DNA of 64,000 nt, from the NCBI RefSeq assembly GCF_000383675.1, contig NZ_KB911823.1, forward strand, positions 125,095-189,094. The letters are read 5' to 3'. Positions 1 through 64,000 of the stretch are shown in pieces. The stretch comes from Terracoccus sp. 273MFTsu3.1. Lineage in GTDB: Bacteria; Actinomycetota; Actinomycetes; Actinomycetales; Dermatophilaceae. The notes under the pieces are model-generated. The model saw only the letters and a program-made list of their open reading frames with translations, ran no database searches and was not told where the DNA came from. The translations under genes and the position numbers were made by a program. Each line of letters starts with the position of its first letter. Position 1 is the stretch's first letter.

Positions 1-44
1 TCAACGTCGGCGTCGGACACTCCTGGCACGACGCGGCCCACTGA
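1..44 (+). CDS. C-terminal end of an unidentified protein (cut by window start)
   Basis: An open frame runs from base 3 and reads NVGVGHSWHDAAH before a TGA stop at 42-44. It is the only + strand frame with a plausible short ending here. Thirteen residues are too few to assign a family. It converges on the flippase gene, so it may belong to the same surface-glycan locus, but that is only context. Confidence 0.35.
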   Translation, partial: NVGVGHSWHDAAH

Positions 45-107
45 GCCAAGCGCCGGGGTCCGGCACACCGGGCGCCGGCCACCGGGCCGACCCGGTCGAG
101 CCTGTCG

Positions 108-1397
108 TCAGAGTGGGGCGACGGCCTCGGCGGCCTTCGTGTCGAGCCCGTCGAAGCGGTCCCGCTGGGTCACGTCGTCACGGCGCGTGATGACGACGAG
201 GGCGGCCAGCAGGCTGACGTCGACGGCGCAGACGAGGGTCAGCAGGCCGCTCCCCGTGTGCACGAGCAGGGAGCCCGCCGAGATGGCCGCGAGCGCCACC
301 CAGAGCAGCCCGATCGACCGCTGGTGCCGACGGGCGAGCGCGCTGTAGACGAGCAGCTGCACGGCGGCGAGCACGGTGCCGACGGCGGCGAAGGCCCACA
401 GGGAGCCCGCCACCTCGGCGTACGCGTGGCCGCCGACGAAGACGACGGCGATCCCCGGGAGGGCCGCTGCGGTGAGGGCCACGACCCCACCCACTGCGAC
501 GACGACACCGAGCCCCCAGAGGTGCAGCCGGTGGTCGGCTCCGTGGCGGGCCATCGCCGGGAAGGCGATGACGATGACGAACTGGGGAAGGAAGAGCACC
601 GCCTTGGCGAGGATCAGCCCGGCCGCGTACAGGCCGGCCTCGTGCTCGTCGAGGACGATCCGGGCGACGACGACGTCGACGGTCGACAGCGCGAAGAAGG
701 CGAAGAGGGCGTGCGCGCTGAGGACGACCTCGCGCAGCACCCGGGAGTGCGTGCGACCGGTGGCAGGTGCCGTGGACGTCCCGGCGACCGCCACCGCCGT
801 GCGGCGCAGCGCGACGGCACCGACGACGAGCGGGACCACCGCTGCGAGGGCGATGCCGCCGAGGGTGGCCGAGAAGGGCGTCGCCGACACCGACAGGGCG
901 ACGCTCCCGATGACGATGCGTGCGACACCGAGCGAGACGAAGACCGCGGCGAGGGGGAGCCAGCGCTCCTCGCCCTGCAGGATGCCGGCCTGGCCACCCA
1001 TGACGGAGAAGCAGAAGGCGGGCACGGCGAGCAGCGCGGCCGTCAGCCACGAGTCGAGCGAGAGCGCCCTCGCCACGAGGGGTGCAGCGACGAGGCACAC
1101 GGCAGCGAGCGCGGCCCCGCAGCGCACCGAGACCGCCATGACCCGCGCCTCGATGACACCACGGTCACCCGGGGTCGACGCGATGCGCCGGGCGCCGGTG
1201 GCCTGCAGGCCGAGCGAGACCACGTTGACGACGATGACGAGGCCGAGCATGGCGGCGAACGCGCCGTAGCCGGTGGGACCGAGACGCCGGGCGCCGATGA
1301 GCGTGAAGCCGTAGGTCGCGGCGTTCATCAGGCCGGTGGCGACGGCGATGACGAGGCCCCCTCGCAGGGCGTCGCGGCGTCGCGAGGGGTCGGTCAC
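108..1397 (-). CDS. Polysaccharide/oligosaccharide flippase (Wzx/MATE-like)
   Basis: This integral membrane protein of about 429 residues is almost entirely hydrophobic segments separated by short charged loops, consistent with 12-14 helices. The N-terminal region holds GARRLGPTGYGAF, typical of polysaccharide-biosynthesis flippases that move lipid-linked glycans across the membrane. I place the start at GTG 1397 because TATCCT lies 6 nt upstream, the leaderless pattern seen across this window; a GTG at 1418 in the same frame is the alternative. It lies just downstream of the methyltransferase gene on the same strand. Family is likely; the glycan substrate cannot be told. Confidence 0.8.
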   Translation of the reverse strand: MTDPSRRRDALRGGLVIAVATGLMNAATYGFTLIGARRLGPTGYGAFAAMLGLVIVVNVVSLGLQATGARRIASTPGDRGVIEARVMAVSVRCGAALAAVCLVAAPLVARALSLDSWLTAALLAVPAFCFSVMGGQAGILQGEERWLPLAAVFVSLGVARIVIGSVALSVSATPFSATLGGIALAAVVPLVVGAVALRRTAVAVAGTSTAPATGRTHSRVLREVVLSAHALFAFFALSTVDVVVARIVLDEHEAGLYAAGLILAKAVLFLPQFVIVIAFPAMARHGADHRLHLWGLGVVVAVGGVVALTAAALPGIAVVFVGGHAYAEVAGSLWAFAAVGTVLAAVQLLVYSALARRHQRSIGLLWVALAAISAGSLLVHTGSGLLTLVCAVDVSLLAALVVITRRDDVTQRDRFDGLDTKAAEAVAPL

Positions 1398-1403
1398 GGG
1401 CCG

Positions 1404-1409
1404 AGGATA
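1404..1409 (-). promoter_or_regulatory. -10-like hexamer, leaderless start of flippase gene
   Basis: TATCCT on the minus strand is followed by 6 nt and then GTG (1397). It would give the flippase its own transcript inside the preceding operon. Weak evidence alone, but the pattern recurs. Confidence 0.35.
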
Positions 1410-1424
1410 GCCCGTCACTACCCG

Positions 1425-2177
1425 TCAGTACGGGTCGAACGGCCCGACGTGACCGAGTCGACGCGCGACGCCGCCGAGGCGCAGGCGGAGTAGGACCTTG
1501 AGGAAGACGTTGCGCACCCACCACGGCAGCTGCGCGACGAAGCGTCGGCGGTCGGCTGCGGTGGGCGGAGCCACCTCGAGCAGGGCCAGTGACCCGACCC
1601 GCCCGGTCAGGCGCAGGCGCCGGGACGGCAGGACGTGCACGAGCAGGCTCGTCGTCACGCCGATGCTCGAGAACGCGTCGTGGACCAGGCATCGTCCGTG
1701 AAGGGGAAGGTGCTCGGTCCACCTCAGGTCGTCGCTGCAGGTCCAGTAGTCGTGCTTGCCGTCGACCCAGAGCAGGTCGACGGGCGCCGACCAGCGGGCC
1801 CGGAGATCCTGGCTGCGCGACGGGACGACGTCCACGACCGCTGCCACGCCGGCGCGCTCGAGGTTGGCCGTGAGGACGTCACGGGTCGCGGCGCCGCCGT
1901 AGCGGGGACCCTCGACGAAGGCGTCGACCGCCGTGAGTCGTCCACCCGAGCGGGCGAGTGCTCGGGCGAGCACGACGGTGCTGCGTCCCCGGTGCGAGCC
2001 GATCTCGACGACGTGGGCCCCGGGCGGCAGCGCCGCCGCGGCGTCCCACAGGGCTCGGGCCTGGTCGCGGGTCAGCCAGCCCTCGACCTCGTCGGCGAGG
2101 GCAAAGGCCGCGTCGAACCCGTCGTGCCCGGGCTCAGCGGCCGGGCGGGGGTCGCCGGCGCCGGTCGTGTGGCTCAC
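1425..2177 (-). CDS. Class I SAM-dependent methyltransferase (Methyltransf_24-like)
   Basis: The 250-residue protein has a Rossmann methyltransferase fold: the glycine-rich motif VVEIGSHRGRST near residues 55-67, an acidic strand end LTAVDAF near 80, and LLWVDGKHDYW near 136-146, as in the Methyltransf_24 / cephalosporin-hydroxylase-like group. The GTG start has a strong GGAGGAG ribosome site. Its neighbours suggest it methylates a glycan precursor. The promoter region shared with the divergent membrane-protein gene contains overlapping -10-like hexamers around 2193-2202. The acceptor is unknown. Confidence 0.75.
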   Translation of the reverse strand: MSHTTGAGDPRPAAEPGHDGFDAAFALADEVEGWLTRDQARALWDAAAALPPGAHVVEIGSHRGRSTVVLARALARSGGRLTAVDAFVEGPRYGGAATRDVLTANLERAGVAAVVDVVPSRSQDLRARWSAPVDLLWVDGKHDYWTCSDDLRWTEHLPLHGRCLVHDAFSSIGVTTSLLVHVLPSRRLRLTGRVGSLALLEVAPPTAADRRRFVAQLPWWVRNVFLKVLLRLRLGGVARRLGHVGPFDPY

Positions 2178-2278
2178 GAGGCTCCTCCGGGTGTTCTAGG
2201 GTGGGTCGGCCCAGCGTAGAGGGGCACGACACCGGCATCGTGGTGAGGCGGCGCGGCCCGGTCCACCGAGGGAGGCGC

Positions 2279-4060
2279 ATGGACCCGCGAGCACGGTCTG
2301 GCCGCTTCGTGCCCGCCGCCCTCGACCTGTGGGTCGCGGTTCTCGCGGCCCTCCTGCTGTGGCCGCTGCTCAGCAGCGCAGGCCACCCGCTCGCCCGCGA
2401 CCTCGTCTTCACGCCGCACCAGCCCTTCCGGCTCGCCTGGCTCGGTCTCGGCGACACCCCGGCACGCGCCGTCCCCCTCGATGCGCTCGTCGCCCTGGCC
2501 GACCTCGTCGTGGGCGGCGACGTCCTCGCCCGGGTCACCCTCGTCGGGGTCCTCGTCCTCGCCGGCGGCGCCGCCCACCGGCTCCTTCAGGGCGCCCACC
2601 CCGTGGCCCGTGCTGCGGCAGCGGGCTTCGCGGTGTGGAACCCGTTCGTCGTCGAGCGGCTCGCGCTGGGGCAGTGGGCCCTGCTCAGCGCGTATGCCGC
2701 GTGCTTCGCCGTCGTCGCGGCCGCCGTACGCCTCCGTCGCGTCTCGGACGAGGAGGGGGGAACCCGGGTCCGCGCCGCAGTAGTCCTCCTCCTCCCTTCG
2801 GCCCTCGCGTCGGTGACGCCGACCGGGGCGGTCGTGGCGGGTGCACTCGGGGTCGTCGTGGCCTCGACCAGGGGGACGCGTCGTCTCGCCGTCGCCGTGG
2901 CCGCGGTCGTCCAGCTGCCGTGGCTCGTCCCTGCCCTGCTCGGCGCGGCCGGAGCGACGGGCGACCCTGCCGCCGTAGACGCCTTCGCCGCGAGGGCGGA
3001 GCGACCCGGTGGTGCCCTCTGGAGCCTGCTCGGGCTCGGCGGGGTCTGGGACGCCGGTTCGGTGCCACCCAGCCGGAGCGGGGTGCTCGGTCACGTCGGC
3101 TCCGTGCTCGTGGTCGCCGTCCTCGGCTTCGGGTGGCCTCGTCTGCGTCGGTTGCTCCCGGAGGCCGCACCCCGTCTCCTCGTGGTCGCCGGGGTCGGGC
3201 TCGGGCTCGCCGTCGCCGCGACCGTCCCGGCTGGGGCCGACCTCGTGCGGCGGCTCGTCGAGGGCGTGCCGGGCGCAGGCCTGGTGCGTGACGGGCAGAA
3301 GTGGCTGCTACCTGGTGTCGTCCTCGTCGTCCTCTCGTTCGGCGCCGTCGTCGACGGCCTCCTCCGTGCCGCACGGGAGCGATCTCCGGGTCTCGTCGCG
3401 ACGATGGGGACCGTCGCGGTGCTGCTCCCCCTGGTGGTGCTCCCGGACGCGACCCGGGTCGTCTGGCCCACCGTGCGCCCCGTGGACTACCCCGACGACT
3501 TCGCTCGGGTGGCCCAGGTCGTCGACGGGACCGACGGGTCGATGGCCTCGCTGCCCTGGGCGCCGTACCGCGTCTTCCCGTGGGGGTCTCCACTCGCCGT
3601 CTACGATCCCGCGTCCCGGTGGTTCGACGTCGACGTGGTCATGTCCGACCGGCTCTCCGTGGGTCCCGTGACCCTTGGAGGTGAGAGCGGACGGTCCGCG
3701 GCCGTCGGCACGGCCCTGGCCAGAGCCGGGCGGCCCGGAGGCGCAGTGGCGGCCGGCGACGAGCTGCGCCGGCTCGGCGTGCGCTGGCTCCTCGTCCAGG
3801 CAGACTCGAGCGCTCACCCGGCCCTGCCCGCCGGCTACGTGGCGCGCCTTCGCGGTGCGCATCTCGAGCTCTACGAGTCTGCCGATCCCGTTGTGCTCCA
3901 GCCGGATCCGGGAGCTCTCCGCGTCGCAACCGTGGTGTCCGTGGACGCTCTCGTGGCTGCTCTCGTCCTGGCCGCGCTGGTCCTCACGACCCGCCACCGC
4001 TTCAGCCGTCGCCGCGGGCTACTCGCTGGTATGCTGCCCCGGACCCAGAGAGGGAGTTGA
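2279..4060 (+). CDS. Large polytopic membrane protein, GT-C glycosyltransferase-like (AftD-like by context)
   Basis: About 593 residues from ATG 2279, which has GGGAGG just upstream; the open frame extends further 5' but overlaps the divergent gene. There are roughly ten hydrophobic segments, a central FAVWNPFVVERLALGQW motif, and a C-terminal soluble part (about 400-560) resembling the extracytoplasmic domain of lipid-linked-sugar transferases. The next gene, 2 bp away, encodes a DUF2613 protein; in mycobacteria a DUF2613 gene lies next to aftD, the arabinofuranosyltransferase. I infer a GT-C enzyme using a polyprenyl-linked donor. It is much shorter than mycobacterial AftD, so function is unproven. 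Confidence 0.6.
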   Translation: MDPRARSGRFVPAALDLWVAVLAALLLWPLLSSAGHPLARDLVFTPHQPFRLAWLGLGDTPARAVPLDALVALADLVVGGDVLARVTLVGVLVLAGGAAHRLLQGAHPVARAAAAGFAVWNPFVVERLALGQWALLSAYAACFAVVAAAVRLRRVSDEEGGTRVRAAVVLLLPSALASVTPTGAVVAGALGVVVASTRGTRRLAVAVAAVVQLPWLVPALLGAAGATGDPAAVDAFAARAERPGGALWSLLGLGGVWDAGSVPPSRSGVLGHVGSVLVVAVLGFGWPRLRRLLPEAAPRLLVVAGVGLGLAVAATVPAGADLVRRLVEGVPGAGLVRDGQKWLLPGVVLVVLSFGAVVDGLLRAARERSPGLVATMGTVAVLLPLVVLPDATRVVWPTVRPVDYPDDFARVAQVVDGTDGSMASLPWAPYRVFPWGSPLAVYDPASRWFDVDVVMSDRLSVGPVTLGGESGRSAAVGTALARAGRPGGAVAAGDELRRLGVRWLLVQADSSAHPALPAGYVARLRGAHLELYESADPVVLQPDPGALRVATVVSVDALVAALVLAALVLTTRHRFSRRRGLLAGMLPRTQRGS

Positions 4061-4062
4061 GG

Positions 4063-4203
4063 ATGCTCACGAAGGTTGTCGGCCCCATCGTGGCCGGTGC
4101 CGTGCTTGCCGGTGTCGGACTGTTCGGTCTCGTGTCGTCGCAGACCGCGCCGCCCGCGACCAACCCCGCGAGCCAGGAGATCATCACCTACGGCGACCGC
4201 TGA
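4063..4203 (+). CDS. DUF2613 small membrane protein, 46 residues
   Basis: A short reading frame starts at ATG 4063, two bases after the stop of the GT-C-like gene, with GAGAGGGAG overlapping that gene's end as ribosome site. The protein has one N-terminal hydrophobic helix (about residues 5-25), a Pro/Ala/Thr linker and the ending EIITYGDR. The DUF2613 family of tiny actinobacterial envelope proteins typically ends in a similar YG(D/N)R motif and sits beside aftD. Translational coupling suggests a partner of the upstream protein. Its last 20 bases overlap the convergent glycosyltransferase gene. Confidence 0.75.
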   Translation: MLTKVVGPIVAGAVLAGVGLFGLVSSQTAPPATNPASQEIITYGDR

Positions 4204-5305
4204 CGCGGTCCACGCCGACCTCGCCGAGCGCTTCCTCGAAGCGCTCGGCGCTGTCGTCCCAGTCGAGCAGTCGCGAGCGGCGGACGCCCTCGGCGGACAG
4301 GGCGGACCGTAGCCCGGCGTCACCGAGCAGGCGGCGCGTCGCGGCGAGCAGCCCGGCCCGGTCGTCGACGAGCAGCCCTGTCTCCCCGTCGACGACGGAC
4401 TCGTTGAGGCCGCCACTTTGGCGGTAGCCGATGGTCGGCGTCCCTTGGGCCGCGGCCTCCGTGACGGCGATGCCCCACCCCTCCTTGACGGATGGCAGGA
4501 GCATGACCCAGGCGCTCGCGAGCAGCGCGTCGCGCGTCGAGTCCTCGACGTGACCGTGGAACGTGACGAGGTCGGTCACGCCCAGGCGAGTCGTCTCCTC
4601 GACGAGGTGGCTGCGCCACCAGCCGTCACCGACGACGTCGAGCGCCAGGTCCGGCACCTCGCTGCGCAGCTGAGCCAGCGCCCAGAGCGCGTGCTCGATC
4701 TGCTTGTGCGGCACGAGTCGCGCCAGGACGACGATCCGCGGACTCCGCGACCGCGGGACCGTGGGGCACCGACGCGCGTGGTCGAGACCGTTGCGCACCA
4801 CCGTGACTCGTGGCCGCTCCACGCCGATCCGTGCGAGGTCGGCCGCAGAGTGCTCCGACACCGTCACGACCGGCACCGTGCGGTAGAGCAGGGGCGTCAC
4901 CCGCGACTCGACGAACCAGCCGAGACGTCCTCGCCAGTCCGGGTAGATGATCGCCCACTGCTCGCGGTGCAGGTGGTGCACGAGCGCGAGCACGCCGTGG
5001 CGTCGGAGCAGTGGGGACGCGAACGGCAGGCCGTTGATGACGTCGACGACGACGTCGCGGTCCCTCCCTTCGCGCGTCATCAGGTGCGCGAGCCCACGGA
5101 CGTAGACCGTGAGCCGGCCGCCGGAGCGGCGGTGGTGGACACCCGCGACCGTCTCCCGGGCGGGCGCACCGGCGTACGCCGCACTGCGCACGGTGACGTC
5201 GTGCCCGCGAGCCGCGAGCCGACGCGCGATCTCCTCGACGTAGACCTCCGAGCCGCCCCCGTCGGGGTGGCCGGGGTCGCGCCACGTCAGGAAGGTGACC
5301 TTCAC
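4184..5305 (-). CDS. Glycosyltransferase family 4
   Basis: A 373-residue GT-B enzyme. It begins KVTFLTW followed by a Gly-rich acceptor-side loop (DGGGSEVYVEEIARRL), as in GT4 enzymes. The C-terminal half carries the donor motif EGWGIAVTE (E-x7-E, about residue 290) and GGLNESVVDGETGLLV. It probably adds a sugar from a nucleotide donor on the cytoplasmic face. The GTG start at 5305 overlaps the stop of the upstream membrane-protein gene (GTGA), giving a coupled three-gene run with the GT2-methyltransferase gene. Sugar and acceptor are unknown. Confidence 0.85.
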   Translation of the reverse strand: MKVTFLTWRDPGHPDGGGSEVYVEEIARRLAARGHDVTVRSAAYAGAPARETVAGVHHRRSGGRLTVYVRGLAHLMTREGRDRDVVVDVINGLPFASPLLRRHGVLALVHHLHREQWAIIYPDWRGRLGWFVESRVTPLLYRTVPVVTVSEHSAADLARIGVERPRVTVVRNGLDHARRCPTVPRSRSPRIVVLARLVPHKQIEHALWALAQLRSEVPDLALDVVGDGWWRSHLVEETTRLGVTDLVTFHGHVEDSTRDALLASAWVMLLPSVKEGWGIAVTEAAAQGTPTIGYRQSGGLNESVVDGETGLLVDDRAGLLAATRRLLGDAGLRSALSAEGVRRSRLLDWDDSAERFEEALGEVGVDRVSGRRR

Positions 5306-7332
5306 GCGCGGGCGTCGGCCAGGAGGCGGTGGCAGAGGTCGAGCGGCAGGCCCTGCTCCCGGGTCATGGTGACGCCGAGCTTCTCGAACGCGCGGGTGCC
5401 GTAGAAGGACGGCGTGATGGTCCCCGGTCTGGCGTTCCAGCTCGCATCCCACTCGATGTAGGGGACGAAACCCACGAAGCCGCCCGGCGTGGACGTGACC
5501 TCGGCGAACCCGAGGTCGCTCGCCACGCCGATGCCGACGCGGAAGGTCGAGTCGCGGTACACGGCGAACCACTCACCGGCGTAGTTGCCGGCCTGCGTCG
5601 TGATGACGACGCGCGCGTAGTTGTCGTCCTTGGTCTCCAGGTAGACGTGCCGGTCGACGGTGCCGTGGACCGTGAACAGCAGGACGCGTCCGTGCCGGAG
5701 GCGGTCGTCGACGCGCACCTCGACGACCTGGGGGCGTGCCTCGACGAGGATCCACGGCTCGTACGCGTCACCGGTGTTGAGGTAGAGCGCGTCGCAGTCG
5801 CCGAGGACGTGGAGCTCGTCGGTGACACCCTTCGCGGGCAGGTCGTCGGACTGGGTGACCCGCCGGCTGAGAGCCGAGCCCGGGCCGCCGCTGACGCGCG
5901 CCTGGGTGGCCACGAACTCGCGCAGGTCCTCGCCACGGTGCGTGGTCGCGGCGGTGGACACACCGGTCAGCATGTTGGCGGCGATGCCGAAGCACGCGAG
6001 GACGACCGACGCCGTGAGCGCCGCCGCCCGCACGGCGCGAGGGAGGCGCTCGAGCAGCCCCGTCAGGCCCCACAGGCCGACGGATCCCGCCACGACGAGG
6101 ACGGGGACGAACTCGCTCGTGTAGCGGTAGGCCACGTAGCCGTAGGCCATGACCCCGCCCGTGACGAGCAACCCGGCGAGCACGGCAGGTCGCAGCGCCC
6201 GTCGCTCGATGGAATCGGTGCGACGCAGCAGGACGGGCAGCGAGGCGAGGGTGAGGAGGAGCAGCAGGGGCATGAACGCCGTGACACTGCCCGTCCGGTA
6301 GAACTGGTCGAGGTACGCGCCGCCGTAGGCGCGGGCCGGCTCGCCCGGCAGGGTGATCCACGGGAAGTAGTCGACGAGGCGCACGCCGTCGGGTCGGAAG
6401 TAGTTGACGAGCGAGGTCAGGAAGAACTGGGGCCCGGTGATGGTCCCGCCGTTGGCAGCGAGGGCGTCCCGCCGATGCTCGTTGACCGACGTCCACACCT
6501 GGTCCTGGAGCGGGAAGAGGTAGGGGTGGTCGAACTTCAGCTGGTTGTAGGCGACGGCCACCGCGAGTGGCACCGCGCCCGCGAGCGTGACGATGCGCCA
6601 GGTCGGACGGCGCTCCGGGCCGTACCGGCCGAGGGCCGTCCACACTCCGACGCCGCCGACGACGAGGCACACGGCCCAGCCGCCGGTGGTGCGGGTCAGG
6701 GCGCTGGCCAGCGCGAAGCCGCCGAGCCACAGCGCATGGTTCCGCGTCGGCTCGAGGACCGTGCGCACGATCCAGTAGAGGGCACCCACCACGAGGGCGA
6801 CCGCCCAGAGATAGACCTCGTGGTAGACCCACGGGAGCGCGGCGTCGAAGGTCAGCACCGTGCCGCCGGTCGCCGCGGCGAGGAACACGGCCGCGGCGAC
6901 GGCCTCGAGCATCGTGACCGGCCGCGTCCCCCGCAGGCACCGGTGCACGAGCCACAGCAGCAGCACCGTCATGACGGCGAGGACGGCCCAGGCGAGGCCC
7001 ATCGAGACGAGGCTGAGCCGCCCCGTGAAGGCGTTGGTCAGTAGCAGGACGGGCAGGCGGAGCAGGGCCGGGAACGGCGGGAAGTACATGTAGGTGCGGT
7101 CGTCGATGACGAAGCCCTCGATGCCGAGGCTGCCGGTCGGGACGTCGACCCGGCCGTCGAGGAAGGCCTGGGCCTGCAGGTCGAAGAAGTTCGAGGCGTA
7201 GCCGAGACCGACGGCCGTGCGCGTCGGGTCGAGCCGGAAGTCGAACAGCGTGAGGTAGAACGCCACGCCGCCGACCACGAGCCCGACGGCGGTGGCGACC
7301 TGCGCGCGCCGCTGTCGTAGCGCTGAGGTCAA
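5302..7332 (-). CDS. Polytopic membrane protein, GT-C/GT39-like
   Basis: About 676 residues with a dozen hydrophobic helices in the first 470 and a soluble C-terminal domain of about 200 residues. An early loop reads NFFDLQAQAFLDGR, then FVIDDRTYMYFPPFPALLRLP, a layout common in actinobacterial GT-C transferases. The start is probably TTG 7332, which overlaps the upstream stop (TTGA); an in-frame ATG at 7380 inside the upstream gene is the alternative. It lies between a GT2-methyltransferase and a GT4 gene, so a polyprenyl-phosphate-sugar-dependent transferase is inferred. Confidence 0.6.
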   Translation of the reverse strand: MTSALRQRRAQVATAVGLVVGGVAFYLTLFDFRLDPTRTAVGLGYASNFFDLQAQAFLDGRVDVPTGSLGIEGFVIDDRTYMYFPPFPALLRLPVLLLTNAFTGRLSLVSMGLAWAVLAVMTVLLLWLVHRCLRGTRPVTMLEAVAAAVFLAAATGGTVLTFDAALPWVYHEVYLWAVALVVGALYWIVRTVLEPTRNHALWLGGFALASALTRTTGGWAVCLVVGGVGVWTALGRYGPERRPTWRIVTLAGAVPLAVAVAYNQLKFDHPYLFPLQDQVWTSVNEHRRDALAANGGTITGPQFFLTSLVNYFRPDGVRLVDYFPWITLPGEPARAYGGAYLDQFYRTGSVTAFMPLLLLLTLASLPVLLRRTDSIERRALRPAVLAGLLVTGGVMAYGYVAYRYTSEFVPVLVVAGSVGLWGLTGLLERLPRAVRAAALTASVVLACFGIAANMLTGVSTAATTHRGEDLREFVATQARVSGGPGSALSRRVTQSDDLPAKGVTDELHVLGDCDALYLNTGDAYEPWILVEARPQVVEVRVDDRLRHGRVLLFTVHGTVDRHVYLETKDDNYARVVITTQAGNYAGEWFAVYRDSTFRVGIGVASDLGFAEVTSTPGGFVGFVPYIEWDASWNARPGTITPSFYGTRAFEKLGVTMTREQGLPLDLCHRLLADARA

Positions 7333-8789
7333 ACCCGCTCCAGGACGTAGAGGAACTGGTAGCCGAACAGGGTCGGCCACACGCGCGTGGCCGCCCGGTC
7401 GGCCGCGGCGACGCCGTTGGCGACGGCGCCGACGGTGGTCTCCTCACGGCCTCGGGCGAGGACGTCGACGGGTGAGCCGACGGTGTCGCGGGCCACGATG
7501 CGCAGACCGTTGGACGTGACGAGCCGCTCGAAGCTGCGCCGGGTGAAGAAGCGCACGTGCCCCTGGTCGAGCGGCCCGCGCTGGTCGTAGTCGAACCGTC
7601 CGATCGCGACACGACCTCGCGGGTACCAGTGCCCGAAGTTCGGCACGGACACGAGGATCCGCCCACCGGGTGCGAGCGCGGCCGTCATGTCCTTGAGCAG
7701 GTGGGCCGGATCGGTGACGTGCTCGAGGACGTCGGCGGCGACGACGACGTCGAACGGCTCACCGGTGTCGGGCAGCCCCCGCTCGAGGTCGGCCTCGACG
7801 AAGTCGTCGAGGCGGTCGCCGACGCCGTCGTGCTTGACGATGTCGACGCCCACGACGTGGTGACCCTGCTCGCGCACGAGGGCGCCGAACTGGCCGTCGG
7901 AGCAGCCGACGTCGAGCACGCGGCCGGGGGAGCGGCGCCCGAGCCAGCCGAGGAGCCGCCCGTGGGACGAGTGCGGTGACGGCTTGAGGGCGTAGGCGGT
8001 CTCGTCGAGGCCGGTCGAGCCGCTGCCGAAGCCCATCTGGGCGGCGCGGAAGCGCACGACGTCAGCCGTGACGTCGCGCGCGTACCTCATCCCGTTGACG
8101 TAGCAGATCTCGTCACCGTAGTACGTGGGGATCGGGACCTCGACGATGCGCTTCCCCGCGGCGTGCAGGCCCAGGATGATCTCGGTGTCGAAGTCGAAGT
8201 CGTCGGAGTACGCGCCGAGGTCGAGGTCGGCGAGCGCGTCGACCCGGTAGGCGCGGTAGCCGCTGTGCCACTCCGTCAGTTCGAGGCCGGTGAGGGCGTT
8301 CTGCATCGTCGAGAGGATGCGGTTGCCGACGTACTTGTAGGCCGGCATACCCCCCGCGCGGGCCGCGCCGCGGCGCATCATGCGTGAGCCGAAGACGGCG
8401 TCGGCGTCGCCGGCGAGCAGCGGCTCGACGAGGTCCTCGATGACCTCGGGGGCGTACTGCCCGTCCCCGTGCAGCAGGACGACGACGTCGAGTCCGTGCG
8501 AGATGGCCCAGCGGTAGCCGGCCTTCTGGTTGCCGCCGTAGCCGAGGTTCTCCGGGTGCCGGACCACGGTGAGCGGCAGCGAGGAGCCGCTCTGGTATGC
8601 CGTCGCCACCGCATGCGTGTCGTCGACGCTCGCGTCGTCGCCGATGAGGATGTGGTCGACCCCGGCGATGAACGTCTCGGGCAGCCGGTCGAGGACCCGG
8701 GCGAGGGTCGTCGCGGCGTTGTAGGCGACGACGAGGACACCCACGCGCTTGGGCGTGCTGGACGGACGTGCATGAGCTGGGGTGAGCAC
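7329..8789 (-). CDS. Bifunctional GT2 glycosyltransferase / SAM methyltransferase fusion
   Basis: A 486-residue two-domain protein. Residues 15-245 form a GT-A family 2 transferase of the dolichyl-phosphate-mannose/glucose synthase type: VLVVAYNAATTL, ILIGDDASVDDT, LLHGDGQYAPE (DxD-like) and SGYRAYR. Residues 285-486 are a class I methyltransferase: RVLDVGCSDGQFG, VVGVDIVKHD, VVVAADVLEHV. The GTG start has GGGAGG upstream. The fusion suggests one protein both makes a polyprenyl-phosphate sugar (or extends a glycan) and methylates something in the same pathway. The next genes encode candidate users of the lipid-linked sugar. Confidence 0.8.
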   Translation of the reverse strand: MLTPAHARPSSTPKRVGVLVVAYNAATTLARVLDRLPETFIAGVDHILIGDDASVDDTHAVATAYQSGSSLPLTVVRHPENLGYGGNQKAGYRWAISHGLDVVVLLHGDGQYAPEVIEDLVEPLLAGDADAVFGSRMMRRGAARAGGMPAYKYVGNRILSTMQNALTGLELTEWHSGYRAYRVDALADLDLGAYSDDFDFDTEIILGLHAAGKRIVEVPIPTYYGDEICYVNGMRYARDVTADVVRFRAAQMGFGSGSTGLDETAYALKPSPHSSHGRLLGWLGRRSPGRVLDVGCSDGQFGALVREQGHHVVGVDIVKHDGVGDRLDDFVEADLERGLPDTGEPFDVVVAADVLEHVTDPAHLLKDMTAALAPGGRILVSVPNFGHWYPRGRVAIGRFDYDQRGPLDQGHVRFFTRRSFERLVTSNGLRIVARDTVGSPVDVLARGREETTVGAVANGVAAADRAATRVWPTLFGYQFLYVLERV

Positions 8790-8880
8790 CGTTGACCTCC
8801 CGGACGGTGCCCCACGGGGCAGCCGACGACGAAACTTCGCGGAGTCTAGCGCTGCAAGTTACTCGCGGGAAATATTGTGC

Positions 8881-8886
8881 GATAGT
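8881..8886 (+). promoter_or_regulatory. -10-like hexamer before 2OG oxygenase gene
   Basis: GATAGT lies 7 nt before ATG 8894 in a locally A+T-rich stretch, and no ribosome site is visible, consistent with a leaderless mRNA. Confidence 0.4.
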
Positions 8887-8893
8887 TCCGCGC

Positions 8894-9739
8894 ATGACAG
8901 CGCTGTCCCTCATCGACGTCGGGTCGCTCACCGCGGATCTCGACGAGTCGGCGGCCCGCTACGCGGCCGCTCCTCCCTACCCGCACATCGTCCTCGACGA
9001 CGTGCTCACCCCCGCGGCGTTCGCCGCCGCGGTGGAGGAGTTCCCGGGGATCGACGACCCCTTCTGGAAGGGCTACCTGCACGTCAACGAGACGAAGTAC
9101 TCCAACACCCTGCCCGACACCTGGGGCTCGACCCTGACGGCGGTCGCCAAGGAGTTCGTGTCGCCGGAGTTCGTCGCCTACCTCGAGCGCCTCACCGGCA
9201 TCGAGGGGCTCATCCCCGACTGGTCGATGGACGGCGGTGGGCTCCACCAGACGTTGCGCGGGGGTCACCTCAACATCCACGCGGACTTCTCGACGCACCA
9301 CACGCACGAGAATTGGGCACGGCGCGTCAACATCCTGCTCTACCTCAACGACGAGTGGCAGGAGGAGTGGGGTGGCCAGCTCGAGCTCTGGGACCGCGAC
9401 ATGACGGCGGTCCAGGGCACGGTCACGCCCAAGGGCAACCGGATGTTCGTCTTCACGACGTCGCACGACAGCTTCCACGGCCACCCGGACCCGCTGCTGT
9501 GCCCCGAGGACGTGGCGCGACGGTCGATGGCGCTCTACTACTTCACCCAGGAGGAGCAGACCGTTCGGCGGGCCACGAACTACCGGGCGCGCCCCGACGA
9601 CGGTGCCAAGAGGGTCGCGATCTGGGCCGACAAGAAGGCCGTCGACCTCTTCGACCGGGCCAAGCGCCGGCTCGGCGTCACGGACGAGACGGCCCAGCGC
9701 TGGCTGGTCCGCGTCGACCGGCTCCGTCGCAAGGGCTGA
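8894..9739 (+). CDS. 2OG-Fe(II) oxygenase
   Basis: A 281-residue protein with the double-stranded beta-helix iron site: H-x-D in GHLNIHADF (about residue 130) and the distal His in SHDSFHGHP (about 195), followed by a conserved basic residue for 2-oxoglutarate. This matches prolyl-4-hydroxylase-like oxygenases, some of which act in glycan or antibiotic assembly. It is divergent from the GT2-methyltransferase gene and probably shares its promoter region. The substrate is unknown; a sugar or lipid intermediate is an inference from position. Confidence 0.75.
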   Translation: MTALSLIDVGSLTADLDESAARYAAAPPYPHIVLDDVLTPAAFAAAVEEFPGIDDPFWKGYLHVNETKYSNTLPDTWGSTLTAVAKEFVSPEFVAYLERLTGIEGLIPDWSMDGGGLHQTLRGGHLNIHADFSTHHTHENWARRVNILLYLNDEWQEEWGGQLELWDRDMTAVQGTVTPKGNRMFVFTTSHDSFHGHPDPLLCPEDVARRSMALYYFTQEEQTVRRATNYRARPDDGAKRVAIWADKKAVDLFDRAKRRLGVTDETAQRWLVRVDRLRRKG

Positions 9740-9775
9740 CCGGTCCGACGTCGACGCCGTCGAGGGGGACGCGAG

Positions 9776-10999
9776 CTAGCTGCGCGCGGCGTCGGTCGGT
9801 GCCGTCGTCTCGGGGGTCCCGGGCTCTGCGGGCGAGGGGGTGTCCGAGGAGGGCGCCGCCGTCGTGGCGGGCCCGGCAGCGGGGCGGCGGTCCCACCTGG
9901 GGTGCGCGAGCCACGTCTGGAGCGGGCGCTCGACGAGCCGCTGCGCCACGACGACGAAGGCGGCCGTGATGGCGAGGGCGACGACCGTTCGCGCGGGCCA
10001 CGACCACGACGTCGTGTGACGGGTCACTGCCCAGAAGATCGGGTAGTGCCACACGAAGATCGCCATGGACGCGTTGCCGAGGACGACGAAGGGGCGCCAG
10101 GACAGCGCGCCGCTGAGTCGGGTCGGCGCGGCGAGCGTCACGGCCGAGACGACGAAGGCGACCGCGGCGAGGTTGATGAGCACGCCCTGCCAGCGGAAGT
10201 ACGTCTCGTCGTGGCCGGTCGTCAGCATCAGGGCGACGAGGCCGAGCAGTGCCACGGGCATGAGGACGGCGGCGAAGCGACGGACCCTCTGCCGGATCCA
10301 CGGCATCGCCACCGCGGCCAGGGCGCCCCAGAGCATCCCGTCCATGCGTGTCGTGGTGCGCAGCAGCGCGCTGTAGAGGCCCTCCGCGTCGACGACCCAG
10401 GAGCGCCACAGCGTCACGGCGACGAGGGTGACGGCGATCAGCGTGAGCAGCGCGACGCGCCGTCGACCGAGCAGCTTGACGACGATGATGAGCAGCACCG
10501 TCACCTGCAGGTAGACGCAGACGTACCAGAGGTGCCCGAGGTCGGGGCGGGCCAGCAGGGGGCTGTCGCGCAGGAACCAGTTCCACGTGTAGGTGACGAT
10601 GCGGACCGCTGACTGGCGCAGGTTGGAGCGGTCGTAGAGGTCGGTGTCGTCGAGCGTGTGGACGATGAGGACGGCGGCCACGAGGGCGTAGACGTGGGCG
10701 CTGACCCGCGCCCAGCGCCGCACCGTCGCGGTGCGCGCCCGCAACCGGCCCGTGTGCTCGACCTCCCCGAGGAGCGAGCGGGTCAGCAGGTAGCCGCCGA
10801 CGACGAAGAAGATCGTGACCGCGAGGTTGCCCGCGCGGAAGAGCCCGACGACCGGGGAGGCCTCGATGCCGGTGGTCGGCCAGAGCGCCCACCCGTGCGA
10901 GAGCACCACGAGGAGGATGGCGATGCCGCGCACCCCGTCGAGCGGCGCGAGCCGTCGCGGTGCCGACGACACCGGGCCGTCCTTCATCTCGGCGTTCAT
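9776..10999 (-). CDS. Acyltransferase-3 family membrane protein (paralogue 1)
   Basis: A 407-residue membrane protein with about ten helices and the family signatures LDGVRGIAILLVVLSHGW at the N-terminus, FFVVGGYLLTRSLL, LGHLWYVCVYLQ and TRMDGMLWGA. Acyltransferase-3 enzymes (OafA type) transfer acetyl or other acyl groups onto surface sugars. ATG 10999 follows TACAGT by 7 nt, supporting that start over one further upstream. The last 40 residues are a Pro/Thr/Ala-rich tail. It is one of three related genes within 8 kb; it converges with the oxygenase gene 36 bp away. Confidence 0.85.
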   Translation of the reverse strand: MNAEMKDGPVSSAPRRLAPLDGVRGIAILLVVLSHGWALWPTTGIEASPVVGLFRAGNLAVTIFFVVGGYLLTRSLLGEVEHTGRLRARTATVRRWARVSAHVYALVAAVLIVHTLDDTDLYDRSNLRQSAVRIVTYTWNWFLRDSPLLARPDLGHLWYVCVYLQVTVLLIIVVKLLGRRRVALLTLIAVTLVAVTLWRSWVVDAEGLYSALLRTTTRMDGMLWGALAAVAMPWIRQRVRRFAAVLMPVALLGLVALMLTTGHDETYFRWQGVLINLAAVAFVVSAVTLAAPTRLSGALSWRPFVVLGNASMAIFVWHYPIFWAVTRHTTSWSWPARTVVALAITAAFVVVAQRLVERPLQTWLAHPRWDRRPAAGPATTAAPSSDTPSPAEPGTPETTAPTDAARS

Positions 11000-11006
11000 G
11001 GCCCGC

Positions 11007-11012
11007 ACTGTA
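11007..11012 (-). promoter_or_regulatory. -10-like hexamer, leaderless start of acyltransferase gene
   Basis: TACAGT on the minus strand, then 7 nt, then ATG (10999); no ribosome site is visible between them. Confidence 0.45.
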
Positions 11013-11215
11013 GTGACATCCGGGCGGCGGGGGCACCATGACCGCTCGGTTCGGGCTGCCACGTCACACGCCCGGGGCAGGGTTGCCGAAACGTTGCACG
11101 AACTGGCGCGTCGAGCACGGGGCGCCGCGGGGTACTCGCTGGTAGGGTTTCGCCGAACTGAAGCCGGACGAAGCCCGAACCTGGGTCAGACGGCCGTCGA
11201 CGAAGGGGTCGCTCG

Positions 11216-12133
11216 GTGCGCAAGGTCTTGAGCATCATCCTGCTCTTCCTGGGGTCCTTCCTGCTGGTCGGGGGGCTCATCGCCCGGTTCTGGGTGCCGG
11301 GCCAGGTCGAGAAGACTCCTCTCAACGTCAACTCCGTGACGCGGCTGTCCGGCGACGCCCAGCTCTTCGACGGGACGGCGCTGCAGGCGACGCCCGTCAA
11401 GGCGACGAGCGTCACGCACTCCGACACCTCGAAGTCGGACGGCTCCGTCGTCGTCATGCAGAGCTCGTCGTGCCTCGTGAAGGACCCCGACGGCACCGCG
11501 CCCGACTGCGTCTCGGCCGACGACCCGGACAAGCGGCTCGTGTCCGCAGGCACCGACGTCTTCGCCACCGACCGGGTCACGGCGCTCGCGGTCAACGACT
11601 CGAAGTACCTTCCCGCCGACGCCAAGAAGCACGAGGGGCTCATCAACAAGTTCCCGTTCCACCCGGAGAAGGCCGACTACAAGTTCTGGGACGGCCTGAC
11701 GAGTCGCGCGGTCCCGGCGACCTTCCAGGGCGAGGAGGACCTCGACGGCGTCAGCACGCACAAGTACGTCGTCCGCATCGTCGACGGCGACATCACGATC
11801 GGTGAGGACGCCGGGAAGTACTCCACGGAGAAGACGATGTGGGTCGACTCCGTCACCGGCTCGATCCTCAAGCAGACCGAGCACCAGACCCGCAGCATGG
11901 CCGCCTCGGGCCAGACCGTGCTCGACCTCACGTTCGGCTTCACGCCCGAGACCGTCGCGAAGAACGTCGAGGACGCGAAGGCCAACGCGAGCAAGCTCAC
12001 CCTGCTCACCTCGACCGTCCCGCTCGTCGGCCTCGTCGGCGGCGTCCTCGCCCTCTTCGGCGGCTTCGTCCTGCGCCAGAGCGAGGCCCGGACCGGGGAC
12101 GCCTCGCGCCACCGCGTGCCCGCGAACGCCTGA
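11216..12133 (+). CDS. PorA-family / DUF3068 membrane-anchored protein
   Basis: A 305-residue protein with an N-terminal helix (SIILLFLGSFLLVGGLIA), a large extracytoplasmic domain with two Cys (about 83 and 99) and a C-terminal helix near 265-290 followed by a short basic tail. This two-anchor layout with a DLTFGFTPETVAKNV segment before the last helix is typical of DUF3068 proteins. The GTG start lies about 70 nt after a TAGGGT hexamer (11143-11148). The biochemical role of the family is not known to me; the surroundings suggest the cell envelope. Confidence 0.75.
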   Translation: MRKVLSIILLFLGSFLLVGGLIARFWVPGQVEKTPLNVNSVTRLSGDAQLFDGTALQATPVKATSVTHSDTSKSDGSVVVMQSSSCLVKDPDGTAPDCVSADDPDKRLVSAGTDVFATDRVTALAVNDSKYLPADAKKHEGLINKFPFHPEKADYKFWDGLTSRAVPATFQGEEDLDGVSTHKYVVRIVDGDITIGEDAGKYSTEKTMWVDSVTGSILKQTEHQTRSMAASGQTVLDLTFGFTPETVAKNVEDAKANASKLTLLTSTVPLVGLVGGVLALFGGFVLRQSEARTGDASRHRVPANA

Positions 12134-12154
12134 CGCTCCGCTCGCCCCGACCGT

Positions 12155-12183
12155 CGTCCCGTCGCCGTCTCGGCGTCGGGACG
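12155..12183. terminator. Bidirectional hairpin between convergent genes
   Basis: CGTCCCGTCGCCG pairs with CGGCGTCGGGACG across a TCT loop with one mismatch. It lies between the converging DUF3068 and methyltransferase genes; there is no U-tract. Confidence 0.6.
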
Positions 12184-12242
12184 CCGTCGTCCGGGGTCGG
12201 CGCGCGCGGCCCGGGTCACCCGGGTCGCCCGGCACGATCCCC

Positions 12243-13064
12243 TCAGCCCGGCTTGCGGCAGCTGAAGATCGCCGTACCCGGGATGACCCGTCCACGCAGG
12301 GGAGACCAGCCGCCCCACGGCTCCTCGTGCCCCGCGGGCCACTCGGGCTCGACGAGGTCGACGAGGACGAGCCCGGCCGCCGAGATCTCCCGCACCCGGT
12401 CGCCCACCGTGCGGTGGTGCTCGACGTAGGTCGCGCGGCCCCGGTCGTCCTGCTCGACGTAGGGCGTGCGGTCGAAGTAGGAGTGGCGTGCCGTCAGCCC
12501 GGCTGGACCCGGGTCGTCGGGAAACGCCCACCGCACGGGATGGGTCGTCGAGAAGACGAAGCGTCCACCGGGTCGCAGCACGCGGGCCGCCTCCGCCATG
12601 ACGACGGCGGAGTCCGCGACGAACGGCACGACGCCGTATGCCGTGAAGACGGCGTCGAAGGACGCGTCGGCGAAGGGCAGGGCGCGCCCGTCGCACTGGG
12701 CGAAGGGCACGCGGGAGGCCGCCTCGGGGCTGTCGCCGAGCGCCGCGTTGACCGCCACGCCGGTCGCGACCATGCCGGCCGACAGGTCGGTGGCCACGAC
12801 GGTCGCGCCGTGGGCCGCGAGCCAGCGGGAGCACTGGCCCGAGCCGGCGCCGATCTCGAGCACCACCTGGCCGGCCGGGTCGCCGAGCAGCTGCGCATCC
12901 TCCTCGCGCAGCCGCTCCGGTCCCCAGACGAAGTCCGTGTCGCCGAGGAACGACCCGTGCTCGACGTAGTACGACGCAGCCTCGCGGTCCCACCACGTGC
13001 GGTTCGCGGCGGCCGTCTCGTCCGGGGGAGCGGGACGACGGGTGGCCTCGGTGGGCGTGCTCAC
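12243..13064 (-). CDS. Class I SAM-dependent methyltransferase
   Basis: A 273-residue protein with motif I VVLEIGAGSGQCSRWL (about 67-82), VVATDLSAGM (about 92), the acidic FDAVFTAYGVV (about 137) and a C-terminal strand region WSPLRGRVIPGTAIFSCRKPG. The GTG start at 13064 has an AAGAGAG ribosome site; the frame remains open 31 codons further upstream without one. A GGCATAC heptamer abuts the start. It is divergent from rpsA, and a methyltransferase of this type next to rpsA is a familiar actinobacterial arrangement. The substrate is unknown. Confidence 0.75.
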   Translation of the reverse strand: MSTPTEATRRPAPPDETAAANRTWWDREAASYYVEHGSFLGDTDFVWGPERLREEDAQLLGDPAGQVVLEIGAGSGQCSRWLAAHGATVVATDLSAGMVATGVAVNAALGDSPEAASRVPFAQCDGRALPFADASFDAVFTAYGVVPFVADSAVVMAEAARVLRPGGRFVFSTTHPVRWAFPDDPGPAGLTARHSYFDRTPYVEQDDRGRATYVEHHRTVGDRVREISAAGLVLVDLVEPEWPAGHEEPWGGWSPLRGRVIPGTAIFSCRKPG

Positions 13065-13081
13065 GGCATACGTGCTCTCTT

Positions 13082-13111
13082 TTGACCGGCTGGTGACAGC
13101 GCGGATAGGAT
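13082..13111 (+). promoter_or_regulatory. rpsA promoter (TTGACC-18-TAGGAT)
   Basis: A -35 TTGACC and a -10 TAGGAT separated by 18 nt are the best vegetative promoter in this part of the window. They predict a transcript start near 13118 and a leader of about 120 nt before rpsA. Confidence 0.7.
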
Positions 13112-13149
13112 TGCCGAGCACATCCGTGTGCGCACGATCAATGTTGCAC

Positions 13150-13220
13150 CTGTCCACAAGGCATCGAGGCGCAGGCCGTCAGGTCCGCCGCCGCGAGGTC
13201 CCCAATCTAACTGTCCACAA
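13150..13220 (+). repeat. Two direct copies of CTGTCCACAA in the rpsA leader
   Basis: CTGTCCACAA occurs at 13150-13159 and 13211-13220. Each contains TGTCCACA, one base short of the actinobacterial DnaA box TTGTCCACA. In RNA they could instead be part of a leader structure. Confidence 0.5.
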
Positions 13221-13236
13221 TCGGAGTTCCTACTAC

Positions 13237-14748
13237 ATGACTGCCAACACGGTCGAGAAGACCGCGCCTGAGATCGCCATCAACGACATCGGCTCTCAGG
13301 AAGACATCCTTGCGGCGATCGACGCCACCATCAAGGACTTCAACGACGGCGACATCGTCGAGGGTCGCATCGTCAAGGTCGACCGGGACGAGGTCCTGCT
13401 CGACATCGGCTACAAGACCGAGGGCGTCATCCCCTCGCGCGAGCTGTCCATCAAGCACGACGTCGACCCGGGCGAGATCGTCAAGGTCGGTGACGAGGTC
13501 GAGGCCCTCGTCCTCCAGAAGGAGGACAAGGAAGGCCGTCTGATCCTGTCCAAGAAGCGTGCGCAGTACGAGCGCGCCTGGGGCACGATCGAGAAGGTCA
13601 AGGAAGAGGACGGCGTCGTCACCGGCACCGTCATCGAGGTCGTCAAGGGTGGTCTCATCCTCGACATCGGCCTCCGCGGCTTCCTGCCCGCCTCGCTCGT
13701 GGAGATGCGTCGTGTCCGCGACCTCCAGCCGTACGTCGGCAAGGAGATCGAGGCCAAGATCATCGAGCTCGACAAGAACCGCAACAACGTGGTCCTGTCG
13801 CGCCGTGCCTGGCTCGAGCAGACGCAGTCCGAGGTGCGCACGACGTTCCTCAAGGAGCTCCAGAAGGGCCAGGTCCGTTCGGGCGTCGTGTCCTCCATCG
13901 TCAACTTCGGTGCGTTCGTGGACCTCGGCGGCGTCGACGGTCTTGTGCACGTCTCCGAGCTGTCGTGGAAGCACATCGACCACCCGTCCGAGGTCGTCGA
14001 GGTCGGCACCGAGGTCACCGTCGAGGTGCTCGACGTCGACATGGACCGTGAGCGTGTCTCCCTGTCGCTGAAGGCGACGCAGGAGGACCCGTGGCAGCAC
14101 TTCGCGCGCACGCACGCCATCGGCCAGGTCGTCCCCGGCAAGGTCACCAAGCTCGTCCCGTTCGGTGCGTTCGTTCGCGTCGAGGACGGCATCGAGGGCC
14201 TCGTCCACATCTCCGAGCTGGCCGAGCGCCACGTGGAGCTGCCGGAGCAGGTCGTCAACGTCGGCGACGAGATCTTCGTCAAGGTCATCGACATCGACCT
14301 CGAGCGTCGTCGCATCTCCCTGTCGCTCAAGCAGGCCAACGACCAGGCCGTCGCGGCGTCGGAGTTCGACCCGACCCTCTACGGCATGGCCGCCGAGTAC
14401 GACGAGCAGGGCAACTACAAGTACCCCGAGGGCTTCGACCCGGAGACGAACGAGTGGCTCGAGGGCTTCGACGCCCAGCGCGAGAAGTGGGAGCGTCAGT
14501 ACGCCGACGCCCACGCTCGCTGGGAGGCCCACAAGGCCCAGGTCGACGCCGCGACGAAGGCCGACGCCGAGGCTGCGGCCAACGCCGGCTCCGCGACGTC
14601 GTACTCGTCCGCGACCGGTGACGTGGCCGAGGCCGACGACGCCGACCGTGGCGAGCGCGCCCCGCGCAACGCCCCGGCCCCGGCCGAGGGCACGCTGGCT
14701 TCGGACGAGGCGCTCGCTGCGCTTCGCGAGAAGCTGACGGGCAACTGA
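13237..14748 (+). CDS. rpsA: 30S ribosomal protein S1
   Basis: A 503-residue protein with four S1 RNA-binding domains at about 38-107, 125-190, 210-280 and 295-365, the last two with the strong S1 signatures FGAFVDLGGVDGLVHVSEL and FGAFVRVEDGIEGLVHISEL. It helps mRNA bind the 30S subunit. The C-terminal tail (about 385-503) is acidic and Ala-rich, usual for actinobacteria. The start is ATG 13237, with GGAG ten bases upstream; the frame is open further 5' but only through leader sequence. Codon use is strongly biased to the preferred set, as expected for high expression. Confidence 0.97.
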   Translation: MTANTVEKTAPEIAINDIGSQEDILAAIDATIKDFNDGDIVEGRIVKVDRDEVLLDIGYKTEGVIPSRELSIKHDVDPGEIVKVGDEVEALVLQKEDKEGRLILSKKRAQYERAWGTIEKVKEEDGVVTGTVIEVVKGGLILDIGLRGFLPASLVEMRRVRDLQPYVGKEIEAKIIELDKNRNNVVLSRRAWLEQTQSEVRTTFLKELQKGQVRSGVVSSIVNFGAFVDLGGVDGLVHVSELSWKHIDHPSEVVEVGTEVTVEVLDVDMDRERVSLSLKATQEDPWQHFARTHAIGQVVPGKVTKLVPFGAFVRVEDGIEGLVHISELAERHVELPEQVVNVGDEIFVKVIDIDLERRRISLSLKQANDQAVAASEFDPTLYGMAAEYDEQGNYKYPEGFDPETNEWLEGFDAQREKWERQYADAHARWEAHKAQVDAATKADAEAAANAGSATSYSSATGDVAEADDADRGERAPRNAPAPAEGTLASDEALAALREKLTGN

Positions 14749-14769
14749 CGCCAGTCACGCGCAACACCC

Positions 14770-14802
14770 GAGAGCCCCGGACCGACACGGTCCGGGGCTC
14801 TC
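14770..14802. terminator. rpsA terminator hairpin
   Basis: A perfect 14-bp stem (GAGAGCCCCGGACC with its complement) closes a 5-nt loop 21 bp after rpsA. It also lies 14 bp beyond the end of the convergent acyltransferase gene, so it can serve both. Confidence 0.85.
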
Positions 14803-14815
14803 GTGCGTCGCGGCC

Positions 14816-16189
14816 TCAGTCCCGGACGGGTCCGTCGTAGTCGAAGTCCTCGAACCCGTCGTCCCAGTCGTCGCGCTCCTGGACCGTTGCGACCCGGGCG
14901 ACGGGAGCGAGCGACGCGCCCTGCGCGACGGCAGCGGCCGTAGCGACCGTGGCGACCGGCTCGGTCGCTGGACCGCGCCGGACGGCCGGCTGGGTGGCCG
15001 CCTGCGTCGAGGCGGTCGACCCGCTCGGCCCCACGACGGGCGGGGTGACGGGGCGGGCCGTCCCGACGTGCCGGACCATGAGCGTCACCGGTCGCGCGAC
15101 GAACCGCTCGACAAGGAGGACGACGCCCGCGAGGGCAGCCACGGCGACGGCCGTTCGCGCCGCAGGGGGCCAGTCGGGCGTGTGGCGCATCGTCAGCTCG
15201 AAGATCGGGACGTGCCACACGAAGATGCTGAGCGACGCCGCCCCGAGCCAGGCGAGCCGGGGCTCCGAGAGGGCGCGGACGGCATACGCCCTCGGGTCGA
15301 GCGGCGCCGCGCACCCGAGGACCAGCAGGGCGCACGCGGCCGTGAGCACGATGCCCTGCACCTTGAAGTACGCGCCGATGTCGTAGAAGGCGCACGAGAC
15401 GACGACGCCCACGACGACGAGGAGCGCGCCACCGACGAGCGGCGCCGACTGGCGCCGGAGGCCGTCGCGGAGGCGGTCGGGCAGCAGGTCGACGAGCAAC
15501 GCCGCCAACGCGCCGTAGAGCAGGCCGTCCATGCGGGTGCTGGTCATGAGCGAGGCGGCGAACCAGCCCTGCGTGTCGTAGACGTACCACCGCCAGGCGG
15601 TCACGACGGGGATGGCCGCGGCGAGCAGCGCCGCGAGCACCCGCCGGTGTCGCGACAGGAGCAGGACGAGGACGAGCAGGACGACGTAGAACTGCAGCTC
15701 GATGCTGAGGTAGTAGAGCGGTCCGAGGTCGCTCCGTGCGTCGAGCGCATGCGTGCGGACGTAGACGTTCCACCAGTACGTCGCCACCGCGAACAGGGAG
15801 CTGTTCGTGGCCGACCGGGAGTTCGGGTCGGTCGGGTCGATTTCGGCGACGACGGCCACGACCGCGAGCAGGAGGTAGACCTGCAGGCTGATCCTCACGA
15901 GCCGGCGCGTGAACGACACGATCGGGCCACGGAGGCCGTCCCGGGACCGGGCCGCGAGCATGCCCCGGGTCACGAGGAACCCACCGACGACGAGGAAGAT
16001 CGTCACCCCGATGCTGCCGGCGGCGAACAGCCCGGCGACGGGGCCGAGGTCGGGACGCAGCTGCTCCGGCCACACCTTGCCGAGGTGCGACAGGACGACG
16101 AGGACGATGGCGATGCCGCGGAAGCCGTCGAGCACGGCCAGGCGCGAGCCCCCGGGGTGCTGCTGCGGTGCAGGCGGACGGGTGCTCAT
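14816..16189 (-). CDS. Acyltransferase-3 family membrane protein with acidic tail (paralogue 2)
   Basis: A 457-residue protein whose first 350 residues are an acyltransferase-3 membrane domain: LDGFRGIAIVLVVLSHLG, LVVGGFLVTRGML, LGPLYYLSIELQFY, TRMDGLLYGA. The remaining 100 residues are an Ala/Thr/Pro/Val-rich linker ending in a strongly acidic, aromatic stretch (DDWDDGFEDFDYDG), absent from the other two paralogues. The start ATG 16189 overlaps the upstream paralogue's stop (ATGA). It probably O-acylates a surface sugar; the tail could bind a partner protein. Confidence 0.82.
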   Translation of the reverse strand: MSTRPPAPQQHPGGSRLAVLDGFRGIAIVLVVLSHLGKVWPEQLRPDLGPVAGLFAAGSIGVTIFLVVGGFLVTRGMLAARSRDGLRGPIVSFTRRLVRISLQVYLLLAVVAVVAEIDPTDPNSRSATNSSLFAVATYWWNVYVRTHALDARSDLGPLYYLSIELQFYVVLLVLVLLLSRHRRVLAALLAAAIPVVTAWRWYVYDTQGWFAASLMTSTRMDGLLYGALAALLVDLLPDRLRDGLRRQSAPLVGGALLVVVGVVVSCAFYDIGAYFKVQGIVLTAACALLVLGCAAPLDPRAYAVRALSEPRLAWLGAASLSIFVWHVPIFELTMRHTPDWPPAARTAVAVAALAGVVLLVERFVARPVTLMVRHVGTARPVTPPVVGPSGSTASTQAATQPAVRRGPATEPVATVATAAAVAQGASLAPVARVATVQERDDWDDGFEDFDYDGPVRD

Positions 16190-17412
16190 GGCTCGACCAC
16201 CGGGGCCGACGGTGAGGTCAGGCGTGCCGTTGCCGCTACGGGTGGCGCCCCGGGGGCGGCCTCGAGGGGGCGGGGGAGGAGGTGGGTGGCCAGCCAGCGC
16301 CGCGTCGGCTCCTCGATGAACCGGTGGGAGGAGGCCACGACGAGCCCGAGCAGGGTGACGGCCACGACCGTCCGGGTCGGCCACTGCCACGTGGTCGTGT
16401 GCCGTGCGACGATGGCGAACACCGGGAGGTGCCAGACGAAGATCGCCAGCGACGCCCGGCCCAGGTAGCCGAGGGGTCGGCTGGAGAGCGCGCGCGAGGT
16501 GACGGTGGGGGCGGGATCGAGGAAGACCGTCGCCACGAGCACGCCGCCGACGAGCGTGAAGACGACGCCCCACTCGTGCAGGTACTGGAAGGGCGGGAGC
16601 TCCTGGAGGATCCCGACGAGGACGACGAGTGCGACGGCGCTGGCGGTCATCGCCCGGCCGGCCAGATGGCGGAGCGGTACGAGCCACGGCAGGGCCACGG
16701 CGACGAGGACGCCGAGGACGAGTCCGTCCGAGCGGGTCGTGGTGGAGCTGTGCGCGACGACCCAGCCGTCGGTGGCGAACACGTGGTAGCGCCACACGGT
16801 GACGGCCACGAAGAGGGCGCCGAGCAGCCCCGCCAGGGCGCGTCGCCGGCCTCCGAGCAGCACCACGAGGAGGGGGAGCACGAGGTAGCACTGCTGTTGG
16901 ACGCTGAGGTACCACAGGTGGAAGAAGTCAGGCCGAGCCTCGAGGGCGTGCTGCTCGGTGTAGGAGTTCCACGTGAAGGTGAGGACGTTGAGCACCGACT
17001 GGTGCGTCGTCCGGTCGCTCGTCGGGTCGGTGGGGTCGAGTCGGTGCAGCGCCAGGATCACGACCGCGAAGGGGATGAGCTGCACGCCGAGGCGGACGAC
17101 GCGTCGGGCGTAGAAGCGCACGGGGTCGATGACCCCGCGATCGTGCTCGCGCAGCAGACCCCGGGTGACGATCACGGCGCCGATGACGAAGAGCAGCGAC
17201 ACCGCGCCGCCGCCGAAGAAGCCTCCGACGACGGGAACGGGCAGCACGAGGTCGGTCGGCCACAGGTTGCCGTTTGCGTGACCGAGCACCACGAGCACGA
17301 TGACGACACCGCGCAGTCCGTCGAGCGCGGCGATGCGGCGAGTGGCCCCGGTGCCGACAGGTGTCGGTGGGCTCGTGGCGGGCGCGTCCGTGCGACCTGG
17401 TCCGGCAGTCAC
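16186..17412 (-). CDS. Acyltransferase-3 family membrane protein (paralogue 3)
   Basis: A 408-residue acyltransferase-3 protein with LDGLRGVVIVLVVLGHA, VIGAVIVTRGLL, FFHLWYLSVQQQCY and TRSDGLVLGV. The start is GTG 17412: TAGTCT sits 7 nt before it and no ribosome site is visible, matching the leaderless pattern; the frame is open another 45 codons upstream without support. It is translationally coupled to paralogue 2, so the two probably form one operon modifying the same or related glycans. Confidence 0.82.
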   Translation of the reverse strand: MTAGPGRTDAPATSPPTPVGTGATRRIAALDGLRGVVIVLVVLGHANGNLWPTDLVLPVPVVGGFFGGGAVSLLFVIGAVIVTRGLLREHDRGVIDPVRFYARRVVRLGVQLIPFAVVILALHRLDPTDPTSDRTTHQSVLNVLTFTWNSYTEQHALEARPDFFHLWYLSVQQQCYLVLPLLVVLLGGRRRALAGLLGALFVAVTVWRYHVFATDGWVVAHSSTTTRSDGLVLGVLVAVALPWLVPLRHLAGRAMTASAVALVVLVGILQELPPFQYLHEWGVVFTLVGGVLVATVFLDPAPTVTSRALSSRPLGYLGRASLAIFVWHLPVFAIVARHTTTWQWPTRTVVAVTLLGLVVASSHRFIEEPTRRWLATHLLPRPLEAAPGAPPVAATARLTSPSAPVVEP

Positions 17413-17419
17413 GCGCGTG

Positions 17420-17425
17420 AGACTA
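17420..17425 (-). promoter_or_regulatory. -10-like hexamer of the acyltransferase pair
   Basis: TAGTCT on the minus strand precedes GTG 17412 by 7 nt, supporting a leaderless two-gene transcript running toward rpsA. Confidence 0.45.
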
Positions 17426-17669
17426 CCCGGTGGTAGCCGGAGGCGGCGCGGGTCGGTGACGCTCCGAGGCGACCCGGGGGAGGGGGAAGGCGGGCCGGCT
17501 GTCTCAGGATGCATGAAAGGCGATGACGCATTTCCGACTGATTGCATAGGAATTAGGGAAGGTGGCGACGTGACGTTGCCGCCGAAAAGGCTTGAGAGGC
17601 AAAGGAACTCGCGCCCTGGCGTCGCTCGGTGAGGGTGCCTCGCCCGAGTGGAAATGCCCGATTCGGCGA
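17426..17669. other. Intergenic stretch with lower G+C, no gene recognised
   Basis: Part of a 441-bp gap between the divergent acyltransferase gene and the leader peptide. The part around 17510-17620 is clearly poorer in G+C than its surroundings. I see no convincing coding frame, repeat or hairpin; it may hold regulatory sites for the operon that begins at 17670. Confidence 0.4.
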
Positions 17670-17699
17670 TTGACGGGGCGTCGGCGGGCTTCGTAGTGT
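17670..17699 (+). promoter_or_regulatory. Promoter of the SAM-IV operon (TTGACG-18-TAGTGT)
   Basis: TTGACG at 17670-17675 and TAGTGT at 17694-17699 are 18 nt apart. The predicted transcript start (near 17706) falls right at the 5' edge of the riboswitch, so the two predictions support each other. Confidence 0.7.
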
Positions 17700-17707
17700 C
17701 GTCGACA

Positions 17708-17819
17708 GGTCAAGAGTTCCAGCGTCAAGCCCCGGCTCGCTGGACAGCAACCCTCCACCGCGGCGGGGTGCTCCGGGTGAGGACCAGGCCGTCGCCAGCA
17801 GGCGACGGCAAGCGCGGAC
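17708..17819 (+). ncRNA. SAM-IV riboswitch
   Basis: The RNA has the order of elements of actinobacterial SAM-IV aptamers: a closing helix GGTC (17708) with GACC (17782-17785); CAGCGTCAAGCCCCGGCT then GCAACCCTCC; GGGGTGCTCCGGGTGA; a variable 9-bp hairpin with loop AGCA (17788-17809); and the 3' pseudoknot strand GGCAAGCGCGG. I recognised it by near identity to known SAM-IV sequences. It should sense S-adenosylmethionine, so the genes below would be off when methionine/SAM is plentiful. A covariance search with the SAM-IV model would settle it. Confidence 0.9.
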
Positions 17820-17853
17820 TCGCAGTGGTCGGGTCCAGGACCGAGGAGCCGAC

Positions 17854-17937
17854 ATGGCGCGCACGACGAGCACCCATCTGGTGCTCCGCCGCCACGTCGA
17901 CCTGCTCCGCGTGTCCAGCGCGCTCTGTCGTCCCTGA
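17854..17937 (+). CDS. Cysteine-type leader peptide (27 residues)
   Basis: A short frame with a GAGGAG ribosome site encodes MARTTSTHLVLRRHVDLLR followed by VSSALCRP. Actinobacterial sulfur-gene leader peptides share the motif RHVDLxRVxSxLC, with a Cys near the end, and are thought to sense cysteine supply through ribosome stalling. Here it lies between the SAM-IV riboswitch and the ABC permease, about 150 nt before the latter. That puts two sulfur signals, SAM and probably cysteine, in series on one operon. Confidence 0.8.
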   Translation: MARTTSTHLVLRRHVDLLRVSSALCRP

Positions 17938-18088
17938 CGACGTCCTGCCCGCCGAGACCTCGGTCGGCCGGTCGGCGCCCGTGGCCCAGCGGTGATCCCG
18001 CAGCCCCGTCGCCAGCACGCACCCCCGCAGCCGCTCCCTGCCTCCCGTCCGGTGGCGGGTGCCCGAGCCATCCCTTCAGGAGCCTCAC

Positions 18089-19192
18089 GTGCCATCCCTC
18101 TCCACGGTCCGGCGCTCAGCGCCGCCGACCACCACGTCCTCGACCTCGTCGTCGGCGCCTCCGCCGGCCGAGCCCCCGCAGCCCCCGCAGCCCCCGCAGC
18201 CCCCTCGAGCGTCGACCTCCGCCGCCCCGGCTGCTGCGGAGCCGGCAGCAGACTCGGTCCCGCTGTCCGGAGGCGGGCCGGTCCTCACCGTCGTCCCGCG
18301 CCGCAACCCGTGGACCTGGGTCGGGGTCGCCGGCGTCGGGCTGCTCCTGGCGATGTTCGTCAACGGCCTCGTCACCAACCCCGGCTGGGACTGGGCGACC
18401 TTCGGTCGCTACTTCGCCACCGAGACCGTCATCCGGGCCCTCGGCACGACGATCCAGCTCACCGTCCTGGGAACCGTGGCCGGCTTCGCCCTCGGGCTCG
18501 TGCTCGCAGCCATGCGACTGTCGTCCAACGCGTTCCTGCGGACCGTCGCATGGGCCTACATCTGGGCGTTCCGGTCGATCCCGCTCATCGTCCAGCTGCT
18601 CTTCTGGTTCAACATCGCCTACCTCTACCAGACGATCAGCGTCGGGCTGCCGTTCGGGCCGTCCTTCGGAAGCGTCGAGACCAACGACCTCTTCGGAGCG
18701 CTCGGCGCCGCAGTGCTCGGCCTCGCCCTGCACCAGGCGGCCTACGCCGCCGAGATCATCCGCGGCGGCATCCTCTCCGTCGACGAGGGGCAGCGAGAGG
18801 CGGCCTCGGCGCTCGGCATCCCGCGGCGGCGCCAGTTCACGAGGATCGTCCTGCCGCAGGCGATGCGCTCGATCCTGCCCAACGCCGCCAACGAGGTGAT
18901 CAGCCTCTTCAAGGGCACCTCGATCGTCTCGGTGCTCGCGATCCCGGAGCTCTTCTACCAGGTGCAGGTGATCTACGGCCGCAACTCCCGGGTCGTGCCG
19001 CTGCTGCTCGTGGCGACGGTCTGGTACATCATCCTCACGACGCTCCTGTCGATCGGGCAGTACTACGTCGAGCGGCACTTCGCCCGAGGCAGTGCCCGGT
19101 CCCTGCCACCCACACCGCTCCAGCGGCTCCGGGCCCGGTGGGCCGGCATCGCGACCCAGGCAGCCCGTCGTCCCGAGGGGGTCTCCCGATGA
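18089..19192 (+). CDS. Amino-acid ABC transporter permease (HisM/GlnP type) with Pro-rich N-terminus
   Basis: A 367-residue permease. About 75 N-terminal residues are low-complexity Ser/Thr/Pro/Ala with a [11 protein letters not shown] run; the membrane domain starts at RRNPWTWVG. The EAA loop reads [29 protein letters not shown] when its two halves ([14 protein letters not shown] and [15 protein letters not shown]) are joined, as in polar amino-acid importers. GTG 18089 is preceded by CAGGAG. It is probably the homodimeric membrane channel, since only one permease gene is present. It overlaps the ATPase gene by ATGA. The riboswitch context suggests a cystine-, methionine- or organosulfur-type substrate. 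Confidence 0.85.
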
Positions 19193-19959
19193 CCGCCCCC
19201 ACCGCAGCCGTCGACCTCCGCGGGGTCACGAAGTCGTTCGGCGCCCACCGGGTGCTCGACGACGTCGACCTCGAGCTGGCGGAGGGCACCGTCACCGTCA
19301 TCCTCGGCCCCTCCGGGTCGGGCAAGTCCACGCTGCTGCGCACCATCAACCACCTCGAGAAGACCGACCGGGGGCAGGTCCGGGTCAACGGTACCCTCAT
19401 CGGCTATCGACAGGCGGGTGACCGACTGCACGAGCTGCCCGAGCGCGACATCCTGCGCCAGCGCAGCCGCATCGGCTTCGTCTTCCAGCAGTTCAACCTC
19501 TTCCCGCACCTCACCGTCCTCGAGAACGTCGTCGAGGCGCCGGTGTCGGCGCAGCACCGCAGGCGCTCCGAGGTCGAGGTCGAGGCCAGGGCGCTCCTGG
19601 AGCGAGTCGGTCTGGCGGACAAGGCTGCCGCCTACCCGCGGCAGCTCTCCGGTGGTCAGCAGCAGCGAGTCGCCATCGCCCGAGCGCTCGCGCTGCAGCC
19701 CGACGTCATCCTCTTCGACGAGCCGACCTCGGCCCTCGACCCGGAGCTCGTCGGTGAGGTCCTCGCCGTGATCAAGGAGCTCGCCCGCGACGGGGCCACC
19801 CTCGTCGTCGTCACGCACGAGATCGGCTTCGCCCGCGAGGTCGCGGACACCGTCGTCTTCCTCGACGGCGGCCGCGTCGTCGAGCAGGGACCGCCCGAGC
19901 AGGTCATCGACCACTCTGCCCACGAACGCACACGAGCCTTCCTCGACCGCGTTCTCTGA
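19189..19959 (+). CDS. Amino-acid ABC transporter ATP-binding protein (GlnQ type)
   Basis: A 256-residue ATPase with Walker [10 protein letters not shown] (about 42-50), Q-loop [14 protein letters not shown], signature LSGGQQQR, Walker B VILFDEP and switch His in VVVTHEIGF. The Q-loop wording is typical of polar amino-acid importers. The start overlaps the permease stop. About 75 bp separate it from the first binding-protein gene, with a small GGCCCG/CGGGCC hairpin (19982-19996) that could allow different expression of the binding proteins. Confidence 0.9.
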
Positions 19960-20035
19960 CACCACCACCCCGCACCCCTCAGGCCCGTACCGGGCCACCC
20001 ACGACTCGCACCCCCGGGTGCCGAGAGGAGTCCTC

Positions 20036-21040
20036 ATGCCCGCACGTCCCCACCCCGTCCACCGCCCGACGACGTATGCCGTCACCGTCCTCGCCGTCGC
20101 CGCCTCCGTCGCGCTCGCCGCCTGCTCCGGGGCAGCCGAGGCCAGCTCGGGCGGGGCGGCCGGCTCGACCGCTCAGGCAGTCCCGGCCGTCAACACCTCG
20201 CCGGACCAGAAGCGCATCACGGCCACGAAGGACGAGAGGGCCGCGGCCCTGCTGCCCGCGGCCGTCCGAGCGCGGGGCACGATCACGGCCGCCAACGCCG
20301 GAGCGGGGGGCGGCACGCCGCCGCTCGTCTTCACCGCCGACGACGACAAGACCGTCATCGGTGTCGAGGTCGACCTCGCGCACCTCTTCGCCGACAAGCT
20401 CGGCCTCCGGGTCGAGACGCCGGCGACGAGCTGGGAGAACGTCTTCCTCGGCATCGACTCGGGGCGCTACGACGTCGCCCTGACCAACGTCACGGTCACG
20501 GAGGAGCGCAAGGAGAAGTACGACTTCGCGACGTACCGCAAGGACGACCTCGCCTTCGAGGCTCCCAAGGGCGGCACGTGGAGGGTCACGAGCGGCAAGG
20601 ACATCGCCGGCAAGACCATCGCCGTCGGGTCCGGCACCAACCAGGAGAAGATCCTGCTCGACTGGAACGAGGCCAACGTCAAGGCCGGCCTCCCGCCCGC
20701 CGAGGTGAAGTACTTCCAGTCGCAGACGGACTACTACCTGGCCCTGGCGTCGCACCGGATCGACGCGTACTTCGGCCCGAACCCGAGCGTCGCCTACCAC
20801 GTCGCCACGGCCGGCCAGACCGAGGCCATCGGCCACTTCTCGGGTGCCGGTGACTCCCTCCAGGGACTCATCGCCGTGCTGACGAGGAAGGGCTCGGGTC
20901 TCGCCGCGCCCTATGCCGCCGCCATCAACTCGGCGATCGCCGACGGCAGCTACGCGAAGGTCCTCCAGCGCTGGAACCTCAGCAGCGAGGGCCTCGAGAA
21001 GTCCGAGATCAACCCGCCCGGCCTGCCCAAGACCGACTGA
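20036..21040 (+). CDS. Substrate-binding lipoprotein, family 3 (copy 1)
   Basis: A 334-residue periplasmic-type binding protein with a signal peptide ending in the lipobox LAAC (Cys about 28), so it is a lipid-anchored surface protein. The SBP_bac_3 fold is shown by PLVFTADDDKTVIGVEVDLAHLFADKLG, FLGIDSGRYDVALTNVTVTEERKEKYDFATY and LALASHRIDAYFGPNP. GAGAGGAG precedes ATG 20036. The binding proteins 20036 and 21071 are clearly related; two paralogues on one transporter suggest two ligands or affinities. Confidence 0.88.
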   Translation: MPARPHPVHRPTTYAVTVLAVAASVALAACSGAAEASSGGAAGSTAQAVPAVNTSPDQKRITATKDERAAALLPAAVRARGTITAANAGAGGGTPPLVFTADDDKTVIGVEVDLAHLFADKLGLRVETPATSWENVFLGIDSGRYDVALTNVTVTEERKEKYDFATYRKDDLAFEAPKGGTWRVTSGKDIAGKTIAVGSGTNQEKILLDWNEANVKAGLPPAEVKYFQSQTDYYLALASHRIDAYFGPNPSVAYHVATAGQTEAIGHFSGAGDSLQGLIAVLTRKGSGLAAPYAAAINSAIADGSYAKVLQRWNLSSEGLEKSEINPPGLPKTD

Positions 21041-21070
21041 GCCCCTTCACCATCCAGGAGACGAACCACC

Positions 21071-22102
21071 ATGCAGCACACTAAGACCCACGCGCATGCC
21101 CGACGCCGCGCACTCGTCGTCGCGGCCGCCGTCCTGTCGACCGTCGGCGTGCTCGGAGCGTGCGCCGACCCGGTCGGCACCGGGACGACGCAGGTGGACC
21201 CCGAGGCCCTCGGCGACTCGAAGGTCCTCCCGGTCTCGTTCGACACCTCGGCCGACGCGAAGCGCCCGGTGGGCACCCTGCACCCGGAGATCGCGGCGAC
21301 GCTGCCGGCCGACGTCAGGGCCAGGGGCACCCTGGTCATCGGCAGCGGCGGCGCGGGCGGCGGCATACCCCCTCTGGCGTTCACGGCAGACGACAACAAG
21401 ACCCCGATCGGGGTGGAGGTCGACGTGGCCCACCTCGTCGCGGACGTCCTCGGTCTCGAGCCCGACGTGCAGACGACGAGCTGGGAGAACCTCTTCATCG
21501 GCATCGACTCGGGCAAGTACCAGGTCGCGATCTCCAACGTCGGCGTCTCGGAGGAACGCAAGGAGAAGTACGACTTCGCGACGTACCGGCTCGGGTTGCA
21601 CGCGTTCGAGGCGAAGAAGGGCTCGACGCTGCACGTGCGGGGGCCGGCCGACATCTCGGGCAAGAAGGTGGCCGTCGGGTCGGGCACCCTGCAGGAGGCG
21701 ATCCTGCTGCGCTGGAACGAGGAGAACGAGAAGGCCGGACGGGCACCTGCCGAGCTCGTCTACTACCAGGGCACGACGGAGTACTACCTCGCCCTCGACT
21801 CCGGCCGCATCGACCTCTACCTCGGCCCGAACCCCACGGCGACGTGCCACGTCGTCACGGCCGGGAAGACGCAGATCGTCGGCACCGTGTCGTCGAGCTT
21901 CCCGATCCCCGGGAAGGTCGGGGTCCTGACGAAGCGGGGCAACGGCCTGGCCAAGCCCATCTCCGACGCCATCAACGCCGCCATCGCCGACGGCAGCTAC
22001 GGGAAGGTCCTCGCCCGCTGGGGTCTCACGGCCGAGGCGGTGCCGGCCTCCGAGGTCAACCCGGCAGGGCTGCCCAAGCCGACCGAGACCTCCGGCAGGT
22101 GA
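21071..22102 (+). CDS. Substrate-binding lipoprotein, family 3 (copy 2)
   Basis: A 343-residue paralogue of the preceding gene with lipobox LGAC and the same landmarks: PLAFTADDNKTPIGVEVDV, GIDSGKYQVAISNVGVSEER and YYLALDSGRIDLYLGPNP. AGGAG lies about 10 bases before ATG 21071. Differences cluster in the ligand lobe (for example LGLHAFEAKKGSTLH against KDDLAFEAPKGGTWR), so different ligand preference is likely. It is followed after 9 bp by the FMN reductase-acetyltransferase gene. Confidence 0.88.
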   Translation: MQHTKTHAHARRRALVVAAAVLSTVGVLGACADPVGTGTTQVDPEALGDSKVLPVSFDTSADAKRPVGTLHPEIAATLPADVRARGTLVIGSGGAGGGIPPLAFTADDNKTPIGVEVDVAHLVADVLGLEPDVQTTSWENLFIGIDSGKYQVAISNVGVSEERKEKYDFATYRLGLHAFEAKKGSTLHVRGPADISGKKVAVGSGTLQEAILLRWNEENEKAGRAPAELVYYQGTTEYYLALDSGRIDLYLGPNPTATCHVVTAGKTQIVGTVSSSFPIPGKVGVLTKRGNGLAKPISDAINAAIADGSYGKVLARWGLTAEAVPASEVNPAGLPKPTETSGR

Positions 22103-22111
22103 GGCACTGAC

Positions 22112-23245
22112 ATGGCCACCATCGTCACCCTCGCATCGAGCCCGTCCGCGGCCTCGCGGACGGATGCCGTCCTCGGCCACATCGAACGCCGTCTCACCGT
22201 GCGCGGTCACGACGTCCAGCGTGTCGTCATCCGTGACCTGCCCGCCGGAGCGCTGCTGGCCGCCGACGTGACCGACCCGCAGATCGCTGCGGTCGTCGCG
22301 CAGATCGACGCGGCGGACGCCGTCGTGGTCACGACCCCCGTCTACAAGGCGGCCTACACCGGACTGCTCAAGACGCTGCTCGACCTGCTCCCGCAGTACG
22401 CGTTGCGCGGCAAGTCGGTGCTGCCCGTCGCCACCGGCGGCAGCGCGGCGCACGTCCTCGCCGTCGACTACGCGCTGCGGCCGGTCCTCGTGTCGTTGGG
22501 CGCCGAGCACGTCACCCAGGGCTGGTTCGTCCTCGCCTCCGACGTGCAGGTCTTCCCGTCCGACGGGGGTGTGCTGCTCTCGGAGGCCGCGTCCCGAGCT
22601 CTTCACCAGGTGACGGAGTCGTTCCTGACGCACGTCGCGCGGCACCGACGCGAGGAGTCGCCCGCCCTCGATGACGACGTCGTGCTGCGGGTGTCCCCGC
22701 ACGACGACGTCGCGGCCCCGTTGCTCGAGGACCTCGTCGTCGAGTACGGCACGCGCTACGGCCTGTCGACGCCGCACACCCGGCTGACGGAGGTCCCGGT
22801 CAGCGACTTCGAGGGGCCCCACGGGGCGTTCGTCGTCATCCTCCGAGGCGGGCGGACGATCGCCGGCGGTGCGATCCGGCGCTACGACGACCACACGGCC
22901 GAGGTGAAGCGGGTCTGGACCCATGCCCAGTTCCGGCGACAGGGGCTCGCTCGCCGCGTCCTGCTCGAGCTCGAGAAGGCCGCGGCGGGCCTGGGCTACC
23001 GGAGGATCCACCTCACCACGGGTCCGCGCCAGCCGGAGGCCCTTGCCCTCTACCTCGCGGCCGGCTACCTGCCGGCCTTCGACCTGCACGCCGAGCCTGA
23101 GTCGATCGGCCCACACGCCTTCGACAAGGAGCTGCCCGCCGGGACCGTGCGATCCGCCTCGGCCGCAGACGGATCCGGTCGCTCGATCGTCAGCGGCCCG
23201 GCGACCGCGGCTCTGCGCTCCTACCCGGACTGGGGCGCGGCGTGA
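22112..23245 (+). CDS. NAD(P)H:FMN reductase - GNAT acetyltransferase fusion
   Basis: A 377-residue two-domain protein. Residues 1-180 are a flavodoxin-fold FMN reductase of the SsuE/MsuE type: ASSPSAASRTD, VVVTTPVYKAAYTGLLKTLLD and LPVATGGSAAH. Residues 190-345 are a GNAT domain: GGAIRRYDDHTAEVKRVWT, acetyl-CoA loop RRQGLARR, and PEALALYLAAGY. The reductase would feed FMNH2 to the two monooxygenases downstream, and the GNAT would N-acetylate a substrate, as SnaA does for S-substituted cysteines in Bacillus. Having both in one chain is unusual. The stop overlaps the next start (GTGA). Confidence 0.85.
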   Translation: MATIVTLASSPSAASRTDAVLGHIERRLTVRGHDVQRVVIRDLPAGALLAADVTDPQIAAVVAQIDAADAVVVTTPVYKAAYTGLLKTLLDLLPQYALRGKSVLPVATGGSAAHVLAVDYALRPVLVSLGAEHVTQGWFVLASDVQVFPSDGGVLLSEAASRALHQVTESFLTHVARHRREESPALDDDVVLRVSPHDDVAAPLLEDLVVEYGTRYGLSTPHTRLTEVPVSDFEGPHGAFVVILRGGRTIAGGAIRRYDDHTAEVKRVWTHAQFRRQGLARRVLLELEKAAAGLGYRRIHLTTGPRQPEALALYLAAGYLPAFDLHAEPESIGPHAFDKELPAGTVRSASAADGSGRSIVSGPATAALRSYPDWGAA

Positions 23246-25182
23246 CTCACCGACGGATCATCGTCGTCGGCGCCGGGCCACGCGCACTCGGCCTCGTCGA
23301 GCGCATCGGTGCCAATGCCGGCGTGGTGGGCAGCCCGAGGGAGCGGGTGGAGGTGCACGTCGTCGACCCGCACCCACCGGGCGGCGGCCGCATCTGGCGG
23401 ACGGCTCAGTCGCCCCTGCTCTGGATGAACTCCGAGGCGCAGGACGTCACGGTCTTCACCGACGCGTCCGTCACCTGCGAGGGTCCGGTCGTGCCCGGGC
23501 CGTCGCTCGCCGAGTGGGCGGCCGGCCCCGACGCGAGCGCAGCCGCGGCGGCCCTGTCGGCGCGTGACTTCGCGCCGCGTGTCGTCCAGGCCGACTACCT
23601 CGAGTGGGCCTGGCGACGAGTCGTCTCGACCCTGCCGGGGCACGTCACCGTCCACGTCCATGCGGACCGGGCCGTCGAGCTGCACGGGTCCGACGCCGAG
23701 GGTGGTCAGCAGCAGGTCACCCTCGCCCGTGGTCCGCTGCTCGAGGGCGACCTCGTCGTGCTCGCCCAGGGCTACCTCGACCAGGCGCCCGCGCCGGACG
23801 AGCAGCGGCTGCTCGACGCCGCCGTATCCCAGGGGCTCACCTACGTCCCGCCGGGTCACACAGCAGACCTCGACCTCGAGGGCCTGCGTCCGGGCGAGCC
23901 CGTCGTCGTGCGCGGCATGGGTCTGGCCTTCATCGACCTCGTCGTCCTCCTCGGCGAGGGCCGCGGCGGGACCTTCACCGGCGAGGGCGCACAACTGACG
24001 TACCACCCGAGCGGACGCGAGCCGGTCCTGCACGTCGGGTCCCGTCGAGGCGTGCCGTACCACGCCAAGCTCGGCTACGAGGTGCGAGCCGCCGCCTACG
24101 GACCAGCGCCCTTGCGACACCTGACCCGTGAGCGCCTCACCGCCCTCGGTGGGGGCGCTGCGGCCCTCGACTACCGCACCCAGGTCTGGCCACTCGTCGT
24201 GCTCGAGCTCGCGGCGGCGCACTACCGCCGGCTCTTCGAAGCCCATCCCGAGCGGACCCGCGGAACCTTCGAGGCGCTGGAGCGCGCCCTGGTCACGGCC
24301 GACGCGACCAGCGGTGAGCTCACAGCCGTCGCCCTGACGCACCTCGCAGACCCCGAGGACGTCTTCGACATCGGGCGGATCGACCGCCCGCTCCGTGCGG
24401 TCACCACCGACGCCACGCCGCCCGCCGACGTCGAGCGGGTCGTCGCCGAGCACATCCGCCTCGACGTCGCCCGGCGCGCCGACCCGTCGCGGTCGAGCGA
24501 CCGCGCCGTCTTCGACACGCTCCTCGGGGTGTATGCCGCCCTGGCGGAGCTCGTGGTGTCGGGCCGCCTCCGCGACGACGACCGGGTCCGCCACGTCGAG
24601 GGCCACTTCCACGGGCTCTTCTCGTTCCTCGCGAGCGGGCCGCCGCCTCGCCGGCTCGCCGAGCTGCTCGCGCTGCACCGGGCCGGCGTCGTCCGCTTCC
24701 TCGGCCCCGACCTCGAGCTCGGGATCGAGGACGGTGCCTTCGTCGGGAGGTCCGGAGACCGGGTGGTTCGGGCGCGGGCCGCCGTGGACGCGCGGCTGCC
24801 CCGCCCCGACAGCGCCCTCGTCACCGACCCCCTCGTCGCCCGGCTGCTGGCCGGGGGCGAGCTGCGCTCGCGACCCGTCGTGGCCGCCGACGGCACAGCC
24901 CTCGGTGCGGGGCAGCTCGTCGCCGATGCCAGGGCGCGCGCCGTCCGTGCCGACGGCACCGTGCACCCACGCCGGTACCTCCTCGGGCCCGCCGTGTCGG
25001 GCTCTGCCGGCGCCGGAGGCTTCTCCCGACCCCGCTTCAACGGGCCCGGCTTCCGCCAGAACGACGCCGTCGCCCGCGACCTGCTCACCGCCGCCGTGAG
25101 CGACCGAGCCGCCGCCCGCCTCCGACTCGCCCCGCACCCCGTTCCCACCACGAGAGACAAGGACCACCGCCATGCCAGTTGA
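23242..25182 (+). CDS. FAD/NAD(P)-binding protein (NAD_binding_9 type)
   Basis: A 646-residue flavoprotein that starts with a Rossmann motif IIVVGAGPRALGLVERIG and continues VDPHPPGGGRIWRTAQSPLLWMNS, typical of the PF13454 group. A second nucleotide motif, VVVRGMGLAFIDLVVLLGEGR, lies near residue 223. The C-terminus (FSRPRFNGPGFRQNDAVARDLL) is conserved in the group. No biochemical role is established that I know of. In this operon a redox step on an organosulfur substrate, or electron supply to the monooxygenases, is plausible. It overlaps its upstream neighbour by 4 bp and the next gene by 11 bp. Confidence 0.75.
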   Translation: MTHRRIIVVGAGPRALGLVERIGANAGVVGSPRERVEVHVVDPHPPGGGRIWRTAQSPLLWMNSEAQDVTVFTDASVTCEGPVVPGPSLAEWAAGPDASAAAAALSARDFAPRVVQADYLEWAWRRVVSTLPGHVTVHVHADRAVELHGSDAEGGQQQVTLARGPLLEGDLVVLAQGYLDQAPAPDEQRLLDAAVSQGLTYVPPGHTADLDLEGLRPGEPVVVRGMGLAFIDLVVLLGEGRGGTFTGEGAQLTYHPSGREPVLHVGSRRGVPYHAKLGYEVRAAAYGPAPLRHLTRERLTALGGGAAALDYRTQVWPLVVLELAAAHYRRLFEAHPERTRGTFEALERALVTADATSGELTAVALTHLADPEDVFDIGRIDRPLRAVTTDATPPADVERVVAEHIRLDVARRADPSRSSDRAVFDTLLGVYAALAELVVSGRLRDDDRVRHVEGHFHGLFSFLASGPPPRRLAELLALHRAGVVRFLGPDLELGIEDGAFVGRSGDRVVRARAAVDARLPRPDSALVTDPLVARLLAGGELRSRPVVAADGTALGAGQLVADARARAVRADGTVHPRRYLLGPAVSGSAGAGGFSRPRFNGPGFRQNDAVARDLLTAAVSDRAAARLRLAPHPVPTTRDKDHRHAS

Positions 25183-26308
25183 GTTCCTCGGCATCGCCGC
25201 CAACCACGACGGCACGGAGACGAGGGCCCGCAGCGCGGGCGCCCTCGACCTGCCGTATGCCGTCAAGCTCGCCCGCGCCCACGAGGACAACGGGTGGGAC
25301 CGCGTCCTCTTCGCCTACCACTCCGGCTCGCCCGACCCCGCCCAGGTCGCCGCGCACGTGGCGGCCCACACCGAGCGGCTCAACCTCGTCGTGGCTCACC
25401 GGCCCAACACCGCCTACCCGACGCTGACGGCCAAGACCTTCGCCACGCTCGACCACATCAGCAACGGTCGCTTCGAGGTCCACGTCATCACCGGCGGCAG
25501 CACGGCGGACCAGGCCGCCGAGGGTGACCACCTCGACAAGGACGCCCGCTACGCCCGCACCCGCGAGTTCATCCAGATCCTCAAGCTGGCCTGGACGAGC
25601 GACGAGCCGTTCGACTTCGACGGCGAGCACTACCGGTTCGAGAACTTCCTCGCCGACATCAAGCCGCTCCAGACCCCGCGCCCACGGATCTCCTTCGGCG
25701 GGTCGAGCCCGGCGGCATACGCCGTGGGTGCACAGGAGGCGGACGTCTTCGCCCTCTGGGGCGAGCCACTCGCCGGGACCGCGGAGCAGATCGAGACGAT
25801 CCGCGCCGCGGCCGCTGCCGCCGGGCGCCCGCTCCCGACGGTCCAGGTCGCGTTCCGTCCGATCCTCGGCGCCACGGACGAGCTGGCCTGGGAGAAGGCC
25901 GAGCGAACGCTCGGCGAGATCCACGCGCACCAGGCCGCAGACGCCTCCAGTGCGCGGGGACGACTGCGCCGCAACGGGTCCCAGCCGGAGAACACAGGGT
26001 CCCAGCGGCTGCTCGCGGCCGCGGAGGCGGGGGAGCGCCACGACCGCGCCCTCTGGACCGCGACGTCCGCCGCGACCGGTGGCGGCGGCAACTCCACGGC
26101 CCTCGTCGGCACGCCCGAGACCGTCGCCGCGGCGCTGCTCGACTACTACGACCTCGGGGTGCGCATCTTCTCCGCCCGCGGCTACCACCTCTACGACGAC
26201 GCCGTGGACGTCGGGCGGCACGTCATCCCGCTCGTGCGCGAGGAGGTCGCGCGTCGGGAGGCGGCGAGCGCCGTGACGACGACGGCCGACCGTGAGGCCG
26301 TCGCATGA
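25172..26308 (+). CDS. Luciferase-like (LLM) flavin monooxygenase, SsuD/NtaA-like
   Basis: A 378-residue TIM-barrel monooxygenase of the alkanesulfonate-monooxygenase branch: LVVAHRPNTAYPTLTAKTFATLDHIS then GRFEVHVITGGS, DKDARYARTREFIQILKLAW and ISFGGSSPAAY. Such enzymes use FMNH2 and oxygen to cleave C-S bonds in sulfonates or thioethers. The reductase domain encoded two genes upstream is the obvious FMNH2 source. The start lies inside the preceding gene, with a GAGAGACAAGGA ribosome site. Its position beside a GNAT and importer recalls CmoJ-type S-alkylcysteine catabolism. Confidence 0.85.
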   Translation: MPVEFLGIAANHDGTETRARSAGALDLPYAVKLARAHEDNGWDRVLFAYHSGSPDPAQVAAHVAAHTERLNLVVAHRPNTAYPTLTAKTFATLDHISNGRFEVHVITGGSTADQAAEGDHLDKDARYARTREFIQILKLAWTSDEPFDFDGEHYRFENFLADIKPLQTPRPRISFGGSSPAAYAVGAQEADVFALWGEPLAGTAEQIETIRAAAAAAGRPLPTVQVAFRPILGATDELAWEKAERTLGEIHAHQAADASSARGRLRRNGSQPENTGSQRLLAAAEAGERHDRALWTATSAATGGGGNSTALVGTPETVAAALLDYYDLGVRIFSARGYHLYDDAVDVGRHVIPLVREEVARREAASAVTTTADREAVA

Positions 26309-27075
26309 GCGCCAGGGGCGAGTGGCTCGCGTGGCGGGCCGCTCGTGAGAGCGATCTCGTCCAGGAGCACGGCTGGCTCTCGCTGACCGGCTTCGCGTGG
26401 CTGCCGGACCGCCCGACGAGCCTGCCCGGCCTGCCGGGCCGGTGGTGGGCCGACGGGGCGGGTGCGATCGTCGAAGCGACCGCGAGCGAGGGGCTGAGCG
26501 TCGACGGCGAGCCCGTCGTCGGGTGGGCCACGGCGGACGTCGAGGAGGCAGGGTCGCGGCTCTGGGTGCGGCACGGCGAACGCGTCGTCGAGCTGCTCCG
26601 GAGGGGTGGGCGGCTCGCGGTGCGGACCCGGGACCCGCAGGCCACGACGCGTCGGGCCTTCGACGGCGTGCCGACGTGGGAGCACGATCCGGACTGGGTG
26701 CGCCCCGGACGGTTCACGGCCGCAGACCCTCCGGCGCGGGTGGAGGTGCGCACCGCCCGTGACGACCTCGTCCAGCACGCCACCGTCGTCGGCACGGTCG
26801 ACGTCGACATCGATGGGGTGCGGCACCGTCTCAGCGCGGTCGGCGCCGGAGACGGCCTCGGACTCCTCTTCCACGACACGACGAACGGTGCGCTCTCGGC
26901 GCCCTGGCGCACCGTCACGACGTCGGCCCCGGACCCCGACGGCAACGTCGTCGTCGACTTCAACCGGGCCGTCAACCTCCCCTTCGCCTTCACCGCGTAC
27001 GGCACGTGCCCCGGGCCGGTGACGGGCAACCGGATCGCCGTGCCCGTCACAGCCGGCGAGAAGCGGCCGGCATGA
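26305..27075 (+). CDS. DUF1684 protein
   Basis: A 256-residue cytosolic protein. The pattern WRAARESDLVQEHGWLSLTGFAWL near the N-terminus and DFNRAVNLPFAFTAYGTCP then GNRIAVPVTAGEK at the C-terminus identify DUF1684, a family with a conserved C-terminal block but no firmly assigned activity known to me. It overlaps both neighbours by 4 bp (ATGA), so it is made in step with the two monooxygenases. A hydrolytic or deacetylating step is a guess from pathway logic only. Confidence 0.75.
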   Translation: MSARGEWLAWRAARESDLVQEHGWLSLTGFAWLPDRPTSLPGLPGRWWADGAGAIVEATASEGLSVDGEPVVGWATADVEEAGSRLWVRHGERVVELLRRGGRLAVRTRDPQATTRRAFDGVPTWEHDPDWVRPGRFTAADPPARVEVRTARDDLVQHATVVGTVDVDIDGVRHRLSAVGAGDGLGLLFHDTTNGALSAPWRTVTTSAPDPDGNVVVDFNRAVNLPFAFTAYGTCPGPVTGNRIAVPVTAGEKRPA

Positions 27076-28130
27076 GGTTCTGCACGTACACCTTGCTCGA
27101 CACGAGCCCTGACCCGGTGACGGGGGTTGCCCGCTCCCAGACGGAGGCGTTCGAGCACGTCACGCGCCAGGCCGTCTGGGCCGAGGAGCTCGGTTTCGAC
27201 GCGTTCGGGGTGGGGGAGCGGCACGCCCAGCGCTTCGTCTCGTCCTCGCCGCCCGTCGTCCTCGCGCACGTGGCAGCGCACACGTCCCGCATCCGCCTCA
27301 TGACGACCGTGACCGTGCTCTCGCTCCTCGACCCCGTCCGCGTCGCCGAGGACTACGCGACGCTCGACCACCTGAGCGGTGGGCGGCTCGACGTCGTCAT
27401 CGGCAAGGGCAACGACCCCGACCAGAACGCTCTCTTCGGCTACGAGCTCGAGGGCCAGTGGGAGCGCAACGCCGAGAAGTACGAGCTGTTGCGCCGGCTC
27501 TGGCGCGAGGAGCGGGTCACGTGGTCGGGACGCTTCCGGCCCCCGCTCGTGGACGCGACGACCCAACCGCGCCCGCTCCAGCAGCCCATCCCCGTCTGGC
27601 ACGGCTCGGCGAGCTCGACCGAGTCGACCGAGCTCGCCGCTCGCTGGGGCGACCCGCTCTTCTCCGCCAACGGCTTCCACCCCCTGGAGACGTACGCCGC
27701 CCTCGTCCGGCACTACCGCGAGCGGTGGGAGGCGCACGGCCACGACCCCGCCGACGCGGTCGTCGGTGCCGGCTTCCTCGGGCTCCTCGTCGCCGACACG
27801 ACCCAGGAGGCGCTGCGTCTCTACGAGCCGGCGTTCGAGGCGTTCCGGCGCTCGCCGGGGGCCGTGCACAACCGTCTGCCCTTCTCGACGCTGGAGGAGT
27901 ACGCCCGCGACAGCTCCGCGTTGATCGGCTCGCCCGCCGAGGTCGTCGACAAGATCGGGCGCTACCGGGAGGCCTTCGGCCACGAGCTCTCCGGTGTCTC
28001 GCTCGACGTGCCGGGCCTGCCGGAGAACGTGACCCGGCGCAGCGTCGAGCGGTTCTTCGCAAACGTGGCCCCCGTCCTGCGGCGAGAGCACCCGTCACGA
28101 CAGGAGTTCAGACACACGTTGAATGCCTGA
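27072..28130 (+). CDS. Luciferase-like (LLM) flavin monooxygenase, CE1758/YtmO-like
   Basis: A 352-residue bacterial-luciferase-fold enzyme: FCTYTLLDTSPDPVTG, AEELGFDAFGVGERHAQRFVSSSPPVVL, DYATLDHLSGGRLDVVIGKGND and PVWHGSASSTEST. It is a different branch from the SsuD-like protein encoded two genes upstream. Bacillus organosulfur operons also pair two LLM enzymes (YtmO and YtnJ types). It is the last gene of the coupled set that began at 22112; 46 bp later a new promoter serves the Ugp-like operon. Confidence 0.82.
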   Translation: MRFCTYTLLDTSPDPVTGVARSQTEAFEHVTRQAVWAEELGFDAFGVGERHAQRFVSSSPPVVLAHVAAHTSRIRLMTTVTVLSLLDPVRVAEDYATLDHLSGGRLDVVIGKGNDPDQNALFGYELEGQWERNAEKYELLRRLWREERVTWSGRFRPPLVDATTQPRPLQQPIPVWHGSASSTESTELAARWGDPLFSANGFHPLETYAALVRHYRERWEAHGHDPADAVVGAGFLGLLVADTTQEALRLYEPAFEAFRRSPGAVHNRLPFSTLEEYARDSSALIGSPAEVVDKIGRYREAFGHELSGVSLDVPGLPENVTRRSVERFFANVAPVLRREHPSRQEFRHTLNA

Positions 28131-28164
28131 CGCACCAAAGCCGCAATCGGTGCATCCGCGCGGC

Positions 28165-28170
28165 TAGGTT
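28165..28170 (+). promoter_or_regulatory. -10-like hexamer of the Ugp-like operon
   Basis: TAGGTT ends 6 nt before GTG 28177 with no ribosome site between, so the first transporter gene is probably translated from a leaderless mRNA. Confidence 0.45.
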
Positions 28171-28176
28171 TGCCGG

Positions 28177-29139
28177 GTGCAGTCATCGGTGACCCAACCC
28201 CAGAGCGCCACGCCCGGGTCCGGCGGACCCCCGCCCGAGGTGGGGCCACCCCCGCGACGGTCGAGCGGGCGGGCCTGGGAGTGGTCGCTCGCGGCCCTCC
28301 TGCTGCTGCCCAACCTCGTGCTGCTCATCGTCTTCACGTACCGTCCGCTCCTCGACAACATCAGGCTGTCGTTCACCGACTGGAACATCTCCTCGCCCAT
28401 CGCCAACCCCGTGGGCCTGTCCAACTACATCGAGTGGTTCGGGCGTGACGACACGAAGATCATCGTGCGCAACACCCTCGTCTTCACCGTCGCCACCGTC
28501 GGCATCTCCATGGCGGTCGGGCTCGGCCTCGCCCTGCTGCTCGACCAGAAGCTCAAGGGGCGCAACATCGTCCGCTCGGTCGTCTTCGCGCCGTTCGTCA
28601 TCTCGGGCGCCGCGATCGGCATCGCGTTCCAGTTCGTCTTCGACCCGCAGTTCGGGCTCGTCCGTGACCTGCTCGCACGGATCGGGGTCGCCTCGCCCGA
28701 CTTCTACCAGCAGCCGGGCTGGGCGCTCTTCATGGTGACCGTCACCTACATCTGGAAGAACCTCGGCTACACCTTCGTCATCTACCTCGCCGCCCTCCAG
28801 GGTCGGCGAGCCGACCTCGACGAGGCGGCCGAGATCGACGGCGCCACCGCGTGGACCCGCTTCCGACGCGTCCTCATGCCCCAGCTGCGCCCGACGACGT
28901 TCTTCCTGTCGATCACCGTGCTGCTCAGCTCGGTCCAGGTCTTCGACATCATCAACGTCATGACCCGCGGCGGACCGCAGGGCAACGGCACGACCACCCT
29001 CGTCTACCAGGTCTACCAGGAGACGTTCGTCAACCAGCGCGCCGGCTACGGCGCCACCGTCGCCACCGTCATGTTCGTCATCCTGCTCGCCGTCACGGTG
29101 GTCCAGGTGCGCTTCATGGACAGGGGGAAGCAGGCATGA
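28177..29139 (+). CDS. Carbohydrate/glycerol-phosphate ABC permease (UgpA type)
   Basis: A 320-residue permease with six helices after a Pro/Gly-rich N-terminus. The helix-1 region LLLLPNLVLLIVFTYRPLLDNIRLSFTDW and the EAA loop DEAAEIDGATAWTRFRRVLMPQL (split as DEAAEIDGATAW and TRFRRVLMPQL) are typical of CUT1 sugar importers. It pairs with the next gene, which it overlaps by ATGA. The diesterase gene at the end of the operon suggests glycerol-3-phosphate or glycerophosphodiesters as the substrate. Confidence 0.87.
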   Translation: MQSSVTQPQSATPGSGGPPPEVGPPPRRSSGRAWEWSLAALLLLPNLVLLIVFTYRPLLDNIRLSFTDWNISSPIANPVGLSNYIEWFGRDDTKIIVRNTLVFTVATVGISMAVGLGLALLLDQKLKGRNIVRSVVFAPFVISGAAIGIAFQFVFDPQFGLVRDLLARIGVASPDFYQQPGWALFMVTVTYIWKNLGYTFVIYLAALQGRRADLDEAAEIDGATAWTRFRRVLMPQLRPTTFFLSITVLLSSVQVFDIINVMTRGGPQGNGTTTLVYQVYQETFVNQRAGYGATVATVMFVILLAVTVVQVRFMDRGKQA

Positions 29140-30068
29140 GCACCTCCACCATCGTCGGGACCCGCGACGACGAGCAGGTCCCGCCGGCCGGCGGGCAGCG
29201 CCGGCGTCGACGCACGTCGCACCAGGTCGAGGCCTCGGCGCACCACCGCGGACCGATGTGGACCGTCGCGGGCTACGCCGGCATGGTCCTCGTCGTCCTC
29301 GTCATCGCCGTCCCCCTCTTCTGGATCCTCCTCACCTCCTTCAAGGAGCGCGGGGACATCTACGTCCGGCCGGCCCAGTGGTGGCCGGACCCCCCGACGG
29401 GCCAGAACTACAGCGAGCTGACGACCCGCATCCCGTTCTTCGACTACGTCCGCAACTCGGTCATCATCACGTCGGCGACGTCGGTCGCCAAGATCGTGCT
29501 CGGCGTCATCAGCGCGTACGCCCTGTCGCTGCTGCGCTTCCCGGGACGCTCGATCGTCTTCCTCGTCGTCATCGCGGCGCTGATGGTGCCCAACCAGATC
29601 ACGGTGATCAGCAACTACGCCCTCGTCGCGCAGCTCGGGTGGCGCAACACCTTCCAGGGCATCATCATCCCGCTCGCGGGCGTCGCCTTCGGCACCTTCC
29701 TCATGCGCAACCAGTTCCTCAGCCTGCCCGGCGAGATCATCGAGGCCGCGCGCCTCGACGGCGCCGGACCCATGAAGCTGCTGTGGCGCGTCGTCATGCC
29801 GATGTCGTGGCCGACCCTCGTGGCCTTCGCGCTCATCACCGTCGTCAACGAGTGGAACGAGTACCTCTGGCCGTTCCTCATGTCCGACGACGAGACGACG
29901 GCGCCGTTGCCGGTCGGCCTGACGTTCCTCCAGAACAACGACGGCGTGACGAACTGGGGGCCGGTCATGGCAGGCACCGTCCTGGCCATGCTGCCGATCC
30001 TCGTCCTCTTCCTCTTCCTCCAGCGACAGATGATCAAGGGCCTCACGGCGGGGGCCGTGAAGAGCTGA
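29136..30068 (+). CDS. Carbohydrate/glycerol-phosphate ABC permease (UgpE type)
   Basis: A 310-residue second permease with a basic cytosolic N-terminus (RRRRRT) and six helices. EAARLDGAGPMKLLWRVVMPMSWP contains the EAA loop (key part EAARLDGAGPMKLLWRVVMP), and WNEYLWPFL marks the CUT1 family. It is coupled to the UgpA-type gene by a 4-bp overlap and would form the heterodimeric channel with it. Sixty-eight bases separate it from the binding-protein gene, without an obvious hairpin. Confidence 0.88.
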   Translation: MSTSTIVGTRDDEQVPPAGGQRRRRRTSHQVEASAHHRGPMWTVAGYAGMVLVVLVIAVPLFWILLTSFKERGDIYVRPAQWWPDPPTGQNYSELTTRIPFFDYVRNSVIITSATSVAKIVLGVISAYALSLLRFPGRSIVFLVVIAALMVPNQITVISNYALVAQLGWRNTFQGIIIPLAGVAFGTFLMRNQFLSLPGEIIEAARLDGAGPMKLLWRVVMPMSWPTLVAFALITVVNEWNEYLWPFLMSDDETTAPLPVGLTFLQNNDGVTNWGPVMAGTVLAMLPILVLFLFLQRQMIKGLTAGAVKS

Positions 30069-30136
30069 AACCGGCTCTGCCGCATGCCGATCCATCCCCA
30101 CGACCCCACCCACCACCACAGGGAAAGGCACCATCC

Positions 30137-31438
30137 ATGAACGAGTTCTCACGTCGAGGCTTCCTCGGCCTCGCCGGCGCGGCCGGCGTCGCCGGTCTCG
30201 CGGCCTGCGCGGGCACGGGTACGTCCCCGACGACGGGCGGCGGTGGCGGCTCGAGCAACACCATCGAGTTCTGGAGCAACCACCCCGGCAACAGCAAGCC
30301 GGTCGAGCAGCAGATCATCAAGGCCTTCGAGGCGGCCAACCCGAGCCTCAAGGTCAAGCTCGTCGACGCCGGCAAGAACTACGAGGAGGTCGCGCAGAAG
30401 TTCAACGCGTCGCTCGCCGGCGGCTCGCTGCCCGACGTCGTCGTCGTCTCGGACGTCACGTGGTTCAACTTCGCGCTCAACAAGCAGCTGAGCCCGCTCG
30501 ACGAGCTGCTCTCGACGGCCAAGATCGACACGAGCGACTACGTCGACGCGCTGTACAACGACTACAACCTCGACGACAAGCACTACGCCCTCCCGTTCTC
30601 GCGGTCGACGCCGCTCTTCTACTACAACAAGGACCTCTGGAAGGCCGCCGGTCTCGAGGACCGCGGCCCGAAGGACTGGGACGAGTTCCTCACGTGGGCA
30701 CCGAAGCTCAAGGCGGCCGCCGGCTCCGACAAGATCGTCATGGAGCTGCCCGACGGCTCGAACTACCTCGACTGGGTCTTCCAGAACATCGTGTGGGGCT
30801 ACGGCGGTGCCTACTCGAAGGAGTGGACGCCGACCTTCTCGGACCCCAACACGGTCAAGGCGGGCACCTACCTGCAGAACCTCGCCAAGGACGGCTACCT
30901 CAAGCTGTCCAAGGACCCGGCTCCCGACTTCACGGCCGGCATCGTCGGCTGCAGCATGATGTCGACCGGTTCGCTCGGCGGCGTGGCGAAGGACGCGAAG
31001 TTCCCCGTGGGCACGGCGTTCCTGCCGGGTGACGGCAACTGCCCCACCGGCGGTGCGGGTGTCGGCATCCCTGCCAACATCCCCGACGACCGCAAGAAGA
31101 ACGCGCTGAAGTTCATCGAGTTCCTCACCAACGCCCAGAACACCGTCACCTTCACGCAGGCCACCGGCTACATGCCCGTGCGCAAGTCCGCCGTGGACCT
31201 GCCGGAGGAGAAGGCCTTCCTCGAGAAGAACCCCAACGCCCAGACGGCGATCGAGCAGCTGCCCAAGACGCGGTCGCAGGACAACGTCCGCGTGCTGCTG
31301 CCCGGCGGCGGCGCCCGGATCGGCAAGGGCCTCGACCAGATCGTCCAGGGCCAGGACGTCGCGACCGTCTTCAAGGGGCTCGACGCCGAGAGCCAGCAGG
31401 TCTTCGACTCGCAGATCAAGAGCAAGCTCGGCGCCTGA
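30137..31438 (+). CDS. Extracellular solute-binding lipoprotein (UgpB type)
   Basis: A 433-residue family-1 binding protein. The N-terminus has a twin-arginine-like SRRGFLG followed by a lipobox LAAC (Cys about 25), so it may be exported folded by Tat and lipid-anchored. IEFWSNHPGNSKPVEQQIIKAFEAANP begins the mature domain; FYYNKDLWKAAGL and VGIPANIPDDRKKNALKFIEFLT are typical of CUT1 binding proteins. GGGAAAGG lies upstream of ATG 30137. It is followed by a hairpin before the ATPase gene, consistent with higher production of the binding protein. Confidence 0.87.
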   Translation: MNEFSRRGFLGLAGAAGVAGLAACAGTGTSPTTGGGGGSSNTIEFWSNHPGNSKPVEQQIIKAFEAANPSLKVKLVDAGKNYEEVAQKFNASLAGGSLPDVVVVSDVTWFNFALNKQLSPLDELLSTAKIDTSDYVDALYNDYNLDDKHYALPFSRSTPLFYYNKDLWKAAGLEDRGPKDWDEFLTWAPKLKAAAGSDKIVMELPDGSNYLDWVFQNIVWGYGGAYSKEWTPTFSDPNTVKAGTYLQNLAKDGYLKLSKDPAPDFTAGIVGCSMMSTGSLGGVAKDAKFPVGTAFLPGDGNCPTGGAGVGIPANIPDDRKKNALKFIEFLTNAQNTVTFTQATGYMPVRKSAVDLPEEKAFLEKNPNAQTAIEQLPKTRSQDNVRVLLPGGGARIGKGLDQIVQGQDVATVFKGLDAESQQVFDSQIKSKLGA

Positions 31439-31466
31439 CGCGCCGCCGCACCAACCCCGGTCGTAT

Positions 31467-31502
31467 GCCGTCCGGCGGGCCCGCTCGGACCCGCCGGACG
31501 GC
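31467..31502 (+). terminator. Intra-operon hairpin after the binding-protein gene
   Basis: A perfect 13-bp stem (GCCGTCCGGCGGG and complement) with a 10-nt loop and no U-tract lies between the binding-protein and ATPase genes. A GTATGCC heptamer overlaps its 5' edge. It may cause partial termination or protect the upstream mRNA. Confidence 0.65.
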
Positions 31503-31591
31503 TCCGGAGTGACGTGGAGACGGCGAGCACGCTCGCGCCCTCCTGTACCCGGCTCCAGACCCCCGAACCAGAACGACCCGAGAGGCCACCG

Positions 31592-32704
31592 ATGGCAACC
31601 GTGTACTTCGACGAGGCGACTCGTCGGTTCTCCAAGGACGACGCCCCGGCGGTCGACGGCATCACGCTCGACATCGCCGACGGTGAGTTCCTCGTCCTCG
31701 TCGGCCCCTCGGGCTGTGGCAAGTCGACGACCCTGCGGATGCTCGCGGGTCTCGAGCCCGTCGACGGCGGGCGCATCCTCGTCGACGGCCACGACCAGAA
31801 GGGCGTGCGACCGCGGGACCGGGACATCGCGATGGTCTTCCAGAGCTACGCGCTCTACCCGAACATGTCGGCCGCCCAGAACATGGCCTTCGCCCTCGAC
31901 AACGCGAAGGTGAGCAAGGCCGAGACGAAGCAGCGGGTCGCCGAGGCCGCGAAGATCCTCGAGCTCGAGCCGCTCCTCGACCGCAAGCCCGGCCAGATGT
32001 CGGGCGGTCAGCGCCAGCGCGTCGCCATGGGTCGCGCGATCGTGCGCAACCCCAAGGTCTTCTGCATGGACGAGCCGCTGTCCAACCTCGACGCCAAGCT
32101 GCGCGTGTCGACACGCTCGCAGATCGCCGGCCTGCAGCGCAGGCTCGGCATCACGACGGTCTACGTCACCCACGACCAGGTCGAGGCGATGACGATGGGC
32201 CACCGGGTCGCGGTGCTGCGCGACGGGAAGCTCCAGCAGGTCGACACGCCGGAGCGGCTGTACGACCACCCCGTCAACACCTTCGTCGCGGCCTTCATCG
32301 GCTCGCCGGCCATCACGCTCGTCGAGTCCGAGGTGCGCGAGGGCGTGGCGCGCGTCCACGGCGTCCCGGTGCCCCTGGACCGGGCCGTCGCCGGTCGGGC
32401 GGGGGAGAAGGTCGTCGTCGGGCTCCGTCCGGAGTCGTGGCACGTCGTGGACACCCCGGCCGGAGGCGGCCGGGACGGGTCCGACCCGTCCGCCCTCGCG
32501 CTCAGCGTCGAGCTCGTCGAGTCGCTGGGCTCGGAGTCGTTCGTCTACGGGCGCCCGGTCGGTGCCGACGAGGGCGCCGACCGCGTCACCGTTCGCCTCG
32601 ACAAGCGCACCCACCTGACCGTGGGCGACACCGTGCACGTCGAGCCCAACCGTGGCGAGGTCCATCTCTTCGACGCTGCCTCCGGCGAGCGGATCGAGGC
32701 CTGA
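31592..32704 (+). CDS. ABC transporter ATP-binding protein (UgpC/MalK type)
   Basis: A 370-residue ATPase: Walker A GPSGCGKST, Q-loop VFQSYALYPNMS, signature MSGGQRQR, Walker B VFCMDEPLSNLDAKLR and switch His VYVTHDQ. The C-terminal 130 residues form the OB-fold regulatory domain of MalK-type subunits (GLRPESWHVV, VELVESLGSESFVYGR). The start ATG 31592 has GAGAGG upstream. It powers the two preceding permeases and is followed 2 bp later by the diesterase gene. Confidence 0.88.
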   Translation: MATVYFDEATRRFSKDDAPAVDGITLDIADGEFLVLVGPSGCGKSTTLRMLAGLEPVDGGRILVDGHDQKGVRPRDRDIAMVFQSYALYPNMSAAQNMAFALDNAKVSKAETKQRVAEAAKILELEPLLDRKPGQMSGGQRQRVAMGRAIVRNPKVFCMDEPLSNLDAKLRVSTRSQIAGLQRRLGITTVYVTHDQVEAMTMGHRVAVLRDGKLQQVDTPERLYDHPVNTFVAAFIGSPAITLVESEVREGVARVHGVPVPLDRAVAGRAGEKVVVGLRPESWHVVDTPAGGGRDGSDPSALALSVELVESLGSESFVYGRPVGADEGADRVTVRLDKRTHLTVGDTVHVEPNRGEVHLFDAASGERIEA

Positions 32705-32706
32705 GG

Positions 32707-33588
32707 ATGGCGTCTCGCCCCGGACCCTGGGCGTCGGGCCGCTTCGACGTCGAGGGGCATCGCGGCGCCAAGGGGCTCGTCGTCGAGAACACGCTGGCCA
32801 GCTTCGCCGCCGCGTACGACGCCGGGGTGACCGGCGTCGAGCTCGACGTCCGGCTCACGGCCGACGGGGAGGTCGTCGTCTGGCACGACCCGGTGCTGCT
32901 GCCGCTCAAGTGCCGGCCGACCGGGCCGGACCTCGTGGGGGCCCGGGTCGCCGACCTGAGCCTCGAGCAGCTGCGCACGGTCGACGTCGGCAGCCAGACG
33001 CTCGCCGGCTTCCCGGAGCAGCGACCGTCGCCGGGCGCCCGCATCTCGACCTTGGACGAGGTGCTCGCCCACGGGGTCGAGCGCGCGCCCGACGTGTGGT
33101 GGACCATCGAGCTCAAGGTCAACCCGCTCGACCCGGGGGAGTCCGCCGGACGGCATCGGCTCCTCGAGTCGGTCCTGGCGAGCGTCCACGAGGCCGGCCT
33201 CGAACGGCAGTGCTTCATGCATTCGTTCGACTGGGCCGTGCTCGAGCTCTCGGCCGAGCTCGCGCCCGACGTCATCCGGTCGGCCCTCGTCGAGGCCGCG
33301 GTGACGTGGGTCCCGGGCAGCCCGTGGACGGGCAGCGTCAGGGTGGGGGAGTCGCACGACGACGTGTGTGCCGGGGCGGCCGCCGTCGGCGCGGGCGTCA
33401 TCTCACCCGAGCACGTGCTCGTCGATCCGGACTTCGTCCAGCGTGCGCACGCCGCCGGACTCGCGGTGCTGCCGTGGACGGTCAACGAGCCGGCGCGGAT
33501 GGTCGAGCTCGTCGAGGCGGGAGTCGACGGCTTCGTGTCGGACTACCCCGACCGCGCCGTCTCCGTGCTGGCGCCGACGCCGGCCTGA
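32707..33588 (+). CDS. Glycerophosphodiester phosphodiesterase (UgpQ type)
   Basis: A 293-residue TIM-barrel enzyme with the GDPD active-site pattern: VEGHRGAKGLVVENTLASF, GVELDVRLTADGEVVVWHD and the later WWTIELKVN and LPWTVNEPARM. It hydrolyses glycerophosphodiesters to glycerol-3-phosphate plus an alcohol, using a divalent metal. No signal peptide is visible, so it would act on imported substrate in the cytosol. Its place at the end of the ABC operon, 2 bp after the ATPase gene, is the main reason to call the transporter Ugp-like. Confidence 0.88.
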   Translation: MASRPGPWASGRFDVEGHRGAKGLVVENTLASFAAAYDAGVTGVELDVRLTADGEVVVWHDPVLLPLKCRPTGPDLVGARVADLSLEQLRTVDVGSQTLAGFPEQRPSPGARISTLDEVLAHGVERAPDVWWTIELKVNPLDPGESAGRHRLLESVLASVHEAGLERQCFMHSFDWAVLELSAELAPDVIRSALVEAAVTWVPGSPWTGSVRVGESHDDVCAGAAAVGAGVISPEHVLVDPDFVQRAHAAGLAVLPWTVNEPARMVELVEAGVDGFVSDYPDRAVSVLAPTPA

Positions 33589-33622
33589 AGCGCTGGGCCG
33601 GTGCGAGGGGTCCTCGTGCCGT

Positions 33623-33658
33623 AGCGAGGGGCCGGACCTGGTGGTCCGGCCCCTCGCT
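33623..33658 (+). terminator. Terminator hairpin of the Ugp-like operon
   Basis: A perfect 16-bp stem with loop TGGT (arms AGCGAGGGGCCGGACC and complement) lies 34 bp after the diesterase stop. It is the strongest hairpin of this region. Confidence 0.85.
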
Positions 33659-33793
33659 CCCCCTCCGGTGCCCCTCCGGGGCGGGAGCCGCGGCGCCCGT
33701 GGCACACTCGTGCGGTCGACAGGCGCCGATGTCGACGCTGTCACCGTCCCGGTGCAGCAGCTGGGTGGGGACCCCTGGACCCCACCCATTCGC

Positions 33794-33806
33794 TAGAACG
33801 CCGTTC
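33794..33806 (+). promoter_or_regulatory. Palindromic operator candidate GAACG-C-CGTTC overlapping a -10
   Basis: A perfect inverted repeat GAACGCCGTTC (33796-33806) overlaps a -10-like TAGAAC (33794-33799) about 35 bp before the TetR-family gene. A repressor bound there would block the promoter, so autoregulation is likely. Confidence 0.55.
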
Positions 33807-33838
33807 CAGCGAACTCATGATGCGTTCGAAGGGCTCCG

Positions 33839-34501
33839 ATGTCAACAGACCGGGCGTACGACAACAGCTCGCGGGCGGAAGCAGCCCTGGCCACCCGGCG
33901 CCGGATCATCGAGGCTGCGGGCGAGATGCTCCTGCGCGACGGCTACCACGCCATGTCCGTCAGCGCGCTCGCCGCGAACGCCGGCGTCAGCGCGCAGACC
34001 GTCTACAACGCCGTCGGCGGGAAGGCGGCCGTCGTCAAGGCGGTCTACGACGTGCTCCTCGTCGGTGACGACGCGCCCGTCGCGATGCAGGACCGGCCGG
34101 AGTTCCGAGCCATGTCGACGGCCCCCGACCGTGAGGGCTTCGTCCGCGCGTACGCCGCGTTGTGCGCGACGATCTACGAGCGCGTCGGACCCCTTCTCGG
34201 CGTGCTCCTCGCGCAGGGCGCCGGCGGCGACACGGGCCTGCAGGAGTTCGTCGCGACGATCGACCGCGAACGTCGGGTCGGCAACACGAACGCCCTCAAC
34301 GCCCTCGAGGCCGCTCACGGGCTGCCGCCACAGCTCGACCGCGAGCGGTTCATCGACATCGTCTGGACCGTGACCGCGCCCGAGATCTACGACCGTTTCG
34401 TGCGACGCTGCGGCTGGACCCACGCGATGTATGCCGCCTGGCTGGCCGAGGCGGTCGTCGCGATCTTCGACCGCGCCAGCAGCGCCGAGCAGGAGGACTG
34501 A
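33839..34501 (+). CDS. TetR-family transcriptional regulator
   Basis: A 220-residue regulator whose N-terminal helix-turn-helix is TRRRIIEAAGEMLLRDGYHAMSV then SALAANAGVSAQTVYNAVGGKAAVVKAVYDVLL. The C-terminal ligand domain (about 70-215) is not close to any group I can name. ATG 33839 is preceded by AAGGG. It is first in a run with the PPOX flavoprotein gene (2 bp away) and coaE, and probably controls that run through the palindrome upstream. The inducer is unknown. Confidence 0.85.
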   Translation: MSTDRAYDNSSRAEAALATRRRIIEAAGEMLLRDGYHAMSVSALAANAGVSAQTVYNAVGGKAAVVKAVYDVLLVGDDAPVAMQDRPEFRAMSTAPDREGFVRAYAALCATIYERVGPLLGVLLAQGAGGDTGLQEFVATIDRERRVGNTNALNALEAAHGLPPQLDRERFIDIVWTVTAPEIYDRFVRRCGWTHAMYAAWLAEAVVAIFDRASSAEQED

Positions 34502-34503
34502 CC

Positions 34504-34965
34504 ATGCCCCGCCAGATCGCGACCAACACCGAGGTCGACCGCGACGCGATGCTCGACTTCGTCCGTCCGCGCCACTCGATGGTGCTCATGACGCAGCGCG
34601 CCGACGGGCGCCCGCAGGCCTCGCCGGTCACGGGCGGCGTCGACGAGCAGGGACGCATCGTCATCTCGACCTACCCCGAGCGCGCCAAGACGACGAACGC
34701 CCGGCGCCGACCGCAGGTCAGCGTCCTCGTCCTGTCCGACGACTTCGGCGGGGAGTGGGTGCAGGTCGACGGCGACTGCGAGGTCATCGACCTGCCGGAC
34801 TCCGTCGAGCCGCTCGTCGACTACTTCCGCGCCATCTCCGGCGAGCACCCCGACTGGGACGAGTACCGCCAGGCGATGCGTGACCAGGGCAAGTCCCTGC
34901 TTCGTGTCACGCCGACCCGATGGGGTCCGGTCGCCAGGGGCGGCTTCCCGGCCCGCCTCGCCTGA
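34504..34965 (+). CDS. PPOX-class oxidoreductase (F420- or FMN-dependent)
   Basis: A 153-residue split-barrel protein. MLDFVRPRHSMVLMTQRADGRPQASPV and ISTYPERAKTTNARRRPQVSVLVLSDDFGGEWVQVDGDCEVID (key parts SMVLMTQRADGRPQ and ERAKTTNARRRPQVSV) match the TIGR03618/Rv1155-like group, in which many members bind F420. The C-terminal RVTPTRWGPVARGGFPARLA is also characteristic. Expression with the TetR gene suggests an inducible detoxification or reduction role. The electron cofactor cannot be told from sequence alone. Confidence 0.8.
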   Translation: MPRQIATNTEVDRDAMLDFVRPRHSMVLMTQRADGRPQASPVTGGVDEQGRIVISTYPERAKTTNARRRPQVSVLVLSDDFGGEWVQVDGDCEVIDLPDSVEPLVDYFRAISGEHPDWDEYRQAMRDQGKSLLRVTPTRWGPVARGGFPARLA

Positions 34966-34973
34966 GGTCGCCC

Positions 34974-36182
34974 GTGCTGCGCGTCGGAGTCACCGGAGGG
35001 ATCGGGTCGGGCAAGTCCACGGTGTCGCGGCGGCTCGCCGAGCTGGGCGCGCACGTCATCGACGCGGACGCCGTCGCCCGCGAGGTCGTCGAGCCGGGCG
35101 AGCCCACCCTGCAACGGATCCGGGCACGCTTCGGTGACGCGGTCGTCCGTGACGACGGCGGCCTCGACCGGGCGGCCCTGGCCGCGATCGTCTTCCCGGA
35201 CCGCGACGCTCTCGATGCGCTCGACGCCATCACCGGGCCCGCCATCGCGGCCCGTGTCGCCGAGCGTCGGGCCGCCACTCCTGACGACGCGGTCTCCGTC
35301 TACGACATGCCCCTCCTCGTCGAGCGCGGGCTGTGGGTGCACGAGCACCTGACCGTCGTCGTCGAGACCGACGTCGAGACGCGGGTGCGCCGGCTCGTCG
35401 GACAGCGAGACCTCGACGAGAAGGACGCCCGGCACCGGATCGCCGCCCAGGCGACCGACGACCAGCGCCGTGCGGTCGCCGACGTCGTGCTCGACAACTC
35501 CGGCACGCCCGACGACCTCGCCCGCGCCGTCGACGCCCTCTGGCACGAGCGGCTCGTGCCCTACGCGAGCAACCTCGTGACCGGCACCCGGTCACGCCGG
35601 CCCGACCTCGCCCGAGAGTGCGTCGTCGAGCCACGGGCGGACTGGGAGCCACGCGCCGAGCGCGTCGTCGCCCGTCTCGCTGCGGCGCTCGCGCCGGCGG
35701 GCATCGCCACCGAGGTGTCGCACATCGGCTCCACGTCCGTGCCGGGACTCCTCGCCAAGGACGTCATCGACGTCCAGGTCGGGGTCCGCCACCTCGCCGA
35801 CGCCGACCGGGACGACGTGCAGCGGGCGTTCCGGGACGCCGGCTACGTGTTCGCGCACGGCATCCACAGCGACACGCCCCACCCGGTCGGGTCCGACCCT
35901 GCCGACTGGACCAAGCGCTTCCTCGGCGGCTGCGACCCGGACAGCCACGTCCACGTCCACGTCCGTGAGCACGGCTCCGCAGGCTGGCGCTTCGCGCTGC
36001 TCTTCCGCGACTGGCTGCGCCTCGAGCCCGCCGAGCGGGACGCGTACGCCGCCGAGAAGCACCGGCTGCTCGGGCTGCACGAGGCCACCTCGGACTACGT
36101 CGTCGCCAAGGAGGCGTGGTTCGAGGGCGCGTGGCAGCGGGCAACGTACTGGGCCGAGCACACCGGGAGGCAGCCGCGGTAG
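34974..36182 (+). CDS. coaE: Dephospho-CoA kinase fused to a GrpB/UPF0157 domain
   Basis: A 402-residue fusion. Residues 1-200 are dephospho-CoA kinase, the last step of CoA synthesis: P-loop GVTGGIGSGKST at the N-terminus, VIDADAVAREVVEPG, and VYDMPLLVERGL (DxPLL motif). Residues 225-400 are a GrpB-like nucleotidyltransferase-fold domain: VSHIGSTSVPGLLAKDVIDVQVGV and FALLFRDWLR. The same fusion is known in mycobacterial CoaE, where the extra domain aids the kinase. The start is GTG 34974; the TetR-PPOX-CoaE genes read as one unit. Confidence 0.9.
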   Translation: MLRVGVTGGIGSGKSTVSRRLAELGAHVIDADAVAREVVEPGEPTLQRIRARFGDAVVRDDGGLDRAALAAIVFPDRDALDALDAITGPAIAARVAERRAATPDDAVSVYDMPLLVERGLWVHEHLTVVVETDVETRVRRLVGQRDLDEKDARHRIAAQATDDQRRAVADVVLDNSGTPDDLARAVDALWHERLVPYASNLVTGTRSRRPDLARECVVEPRADWEPRAERVVARLAAALAPAGIATEVSHIGSTSVPGLLAKDVIDVQVGVRHLADADRDDVQRAFRDAGYVFAHGIHSDTPHPVGSDPADWTKRFLGGCDPDSHVHVHVREHGSAGWRFALLFRDWLRLEPAERDAYAAEKHRLLGLHEATSDYVVAKEAWFEGAWQRATYWAEHTGRQPR

Positions 36183-36226
36183 GGAGCACCCGGCATACGC
36201 AGGGGGTGCGTGGTGTTGAGCGTGAC

Positions 36227-37276
36227 ATGCGTGGTGAGTACAAGGTCCCCGGTGGCAAGCTCGTGGCGGTCGACCTCGAGGAGGTGGACGGCAGGCTCGC
36301 CCGGGTGAGCGTGTCGGGCGACTTCTTCCTCGAGCCCGACGAGGCGCTCGGCGACATCAACGCTGCCCTGACGGGCATGCCCGTCGACGCCGGGGTCGAG
36401 CAGCTGGCCGCCGCCGTCACGGGCGCCCTCGCCGACGACGTGTCGCTCATCGGCTTCACGGCCGAGTCGATCGGCATCGCGATCCGTCGGGCCCTCGGCA
36501 AGGCGACCGGGTGGGGCGACCACACGTTCGACGTCATCCCGGCCCGCGTGCTCGACCCCGCCCTGCACGTCGCCCTCGACGAGGTCATCGCCCGCGAGGT
36601 CGCCGCGGGGGAGAGGCCGCCGACGCTGCGCTTCTGGGACTGGGACAGCCCCCTCGTCGTCATCGGCTCGTTCCAGTCGGTCCGCAACGAGGTCGACCCC
36701 GACGGGGCCGAACGCCACGGCATCGACGTGGTGCGGCGCATCTCCGGTGGTGGCGCCATGTTCATGGAGCCCGGCAACACCATCACGTACTCGCTCGTCG
36801 TGCCGACCTCCCTCGTCGAGGGACTGAGCTTCGAGCGGTCCTACTCCTTCCTCGACGAGTGGGTCATCGAGGCGCTCGCCGACGTCGGAGTGACCGCTCA
36901 CTTCGTGCCGCTCAACGACATCGCGAGCGACCGCGGCAAGATCGGCGGCGCCGCGCAGAAGCGCTTCGTGTCGGGCGCGGTCCTGCACCACGTGACGATG
37001 GCCTACGACATCGACGCGGACAAGATGCTCGAGGTGCTGCGGATCGGCCGCGAGAAGATGAGCGACAAGGGCACGACGTCGGCCAACAAGCGCGTCGACC
37101 CGATGCGCTCCCAGACCGGGATGACGCGGGACGCGATCCTCGGGTCGTTCGCGACGTCGTTCGCCCGGCGCTACCGGACGACGGTCTCCGACTACACCGA
37201 GGCCGAGCTCGCCGAGGCCCAGCGTCTCGTCGACGAGAAGTTCGCGACCCCGGGGTGGACCCACCGCGTCCCGTGA
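36227..37276 (+). CDS. Lipoate-protein ligase family protein with N-terminal accessory domain
   Basis: A 349-residue protein. Residues 1-90 (RGEYKVPGGKLVAVDLEEVD, VSVSGDFFLEPDEAL) resemble the small accessory domain found at the C-terminus of bacterial LplA, here placed first. Residues 115-330 are the BPL/LplA catalytic fold: LRFWDWDSPLVVIGSFQS, VVRRISGGGAMFMEPGNTITYSLVVP and DRGKIGGAAQKR with the lysine that contacts lipoyl-AMP. It likely attaches lipoate or octanoate to E2/GcvH proteins. A GGCATAC heptamer lies 29 bp upstream; no clear ribosome site is seen. Confidence 0.82.
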   Translation: MRGEYKVPGGKLVAVDLEEVDGRLARVSVSGDFFLEPDEALGDINAALTGMPVDAGVEQLAAAVTGALADDVSLIGFTAESIGIAIRRALGKATGWGDHTFDVIPARVLDPALHVALDEVIAREVAAGERPPTLRFWDWDSPLVVIGSFQSVRNEVDPDGAERHGIDVVRRISGGGAMFMEPGNTITYSLVVPTSLVEGLSFERSYSFLDEWVIEALADVGVTAHFVPLNDIASDRGKIGGAAQKRFVSGAVLHHVTMAYDIDADKMLEVLRIGREKMSDKGTTSANKRVDPMRSQTGMTRDAILGSFATSFARRYRTTVSDYTEAELAEAQRLVDEKFATPGWTHRVP

Positions 37277-37353
37277 TGTCGAGACCGGCGTGTCCGCTCC
37301 GACGTCCCTCCCGAGGCGGCAGACTGGCCGCCCGCGAACCGAAGGGACATCCC

Positions 37354-37737
37354 ATGAAGTACGTCATCCTCATCCACTCGAACCCGCAGCCGTGGGGCCA
37401 CCCGACCGGTGACTTCGTCGCCGAGGCGCTGGCCCGGCCGCAGGAGGAGCGCGACGCCGGAGGCGCGGCCTTCGACGCGATGCTCGAGGAGCTGTCGAAG
37501 AGCGGTGAGCTCAAAGGTGGTGAGGCGCTCGGCGACCCGGCGTCGGCCCGGCTCTTCCGGTGGGCCGAGAGCGGCACGGTCGCGACGGACGGTCCGTACG
37601 CCGAGAGCAAGGAGCACCTCGCCGGCTTCTTCCTGCTCGACGTGGATTCCCGGGAGCGTGCCGAGGAGCTCGCCGTGAACTTCGCGGGGCCCGGCGACAC
37701 CATCGAGCTGCGGCCTGCCCACGTCTGGGAGGACTAG
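37354..37737 (+). CDS. YCII-related (DGPF-domain) protein
   Basis: A 127-residue protein starting KYVILIH and carrying ATDGPYAESKEHLAGFFLLDVDS, the DGPF/YCII signature with an Asp-His-type active-site region. Such proteins form ferredoxin-like dimers; many lie next to ECF sigma factors, but none is present here. GAAGGGA precedes ATG 37354. The role is not known; a small hydrolase or lyase is possible. Confidence 0.85.
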   Translation: MKYVILIHSNPQPWGHPTGDFVAEALARPQEERDAGGAAFDAMLEELSKSGELKGGEALGDPASARLFRWAESGTVATDGPYAESKEHLAGFFLLDVDSRERAEELAVNFAGPGDTIELRPAHVWED

Positions 37738-37765
37738 CCGAATGGGCGCTGTCGGTCGTGCGACG

Positions 37766-37771
37766 TACGGT
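37766..37771 (+). promoter_or_regulatory. -10-like hexamer, leaderless start of uvrB
   Basis: TACGGT ends 6 nt before ATG 37778 and there is no ribosome site. I see no palindrome resembling an actinobacterial LexA box here. Confidence 0.45.
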
Positions 37772-37777
37772 TGAGCC

Positions 37778-39892
37778 ATGCGTCCCACGACCGACCTCCA
37801 GCGCACGGTGGCACCCTTCGAGGTGATCTCCGAGTACACCCCGAGCGGAGACCAGCCCACGGCCATCGCCGAGCTCGCGAAGCGCGTCCGGGCGGGAGAC
37901 ACCGACACCGTGCTGCTCGGTGCCACCGGCACCGGCAAGTCGGCGACGACGGCCTGGCTCATCGAGCAGGTCCAGCGGCCGACCCTCGTCATGGCGCCCA
38001 ACAAGACGCTCGCCGCGCAGCTGGCCAACGAGTTCCGCGAGCTGCTGCCCAACAACGCCGTCGAGTACTTCGTCAGCTACTACGACTACTACCAGCCCGA
38101 GGCGTACATCCCGCAGACGGACACCTACATCGAGAAGGACAGCTCGGTCAACGACGAGGTCGAGCGCCTGCGGCACTCGGCGACCAACTCGCTGCTGACC
38201 CGACGTGACGTCATCGTCGTCGCCTCGGTGTCGTGCATCTACGGTCTCGGCACGCCGCAGGAGTACGTCGACCGGATGGCCCGGCTCAAGGTCGGCCAGG
38301 AGGTCGTGCGCGACGACCTGCTGCGCCGCTTCGTCGAGATGCAGTACACCCGCAACGACCTCGCCTTCACCCGTGGCACCTTCCGCGTCCGGGGCGACAC
38401 CGTCGAGATCATCCCCGTCTACGAGGAGCTCGCGATCCGCATCGAGTTCTTCGGCGACGAGATCGAGCGCATCTACACCCTGCACCCCGTGACCGGCGAG
38501 GTCGTCAACGAGGAGCAGGAGATGTACGTCTTCCCGGCGTCCCACTACGTCGCCGGGCCCGAGCGGATGGAGCGGGCGATCCGGGGCATCGAGCTCGAGC
38601 TCGAGGACCAGCTGGCGCTCTTCGAGAAGCAGGGCAAGCTCCTCGAGGCCCAGCGCCTGCGCATGCGCACGACGTACGACCTCGAGATGATGCGGCAGGT
38701 CGGCTTCTGCAACGGCATCGAGAACTACAGCCGCCACATCGACGGCCGCACGTCCGGCTCGGCCCCGAACTGCCTCATCGACTACTTCCCCGAGGACTTC
38801 CTCCTCGTCCTCGACGAGTCCCACCAGACGGTGCCGCAGATCGGCGCGATGTACGAAGGCGACATGTCGCGCAAGCGGATGCTCGTCGAGCACGGCTTCC
38901 GTCTCCCGAGCGCCATGGACAACCGGCCCCTGAAGTGGGAGGAGTTCCTCGAGCGCATCGGGCAGACGGTCTATCTCTCGGCGACCCCGGGGGAGTACGA
39001 GCTGGCCAAGTCCGGCCCGCCGGTCGAGCAGATCATCCGCCCCACCGGTCTCATCGACCCCGAGGTCGTGCTCAAGCCGACCAAGGGCCAGATCGACGAC
39101 CTCATGCACGAGATCCAGGAGCGCACGAAGCGCAACGAGCGCGTCCTCGTCACGACCCTGACGAAGAAGATGGCCGAGGACCTCACCGACTACCTCCTCG
39201 ACAAGGGCATCCGGGTCCGCTACCTCCACAGCGACATCGACACGTTGCGCCGCGTCGAGCTGCTCCGCGAGCTGCGCACGGGTGTCTTCGACGTCCTCGT
39301 CGGCATCAACCTGCTCCGCGAGGGCCTCGACCTGCCCGAGGTCTCGCTCGTGTCGATCCTCGACGCCGACAAGGAAGGCTTCCTCCGGTCGGCGCGGTCG
39401 CTCATCCAGACGATCGGTCGCGCGGCTCGCAACGTGTCCGGCCAGGTGCACATGTACGCCGACAAGATCACGCCGTCGATGGAGCAGGCCCTCGACGAGA
39501 CCAACCGGCGTCGCGAGAAGCAGATCGCCTACAACACCGAGCACGGCATCGACCCGACGCCGCTGCGCAAGAAGATCGCCGACATCACCGACCTGCTCGA
39601 GCGCGAGGACGCCGACACCCAGGAGCTGCTCGGCTCCGGGCGCATGCAGTCCCGCGGCAAGAGCGGCGCCGGGCGCGGCGCCATGGCCGCCGACGTCGGG
39701 GTGTCCGCGGGCGGCACGACCAACCGACCGGCCGACATGGCGGCCGCCGACCTCGCCGGGCTCATCCAGGAGCTCACGACCCAGATGCACCAGGCGGCGG
39801 CCGAGCTGCACTTCGAGCTCGCAGCGCGCCTCCGCGACGAGATCGGCGACCTCAAGAAGGAGCTGCGGCAGATGAGTGCCGCAACCCGGTGA
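37778..39892 (+). CDS. uvrB: Excinuclease ABC subunit B
   Basis: A 704-residue DNA-repair helicase-like protein. It has Walker [10 protein letters not shown] (about 47-55), the beta-hairpin [12 protein letters not shown] that wedges open damaged DNA (about 100-111), the DEAD-like VLDESH, helicase motif [15 protein letters not shown] and QTIGRAARN, and the C-terminal UVR domain that contacts UvrC (about 660-695). It loads onto lesions found by UvrA and recruits UvrC. It is a single gene apart from uvrA and uvrC, which lie 15 kb away in this window. Confidence 0.98.
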
Positions 39893-39925
39893 TGGGCCCG
39901 GTGCTGGCACGGTGGTGACCCGGTG

Positions 39926-40294
39926 ATGACCCAGAGCTCCGGGAGGGGAGTGGCGGCACGGCTCCGCGCCGCCGCCCTCGCGCTGCCCGGGGCGTGGGAG
40001 GACTCGCCGTGGGAGGGTGACACCGTCGCCAAGGTCGGCGACAAGATCTTCGTCTTCCTCGGTGATGAGTCGATCGGCGTCAAGAGCGCCCGCAGCCGCA
40101 CCGAGGCCGACGAGTGGCTGCACCGCTACCCCGACGACGCCTCGGTCATGGCCTACATCGGCCGGCACGGGTGGAACACCCTGCGCACCACGGGGGCGAT
40201 CGCACCGGACGAGCTCCTCGAGGCGATCGAGACCTCCTACGAGATCGTCGTCTCGGGTCTGCCGCGCAGCAAGCGACCCGGGACGGTCGGCTGA
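39926..40294 (+). CDS. MmcQ/YjbR family DNA-binding-like protein
   Basis: A 122-residue protein with the CyaY-like fold typical of MmcQ/YjbR: LPGAWEDSPWEGDTVAKVGDKIFVFLG near the N-terminus and WNTLRTTGAIAPDELLEAIETSYEIVVSGLPR at the end. The start could be GTG 39923 or ATG 39926. It follows uvrB by about 30 bp and may share its transcript. Members are annotated as DNA-binding on structural grounds only; the physiological role is unclear. Confidence 0.8.
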   Translation: MTQSSGRGVAARLRAAALALPGAWEDSPWEGDTVAKVGDKIFVFLGDESIGVKSARSRTEADEWLHRYPDDASVMAYIGRHGWNTLRTTGAIAPDELLEAIETSYEIVVSGLPRSKRPGTVG

Positions 40295-40339
40295 GCGGCG
40301 TGCGCGGCGCCACCCGTCGTGCTCACGGGTCGGACCGAT

Positions 40340-40368
40340 TTGAGGCAGGCGGCCCGGAGTGAAAGACT
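40340..40368 (+). promoter_or_regulatory. Promoter of the terC riboswitch transcript
   Basis: TTGAGG and AAGACT are separated by 17 nt; the predicted start near 40375 is at the 5' edge of the riboswitch. Confidence 0.5.
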
Positions 40369-40374
40369 CAGGCG

Positions 40375-40487
40375 TTCACGGAGGGGAGTATCCCCGACAC
40401 GACGGGCTCGTCATCACGGAGTGGGTCTCACCGCCGCTCCCGGTCCCGTCGGTCCGGCACCACGCCGGGCGGGAGAGACCTCCGGTT
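40375..40487 (+). ncRNA. yybP-ykoY manganese riboswitch
   Basis: The outer helix pairs CGGAGG (from 40379) with CCTCCG (40480-40485). Just inside it on the 5' side is the invariant GGGGAGTA loop (40383-40390) and on the 3' side the invariant GGGAGAGACC (40471-40480), the two loops that together bind Mn2+ in this class. It lies immediately upstream of a TerC-family gene, the classic target. Mn2+ binding would be expected to switch terC on. A covariance search would confirm it. Confidence 0.85.
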
Positions 40488-40516
40488 ACTGCTCTGGTGA
40501 CCGGAAGGTTGTGCCC

Positions 40517-41650
40517 ATGAACGTTCCCGTGTGGGGTTGGTTCCTCACCATCGGTCTGATGACCGTCTTCCTCGCCGTCGACGTCTTCGTCATCGCGCGG
40601 CGACCCCACGTCCCCTCGATGGCCGAGGCCGGGAGGCATCTGGCCTTCTTCGTCGGTCTGGCCGTGCTCTTCGGACTCTTCATCTGGTTCGAGTGGGGCG
40701 GGCAGTACGCCGGGGAGTTCTACGCGGGTTGGCTCACCGAGTACTCCTTGTCCGTCGACAACCTCTTCGTCTTCCTGCTCATCATGGGCAGCTTCAAGGT
40801 GCCGAAGAAGCTCCAGCAGTCGGCGCTCATGGTCGGCATCGTCATCGCGATCATCCTGCGCGGCATCTTCATCGGGCTCGGCGCGGTCGTCATCAACGCG
40901 TACGCGTGGGTCTTCTACATCTTCGGCGCCTTCCTCGTCTACACGGCGATCAAGCTCGCGACCGGTGGCGAGAGCGACGACGACGAGTACCACGAGAACC
41001 GCTTCCTGCTCTGGGTCGAGAAGCGCTTCCCGGCGACCAAGGAGTGGCACGGCACGAGCCTGACGGTGATCGAGAACGGCAAGCGCCTCATCACGCCGAT
41101 GCTCATCGTCATCCTGGCCCTCGGCACGACCGACCTGCTCTTCGCGCTCGACTCGATCCCGGCGATCTACGGCCTGACCAACGAGCCGTACCTCGTCCTG
41201 ACGGCCAACATCTTCGCCCTCATGGGCCTGCGCCAGCTCTACTTCCTCATCGGCGGCCTGCTCAAGAAGCTCGTCTACCTCAGCATCGGCCTCGCGGTCC
41301 TCCTCGCCTTCATCGGCGTCAAGCTCGTCATGCACGCGATGCACGAGAACAACCTGCCGTTCATCAACGGCGGCCAGCCGATCGAGGGCGTCCCCGACAT
41401 CCCGATCCTCGTCTCGCTCGGTGCCATCGTCCTCATCCTCGGCGTGACCACCGTCGCGAGCCTCTGGAAGTCCAGCCGTGACGCGAAGCTCGAGACCGCG
41501 AGCGGGTCTGCGGCCGCGAACGGCTCCGCCGCCGTGGACGGCGTCCGCGACGGCGACACCGAGGCTCCGGACGCGCCCCGGGACGCTGCCGCCGGGCTGC
41601 CGGCCGAGGAAGACGTGACGACTCCTCGCGCCACGCACGACCAACGCTGA
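40517..41650 (+). CDS. TerC family membrane protein, probable manganese exporter
   Basis: A 377-residue protein with seven to nine helices. The TerC hallmarks are the acidic intramembrane motifs EYSLSVDNLFVFLLI (about 78) and TTDLLFALDSIPAIYGLT (about 208), and the fold ends near residue 320. The C-terminal 55 residues are Ala/Asp/Glu-rich and probably disordered. Several TerC proteins export Mn2+ or load it into exported enzymes, which fits the upstream Mn2+ riboswitch. The ATG is 30 nt after the riboswitch, so control may be at translation or termination. Confidence 0.9.
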   Translation: MNVPVWGWFLTIGLMTVFLAVDVFVIARRPHVPSMAEAGRHLAFFVGLAVLFGLFIWFEWGGQYAGEFYAGWLTEYSLSVDNLFVFLLIMGSFKVPKKLQQSALMVGIVIAIILRGIFIGLGAVVINAYAWVFYIFGAFLVYTAIKLATGGESDDDEYHENRFLLWVEKRFPATKEWHGTSLTVIENGKRLITPMLIVILALGTTDLLFALDSIPAIYGLTNEPYLVLTANIFALMGLRQLYFLIGGLLKKLVYLSIGLAVLLAFIGVKLVMHAMHENNLPFINGGQPIEGVPDIPILVSLGAIVLILGVTTVASLWKSSRDAKLETASGSAAANGSAAVDGVRDGDTEAPDAPRDAAAGLPAEEDVTTPRATHDQR

Positions 41651-41663
41651 CGTATGCCGTCAC

Positions 41664-41706
41664 GACGCGTCCGCCGACCGCGCGGTTCGCGGTCGGCGGA
41701 CGCGTC
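41664..41706 (+). terminator. terC terminator hairpin
   Basis: A perfect 19-bp stem (41664-41682 with 41688-41706) and a 5-nt loop lie 13 bp after terC. A GTATGCC heptamer sits between the stop codon and the hairpin. Confidence 0.85.
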
Positions 41707-41737
41707 GGCGGCGCCCGACGCGTCGGCGGCGCCCGAC
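41702..41737. repeat. Tandem repeat, 2 x 18 bp
   Basis: GCGTCGGCGGCGCCCGAC is present twice head to tail, starting in the right arm of the terC hairpin. It is noncoding and may be a replication slippage product. Confidence 0.75.
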
Positions 41738-41792
41738 GCCTCTTCCCGTCGTGCAGCGGCAGCCGCCGCTCGTCGCCGGAAGCAGGCCGGCA

Positions 41793-42230
41793 TCACCTGC
41801 CGGTGAGCTCCTGGGCCAGCATGACGATGATGCCGCTGGGTCCGCGGAGGTAGGTCAGCCTGTAGACGTCTTCGTAGGTCGCCACGCCGCGCAGTGGATG
41901 GCACCCGTGCCTCGCCGCGATCGCCAGGGCCTCGTCGATGTCGTCGACCGAGAAGGCGACCCGGTGCATGCCGATCTCGTTGGGCAGGGTGGGCGTCGTC
42001 TCGATGGCGCTCGGGTGGATGTACTCGAAGAGCTCGAGGCGGCCGTGCCCGTCCGGCGTCTGGAGCATGGCGATCCTGGCGTGGTTGCCGTCGAGGCCCA
42101 CGGCGGTGTCGGTCCACTCGCCGCTGACCGTGTCCCGACCGAGCACGGTCAGTCCGAGGTCGGTGAAGAAGGCGATCGTCGCCTCCAGGTCGTCCACGGC
42201 GATGCCGACGTTCTCGAGCTTGATGGGCAT
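41793..42230 (-). CDS. VOC-superfamily protein (methylmalonyl-CoA epimerase-like)
   Basis: A 145-residue protein of two paired beta-alpha-beta units: LENVGIAVDDLEATIAFFTDLGL and IGMHRVAFSVDDIDEALAIAARHG, ending GPSGIIVMLAQEL. The order of possible metal ligands (Glu in RLELFEY, His in GMHRVAF, Glu in MLAQE) is as in epimerase/glyoxalase-type VOC proteins. The start ATG 42230 follows TAGCGT by 7 nt. With no mutase or CoA genes nearby, the exact reaction is open. Confidence 0.8.
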   Translation of the reverse strand: MPIKLENVGIAVDDLEATIAFFTDLGLTVLGRDTVSGEWTDTAVGLDGNHARIAMLQTPDGHGRLELFEYIHPSAIETTPTLPNEIGMHRVAFSVDDIDEALAIAARHGCHPLRGVATYEDVYRLTYLRGPSGIIVMLAQELTGR

Positions 42231-42237
42231 GCTCCGC

Positions 42238-42243
42238 ACGCTA
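42238..42243 (-). promoter_or_regulatory. -10-like hexamer of the VOC gene
   Basis: TAGCGT on the minus strand, then 7 nt, then ATG 42230. GGAG within the 7 nt is too close to act as a normal ribosome site. Confidence 0.4.
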
Positions 42244-42381
42244 CCGAAGCGGGCTGACCTGGTCGTCGCGACGAGCCCGCGATGCCGAGATCGAGGCGTC
42301 CGTTCCCGCCCGTGGGCGTTCGCCGCCGGTAGGGTCCGAGCATCGGGGGAAGAGGTCCTCCGACGACGACAGGGGAACCTC

Positions 42382-43311
42382 ATGAGGACACGACTGCGCA
42401 CTGCGGCCGCTGGGCTCGCACTGACGCTCGCATCGACGCTCGGCGTCGTCGCCGCATCGCCGGCCACGGCCGCCGACCCGGTCGGCTTCGCCAAGGTCAG
42501 CAGCTGCGCCGACCCGCAGCTCAACGCCTTCGACAACTGGTCGGGCCACACGCTCGGGGCCTACAAGGACACCAACTGGGTGCCGCAGGGCATGACGTAC
42601 GACTCCGCGGGCGACTACCTCTACGTCTCGATGTACCACCGCGACGCCACCGAGGTGCCGCGCGTCGTCGTCTACAAGCGGTCGACCTCCGCGTGGGTCA
42701 AGACGATCGAGCTGAGCGGCGTCCCCAAGACGGGTCATGCGGGCGGTCTCACGATCGGGCGCGGCAACCTCTACGTCGCCGACAGCGTCGGTGGTGCGCG
42801 GATCTACCGCATCCCGCTCGACCGCATCCGTGCCGTGCCGGCCGGCGCTCGAAAGGCCGTCGCCTACGCCGCGCGCTACACCGTGAACAGCCTGTCGCGG
42901 GCGTCCTACGTCGACTACGACGGTGGCTCCCTCTTCGTCGGCGACTTCTACAACAACGTCATGCGCCGCTACCCGACGTCCGCCGCGGGCACCGTGACGC
43001 TGACCCCCAACGCCTCCTACTCGACACCGACCATCGTCCAGGGCGTGCAGGTCACGAGCAGCCGCTTCGTCTTCAGCCGCTCGTGGGGCCGGGACAACCT
43101 GAGCAAGGTGACGACGCAGGTCCGGTCCTCGGGTGCGCGCACGAGCCACAACACCCTGCCGATGATGGAGGGGATCGTCTGGGCACCGCAGTCCGCGGGC
43201 TCGACGGTCAACCGTCTCTACTCCGTGTTCGAGTCGACGTCCAAGGAGTACGCCGACTCCAACTGCCGCACCCACGCCATCTGGAGCGCCTCGAGCAGCT
43301 ACATCCTCTGA
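42382..43311 (+). CDS. Secreted beta-propeller-like protein
   Basis: A 309-residue exported protein with a Sec signal peptide (RTRLRTAAAGLALTLAST, cleavage near ASPATA-ADP). The mature part alternates short strands with repeated Gly-Asp turns (YDSAGDYLYVSMYHRDA, GGLTIGRGNLYVADSVGGARIYRIPL, YDGGSLFVGDFYNN), suggesting a propeller fold. Two Cys (in SSCADP and SNCRTH) near the ends could form a disulfide. AGGGGAA precedes the ATG; a TAGGGT hexamer lies about 50 bp upstream. Function unknown; possibly an extracellular binding or hydrolase-like protein. Confidence 0.7.
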   Translation: MRTRLRTAAAGLALTLASTLGVVAASPATAADPVGFAKVSSCADPQLNAFDNWSGHTLGAYKDTNWVPQGMTYDSAGDYLYVSMYHRDATEVPRVVVYKRSTSAWVKTIELSGVPKTGHAGGLTIGRGNLYVADSVGGARIYRIPLDRIRAVPAGARKAVAYAARYTVNSLSRASYVDYDGGSLFVGDFYNNVMRRYPTSAAGTVTLTPNASYSTPTIVQGVQVTSSRFVFSRSWGRDNLSKVTTQVRSSGARTSHNTLPMMEGIVWAPQSAGSTVNRLYSVFESTSKEYADSNCRTHAIWSASSSYIL

Positions 43312-43326
43312 CCCGCGGCGCGTCGT

Positions 43327-43359
43327 CCCCCTGTCACCGCCTGCACGGTGTGACGGGGG
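43327..43359. terminator. Hairpin between convergent secreted-protein and MFS genes
   Basis: CCCCCTGTCAC pairs with GTGACGGGGG with a single bulged T, 15 bp after the secreted-protein gene. It is moderately convincing as a terminator. Confidence 0.5.
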
Positions 43360-43420
43360 GACCTCCGGGTCCGGGGTCGGTCACGGGTGCAGGACGTCGC
43401 CGTCCGGCAGCCTGGTGTCG

Positions 43421-44794
43421 TCAGCGGACGCGGTGCGCGACGACCCAGCCGAGCAGGGCGGGGACGGCCATGGCGACGAAGACGGCGGCATACGCCCCGG
43501 GGACGGCCGAGCCGGCCCCGGCGAAGACGATGGCCGAGAGGGCGATCGCCGTCGCAGCGCCCGACGAGTCGCCGATCTGCAGGGCCGAGCTGACGAAGCC
43601 CTGCTCGGTGGACCCGGCGCGCGAGAGGGCCTGGGCCGTCACGCGCGGATAGAGCGTCCCGATCCCGAGGCCGACGACGGGGAAGAGCGCGATGACGACC
43701 CACGTCGGAGCATCGAGCGCCACGACACCGGCGAGGGCGAGCAGGGCGAGGGCGATCGCCGCGAGGGAGACGGCCGCCGTGCGTCCGATCTCGAATCGGC
43801 GGTCCCAGCGGCCCTGGACCCACGATCCGGCGAACCAGGTGACACCCGTGACGGTGAGCGCGACGCCGGCGAGGCTGGGGCTGAGGCCGTCGCGCTCGGT
43901 CAGCAGGCGGGGCAGGTAGACCTCGGCGCCACTGAACGCCGCGAAGGCGAGGGCCCGCAGCGCGACGTCGGTCGGCAGCCCGCGCGCGGCCCGCAACGTC
44001 CCGCGCGGTGTGAGCGGCAGCAGGGTGAGACCCACGACGACGAGGGCGAGCACCGCGAGGGTGACGCCCCACGGGTCGAGCCGGTCGGCGACCGCGTTGA
44101 GACCGAGCACGGCGAGGGCGAGCACGACGGACGCGGCGATCGACCGCCACCGCCAGGGGACGTCCACGACGTCCTGCCGAAGCCCGGTGACGATGCGGCC
44201 GAGCAGCAGGGCCGCCACGACGAGGACGACGAGTGCCAGCCCGAAGACCCAGCGCCAGCCGATCGTCTGGGTGATGAGGCCGGCGACGAAGGGTCCCGCG
44301 ATCGACGGCACGACCCATGCGGCCGAGAAGCCGGCGAGGATCGCCGTGTGCAGCCTCTGGGGGTAGACGCGGGTCACGAGGACGTAGAGCGCCGTGCTCG
44401 TCATGCCCGCGCCCAGGCCCTGCACGACCCGCGCTGCGACGAGGACCCCCATCGTCGGCGCGAGCCCGGCGACGACGAGACCGGTGGCGAAGAGCACCAG
44501 GCCGATGAGCAGGGGCGGCCGGGGCCCGCGACGGTCGGCGAGGTTGCCGGACCACACGATGCTGACGATCCCCGACGCGAGCGTGGCCGTGAAGGCCATG
44601 GCGTAGAGGGACGCGCCGTCGAGCTCCCGGGCGATCGTCGGCATGACGGTCGTCAGTGCGAGCGCCTCGAAGGCGTGCAGGGACACGAGGGCGATGACGC
44701 CGATCGTCGTGGCCCGCAGCGCGGGGGCCAGGATGCCCCCGCCTGCGTCGGGGACGGCCGCGTCGGTGTCAGGGCGCATCGTGCTCGAGGTCAT
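43421..44794 (-). CDS. MFS transporter (drug:proton antiporter-like)
   Basis: A 457-residue protein with 12-14 helices. The loop 2-3 motif GNLADRRGPRPPLLIG and the helix-4/5 region VVQGLGAGMTSTALYVLV are typical of DHA-type multidrug exporters. The N-terminal 25 residues are an acidic cytosolic tail. ATG 44794 follows TATCGT by 6 nt, so it has its own leaderless promoter despite following the EamA gene by 57 bp on the same strand. The substrate is unknown. Confidence 0.85.
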   Translation of the reverse strand: MTSSTMRPDTDAAVPDAGGGILAPALRATTIGVIALVSLHAFEALALTTVMPTIARELDGASLYAMAFTATLASGIVSIVWSGNLADRRGPRPPLLIGLVLFATGLVVAGLAPTMGVLVAARVVQGLGAGMTSTALYVLVTRVYPQRLHTAILAGFSAAWVVPSIAGPFVAGLITQTIGWRWVFGLALVVLVVAALLLGRIVTGLRQDVVDVPWRWRSIAASVVLALAVLGLNAVADRLDPWGVTLAVLALVVVGLTLLPLTPRGTLRAARGLPTDVALRALAFAAFSGAEVYLPRLLTERDGLSPSLAGVALTVTGVTWFAGSWVQGRWDRRFEIGRTAAVSLAAIALALLALAGVVALDAPTWVVIALFPVVGLGIGTLYPRVTAQALSRAGSTEQGFVSSALQIGDSSGAATAIALSAIVFAGAGSAVPGAYAAVFVAMAVPALLGWVVAHRVR

Positions 44795-44800
44795 CCGGCG

Positions 44801-44806
44801 ACGATA
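44801..44806 (-). promoter_or_regulatory. -10-like hexamer of the MFS gene
   Basis: TATCGT on the minus strand, 6 nt before ATG 44794, without a ribosome site. Confidence 0.45.
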
Positions 44807-44851
44807 GGACCTCAGGCGGACTTGAGGTCAAGCGGTCGGCAGCGAGGCCCA

Positions 44852-45727
44852 TCAGCCCGGTCCCAGCGCGGCGTCCGTTGACTCGGGACGCGACTGGGCG
44901 CCGAGGACGATGACGCTGGCGAGGACGACGAGTGCCATACCGGCCACCTGCCCTCGGTCGAGCACCTGGTCGAGGACGACGAACCCCGCGAGGGCCGCGA
45001 CGACCGGCTCGAGGCTGAGCAGGATGCCGAACACGCGTTGCGCGAGGTGGCGCAGGGCGACGAGCTCGAGCGAGTAGGGCAGCACGGAGGACAGGACGGC
45101 GATGCCGAGACCGAGCGCGACGTCCCGCGGCGTCCAGCGGTCGACCGACGTCAGGCCGAGCGGCGCGACCGCGACCGTCGACACGATGAGGGCGAGGGCG
45201 AGCCCGTCGAGGCCCCCGAACGCCTTCCCGGTGCGCTGGCTCAGGACGATGTAGGCCGCCCACATGACGCCCGCGAGCGCCGCGAATCCGACCCCCACGA
45301 GGTCGAGCCGGTCCCACGACGTGTGCAGCACCCCCGAGACGAGGACGACCCCGAGGGCCGCCGCGGCGACCGCCAGCACGTCCCGCGGCCGACGGCTCAG
45401 TGCTGCGGCGAGGCCCAGAGGGCCGAGGAACTCGATCGTCACGGCCACGCCGATGGGCAGGTGGGCCAGGGACGCGTAGAACGAGGTGTTCATCGCCGCG
45501 AGCGCGAGCCCGAAGAGCACGACGGTGCCCCAGTCGGACCGGCTGCGACCGCGCCACGAGGGGCGCGCGACGGCATACAGGATGACCATCGCGAAGAAGA
45601 GGCGCAGCAGCACCGACCCGGGCGCCCCGATGCGGGGGACGAGCGTGGCGGCGAAGGCGCCACCGAACTGGACGGAGACGACACCGCCGAGGACGAGCAG
45701 GGGAGCGCTGCGGCGGTCGACGCTCAC
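44852..45727 (-). CDS. EamA/RhtA-type exporter
   Basis: A 291-residue protein with ten helices in two EamA repeats; the first contains GGAFAATLVPRIGAPGSVLLRLFFA and the second LAGVMWAAYIVLSQRTGKAFGG and LEPVVAALAGFVVLDQ, as in RhtA threonine/homoserine exporters. It likely exports amino acids or small metabolites. The GTG start overlaps the NlpC/P60 gene's stop (GTGA), so the two are co-translated, an unexpected pairing. Confidence 0.83.
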   Translation of the reverse strand: MSVDRRSAPLLVLGGVVSVQFGGAFAATLVPRIGAPGSVLLRLFFAMVILYAVARPSWRGRSRSDWGTVVLFGLALAAMNTSFYASLAHLPIGVAVTIEFLGPLGLAAALSRRPRDVLAVAAAALGVVLVSGVLHTSWDRLDLVGVGFAALAGVMWAAYIVLSQRTGKAFGGLDGLALALIVSTVAVAPLGLTSVDRWTPRDVALGLGIAVLSSVLPYSLELVALRHLAQRVFGILLSLEPVVAALAGFVVLDQVLDRGQVAGMALVVLASVIVLGAQSRPESTDAALGPG

Positions 45728-46527
45728 GGCATCGGCAGGCGCCCGGCGGCGACGAGGGTGGCGAGGCGGTCGGCGGGCAGGTCCTCCTCGACGAGCACGC
45801 CTCCGGTCTCCGAGGCGTGGACCATCCGTCCGGGGCGCACGACGATGCCCACGTGGTGGATCCGCTGACCCGGCCGGGCGAAGAAGTAGAGGTCGCCCGA
45901 GCGGACGGCATCGAGCTCGACCGCCGTCGCGAGCTCCGCCTGGGCGTACGCGTCGCGGGCCACGACGACGCCGAGGAGGCGCCAGGTGTGCAGCACGAGT
46001 CCCGAGCAGTCGAAGCCGAGGGGGGACACGCCGGACCACAGGTAGGGCAGGCCGAGGTGGCGGCGGGCCTCGGCGACGGCCGGGTGCGTGTCGGCGCGGT
46101 CGGACGCGGCGGACGTGTCGATGACCGGCGCCGGCCCCGTGACGCGGGTCTCGGCCGCGGGCACCAGGTGGGCCGTGGGCACCCACCCCGGGTAGCCGCG
46201 GTCGTCCTTGGGGGAGAGCTGCCACGGTGCCACGACGTGGGACCACGTGCCGGACTCCGAGGTGTCGGTCACGACGACGGGCTCCCCGGCCAGCAGCTGC
46301 GACTCGACCCGGCCGTGCAGGCCGAGCCTTCCGTCGCCGGACTCGTCGTCGGCGCTGCGTTCGTCGAGCGCGGCGAGCCACGCCGCGGCATCGGGCTCGT
46401 CGGCGACGACGGGCGCGTCGACGGGCCGAGGACTCCCCGGGCTGGACCAGACCGTCGTCACGGGGACGCGGACGAGGTGGGTGGCGGTGACGGCGTTGAC
46501 GGCGACGGGCGAGCTCACGCCCGTCAT
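45724..46527 (-). CDS. NlpC/P60 (C40) cysteine peptidase with SH3-like domain
   Basis: A 267-residue protein. Residues 15-140 look like SH3 modules (RVPVTTVWSSPGSP, GWVPTAHLV). Residues 150-260 are the NlpC/P60 domain: GLPYLWSGVSPLGFDCSGLV with the catalytic Cys, IHHVGIVVRPGRMVHASETGG with the two His. Such enzymes cut cell-wall peptides (gamma-D-Glu-meso-DAP or equivalent). There is no signal peptide, so it may work on recycled wall peptides in the cytosol; coupling to an exporter would fit peptide or amino-acid clearance. Confidence 0.85.
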   Translation of the reverse strand: MTGVSSPVAVNAVTATHLVRVPVTTVWSSPGSPRPVDAPVVADEPDAAAWLAALDERSADDESGDGRLGLHGRVESQLLAGEPVVVTDTSESGTWSHVVAPWQLSPKDDRGYPGWVPTAHLVPAAETRVTGPAPVIDTSAASDRADTHPAVAEARRHLGLPYLWSGVSPLGFDCSGLVLHTWRLLGVVVARDAYAQAELATAVELDAVRSGDLYFFARPGQRIHHVGIVVRPGRMVHASETGGVLVEEDLPADRLATLVAAGRLPMP

Positions 46528-46552
46528 CCTCGCACCCGGCTCCGGGGCTCGC

Positions 46553-47131
46553 TCAGGCCGGCCAGGCGGTGGACCCCGCGACGTGCACGGTCCGACCGTC
46601 GACGGACACCTCCCACACGAGGTGCTCCGGAGTCCGCTCCCACGTGAGGACCGGCTCGCCCGTGTGGGCGTCCGAGTCGGCGCCCACGGCGGCCGTCGCC
46701 GTGGCCGTGATCGTCTGCGGGTCGGTCCAGAGGAGTGCCGGCGGGCACGACGCGAGGTCGCCCTCGTGACGCTGGAACGTCGACCACCGGCGTATGCGTG
46801 CAGCGGGCTCGCGCGCGTCGGTGCCGTCCGTGCCTGCCGGAGTCGTCGCGACGTCGACGAGGGCGAAACCGACGAGGCGCTCGCCGGTGGTGACGGGCAC
46901 GAACCACGGCGCGACCTCGGCCGCCCGGTCCCGCGCGCTGACCGGCCCCGGTGCCAGGACGGGCTCCGGTGCCCGGACCGGCACCGGGCGGCCGACGACG
47001 CCCCGGCCGTGCACGAGGGGACCGACCCTGGTCGCGTCCGCGACGAGCTGCAGCGTCGCCGCCCGGGCGCCCGCGGCGAGGCTCGCCCCGGCGTCGGGTG
47101 CCCCTCCCGGGCGGTCGGCGTCGCGCTCCAT
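46553..47131 (-). CDS. Hypothetical protein, partner of the C39-like protease
   Basis: A 192-residue soluble protein I do not recognise. It is rich in Ala, Val and Arg, with two Cys at most, and has an ending VLTWERTPEHLVWEVSVDGRTV. Its start ATG overlaps the protease gene's stop by one base (TGATG), so translation is coupled. Constant linkage would suggest an inhibitor, substrate or partner of the protease. There is no signal peptide or membrane segment. Codon use looks like its neighbours. Confidence 0.6.
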   Translation of the reverse strand: MERDADRPGGAPDAGASLAAGARAATLQLVADATRVGPLVHGRGVVGRPVPVRAPEPVLAPGPVSARDRAAEVAPWFVPVTTGERLVGFALVDVATTPAGTDGTDAREPAARIRRWSTFQRHEGDLASCPPALLWTDPQTITATATAAVGADSDAHTGEPVLTWERTPEHLVWEVSVDGRTVHVAGSTAWPA

Positions 47132-48309
47132 CAGGCCAGTGTGACCTGCGCGGTGAAGGTGCGACGGTACGTCGTCACGTCGAAGTTCTCCCACCGCGTG
47201 ACGACGCCGGTGCTCGGCGGCCACGGGTCGAAGACGGTGAGCCCACGGTCCGTGGCGGTCAGCAGGAGCCACTCCGTCTCGGAGTAGCCGACGACGGTGC
47301 GCGAGTGGCCCGGCACGAAGCTGACGAGCGGGCGGTTGGCGTTGATCTCGCTGACGAACCGCGAGAACGGGTTCGTCGTGTACATCGTCGCGTCGAGGGC
47401 GTTGCTGCTGAGCCGCTCGAGGACGGTGACGACGAGCGCGTCGTTCGCGTAGGGCAGTCCCGTCGGGCTCGACGGCGTGCCGAGGCCGAGCTCGGCGGCG
47501 ACCCTCACCTGGTCGTACTCGTAGCGGTAGAAGTCGAGCACCATCTGCACGCTTGCGGCGACGCACCACACGTTGGTCTGCTGGCCCCGCAGCTCGTAGC
47601 AGACCTGGTGGTCGCTGTTGCGCGTGCTGTAGTGCAGGTCCCGACGGCGCGTGCGCAGCAGGATGTCGACGGTGTCGACGACGGAGACGGTGAAGCGGTC
47701 CCGGTCGAGGCGCTCGACGAGCCGCGACAGCTCGCCGACCGCGGTGTCGTAGCGCGCGGCCCGGGACTCGCGGGCCTTCGCGGTGAGGCTGCCGAGGAAG
47801 GACCAGCGCTCGAAGTCGGACGGGGGTGCGCCCCGCTCGCGCTTGCTCGCCGGAGGGACGACCTCCCACGTGTGCAGCTCGAGCATCGCCACCTCGCGCC
47901 CCTCACGGAGGAGCTGGAGCGCGAGCTTCGGGTGGCTGTAGTCCACGAAGCGCACCTCGTCGACGTCCACCTGGGTGCCGTCGTTCTGCTTGGCGAGCAC
48001 CTCGAGGGCCTCTTCGACGAGGCGCTCGGGCTCCCAGACGGCGTCGGGCGAGGCGGCGACGAGGACGGCGCCCATCGCGGGACTCGCCCCGACGTCGAGG
48101 TACCCGCGAGCCTTCCTGCCCCCGAGGCGGGCCCGCCAGAAGAGGACGTCTCCCGACAGGTCGTGCACCGGGGTCGCAGCCGGCTCGACCTCGGCGCCCG
48201 TGAGCGAGCGTGGGAGCGCGTCGACGCTGAGCAGCAGGCTGGCGTGGGTGGCGGCGAGCGTGACATAGCGCTCGGACTCCTGGCTGACGACGGGGGTGGT
48301 GACGGACAT
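47131..48309 (-). CDS. C39/papain-like cysteine protease
   Basis: A 392-residue protein with a C-terminal papain-like domain (about 240-390): QQTNVWCVAASVQMVLDFY supplies the oxyanion Gln and catalytic Cys, SFVPGHSRTVVGYSE the His, and LTVFDPWPP the Asp. This is the Peptidase_C39_2/AvrRpt2-like pattern. The N-terminal 230 residues are a separate domain (LDVGASPAMGAVLVAAS, RFVDYSHPKLALQLLREGREVAML) that I do not recognise. No signal peptide or ABC-exporter domain is present. AGGAG precedes ATG 48309. It could process a co-encoded peptide or the adjacent 192-residue protein. Confidence 0.75.
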   Translation of the reverse strand: MSVTTPVVSQESERYVTLAATHASLLLSVDALPRSLTGAEVEPAATPVHDLSGDVLFWRARLGGRKARGYLDVGASPAMGAVLVAASPDAVWEPERLVEEALEVLAKQNDGTQVDVDEVRFVDYSHPKLALQLLREGREVAMLELHTWEVVPPASKRERGAPPSDFERWSFLGSLTAKARESRAARYDTAVGELSRLVERLDRDRFTVSVVDTVDILLRTRRRDLHYSTRNSDHQVCYELRGQQTNVWCVAASVQMVLDFYRYEYDQVRVAAELGLGTPSSPTGLPYANDALVVTVLERLSSNALDATMYTTNPFSRFVSEINANRPLVSFVPGHSRTVVGYSETEWLLLTATDRGLTVFDPWPPSTGVVTRWENFDVTTYRRTFTAQVTLA

Positions 48310-48433
48310 GGTGGCTCCTTCGCGCGGTTGCCGGTCAGTGGCCCGCGCTCAGCAGCCTGATACCTCCCTGTCTCTTCCCTCACGAATCGGTGTGGACCTC
48401 GGCGAGGTACTGGTCCGCGCGCCCGAGGAGCCG

Positions 48434-48439
48434 TACCGT
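48434..48439 (+). promoter_or_regulatory. -10-like hexamer of the 105-residue gene
   Basis: TACCGT ends 7 nt before ATG 48447; AGGAG in between is too close for a normal ribosome site. Confidence 0.4.
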
Positions 48440-48446
48440 CAGGAGT

Positions 48447-48764
48447 ATGGAAGAGCGAATCACCCTCGAGGGATTCGATCCCCCGAAGAACCGACGTCAC
48501 GGCCCCGACGGCGACCTCGTCGACGTCCAGGGCTGGCTGCGTGCGCCCATCGACTGGATCGGCGGGCCTCGCCTCGAGCGGGCCTGGCGGGAACGCCACG
48601 GCCGGTCGCGCCTCGGTGTCGGCCTCTCGGTCGCGGGCAACCCGCGGCGCCACCTCCTGCTGACCAACGTCCCGCCGGACCTCGACTTCCTCCGCTCCGA
48701 GCTCGAGTCGCTCATCGCAGAGCTCGACCCCGACACGACCTCGGACCTCGAGGACGCCCAGTAG
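48447..48764 (+). CDS. Small hypothetical protein (105 residues)
   Basis: A soluble protein starting MEERITLEGFDPPKNRRHG, with an amphipathic middle (PIDWIGGPRLERAWRERHG) and an acidic C-terminal helix (DFLRSELESLIAELDPDTTSDLEDAQ). I do not recognise a family. It stands alone between the divergent protease gene and the response-regulator fusion, with its own apparent promoter. The 186 bp after it hold nothing I can identify other than the next promoter. Confidence 0.6.
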   Translation: MEERITLEGFDPPKNRRHGPDGDLVDVQGWLRAPIDWIGGPRLERAWRERHGRSRLGVGLSVAGNPRRHLLLTNVPPDLDFLRSELESLIAELDPDTTSDLEDAQ

Positions 48765-48937
48765 CCCCGGTGCACGACCCCGGCGACCGGAACGTCGACG
48801 GCCGCGCGACCGCGCCCGCCGTCCCCATCCGTGCCGTGCCCGGTTCGTGACGCCCTGCCCCGGTCCGCCCGTCTCGTCCCGCTCACCTCGACGGGGTGAA
48901 CCACCGCGACTCGCCCCCGCGCACCGGATCCCGCTCG

Positions 48938-48943
48938 TACGCT
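48938..48943 (+). promoter_or_regulatory. -10-like hexamer of the REC-TrxR fusion gene
   Basis: TACGCT ends 6 nt before GTG 48950, with no ribosome site, supporting that start over an open-frame GTG 54 bp upstream. Confidence 0.45.
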
Positions 48944-48949
48944 GAGCGC

Positions 48950-50608
48950 GTGGCGAGACCCGCGATCATCACCGTGGACGACGACGCGCCGGTCTCCGCC
49001 GCGATCGCGAGGGACCTGCGGGCCCGCTACGGCGCCGAGCACCGCATCCTGCGCGCCACCTCGGGCGCCGAGGCCCTCGACCTCGTGGCCCGCCTCGTCC
49101 TGCGCGGACAGCCCCTCGCGCTCGTGGCCTCCGACCAGCGGATGCCCGGGATGACGGGCATCGAGCTGCTGGCCCGGGTGCGGGTCGACGTCCCGGACGC
49201 CAAGCTCCTGCTGCTCACGGCGTACGCCGACACGGACGTCGCGATCTCGGCGATCAACGACATCGGGCTCGACCACTACCTCCTCAAGCCGTGGGACCCG
49301 CCCGAGGACCGGCTCTACCCGGTCGTGGACGACCTGCTCTCCGACTGGCACAACGCGCACCCGGAGCGCACGTCCGACGTCCGCGTCGTGGGCCACCGTT
49401 GGTCCGAGGCGAGCGACGTCGTCAAGACGTTCCTCGCCAACAACCACGTGCCGTACGTCTGGCTCGACGTGGAGCGCGACGAGGAGGGGGCTCACCTGCG
49501 CGACCTCGCGGGCGCCGGACCGGAGGACCTCCCGCTCGTCCTCGTCCCCGACGGCGACACCCTCCGCGCCCCCACACCGGTCGCCGTCGCGTCTGCACTG
49601 GGGCTGCGCACCCGGGCCGAGCGCGCCCTCTACGACCTCTGCATCGTCGGCGGCGGACCGGCAGGGCTCGCCGCCGCGGTCTACGCCGCGTCCGAGGGCC
49701 TGAGCACCGTCGTCGTCGAGCACGACGCCCCCGGCGGGCAGGCCGGGCAGAGCGCGGCGATCGAGAACTACCTCGGCTTCCCGCGGGGCCTCTCCGGTGC
49801 CGACCTCGCGCAGCGGGCGATCGCGCAGGCCCGCCGCTTCGGCGCCGAGATGGTGCTCGCCCGGGACGTCATGGCGCTCGAGCAGCGCGGACCGGTCCGG
49901 GCCGTCCGCCTCGACGGGGCCGACGACATCGAGGCGCGCAGCGTCGTCCTCGCCACCGGTGTGTCCTACCGACGCCTCGATGCCCGTGGCATCGACGCCC
50001 TCTCGGGTCGTGGGGTGCACTACGGGTCCAACGCCGGCCAAGCGGCGGCCTGCGCCGGGGACGAGGTCTACGTCGTCGGCGCCGCCAACTCGGCCGGCCA
50101 GGCGGTGCTCAACCTCGCCCGCCACGCCAGGCGCGTCACCCTCGTCGTCCGCGGCGAGTCGCTCGAGGCGAGCATGTCGCAGTACCTCGTCACGCGGATC
50201 CGCGCCGACGAGCGCATCCGCGTCCTCTGTCGCACCGAGGTCGTCGGCGCGGACGGTGACGGCCACCTCGAGCGGCTGACCCTCTCGGACCGGCACACCG
50301 GCGCCACGACGGAGGTCGAGGCGGCCTGGCTGTTCGTCTACATCGGCGCGTCGCCGCGAACCGACTGGCTCGGCGCCGACGTCGCCCGCGACGAGCACGG
50401 CTTCGTCGTCACCGGCCACGACCTCGTCCTCGGACACCAGGCGCGCGGGTGGCCGCTGGCCCGCCCGCCGTTCGCCCTGGAGACGAGCCTGCCGGGGGTC
50501 TTCGCGGCGGGCGACGTGCGCTCGGACTCGATGAAGCGCGTCGCGTCAGCCGTCGGCGAGGGCTCGATGTCGGTTTACTTCGTCCACCGCTACCTCGCCA
50601 CGATCTGA
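48950..50608 (+). CDS. Response regulator fused to thioredoxin-reductase-like flavoprotein
   Basis: A 552-residue fusion. Residues 1-125 are a receiver domain: TVDDDAP, phospho-acceptor Asp in VASDQRMPG, LLTAYAD and LKPWDPP. Residues 145-215 are thioredoxin-like without a CxxC. Residues 225-552 are a TrxR-type FAD/NADPH unit: LCIVGGGPAGLAAAVYAA, GGQAGQSAAIENYLGFP, VYVVGAANSAGQAV and the ending GVFAAGDVRSDSMKRVASAVGEGS. The usual redox-active CxxC of TrxR is missing; SNAGQAAACAGD occupies that place. It probably reacts to phosphorylation by the kinase encoded 20 bp later. Confidence 0.87.
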   Translation: MARPAIITVDDDAPVSAAIARDLRARYGAEHRILRATSGAEALDLVARLVLRGQPLALVASDQRMPGMTGIELLARVRVDVPDAKLLLLTAYADTDVAISAINDIGLDHYLLKPWDPPEDRLYPVVDDLLSDWHNAHPERTSDVRVVGHRWSEASDVVKTFLANNHVPYVWLDVERDEEGAHLRDLAGAGPEDLPLVLVPDGDTLRAPTPVAVASALGLRTRAERALYDLCIVGGGPAGLAAAVYAASEGLSTVVVEHDAPGGQAGQSAAIENYLGFPRGLSGADLAQRAIAQARRFGAEMVLARDVMALEQRGPVRAVRLDGADDIEARSVVLATGVSYRRLDARGIDALSGRGVHYGSNAGQAAACAGDEVYVVGAANSAGQAVLNLARHARRVTLVVRGESLEASMSQYLVTRIRADERIRVLCRTEVVGADGDGHLERLTLSDRHTGATTEVEAAWLFVYIGASPRTDWLGADVARDEHGFVVTGHDLVLGHQARGWPLARPPFALETSLPGVFAAGDVRSDSMKRVASAVGEGSMSVYFVHRYLATI

Positions 50609-50627
50609 CCGGCTGACGGGACCCGCG

Positions 50628-52031
50628 ATGCTCGAGCTCTCCGACCTCCGCGCGGTGCCGCTCTTCGACGGGCTGGACGACGGCCAGCTGGTGCAGCTGC
50701 TCGACGGTGGCGCCGAGGTGCCGATCGTCCCCGGCGAGGTGGTCTGGCTCGAGGGTGACCGGGCCGACTTCTGGTGGGTCGTCGTCGACGGGACGCTCGA
50801 CCTCTCGCGGCACATCGGGCGCGAGGACGTCGTCGTCGGCCGGATGGACGTGCCGGGTCGGTGGGCCGGCGGGTTCCGGGCCTGGGACGAGCACGGGGTC
50901 TACCTCGCGACGGCCCGGGGCGTCGCGCCCGGGCGGCTGCTGCGCGTCCCGGCCGAGCGCCTCCACGAGCTCGCGAACGTGTGGTTCCCCTTCGCCGCGC
51001 ACCTCGTCGCCGGCCTCTACGGCACCGCGCGCTCGATCGAGGCGACGGCCCGCCAGCGCAGCGGTCTCGTGACGCTCGGGACCCTCGCGGCCGGGCTGGC
51101 CCACGAGATCAACAACCCCGCGGCTGCCGCAGCCCGGTCCTCCGCCGAGCTCGAGCACGCCTGCGACGGTCTGCTCGACGCCCTGCGCCAGATGGCGACG
51201 GCCGGTCTGACCGCGACCCAGTTCGGCGAGCTCGACGCGCTGCGCCGCGAGCTCGTGCCGCCGACGACGCTGCCCGACCCGCTCGAGACGGCCGACCGCG
51301 AGGAGGACCTGGGGGAGTGGCTCGACCGGGCCGGGGTCGAGCGGCCGTGGGAGCTCGCCGCGTCCCTCGTCTCCGCCGGCGCCGACGTCGGCTGGGTCGA
51401 GCGGGCCGCCGCGGTGGCACCGTCGCACGGGCTCGGCGCCTGTCTCGGCTGGGTCAGCCGCACCATCGACGTCTCGTCGCTCCTCGGCGAGGTGCGCGAG
51501 TCGACCCGCCGCGTGTCCGAGCTCGTCGCCGGCATCAAGTCCTACTCGCAGATGGACCGCGCCTCGCACCAGCGGGTCGACGTCCGCGAGGGGCTCGAGA
51601 GCACGTTGCTCGTCATGGGTCCCCGGCTGCGTCCCGGCATCACGGTGGTGCGTGACTGGGGCGGTGACGTGCCGCTCGTCGACGGGATGCCCGGCGAGCT
51701 CAACCAGGTCTGGACCAACCTCGTCGACAACGCCGTCGACGCCATGGACGGCGTCGGCACCCTCACCGTCACGACGCGCCTCGACGGGGAGTCCGTCGTC
51801 GTCGAGGTCGCGGACACCGGCGCGGGCATGAGCCCGGAGGTGCAGCAGCGCGCGTTCGAGGCGTTCTACACGACCAAGGACGTCGGCCGCGGGACCGGCC
51901 TCGGACTCGACATCGCCCACCGCATCGTCGTCGATCGCCACGGCGGGTCGATCGAGATCGAGTCCCGGCCGGGCGACACCCGCATGCGCGTGCGCCTCCC
52001 GATCCACGCCGCCCACGCTCCCGCGCCCTGA
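50628..52031 (+). CDS. cNMP-binding-domain histidine kinase
   Basis: A 467-residue soluble kinase. Residues 5-120 form a cyclic-nucleotide-binding-like domain (LFDGLDDGQLVQLLDGG, VVDGTLDLSRHIG). The phosphoacceptor is in GLAHEINNPAAAA (His about 163), and residues 330-460 are the HATPase: N box ELNQVWTNLVDNAVDAM, G1 VADTGAGM, G2 GRGTGLGL. No membrane segment is present, so it senses a cytosolic signal. The REC-TrxR fusion gene just upstream is the natural partner. The signal (nucleotide, redox or other) is unknown. Confidence 0.85.
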   Translation: MLELSDLRAVPLFDGLDDGQLVQLLDGGAEVPIVPGEVVWLEGDRADFWWVVVDGTLDLSRHIGREDVVVGRMDVPGRWAGGFRAWDEHGVYLATARGVAPGRLLRVPAERLHELANVWFPFAAHLVAGLYGTARSIEATARQRSGLVTLGTLAAGLAHEINNPAAAAARSSAELEHACDGLLDALRQMATAGLTATQFGELDALRRELVPPTTLPDPLETADREEDLGEWLDRAGVERPWELAASLVSAGADVGWVERAAAVAPSHGLGACLGWVSRTIDVSSLLGEVRESTRRVSELVAGIKSYSQMDRASHQRVDVREGLESTLLVMGPRLRPGITVVRDWGGDVPLVDGMPGELNQVWTNLVDNAVDAMDGVGTLTVTTRLDGESVVVEVADTGAGMSPEVQQRAFEAFYTTKDVGRGTGLGLDIAHRIVVDRHGGSIEIESRPGDTRMRVRLPIHAAHAPAP

Positions 52032-52047
52032 CCAGCGGCCCGGCGGG

Positions 52048-52088
52048 ACGGCATACGCCATCGCGTCGTCACCGAGGGCGTATGCCGT
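52048..52088. terminator. Hairpin made of inverted GGCATAC motifs
   Basis: ACGGCATACGCC (52048-52059) pairs perfectly with GGCGTATGCCGT (52077-52088) across a 17-nt loop. It lies between convergent genes and is probably a shared terminator. Confidence 0.7.
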
Positions 52089-52105
52089 GCCGCCCGGTCA
52101 GGCGG

Positions 52106-52792
52106 TCACCAGCCGCGGGCGCGCCACTCGTCGAGGTGCGGCCGCTCGGCGCCGAGGGTGGAGTCGTCGCCGTGGCCGGGGTAGAACCATGTGTCGTCGT
52201 CGTAGACGTCGAAGACGCGGGTCGTGACGTCCTCGATGAGCGAGTCGAAGCTCTGACCGGGGTTCTTCGTGTTGCCGACGCCGCCGGGGAAGAGGCTGTC
52301 GCCGGTGAAGAGGTGGGTGTGCCCGCCGGGCGCGGGGTCGGCGTAGGCGAGCGCGATCGACCCCGGCGTGTGTCCCCGCAGGTGGACGACGTCGAGGGTG
52401 ACGTCGCCGACGGACACGGTGTCGTCCTGGCCGACGCGCTCGGCGACCGGTACCGGCAGCGCGTCGGCGTCGTCCGCGCCGGCGATGGTGCGGGCACCCG
52501 TCGCCGCGACGACCTCGGCGAGCGCGCCGACGTGGTCGTGGTGCTGGTGCGTCGTGACGACGGCGTCGAGGCCACCGCCTCCGGTGGCCACGAGCTCGAG
52601 CAGGCGCTCGGGCTCCGCCGCGGCGTCGACGAGCAGCTGAGCCCCGGTGGCACGACACGTCAGCAGGTAGGCGTTGTTGCCGAAGCCGCCGACCTCGAGC
52701 TTGCGGATCGTCAGGTCGGGCAGCTCGCGGACGCCGGCCGGACCGCCCGCGGTGACGTGACCGGAGTAGGTGTCGTCGGGCGTGTGCGTCAT
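52106..52792 (-). CDS. Metallo-beta-lactamase-fold hydrolase (glyoxalase II-like)
   Basis: A 228-residue protein with the metal-binding pattern VVTTHQHHDHVGAL (HxHxDH, about 85), LRGHTPGSIAL (about 141), LFTGDSLFPGGVGNT (about 162) and FYPGHGDDSTLG (about 203), which fills the di-metal site of glyoxalase II-like enzymes. It likely hydrolyses a thioester, perhaps of mycothiol given the isomerase-like gene 2 bp upstream. GTG and ATG alternatives upstream overlap that gene; ATG 52792 is preferred. Confidence 0.83.
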   Translation of the reverse strand: MTHTPDDTYSGHVTAGGPAGVRELPDLTIRKLEVGGFGNNAYLLTCRATGAQLLVDAAAEPERLLELVATGGGGLDAVVTTHQHHDHVGALAEVVAATGARTIAGADDADALPVPVAERVGQDDTVSVGDVTLDVVHLRGHTPGSIALAYADPAPGGHTHLFTGDSLFPGGVGNTKNPGQSFDSLIEDVTTRVFDVYDDDTWFYPGHGDDSTLGAERPHLDEWRARGW

Positions 52793-52794
52793 CG

Positions 52795-53496
52795 TCAGCC
52801 TCCGAAGGGCAGGGTCGGGACGGGACCGTCGAAGGTCACGCCGTCGGTGCGTCCGCGGGCGAGCCACAGCAGCACGTCGGCGGCCGACCCGGTGACCCGC
52901 GTGGCACCGCCACCGACGACGTGCTCGTCGCCCTCGGCCGTCACGACGTGCAGCGACGGCGGAGCGTCGTCGTGGGCGAGGCGGTTGGCGGCGTCGCGCA
53001 GGAAGAGCGACACGACCTCGGGCGGGGCGCTCGCGAACGTGTAGCCGGCGTCGAGGTCGACGTGGTGGTAGACGACCTCGCGCAGTCGCATGAACGGCAC
53101 CATCCCGACCGGGATCGGGAAGCCTCCCGGGGTGCGCTCGACGCGGACGTCGGCGTGCTCGGGGCGCAGGGCCTCGAGCCGCTCGGCGAGTCGGGCCGCC
53201 GTGTCGCGGATGTCGGTCGCGTGGTCGTGCGCCGACCGACGGGCGCCGCGCTCGATGTCGGCGTCACGCGACTCGACGTCGTCGTACATCGTGTCGGCGG
53301 TGCGGGTAAGCGCGACGTCGCACACGCGCGCGAGCGCGTCGGCGTTGCGGGCGAGGTGCGCGAGGACGTGGCCGCGCGACCAGCCGGCGCAGAGCGACGG
53401 GGCGAGCACCGCGTCGTTGCGGAAGCAGGCCGCCGTCGAGGCGACCCGGTCGGTCTCGGCCGCGACGAGCGCGGGTGTCACGTCGGCGTGCCTCAT
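52795..53496 (-). CDS. Mycothiol-dependent maleylpyruvate isomerase family protein
   Basis: A 233-residue protein with the DinB-like four-helix MDMPI N-domain: LCAGWSRGHVLAHLARNADAL, then FMRLREVVYHHVDLDAGY, giving the His/Glu/His metal ligands. The C-terminal part (DVLLWLARGR) is the MDMPI C-domain. Family members use mycothiol or act as thiol transferases; most are not true maleylpyruvate isomerases. Start ATG 53496 overlaps the upstream GH15 stop (ATGA), and the MBL-fold gene follows after 2 bp. Confidence 0.83.
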   Translation of the reverse strand: MRHADVTPALVAAETDRVASTAACFRNDAVLAPSLCAGWSRGHVLAHLARNADALARVCDVALTRTADTMYDDVESRDADIERGARRSAHDHATDIRDTAARLAERLEALRPEHADVRVERTPGGFPIPVGMVPFMRLREVVYHHVDLDAGYTFASAPPEVVSLFLRDAANRLAHDDAPPSLHVVTAEGDEHVVGGGATRVTGSAADVLLWLARGRTDGVTFDGPVPTLPFGG

Positions 53497-55343
53497 GCCG
53501 TGGCCCTCCCGGGTTGCTTCTCCGTCTCGGTGTCGGACGCCACGCCCGAGGCCTTGGCGAGGGCCAGGGCGGCGCCGACGAGCGTCAGGTGCGAGAACGC
53601 CTGCGGGAAGTTGCCCACCATGCGCTTCGCGATCGGGTCGTACTCCTCCGAGAGGAGTCCGACGTCGTTGGTCAGGCCCACGAGCCGGTCCATCAGCTCG
53701 GTGGCCTCCGTCGTCATACCCGCCTTCGCGTAGGCGGTCACGAGCCAGAAGGAGCACGCCAGGAAGGGGTGCTCGTCGCCCGCGAGACCGTCGACACCCG
53801 TGTCGGTGCGGTATCGCATGACGAGTCCCTCGCGCAGCAGGTCGGACTCGACGGCGGCGATGGTGCCGAGCATCCGCGGGTCGCCGCCGTCGACGAAGCC
53901 GATCGACGAGAGCGTGAGCAGCGAGGCGTCGACCTCGGTGGTGTCGTAGTGCTGGACGAAGGTGTTGCGCCCGGGGTCGAAGCCCTTCGTCATGACCTCC
54001 TCACGCACCTGGTCGCGCAGCTCGCGCCAGTGCTCGACGGGGCCCTCGACGCCGTGCTGCTCGACGGCGCGGATCGCACGGTCGAAGGCGGCCCACACCA
54101 TGACGCGCGAGTGGGTGAAGTGCCGCAGCGGGCCCCGGATCTCCCACAGGCCGTTGTCGGCCTCCTCCCAGTGCTGGGCCAGGTGGTTGACGAGCGCCCG
54201 CTGCAGGTGCCAGGAGTCGTCGTTCTCCTCGAGGCCCTTCGACCGCGCGTGGTCGAGCGAGATCATCACCTCGCCGAGCACGTCGGTCTGGCGCTGCTCG
54301 ACCGCCGCGTTGCCGACGCGGACGGGGCGGGACCCGGCATACCCGGGCAGGTGCTCGAGCACCCGCTCGGGCAGGTCACGGCCGCCGTCGACGCGGTACA
54401 TGATCTGCATGTCCTCGGGGTCACCGGCGACGGCGCGCAGCAGCCACGCCCGCCACAGCTCGGTCTCCTCGACGTAGCCGCAGCCGAGGAGGGCCTCGAG
54501 CGTCAGGGCGGCGTCGCGCAGCCAGCAGAAGCGGTAGTCCCAGTTGCGCTCGCCACCGAACTCCTCCGGCAGCGACGTCGTGGCGGCGGCGACGATCCCG
54601 CCGGTCGACTGGTGGGTCAGGCCGCGCAGCACGAGCAGCGAACGCGTCACCGCCTCCTGGTAGGGGCCGACGTAGTCGCTGCGGGACGCGTACTCCTCGC
54701 TCAGCGCGATCGTCTCGTCGATGCGGGCGCGCACCCGCAGCGGTGGCGGGATCTCCTCGTGGCTGCGGAACCACGTCGTCGAGAAGGTGAAGGTCTGGCC
54801 GGCGACGACGTCGAACTCGTCGACGTGGTGGCCGTCCTGGGCGTGGGGGAGCCGCGCGCCGCGCAGGACGAGCATGTCGGGCCCGGCGATGGCCGTGATG
54901 ATCTCGTCGGTGTGGTCCTCGCGGTCCTCGGTGTGGCGCATCACCCACGGGCGGGTGCGGCCGTAGTTGAAGCGCACCGTCCACTCGTGGACCATCCGGA
55001 CCGTGCCCTCGACGCCCTCGATGCGGCGCAGGAGGTCGGAGCGGCCGTCGCCGAGCGGCATGACGTCGGTGACGCGGACCCGGCCGGTGGGAGTCTCGTG
55101 GATCGTCTCGAGCACGAACGAGTTGCCGACGTAGCGGCGGGTCGTGACGGCGTCCGGGTCGACCGGGGTGATGAGCCAGCGGCCGTGGTCCGGCGTGCCG
55201 AGCAGCGCCGAGAAGCAGGCGCGCGAGTCGAAACGGGGGAGGCACAGCCAGTCGACGGAGCCCTTGCGGCTCACGAGGGCGGCGGTGCCGAGGTCGCCGA
55301 GCACGGCGTAGTCCTCGATCGGGGTGGGCACGGGCTCACTCAT
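53493..55343 (-). CDS. GH15 family glycoside hydrolase (trehalase/glucoamylase-like)
   Basis: A 616-residue enzyme with an N-terminal beta domain (IEDYAVLGDLGTAALVSRKGS, VDWLCLPRFDS) and an (alpha/alpha)6 barrel: RNWDYRFCWLRDAALTLEALL, NGLWEIRG with a candidate catalytic Glu (LRHFTHSRVMVWAAFDRAI follows) and the C-terminal NFPQAFSHLTLVGAA. Mycobacterial members of this type hydrolyse trehalose. There is no signal peptide, so it acts inside the cell. A CATACT hexamer, part of a GGCATAC motif, lies 7 nt before ATG 55343. It heads a coupled three-gene operon. Confidence 0.88.
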   Translation of the reverse strand: MSEPVPTPIEDYAVLGDLGTAALVSRKGSVDWLCLPRFDSRACFSALLGTPDHGRWLITPVDPDAVTTRRYVGNSFVLETIHETPTGRVRVTDVMPLGDGRSDLLRRIEGVEGTVRMVHEWTVRFNYGRTRPWVMRHTEDREDHTDEIITAIAGPDMLVLRGARLPHAQDGHHVDEFDVVAGQTFTFSTTWFRSHEEIPPPLRVRARIDETIALSEEYASRSDYVGPYQEAVTRSLLVLRGLTHQSTGGIVAAATTSLPEEFGGERNWDYRFCWLRDAALTLEALLGCGYVEETELWRAWLLRAVAGDPEDMQIMYRVDGGRDLPERVLEHLPGYAGSRPVRVGNAAVEQRQTDVLGEVMISLDHARSKGLEENDDSWHLQRALVNHLAQHWEEADNGLWEIRGPLRHFTHSRVMVWAAFDRAIRAVEQHGVEGPVEHWRELRDQVREEVMTKGFDPGRNTFVQHYDTTEVDASLLTLSSIGFVDGGDPRMLGTIAAVESDLLREGLVMRYRTDTGVDGLAGDEHPFLACSFWLVTAYAKAGMTTEATELMDRLVGLTNDVGLLSEEYDPIAKRMVGNFPQAFSHLTLVGAALALAKASGVASDTETEKQPGRATA

Positions 55344-55350
55344 GACTGCG

Positions 55351-55356
55351 AGTATG
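55351..55356 (-). promoter_or_regulatory. -10-like hexamer of the GH15 operon, inside a GGCATAC motif
   Basis: CATACT on the minus strand precedes ATG 55343 by 7 nt; its first five bases are the last five of the heptamer at 55352-55358. Confidence 0.35.
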
Positions 55357-55467
55357 CCGTCCTGGTGGGTCGGGCGCTCCCGTCGCCGGGGTGCGTGGCC
55401 GGGTGGGTACGTCCCGTGACATGTCCAGCCTTGAGCCGCCGATGGGGGGACTGTCGGTCACCCCACC

Positions 55468-55473
55468 TAGCAT
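55468..55473 (+). promoter_or_regulatory. -10-like hexamer, leaderless start of uvrA
   Basis: TAGCAT ends 7 nt before GTG 55481, with no ribosome site near either candidate start. Confidence 0.4.
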
Positions 55474-55480
55474 GTTGCGC

Positions 55481-58635
<3,155 letters not shown>

Positions 58636-58639
<4 letters not shown>

Positions 58640-59205
58640 CCGAGCGCACGCACTCCAGCACCACCGAGCCGACCAGCAGCACGAGCACCTCCGACACCCC
58701 GCCCACCACCCCGTCCGCCCTCCCGTCCACCGGCCCCGCCGAGCCGGGCCTCGGCGACCGCATCTCCGTGCTCACCGACCGCCGCGGCGTCCTCCGGGTC
58801 GCCGGGGTCGTCGTCGGGGCCGGGGCGCTGGCCGCCTGCAGCAGCCCGCCCGTCCCGACGGCTCCGGCCGACCCGTCGTCGAGCGGCGCTGCGGTGACTC
58901 CGTCCTCCGGGGCGGCCGCCGCCGGCGGCACGCCGACGTCCGAGATCCCCGTCGGCGGCGGCAAGATCTTCGCCGACACCAAGACCGTCGTCACCCAGCC
59001 GGCGGCCGGCACGTTCAAGGCGTTCGACGCCGTGTGCCCCCACCAGGGCTGCACCGTCAGCTCCGTCGAGGGCGGCCAGATCATCTGTCCCTGCCACCAG
59101 AGCCACTTCGACGCCACGACCGGTGACCGCGTGTCCGGCCCGGCACCCACCGGCCTGACCGCCAAGACCATCACCGTCACCGGCGACACGTTCACCGTCA
59201 GCTGA
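58636..59205 (+). CDS. Rieske (2Fe-2S) protein, exported
   Basis: A 189-residue protein. A 45-residue Thr/Ser-rich cytosolic start precedes a hydrophobic segment [17 protein letters not shown] with an LAAC lipobox-like end, then a Pro/Ala/Ser linker and the Rieske domain (about 110-189) with both cluster motifs CPHQGC and CPCHQSHFD. It should carry a 2Fe-2S cluster outside the membrane and pass electrons. The partner is unknown; a Rieske gene between uvrA and uvrC is a recurrent actinobacterial order. It overlaps uvrA by 4 bp. Confidence 0.88.
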
Positions 59206-59227
59206 GCGTCACCCGCGGTCGTATGCC

Positions 59228-59261
59228 GCCCGGTCGGCGCCCCCACGGCGCCCGGCCGGGC
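59228..59261 (+). terminator. Terminator hairpin after the Rieske gene
   Basis: GCCCGGTCGGCGCC pairs with GGCGCCCGGCCGGGC (one wobble, one bulge) around a 5-nt loop. A GTATGCC heptamer touches its 5' side and a GGCATAC lies 55 bp beyond, before uvrC. Confidence 0.65.
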
Positions 59262-59358
59262 GTCGTGCGTCCCGGCCCGCCACGCCCCCGGGCGCGGTCG
59301 CGGACCGGCCGACACGGCATACGCCAGGACGCCCTGCGGCGGCGTCGGTGGGCCGACA

Positions 59359-59364
59359 TAGGGT
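59359..59364 (+). promoter_or_regulatory. -10-like hexamer, leaderless start of uvrC
   Basis: TAGGGT ends 6 nt before GTG 59371; this is one of the clearest leaderless arrangements in the window. Confidence 0.5.
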
Positions 59365-59370
59365 GGGAAC

Positions 59371-61446
59371 GTGGCGGACCCGACGACCTACCGACCCAAG
59401 CCGGGGGAGATCCCGACCGACCCGGGCGTCTACCGATTCCGCGACGCGCACGGCCGGGTCATCTACGTCGGCAAGGCCAAGTCGCTGCGCCCGCGGCTCT
59501 CGTCCTACTTCCAGGACATCACGGCCCTCCACCCGCGCACCGCGACGATGGTCACGACGGCGAGCTCGGTCGAGTGGACCGTCGTGCGCACCGAGGTCGA
59601 GGCCCTGCAGCTCGAGTACTCCTGGATCAAGGAGTTCGACCCGCGCTTCAACGTCAAGTACCGCGACGACAAGTCCTACCCCTTCCTCGCCGTGACGATG
59701 GGCGAGGAGTTCCCGCGGGCCCAGGTCATGCGCGGCGCCAAGCGCAAGGGCACCCGCTACTTCGGGCCCTACGGCCATGCCTGGGCGATCCGCGAGACCC
59801 TCGACCTGCTGCTGCGGGTCTTCCCCGTGCGCACGTGCTCGTCCGGCGTGTTCAAGCGCGCGACGGCGAGCGGCCGACCGTGCCTGCTCGGCTACATCGA
59901 CAAGTGCTCCGCCCCGTGCGTCGGCCGCGTCACCCCCGAGGAGCACCGGGCCATCGCCGAGGACTTCTGCGACTTCATGGCCGGCAACACGACGCGCTTC
60001 GCCAAGCGCCTCGAGACGCGGATGAAGGAGGCGGCCGCCGAGCTCGACTTCGAGCAGGCCGCCCGGCTGCGCGACGACATCGGGGCCCTGACCAAGGCGC
60101 TCGAGAAGCAGGCCGTCGTCCTCGGTGACGCCACCGACGCCGACGTCTTCGCCCTCGCCGACGACGACCTGGAGGCCGCGGTCCAGGTCTTCCACGTCCG
60201 CGGTGGTCGCATCCGCGGCCAGCGGGGCTGGGTCGTCGAGAAGGAGAGCGAGGACATCCCGACCCTCGTCGAGCACCTGCTGCTGCAGGTCTACGGCGAC
60301 GCCGAGCGCGACGCGATCCCGCGCGAGGTGCTCGTGCCGAGCCTGCCGGCCGACCCCGAGGCCGTCACCGAGTGGCTGTCGTCGGTGCGCGGCTCCGCGG
60401 TCAGCGTCCGCGTGCCGCAACGCGGCGACAAGCGCACCCTGAGCGAGACGGTCCGGCGCAACGCCGAGCAGTCGCTGGCCCGGCACAAGGTGGCCCGCGC
60501 GGGCGACCTGACGCTGCGCAGCAAGGCGCTGCAGGAGCTGCAGGACTACCTCGGCCTCGACGACGCGCCGCTGCGCATCGAGTGCTACGACGTCAGCCAC
60601 GTCCAGGGCACCAACGTCGTCGCGTCGATGGTCGTCTTCGAGGACGGCCTCGCCCGCAAGAGCGAGTACCGCCGGTTCATCGTCCGGGGCGCGGCCACCG
60701 AGGACGGCGAGCCGGTCACCGTCGACGACACCGCCGCGATGCGCGAGGTGCTGACCCGCCGGTTCCGGCGCTACCTCGAGGACGCCGAGGGAGCCGGTGA
60801 CCTCGACCTCTCGACCGGGGTCGTCGGCGGCGCGATCGACGGTGCGACCGACCGGGGGACCGACGGCGCGGCCGGTCCCGACGCGGCGGGACCGTCGGAC
60901 GACGACGAGCCGTCCGCCTCCGGCCCGATCGACCCCGAGACCGGACGGCCCCGACGGTTCGCCTACCCGCCCAGCCTCGTCGTCGTGGACGGCGGCCTGC
61001 CGCAGGTCAACGCCGCCCAGGCCGTGCTCGACGAGCTCGGCATCGAGGAGGTCGCGCTCGTCGGGCTCGCCAAGCGGCTCGAGGAGGTGTGGGTCCCGCG
61101 CGACGACCACCCGGTCATCCTGCCCCGCACGAGCGAAGGGCTCTACCTGCTCCAGCGGCTGCGCGACGAGGCCCACCGCTTCGCGATCACCTTCCACCGG
61201 CAGCGGCGGTCGAAGGCGATGACGACCTCCCAGCTCGACGGCATACCCGGGCTCGGCGCGAGCCGTCAGAAGGCGCTGCTGCGCCACTTCGGTTCGGTCA
61301 AACGCCTTCGCGCGGCGGACACAACGGACATCATGGCCGTACCCGGCTTCGGCCGGTCGCTTGCGTCGGCCGTCGTCAACCACTTGGCTGAGGGAGCACC
61401 CCAGGAGCCAGCCGTGAACCTCACGACGGGAGAAGTGCTCGAATGA
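59371..61446 (+). CDS. uvrC: Excinuclease ABC subunit C
   Basis: A 691-residue dual nuclease. The N-terminal GIY-YIG domain ([27 protein letters not shown], about 20-46) makes the 3' cut; the UVR domain lies near 205-240; the RNase-H-like domain ([24 protein letters not shown], split as [12 protein letters not shown] and [11 protein letters not shown]) makes the 5' cut; and tandem HhH motifs ([21 protein letters not shown]) end the protein. A 60-residue acidic, Gly/Asp-rich insert (about 478-530) sits in the endonuclease domain. It starts the coupled uvrC-rapZ-yvcK set. Confidence 0.97.
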
Positions 61447-62360
61447 CCGCCGACACCAGGCGCACACCGCAGACGCCCTTGGCCGATGCTCCGATCGTCA
61501 TCGTCACCGGGATGAGCGGGGCCGGACGCAGCACCACCGCCAACGTCCTCGAGGACCTCGGCTGGCTCGTCGTCGACAACCTGCCGCCGCAGCTGCTCAC
61601 GCACCTCGCCGAGCTGCGCGACCAGGCCCGCGCCCAGCACCCCGAGGCTCACCTCCAGCAGGTCGCCGTCGTCGTCGACGTGCGCTCGCGCGGCTGGTTC
61701 GCCCAGCTCGAGGGTGCCATCGGTGCGGCCCGCGAGCGCGGCGAGCGTCCCAGCCTCGTCTTCCTCGACGCCACGGACGAGGCGCTCGTGCGCCGCTTCG
61801 AGAGCGTGCGCCGACCGCACCCGCTCCAGGGTGAGGGCCGGCTCCTCGACGGCATCCAGCGCGAGCGCGAGCTGCTGCTCGACCTGCGCTCGTCGGCCGA
61901 CGTCGTCATCGACAGCTCGGGCCTCAACGTCCACCAGCTGAGTGCCAAGCTCTCCTCGCTCTTCGCGGGCGACCGGCGCGTCCAGCTGCGGATCGCCGTC
62001 ATGTCGTTCGGCTTCAAGTACGGCCTGCCGCTCGACGCCGACGTCGTCTTCGACATGCGCTTCCTGCCCAACCCCTACTGGGTGCCCGAGCTGCGGGCGC
62101 TGACCGGGCGCGACACTCCCGTCAGCGAGTTCGTCATGAAGCAGGAGGGCGCCGACGAGTTCCTCGACCGCGCCGGCGACCTGCTCGACACGATGATCGA
62201 CGGCTACGTCCGCGAGGGTCGCCGCTACGTCACCGTGGCCGTCGGCTGCACCGGCGGCAAGCACCGGTCCGTCGCGATCGCGGAGGCGCTGAGCGAGCGG
62301 CTCGGCGGCCGCGACCGTGTCGACACGTTCGTCGTCCACCGCGACCTGGGTCGGGAGTGA
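61443..62360 (+). CDS. rapZ: RapZ/YvcJ-family nucleotide-binding protein
   Basis: A 305-residue P-loop protein with Walker [19 protein letters not shown] (about 19-36), [10 protein letters not shown] near 120, [28 protein letters not shown] (key parts SFGFKYGLP and [10 protein letters not shown]) and the C-terminal [10 protein letters not shown]. In gamma-proteobacteria RapZ controls small-RNA decay; in actinobacteria the role is less clear, but the gene regularly precedes yvcK and whiA. It overlaps uvrC (ATGA) and yvcK (GTGA). Confidence 0.93.
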
Positions 62361-63343
62361 CCGGGACGACCGCGGTGACGACCCAGCGACTACCCCTCGG
62401 CTCCTCGCACCACCGGCGCATCGTCGCGCTCGGCGGAGGTCACGGCCTGGCCGCGGCGCTGACCGCGCTCCGGCTGCTCACCGACAACGTCACCGCCGTC
62501 GTCACGGTCGCCGATGACGGCGGGTCGAGCGGGCGGCTGCGCGAGGAGTTCGACGTGCTGCCCCCGGGCGACCTGCGGATGGCGCTCTCGGCGCTGTGCG
62601 ACGACAGCGACTGGGGCCACACCTGGCGCGACGTGCTCCAGCACCGCTTCGCCGGCACGGGGGACCTCAGGGGCCACGCCCTCGGCAACCTCATGATCGT
62701 CTCGATCTGGGAGCTGCTCGGCGACACCGTGCAGGGCCTCGACCTCGTGGGGCGCCTGCTCGGCGCTCGGGGCCGGGTGCTGCCGATGGCGGCCGAGCCG
62801 CTCGAGATCGTGGCCGAGATCCGCGGCCACGACCCCGCCCGCCCCGATGCCACGGTCGACGTGCGCGGGCAGCACCGCGTCGCGTCGTCACCGGGCATCG
62901 TGTCGTCCATCGGCATCGTGCCGACGTGCCCGGAGCCCTGCCACGAGGCGCTGTCCGCCGTCCGCGACGCCGACTGGGTCATGCTCGGACCCGGGTCGTG
63001 GTTCACGTCCGTCATGCCGCACCTGCTCGTCCCCGACCTCGTCGACGCGCTCGTCTCGACGCCGGCCAAGCGACTGCTCAACCTCAACCTCGAGGTGCAC
63101 AAGGGCGAGACCCGCGACTTCCGGGCCGAGGACCACCTCGCGTCCTTCGCCGCCAACGCGCCGGACCTCCGGCTCGACGTCGTGCTCGCCGACCCGAGCG
63201 TCGTCCCCGACGGTGCGTCCCTGCGGGCGGCAGCCGCCGAGCTCGGGGCCGAGCTCGTCGTTGCGCCAGTGGCGGCGCGTGGCGAGCCCGGGGTCCACGA
63301 CCCGCTGCGGCTCGCGGCGGCGCTGCGCGACGTCATCTCCTGA
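62357..63343 (+). CDS. yvcK: YvcK/CofD-like uridine-diphosphate-sugar-binding protein
   Basis: A 328-residue protein of the gluconeogenesis-factor family: [58 protein letters not shown] and [18 protein letters not shown]. Family members bind UDP-sugars and are needed for cell-wall growth on gluconeogenic carbon. The N-terminal 10 residues are Thr-rich. GTG 62357 overlaps rapZ's stop. About 70 bp without features separate it from whiA. Confidence 0.93.
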
Positions 63344-63421
63344 GCCCGTCGCGCCGCCGCTCGCCGTGCCGGCCGGGGCTCCGGCGCGAGGGTGCTTGAT
63401 CAGGGTGGCAGGATGTCGCCC

Positions 63422-64000
63422 ATGGCCATGACAGCAAAGGTGAAGGACGAGCTCTCACGCCTCGAGGTGACCAAACCCTGCTGCCGCAAGGCCGAGGTCT
63501 CGACGATGCTCCGCTTTGCCGGCGGGCTGCACATCATCGGGGGACAGATCGTCGTCGAGGCCGAGCTCGACACCGCGAACGCCGCCCGCCGCCTGCGCCG
63601 CAACATCGCCGAGGTCTACGGGCACAAGAGCGACGTGCTCGTCCTCGCCGCGGGTGGTCTGCGTCGTGGCTCCCGCTACGTCGTCCGGGTCGTCGAGGAG
63701 GGCGCCACGCTCGCCCGGCAGACCGGGCTCATCGACACGCGTGGACGTCCCGTCCGCGGCCTGCCGCCCAAGGTGGTCAGCGCCGCGACGTGCGACTCCG
63801 AGGCTGCCTGGCGGGGCGCGTTCCTCGCGCACGGCTCGCTCACCGAGCCCGGGCGCTCGTCGGCGCTCGAGGTGACGTGCCCCGGGCCCGAGGCCGCTCT
63901 CGCCCTCGTCGGTGCCGCACGTCGCCTCGGCATCCAGGCCAAGGCCCGCGAGGTCCGCGGCGTCGACCGGGTCGTCATCCGCGACGGCGACGCCATCGGC
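63422..64000 (+). CDS. whiA: Sporulation/division regulator WhiA (cut by window end)
   Basis: The first 193 residues of WhiA are present: [34 protein letters not shown] and the LAGLIDADG-like core ([21 protein letters not shown]). The C-terminal helix-turn-helix lies beyond the window. WhiA is a DNA-binding regulator of cell division and, in Streptomyces, sporulation. ATG 63422 gives the family-typical start; ATG 63413 in the same frame, with GGGTGGCAGG before it, is an alternative. Confidence 0.93.

Follow-up and report, generated by a model that had tools for sequence, protein, structure and literature searches.

What does an operon of a soil actinobacterium do in which an amino-acid importer is followed by a series of flavin-dependent oxygenases, and which stands behind a sulfur-sensing RNA? 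The operon lies in the window, a 64,000-nt stretch of contig NZ_KB911823.1 of Terracoccus sp. 273MFTsu3.1; positions are counted within it and all features below are on the plus strand. Our answer is that the operon probably takes up unusual sulfur amino acids and gains their sulfur through oxidation. We read its control and co-regulation from the sequence and infer its substrate and chemistry.

Gene content

ORF and profile searches placed nine co-oriented genes at 18089-28130, behind a SAM-IV riboswitch, and every operon gene named in an earlier note was found at the place and on the strand given there. The operon opens with an amino-acid ABC importer permease (18089-19192; PF00528), whose GTG start at 18089 is preceded by AGGAG and so fits as proposed, and with the importer ATPase (19189-19959; ATG at 19189). 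Their best NCBIfam models are those of the cystine permease PRK15100 (141.3 bits, below the cut-off of 300) and of L-cystine TcyN (311.9 bits, below the cut-off of 406). Then come two substrate-binding lipoproteins, SBP1 (20018-21040; PF00497, 80.9 bits) and SBP2 (21071-22102; PF00497, 76.6 bits), and an SsuE-type FMN reductase fused to a GNAT domain (22112-23245). The fusion had been called correctly: the SsuE part exceeds its curated cut-off (TIGR03567, 197.1 bits against 164.05) and the GNAT part scores 52.1 bits with PF00583, and a PDB search with the GNAT domain returned weak matches (best E 7e-7). The last four genes encode a FAD/NADP monooxygenase from the L-aspartate N-hydroxylase family whose substrate site is changed (23242-25182; PF13454), the SsuD-like monooxygenase LLM1 (25172-26308), a DUF1684 protein (26305-27075) and the CE1758-like monooxygenase LLM2 (27072-28130).

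The genes had been described as nearly all overlapping, which holds for five of the eight junctions, namely permease and ATPase (common ATGA at 19189-19192) and all four from the FMN reductase-GNAT gene through the last monooxygenase; the other three are spaced by 58 (ATPase/SBP1), 30 (SBP1/SBP2) and 9 bases (SBP2/FMN reductase-GNAT). The sugar ABC genes at 28177-32704 were rejected as part of the operon, since they belong to another importer class and adjoin it only in Terrabacter loci, not in L052-L055.

RNA control and the SAM-IV regulon

The sulfur-sensing leader of the earlier note is a SAM-IV riboswitch (RF00634) at 17708-17820, just outside the span 18089-28130 which that note covered; it scored 112.7 bits with the covariance model, against a gathering score of 38, and precedes the same operon in all seven family relatives examined. 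Between riboswitch and first gene lies a 27-residue ORF (17854-17937), MARTTSTHLVLRRHVDLLRVSSALCRP, a putative leader peptide and cysteine attenuator which exceeds the NF042934 cut-off (33.7 against 27 bits). This second control element was absent from the first note. Like the actinobacterial cysteine leaders Ms4527A and Ms5788A, it has a cysteine codon close to its stop, and it matches both of their models below cut-off; unlike them, it sits directly behind a SAM-IV riboswitch. A cysteine-type leader was found at the equivalent site in 8/8 operons with a search pattern that was loosened stepwise after some hits were known, so that neither this count nor the leader counts below are blind. A scan of 17500-18200 for promoters and terminators found none, and folding of the leader gave no significant structure (z -1.51, with 8 of 100 shuffles equally stable); therefore, we claim no attenuator hairpin. 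The missing terminator and the weak folding count against our reading. Judging from these elements, the operon is apparently turned on under shortage of both cysteine and S-adenosylmethionine.

For eight genomes carrying the operon, 45 SAM-IV sites were reported (5+4+5+6+5+8+8+4), part of the search having used stricter filters that may have lost weak sites, and the genes behind them took their names from blastp matches to the Terracoccus sp. 273MFTsu3.1 proteins. The sites preceded the operon (8), metX (8), metY (8), a SufS-like gene (7), a CDO-type gene with an NtaA-type LLM or an LLM pair alone (6), FMN reductase-GNAT (2), SBP1 (2), an ABC ATPase further downstream (3) and no recognised gene (1). 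In the non-blind pattern search, the leader peptide stood at 14 of the 18 sites before salvage genes (operon 8/8, CDO/LLM 4/6, FMN reductase-GNAT 2/2, SBP1 0/2), at none of the 26 before metX, metY, SufS-like or ABC genes, and not at the unassigned one. Two relatives, G089 and G090, lack FMN reductase-GNAT and SBP1 in the operon; there each is found elsewhere behind a SAM-IV of its own, as is an LLM pair.

Gene neighbourhoods in relatives

Neighbourhoods were counted around 105 distinct FAD/NADP loci (duplicates L109, L120, L126 and L133 dropped, paralogues L056-L058 kept, L059 not counted). Of at least 584 confirmed loci the best 80 were used as named loci, and 20 class loci came from the top of the class list, so the counts describe close relatives rather than the whole family. 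Gene calling relied on GC3; it breaks down where GC is lower, so that L124 and L157 yielded no FAD/NADP gene, and some genes are overlooked or cut short. Among these best matches, partner genes do recur, as conservation of the neighbourhood would have it: within nine genes there was an LLM at 82 loci, an amino-acid ABC gene at 66, DUF1684 at 48, GNAT at 33 and an FMN reductase at 20, while 17 of the 105 had no partner gene. Our SAM-IV model found the riboswitch in 14 of 111 sources searched (L109 being a repeat of L049), so another kind of control must act on the versions in Kribbella and in most Streptomyces. Three of these figures were counted against the salvage reading, namely GNAT near only 33/105 loci, 17/105 loci without partners and SAM-IV in only 14/111 sources. 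Sulfur salvage as such, which had been proposed before, is supported by the SAM-IV and cysteine-type leader, by the regulon held in common with metX, metY and the SufS-like gene, and by the recurrent neighbourhoods.

The FAD/NADP protein and a possible N-oxidative route

The FAD/NADP protein had been put down as an extra flavoprotein. Additional to the Bacillus set it is, and it can now be placed as a relative of L-aspartate N-hydroxylase with a changed substrate site. It is 39% identical (226/585 aligned residues), over nearly the whole chain, to 8CP2, the solved Streptomyces enzyme (8CP2/8CP5; FzmM, CreE), with which it shares the FAD/NADP architecture and, as R14, W52, N63 and R596, the residues R13, W51, N62 and R577 of the cofactor sites and entry chamber. 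It differs in its sulfur-gene context and in lacking the side-chain carboxylate pocket: the cluster that binds aspartate or sulfate in 8CP2 (R266, R276, R409, R412, N413, R416) reads K, P, L, Y, A, A here. Nor is the 8CP2 residue present at any of these six positions in 106 of 106 relatives (the three distant paralogues L056-L058 excluded; duplicates L109, L120, L126 and L133 still counted). The control genes L235 (= L088), L236, L237 and L238, which are 59-69% identical to 8CP2, keep all six, and around them we found no gene labelled LLM, importer, DUF1684 or GNAT. With the pocket lost, and with pocket-bearing genes standing outside the operon context, L-aspartate N-hydroxylase was rejected as the function.

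One could imagine that this enzyme N-oxygenates an S-substituted cysteine, upon which the thiol is eliminated and the LLMs turn the alkyl thiol into sulfite by oxidation, with other tasks left to DUF1684 and GNAT. Repeated N-oxygenation of an alpha-amino acid is the chemistry of the family, according to passages of PMC10404684; R13 and R577, of the L-aspartate-binding set, are kept; and NtaA/DmoA-type LLMs and a cysteine-dioxygenase-type gene belong to the same SAM-IV regulon. However, the presence of a GNAT domain suggests that the substrate nitrogen is blocked by acetylation and there is no lyase among the operon genes, and we hold this route to be unlikely.

The LLM monooxygenases and the substrate

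Both LLM assignments stand as kinship and fall as membership: LLM1 is a relative of SsuD (TIGR03565, 208 bits against 518.2) and LLM2, listed earlier as YtmO/CE1758-like, a relative of CE1758 (TIGR04036, 275.5 bits against 479.1), each below its cut-off. The solved structures closest to LLM1 are the alkanesulfonate monooxygenases MsuD (7JV3) and SsuD (1NQK, 1M41), from which it differs by lacking both sulfonate-binding arginines. In MsuD, as reported in passages of PMC8234197, R296 lies within the sulfonate-binding loop RGGA, and changing R225 or R296 to Ala leaves no measurable sulfite. In the alignment with MsuD, R225 (chain position 248) is aligned to Ala227 of LLM1 and R296 (319) faces no Arg; the LLM1 loop at this position, LWTATSAATGGGGNSTALVG, reads TGGGGNS. 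The loop arginine is missing in 32 of the 34 readable members of the LLM1 cluster (38 examined, duplicates counted); the two that keep it, L123_2 and L177_2, are each an additional SsuD-like gene next to an altered one in the same locus.

It is here that a sulfonate-utilisation operon, with LLM1 freeing sulfite and the rest accessory, has to be weighed. The nearest structures and the SsuE-type reductase above its cut-off speak for it, as do the SsuA-type (over cut-off), sulfite-dehydrogenase-like or DszC/SfnB-like genes (both below cut-off) near the FAD/NADP gene in some relatives. Yet the two arginines that MsuD needs for sulfite, by the same passages of PMC8234197, are missing in LLM1, the loop one in nearly all of its cluster, and the importer is of the amino-acid type, not SsuABC; we rejected alkanesulfonate utilisation on the arginines and consider the whole reading quite unlikely. 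Seen together, the lost carboxylate residues of the FAD/NADP protein and the lost arginines of LLM1 point to an uncharged S-substituted amino acid as the putative substrate.

Flavin oxygenases frequently have a detoxification role, and both permease and ATPase have cystine transporters as best models, below cut-off; nevertheless, a cystine or methionine importer beside unrelated detoxifying oxygenases is very unlikely, for the oxygenases, GNAT and DUF1684 recur across genera beside the importer or separately under SAM-IV. A nitrosuccinate or N-N-bond natural-product pathway built on L-aspartate N-hydroxylation, for which the 39% identity to 8CP2 over nearly the full chain would speak, is extremely improbable given the six replaced residues and the absence of LLM, importer, DUF1684 or GNAT genes found around L235-L238, where all six are kept.

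A proposed salvage pathway

The Bacillus ytm operon combines an importer with a response to sulfur, and the cmo/ytm cluster encodes a redoxin for the sulfenic acid. Among known systems, the Bacillus subtilis cmo/ytm and scm (yxe) clusters are the closest. The parallel drawn earlier with the Bacillus ytmI/sna operon stands for the cmo/ytm pathway, by homology, in importer, N-acetyltransferase, flavin reductase or flavin supply and two luciferase-type oxygenases, and breaks down at the deacetylase and redoxin. The cmo pathway, in the passages of PMC10863075 and PMC12757645, uses an N-acetyltransferase, flavin supply and two luciferase-type oxygenases, and recovers cysteine. By contrast, the present operon is under a SAM-IV and cysteine-type leader, has its FMN reductase fused to GNAT, adds an N-hydroxylase-family FAD enzyme and DUF1684, and lacks deacetylase and redoxin. 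Both gaps count against our reading, as do its three oxygenases, at least one more than the two steps of the Bacillus pathway account for. Because operon-encoded deacetylase and redoxin are missing, the Bacillus type in the strict sense does not apply, and the sequence is best read as S-alkylcysteine salvage in a variant form, akin to that of Bacillus but carried out by other enzymes in part. The earlier interpretation is partly supported, its substrate being a putative one.

In more specific terms, we think it reasonably likely that, at low SAM and cysteine, the operon obtains sulfur from amino-acid-like compounds with a substituted sulfur, most probably uncharged S-alkyl or S-aryl cysteines, free or already N-acetylated. 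The importer would take up the compound and the GNAT domain would N-acetylate it; the SsuE domain would supply FMNH2 for LLM1 and LLM2 as well as for an NtaA-type pair encoded by a second SAM-IV operon. These LLMs would oxygenate the sulfur and break the C-S bond, in the manner of CmoO and CmoJ in Bacillus; DUF1684 might reduce the sulfenic acid product via its invariant cysteine; and an M20-type amidohydrolase encoded elsewhere might take off the acetyl group. The FAD/NADP enzyme may oxygenate the nitrogen or sulfur of a neutral amino acid, and the recovered sulfur would pass to cysteine and to MetX/MetY.

The missing deacetylase was noted before, and indeed Pfam found none among the nine operon genes, nor any thioredoxin or glutaredoxin. 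Elsewhere in the genome there are 11 M20 matches, of which one exceeds the cut-off of an amidohydrolase; with the M20 proteins of the genome as blastp queries (seven of the 11 in a reading frame judged right by eye), a single M20-like gene turned up in the 111 sources, which together have 1856 genes.

DUF1684, too, had been called extra; additional to the Bacillus set as it is, it now has a possible part as a candidate thiol-redox protein (PF07920, 111.4 bits, gathering score 25; model pLDDT 94.9) with one invariant cysteine, C235. A fold search gave haloarchaeal DUF1684 proteins (4FJ4, 4DLH, 2LOK, 2LNU; HVO_1043) as its sole PDB matches below E 0.001; these share the C-terminal fold and the cysteine, whereas the protein here has about 110 more N-terminal residues. 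Phe or Tyr takes the place of the first Cx7C cysteine in 14 of the 41 bacterial DUF1684 proteins aligned, that of Terracoccus sp. 273MFTsu3.1 included, which makes a thiol-relay role in this genus weaker than in Streptomyces or haloarchaea.

Meaning for actinobacterial sulfur metabolism

If the salvage reading holds, a flavoprotein family of natural-product and nitropropionate synthesis, in the literature searched, would be tied to sulfur scavenging in Actinobacteria, and with it DUF1684, a domain of unknown function; for both, such a role would be new relative to that literature. Two RNA elements in tandem, one responding to SAM and the other probably to cysteine, would set salvage genes apart from methionine genes in one regulon, and defined gene sets are available for growth tests. 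It is a more daring and rather doubtful thought that an N-hydroxylase-family member was recruited into primary sulfur assimilation across Actinobacteria, N-oxygenating S-substituted cysteines in a new C-S-cleaving route, with DUF1684 as sulfenic-acid reductase and SAM-IV and cysteine attenuator as an AND gate.

Passages of sulfur-source papers, searched for the operon genes, gave SsuD/SfnG-type entries and unassigned LLM genes. A FAD/NADP homologue occurs in 67 of 394 class genomes (paralogues included), and DUF1684 accompanies it in 41 of these 67, against 102 of the other 327 (Fisher p 6e-6, a value that ignores relatedness and counts paralogues). A full-text search of 5.39 million papers found DUF1684 named in one.

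Tandem control elements

The gene set singled out in the earlier note was borne out as nine plus-strand genes from 18089 to 28130, and the sulfur-sensing leader that it placed before the operon proved to be a SAM-IV riboswitch at 17708-17820 (+), with 112.7 bits against a gathering threshold of 38. Between this riboswitch and the permease gene, the sequence holds a second predicted control element, the ORF 17854-17937 (MARTTSTHLVLRRHVDLLRVSSALCRP), a putative leader peptide by NCBIfam (33.7 bits, cut-off 27) that the Cys-rich leader models Ms4527A and Ms5788A also match, below their cut-offs. The riboswitch followed by a leader of the same type was found in the window's operon and in 7/7 operons of relatives. 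Mycobacterial polycysteine short ORFs are cysteine-responsive attenuators (Canestrari et al., as described in PMC9031893), and the leader peptide in the window may likewise sense cysteine. In the open literature searched, covering papers with at least one further search term, cysteine-responsive and SAM-IV control were not found together.

Related leader peptides (RRHIDFxRTSSAIC and similar) occur in the fetched loci L090, L099, L120, L153, L157, L164, L177 and L182, where SsuA-type, DszC/SfnB-like or luciferase-type monooxygenase (LLM) genes are their neighbours, near the FAD/NADP gene; a sulfite-dehydrogenase-like gene occurs in four loci, two of them from the same genome. Additionally, the profile of StpK7 (MSMEG_1200), a mycobacterial kinase, is matched in its C-terminal half by both binding lipoproteins (20018-22102), far below cut-off; the scores of 85.1 and 107.8 bits are similar to the 90.6 and 97.5 bits obtained with the cystine-binding model.

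Parts regrouped under one riboswitch class

The strongest evidence that the parts belong to one pathway is their splitting and regrouping under a single riboswitch class. The operons of two genomes, G089 and G090, are without the lipoprotein SBP1 and the FMN reductase-GNAT fusion, each of which was found elsewhere in the genome behind a SAM-IV riboswitch, the FMN reductase-GNAT relative (L215, L217) being preceded by both SAM-IV and a leader peptide. In the same two genomes an LLM pair likewise lies behind SAM-IV elsewhere, and in Kribbella the LLM pair is located within the operon, where three copies share 61.5-63.2% identity with the second member of the pair in Terrabacter. Because the parts split and regroup in this manner, we argue that they serve one pathway.

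A census of all 45 SAM-IV sites reported for eight operon-bearing genomes (five of them in the window's own genome) placed the operon behind 8 sites, metX behind 8, metY behind 8 and a SufS-like gene behind 7. In Streptomyces lividans, a SAM-IV upstream of a cysteine desulfurase gene is already known (PMC8079986). Six sites stood before a gene of the cysteine-dioxygenase type accompanied by an NtaA-type LLM, or before the LLM pair alone, two before FMN reductase-GNAT, two before SBP1, and three (L209, L216, L223) before an ABC ATPase that lies about 1.1 kb downstream and is 44-48% identical to that of the operon; behind the remaining site, a weak match (L202, 84.2 bits), no gene was recognised. 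In the window's genome MetX, MetY and CDO_I were named by protein family matches over cut-off and SufS-like by one below it, and the relatives' downstream genes were named by blastp against the proteins of that genome. The leader peptide was present at operon (8/8), dioxygenase/LLM (4/6) and FMN reductase-GNAT (2/2) sites, and absent from the SBP1 sites (0/2), from the metX, metY, SufS-like and ABC sites (0/26) and from the unassigned one.

The window's genome carries a second SAM-IV operon with the same leader type (contig C8, 110429-114616; L029:2430-6617), containing a cysteine-dioxygenase-type gene, two NtaA/DmoA-type LLMs and an FMN reductase. A separate LLM and FMN reductase pair (contig C4, 356865-358636; L034:6866-8637), away from the five SAM-IV sites, appears by reading to resemble the CE1758/CE1759 duo.

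Conservation of the gene neighbourhood

The FAD/NADP gene is patchy within the family (12/186 genomes, four of the 12 giving only distant or partial matches of 32-36% identity); the closest named genome among the matches listed is Terrabacter sp. Root85, classed under Intrasporangiaceae (93% for the FAD/NADP protein). Neighbourhood conservation, which the earlier note had proposed as a check, was assessed across 105 distinct FAD/NADP loci including the window (after removal of four duplicates, with three distant paralogues retained; best-matching loci and not a random draw): within nine genes lay an LLM in 82, an amino-acid ABC gene in 66, DUF1684 in 48, GNAT in 33 and FMN reductase in 20, and 17 of these loci had none of the five. 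SAM-IV occurred in 14/111 sources, namely the eight family operons, the duplicate L109, L114 and L117 of Nakamurella, L179 of Streptosporangium, L103 and L146. L114 has a separate SAM-IV for each half of the gene set; in L179 the riboswitch is followed by a GST-like gene and then by the FAD/NADP gene; in L103 it lies downstream of the FAD/NADP and LLM1 genes and upstream of SufS-like, GST-like and two LLM genes; and in L146 it stands before a different importer, some 5.9 kb away from the FAD/NADP gene. SAM-IV was thus joined to the gene set in several families and is not universal to it. In Streptomyces, many loci (L156, L162 and L174 among them) have the FAD/NADP gene, the importer genes, the LLM pair and DUF1684 in the same conserved chromosomal position, between the same flanking genes.

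Two oxygenases without their anion-binding residues

The FAD/NADP protein (23242-25182) has one strong PDB match, an L-aspartate N-hydroxylase (8CP2/8CP5, E 1e-90; PMC10404684), with 226/585 aligned residues identical to 8CP2. Like 8CP2 it retains R13, W51, N62 and R577; unlike it, the protein has K, P, L, Y, A and A in place of R266, R276, R409, R412, N413 and R416, residues that in the crystal structures bind L-aspartate or sulfate ions (PMC10404684). Among 106 relatives (109 minus three distant paralogues, duplicates counted), none has the 8CP2 residue at any of these six positions and all have K at 266, while R577 (106/106), N62 (105/106), W51 (103/106) and R13 (96/106) are retained, most of the exceptions being gaps. 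All six residues are present in four control genes with 59-69% identity to 8CP2, and among the genes surrounding these controls none carried the label LLM, importer, DUF1684 or GNAT; in a quick tree, 8CP2 and one control stand apart from the salvage clade (SH-aLRT 99 for 80 rows). The open literature that we found on nitrosuccinate or aspartate N-hydroxylase appears to deal with natural products, nitro compounds and enzymology, or to consist of reviews. The protein is probably a single-component NADPH monooxygenase acting on an amino acid with a non-carboxylate side chain.

LLM1 (25172-26308) has MsuD (7JV3) and SsuD as its closest solved structures. MsuD binds sulfonate through R225 and an RGGA loop with R296, and alanine at either position leaves no measurable sulfite (PMC8234197); LLM1, unlike MsuD, has Ala227 opposite R225 and TGGGGNS in the loop. 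The loop arginine is absent from 32/34 readable members of the LLM1 cluster (38 examined), and the two that have it (LVRGGAG) come from loci that also encode an altered LLM1. The loss of these arginines, together with the altered pocket of the FAD/NADP enzyme, argues for uncharged substrates.

Deacetylation and DUF1684

In the Bacillus pathways acetylation is followed by breakdown and then by deacetylation, for which three redundant enzymes exist (PMC12757645). The operon indeed lacks the deacetylase, having no M20 gene, but the window's genome has 11 M20 matches, one of which scores above the cut-off of an amidohydrolase model (325.2 vs 153.75). The sequence itself shows the parts of the system, the two control elements in tandem, the riboswitch class that the parts have in common and the missing anion-binding residues of two oxygenases, whereas we infer the substrate class, the order of steps, the roles of the GNAT, DUF1684 and FAD/NADP proteins, and cysteine sensing by the leader peptide.

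The DUF1684 protein (26305-27075) gave a confident structure model (mean pLDDT 94.9), whose structure matches below E 0.001 were haloarchaeal DUF1684 only. C235 is present in 41/41 aligned proteins and the first cysteine of Cx7C in 27; the other 14 have Phe or Tyr there and belong to Terrabacter and relatives, to Kribbella together with a genome labelled Streptomyces, and to Nakamurella. A thiol relay role has been proposed for a Haloferax DUF1684 protein with Cx7C (PMC9426492), and the only paper in the open literature searched that names the family deals with Haloferax under oxidative stress. CmoJ produces a sulfenic acid, which has to be reduced (PMC10863075), and we hypothesize that DUF1684 might be the reductase of such a product. 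According to its entry title, PDB 4FJ4 is a mercury-containing crystal structure of a haloarchaeal DUF1684 protein, and an exposed cysteine would be consistent with this.
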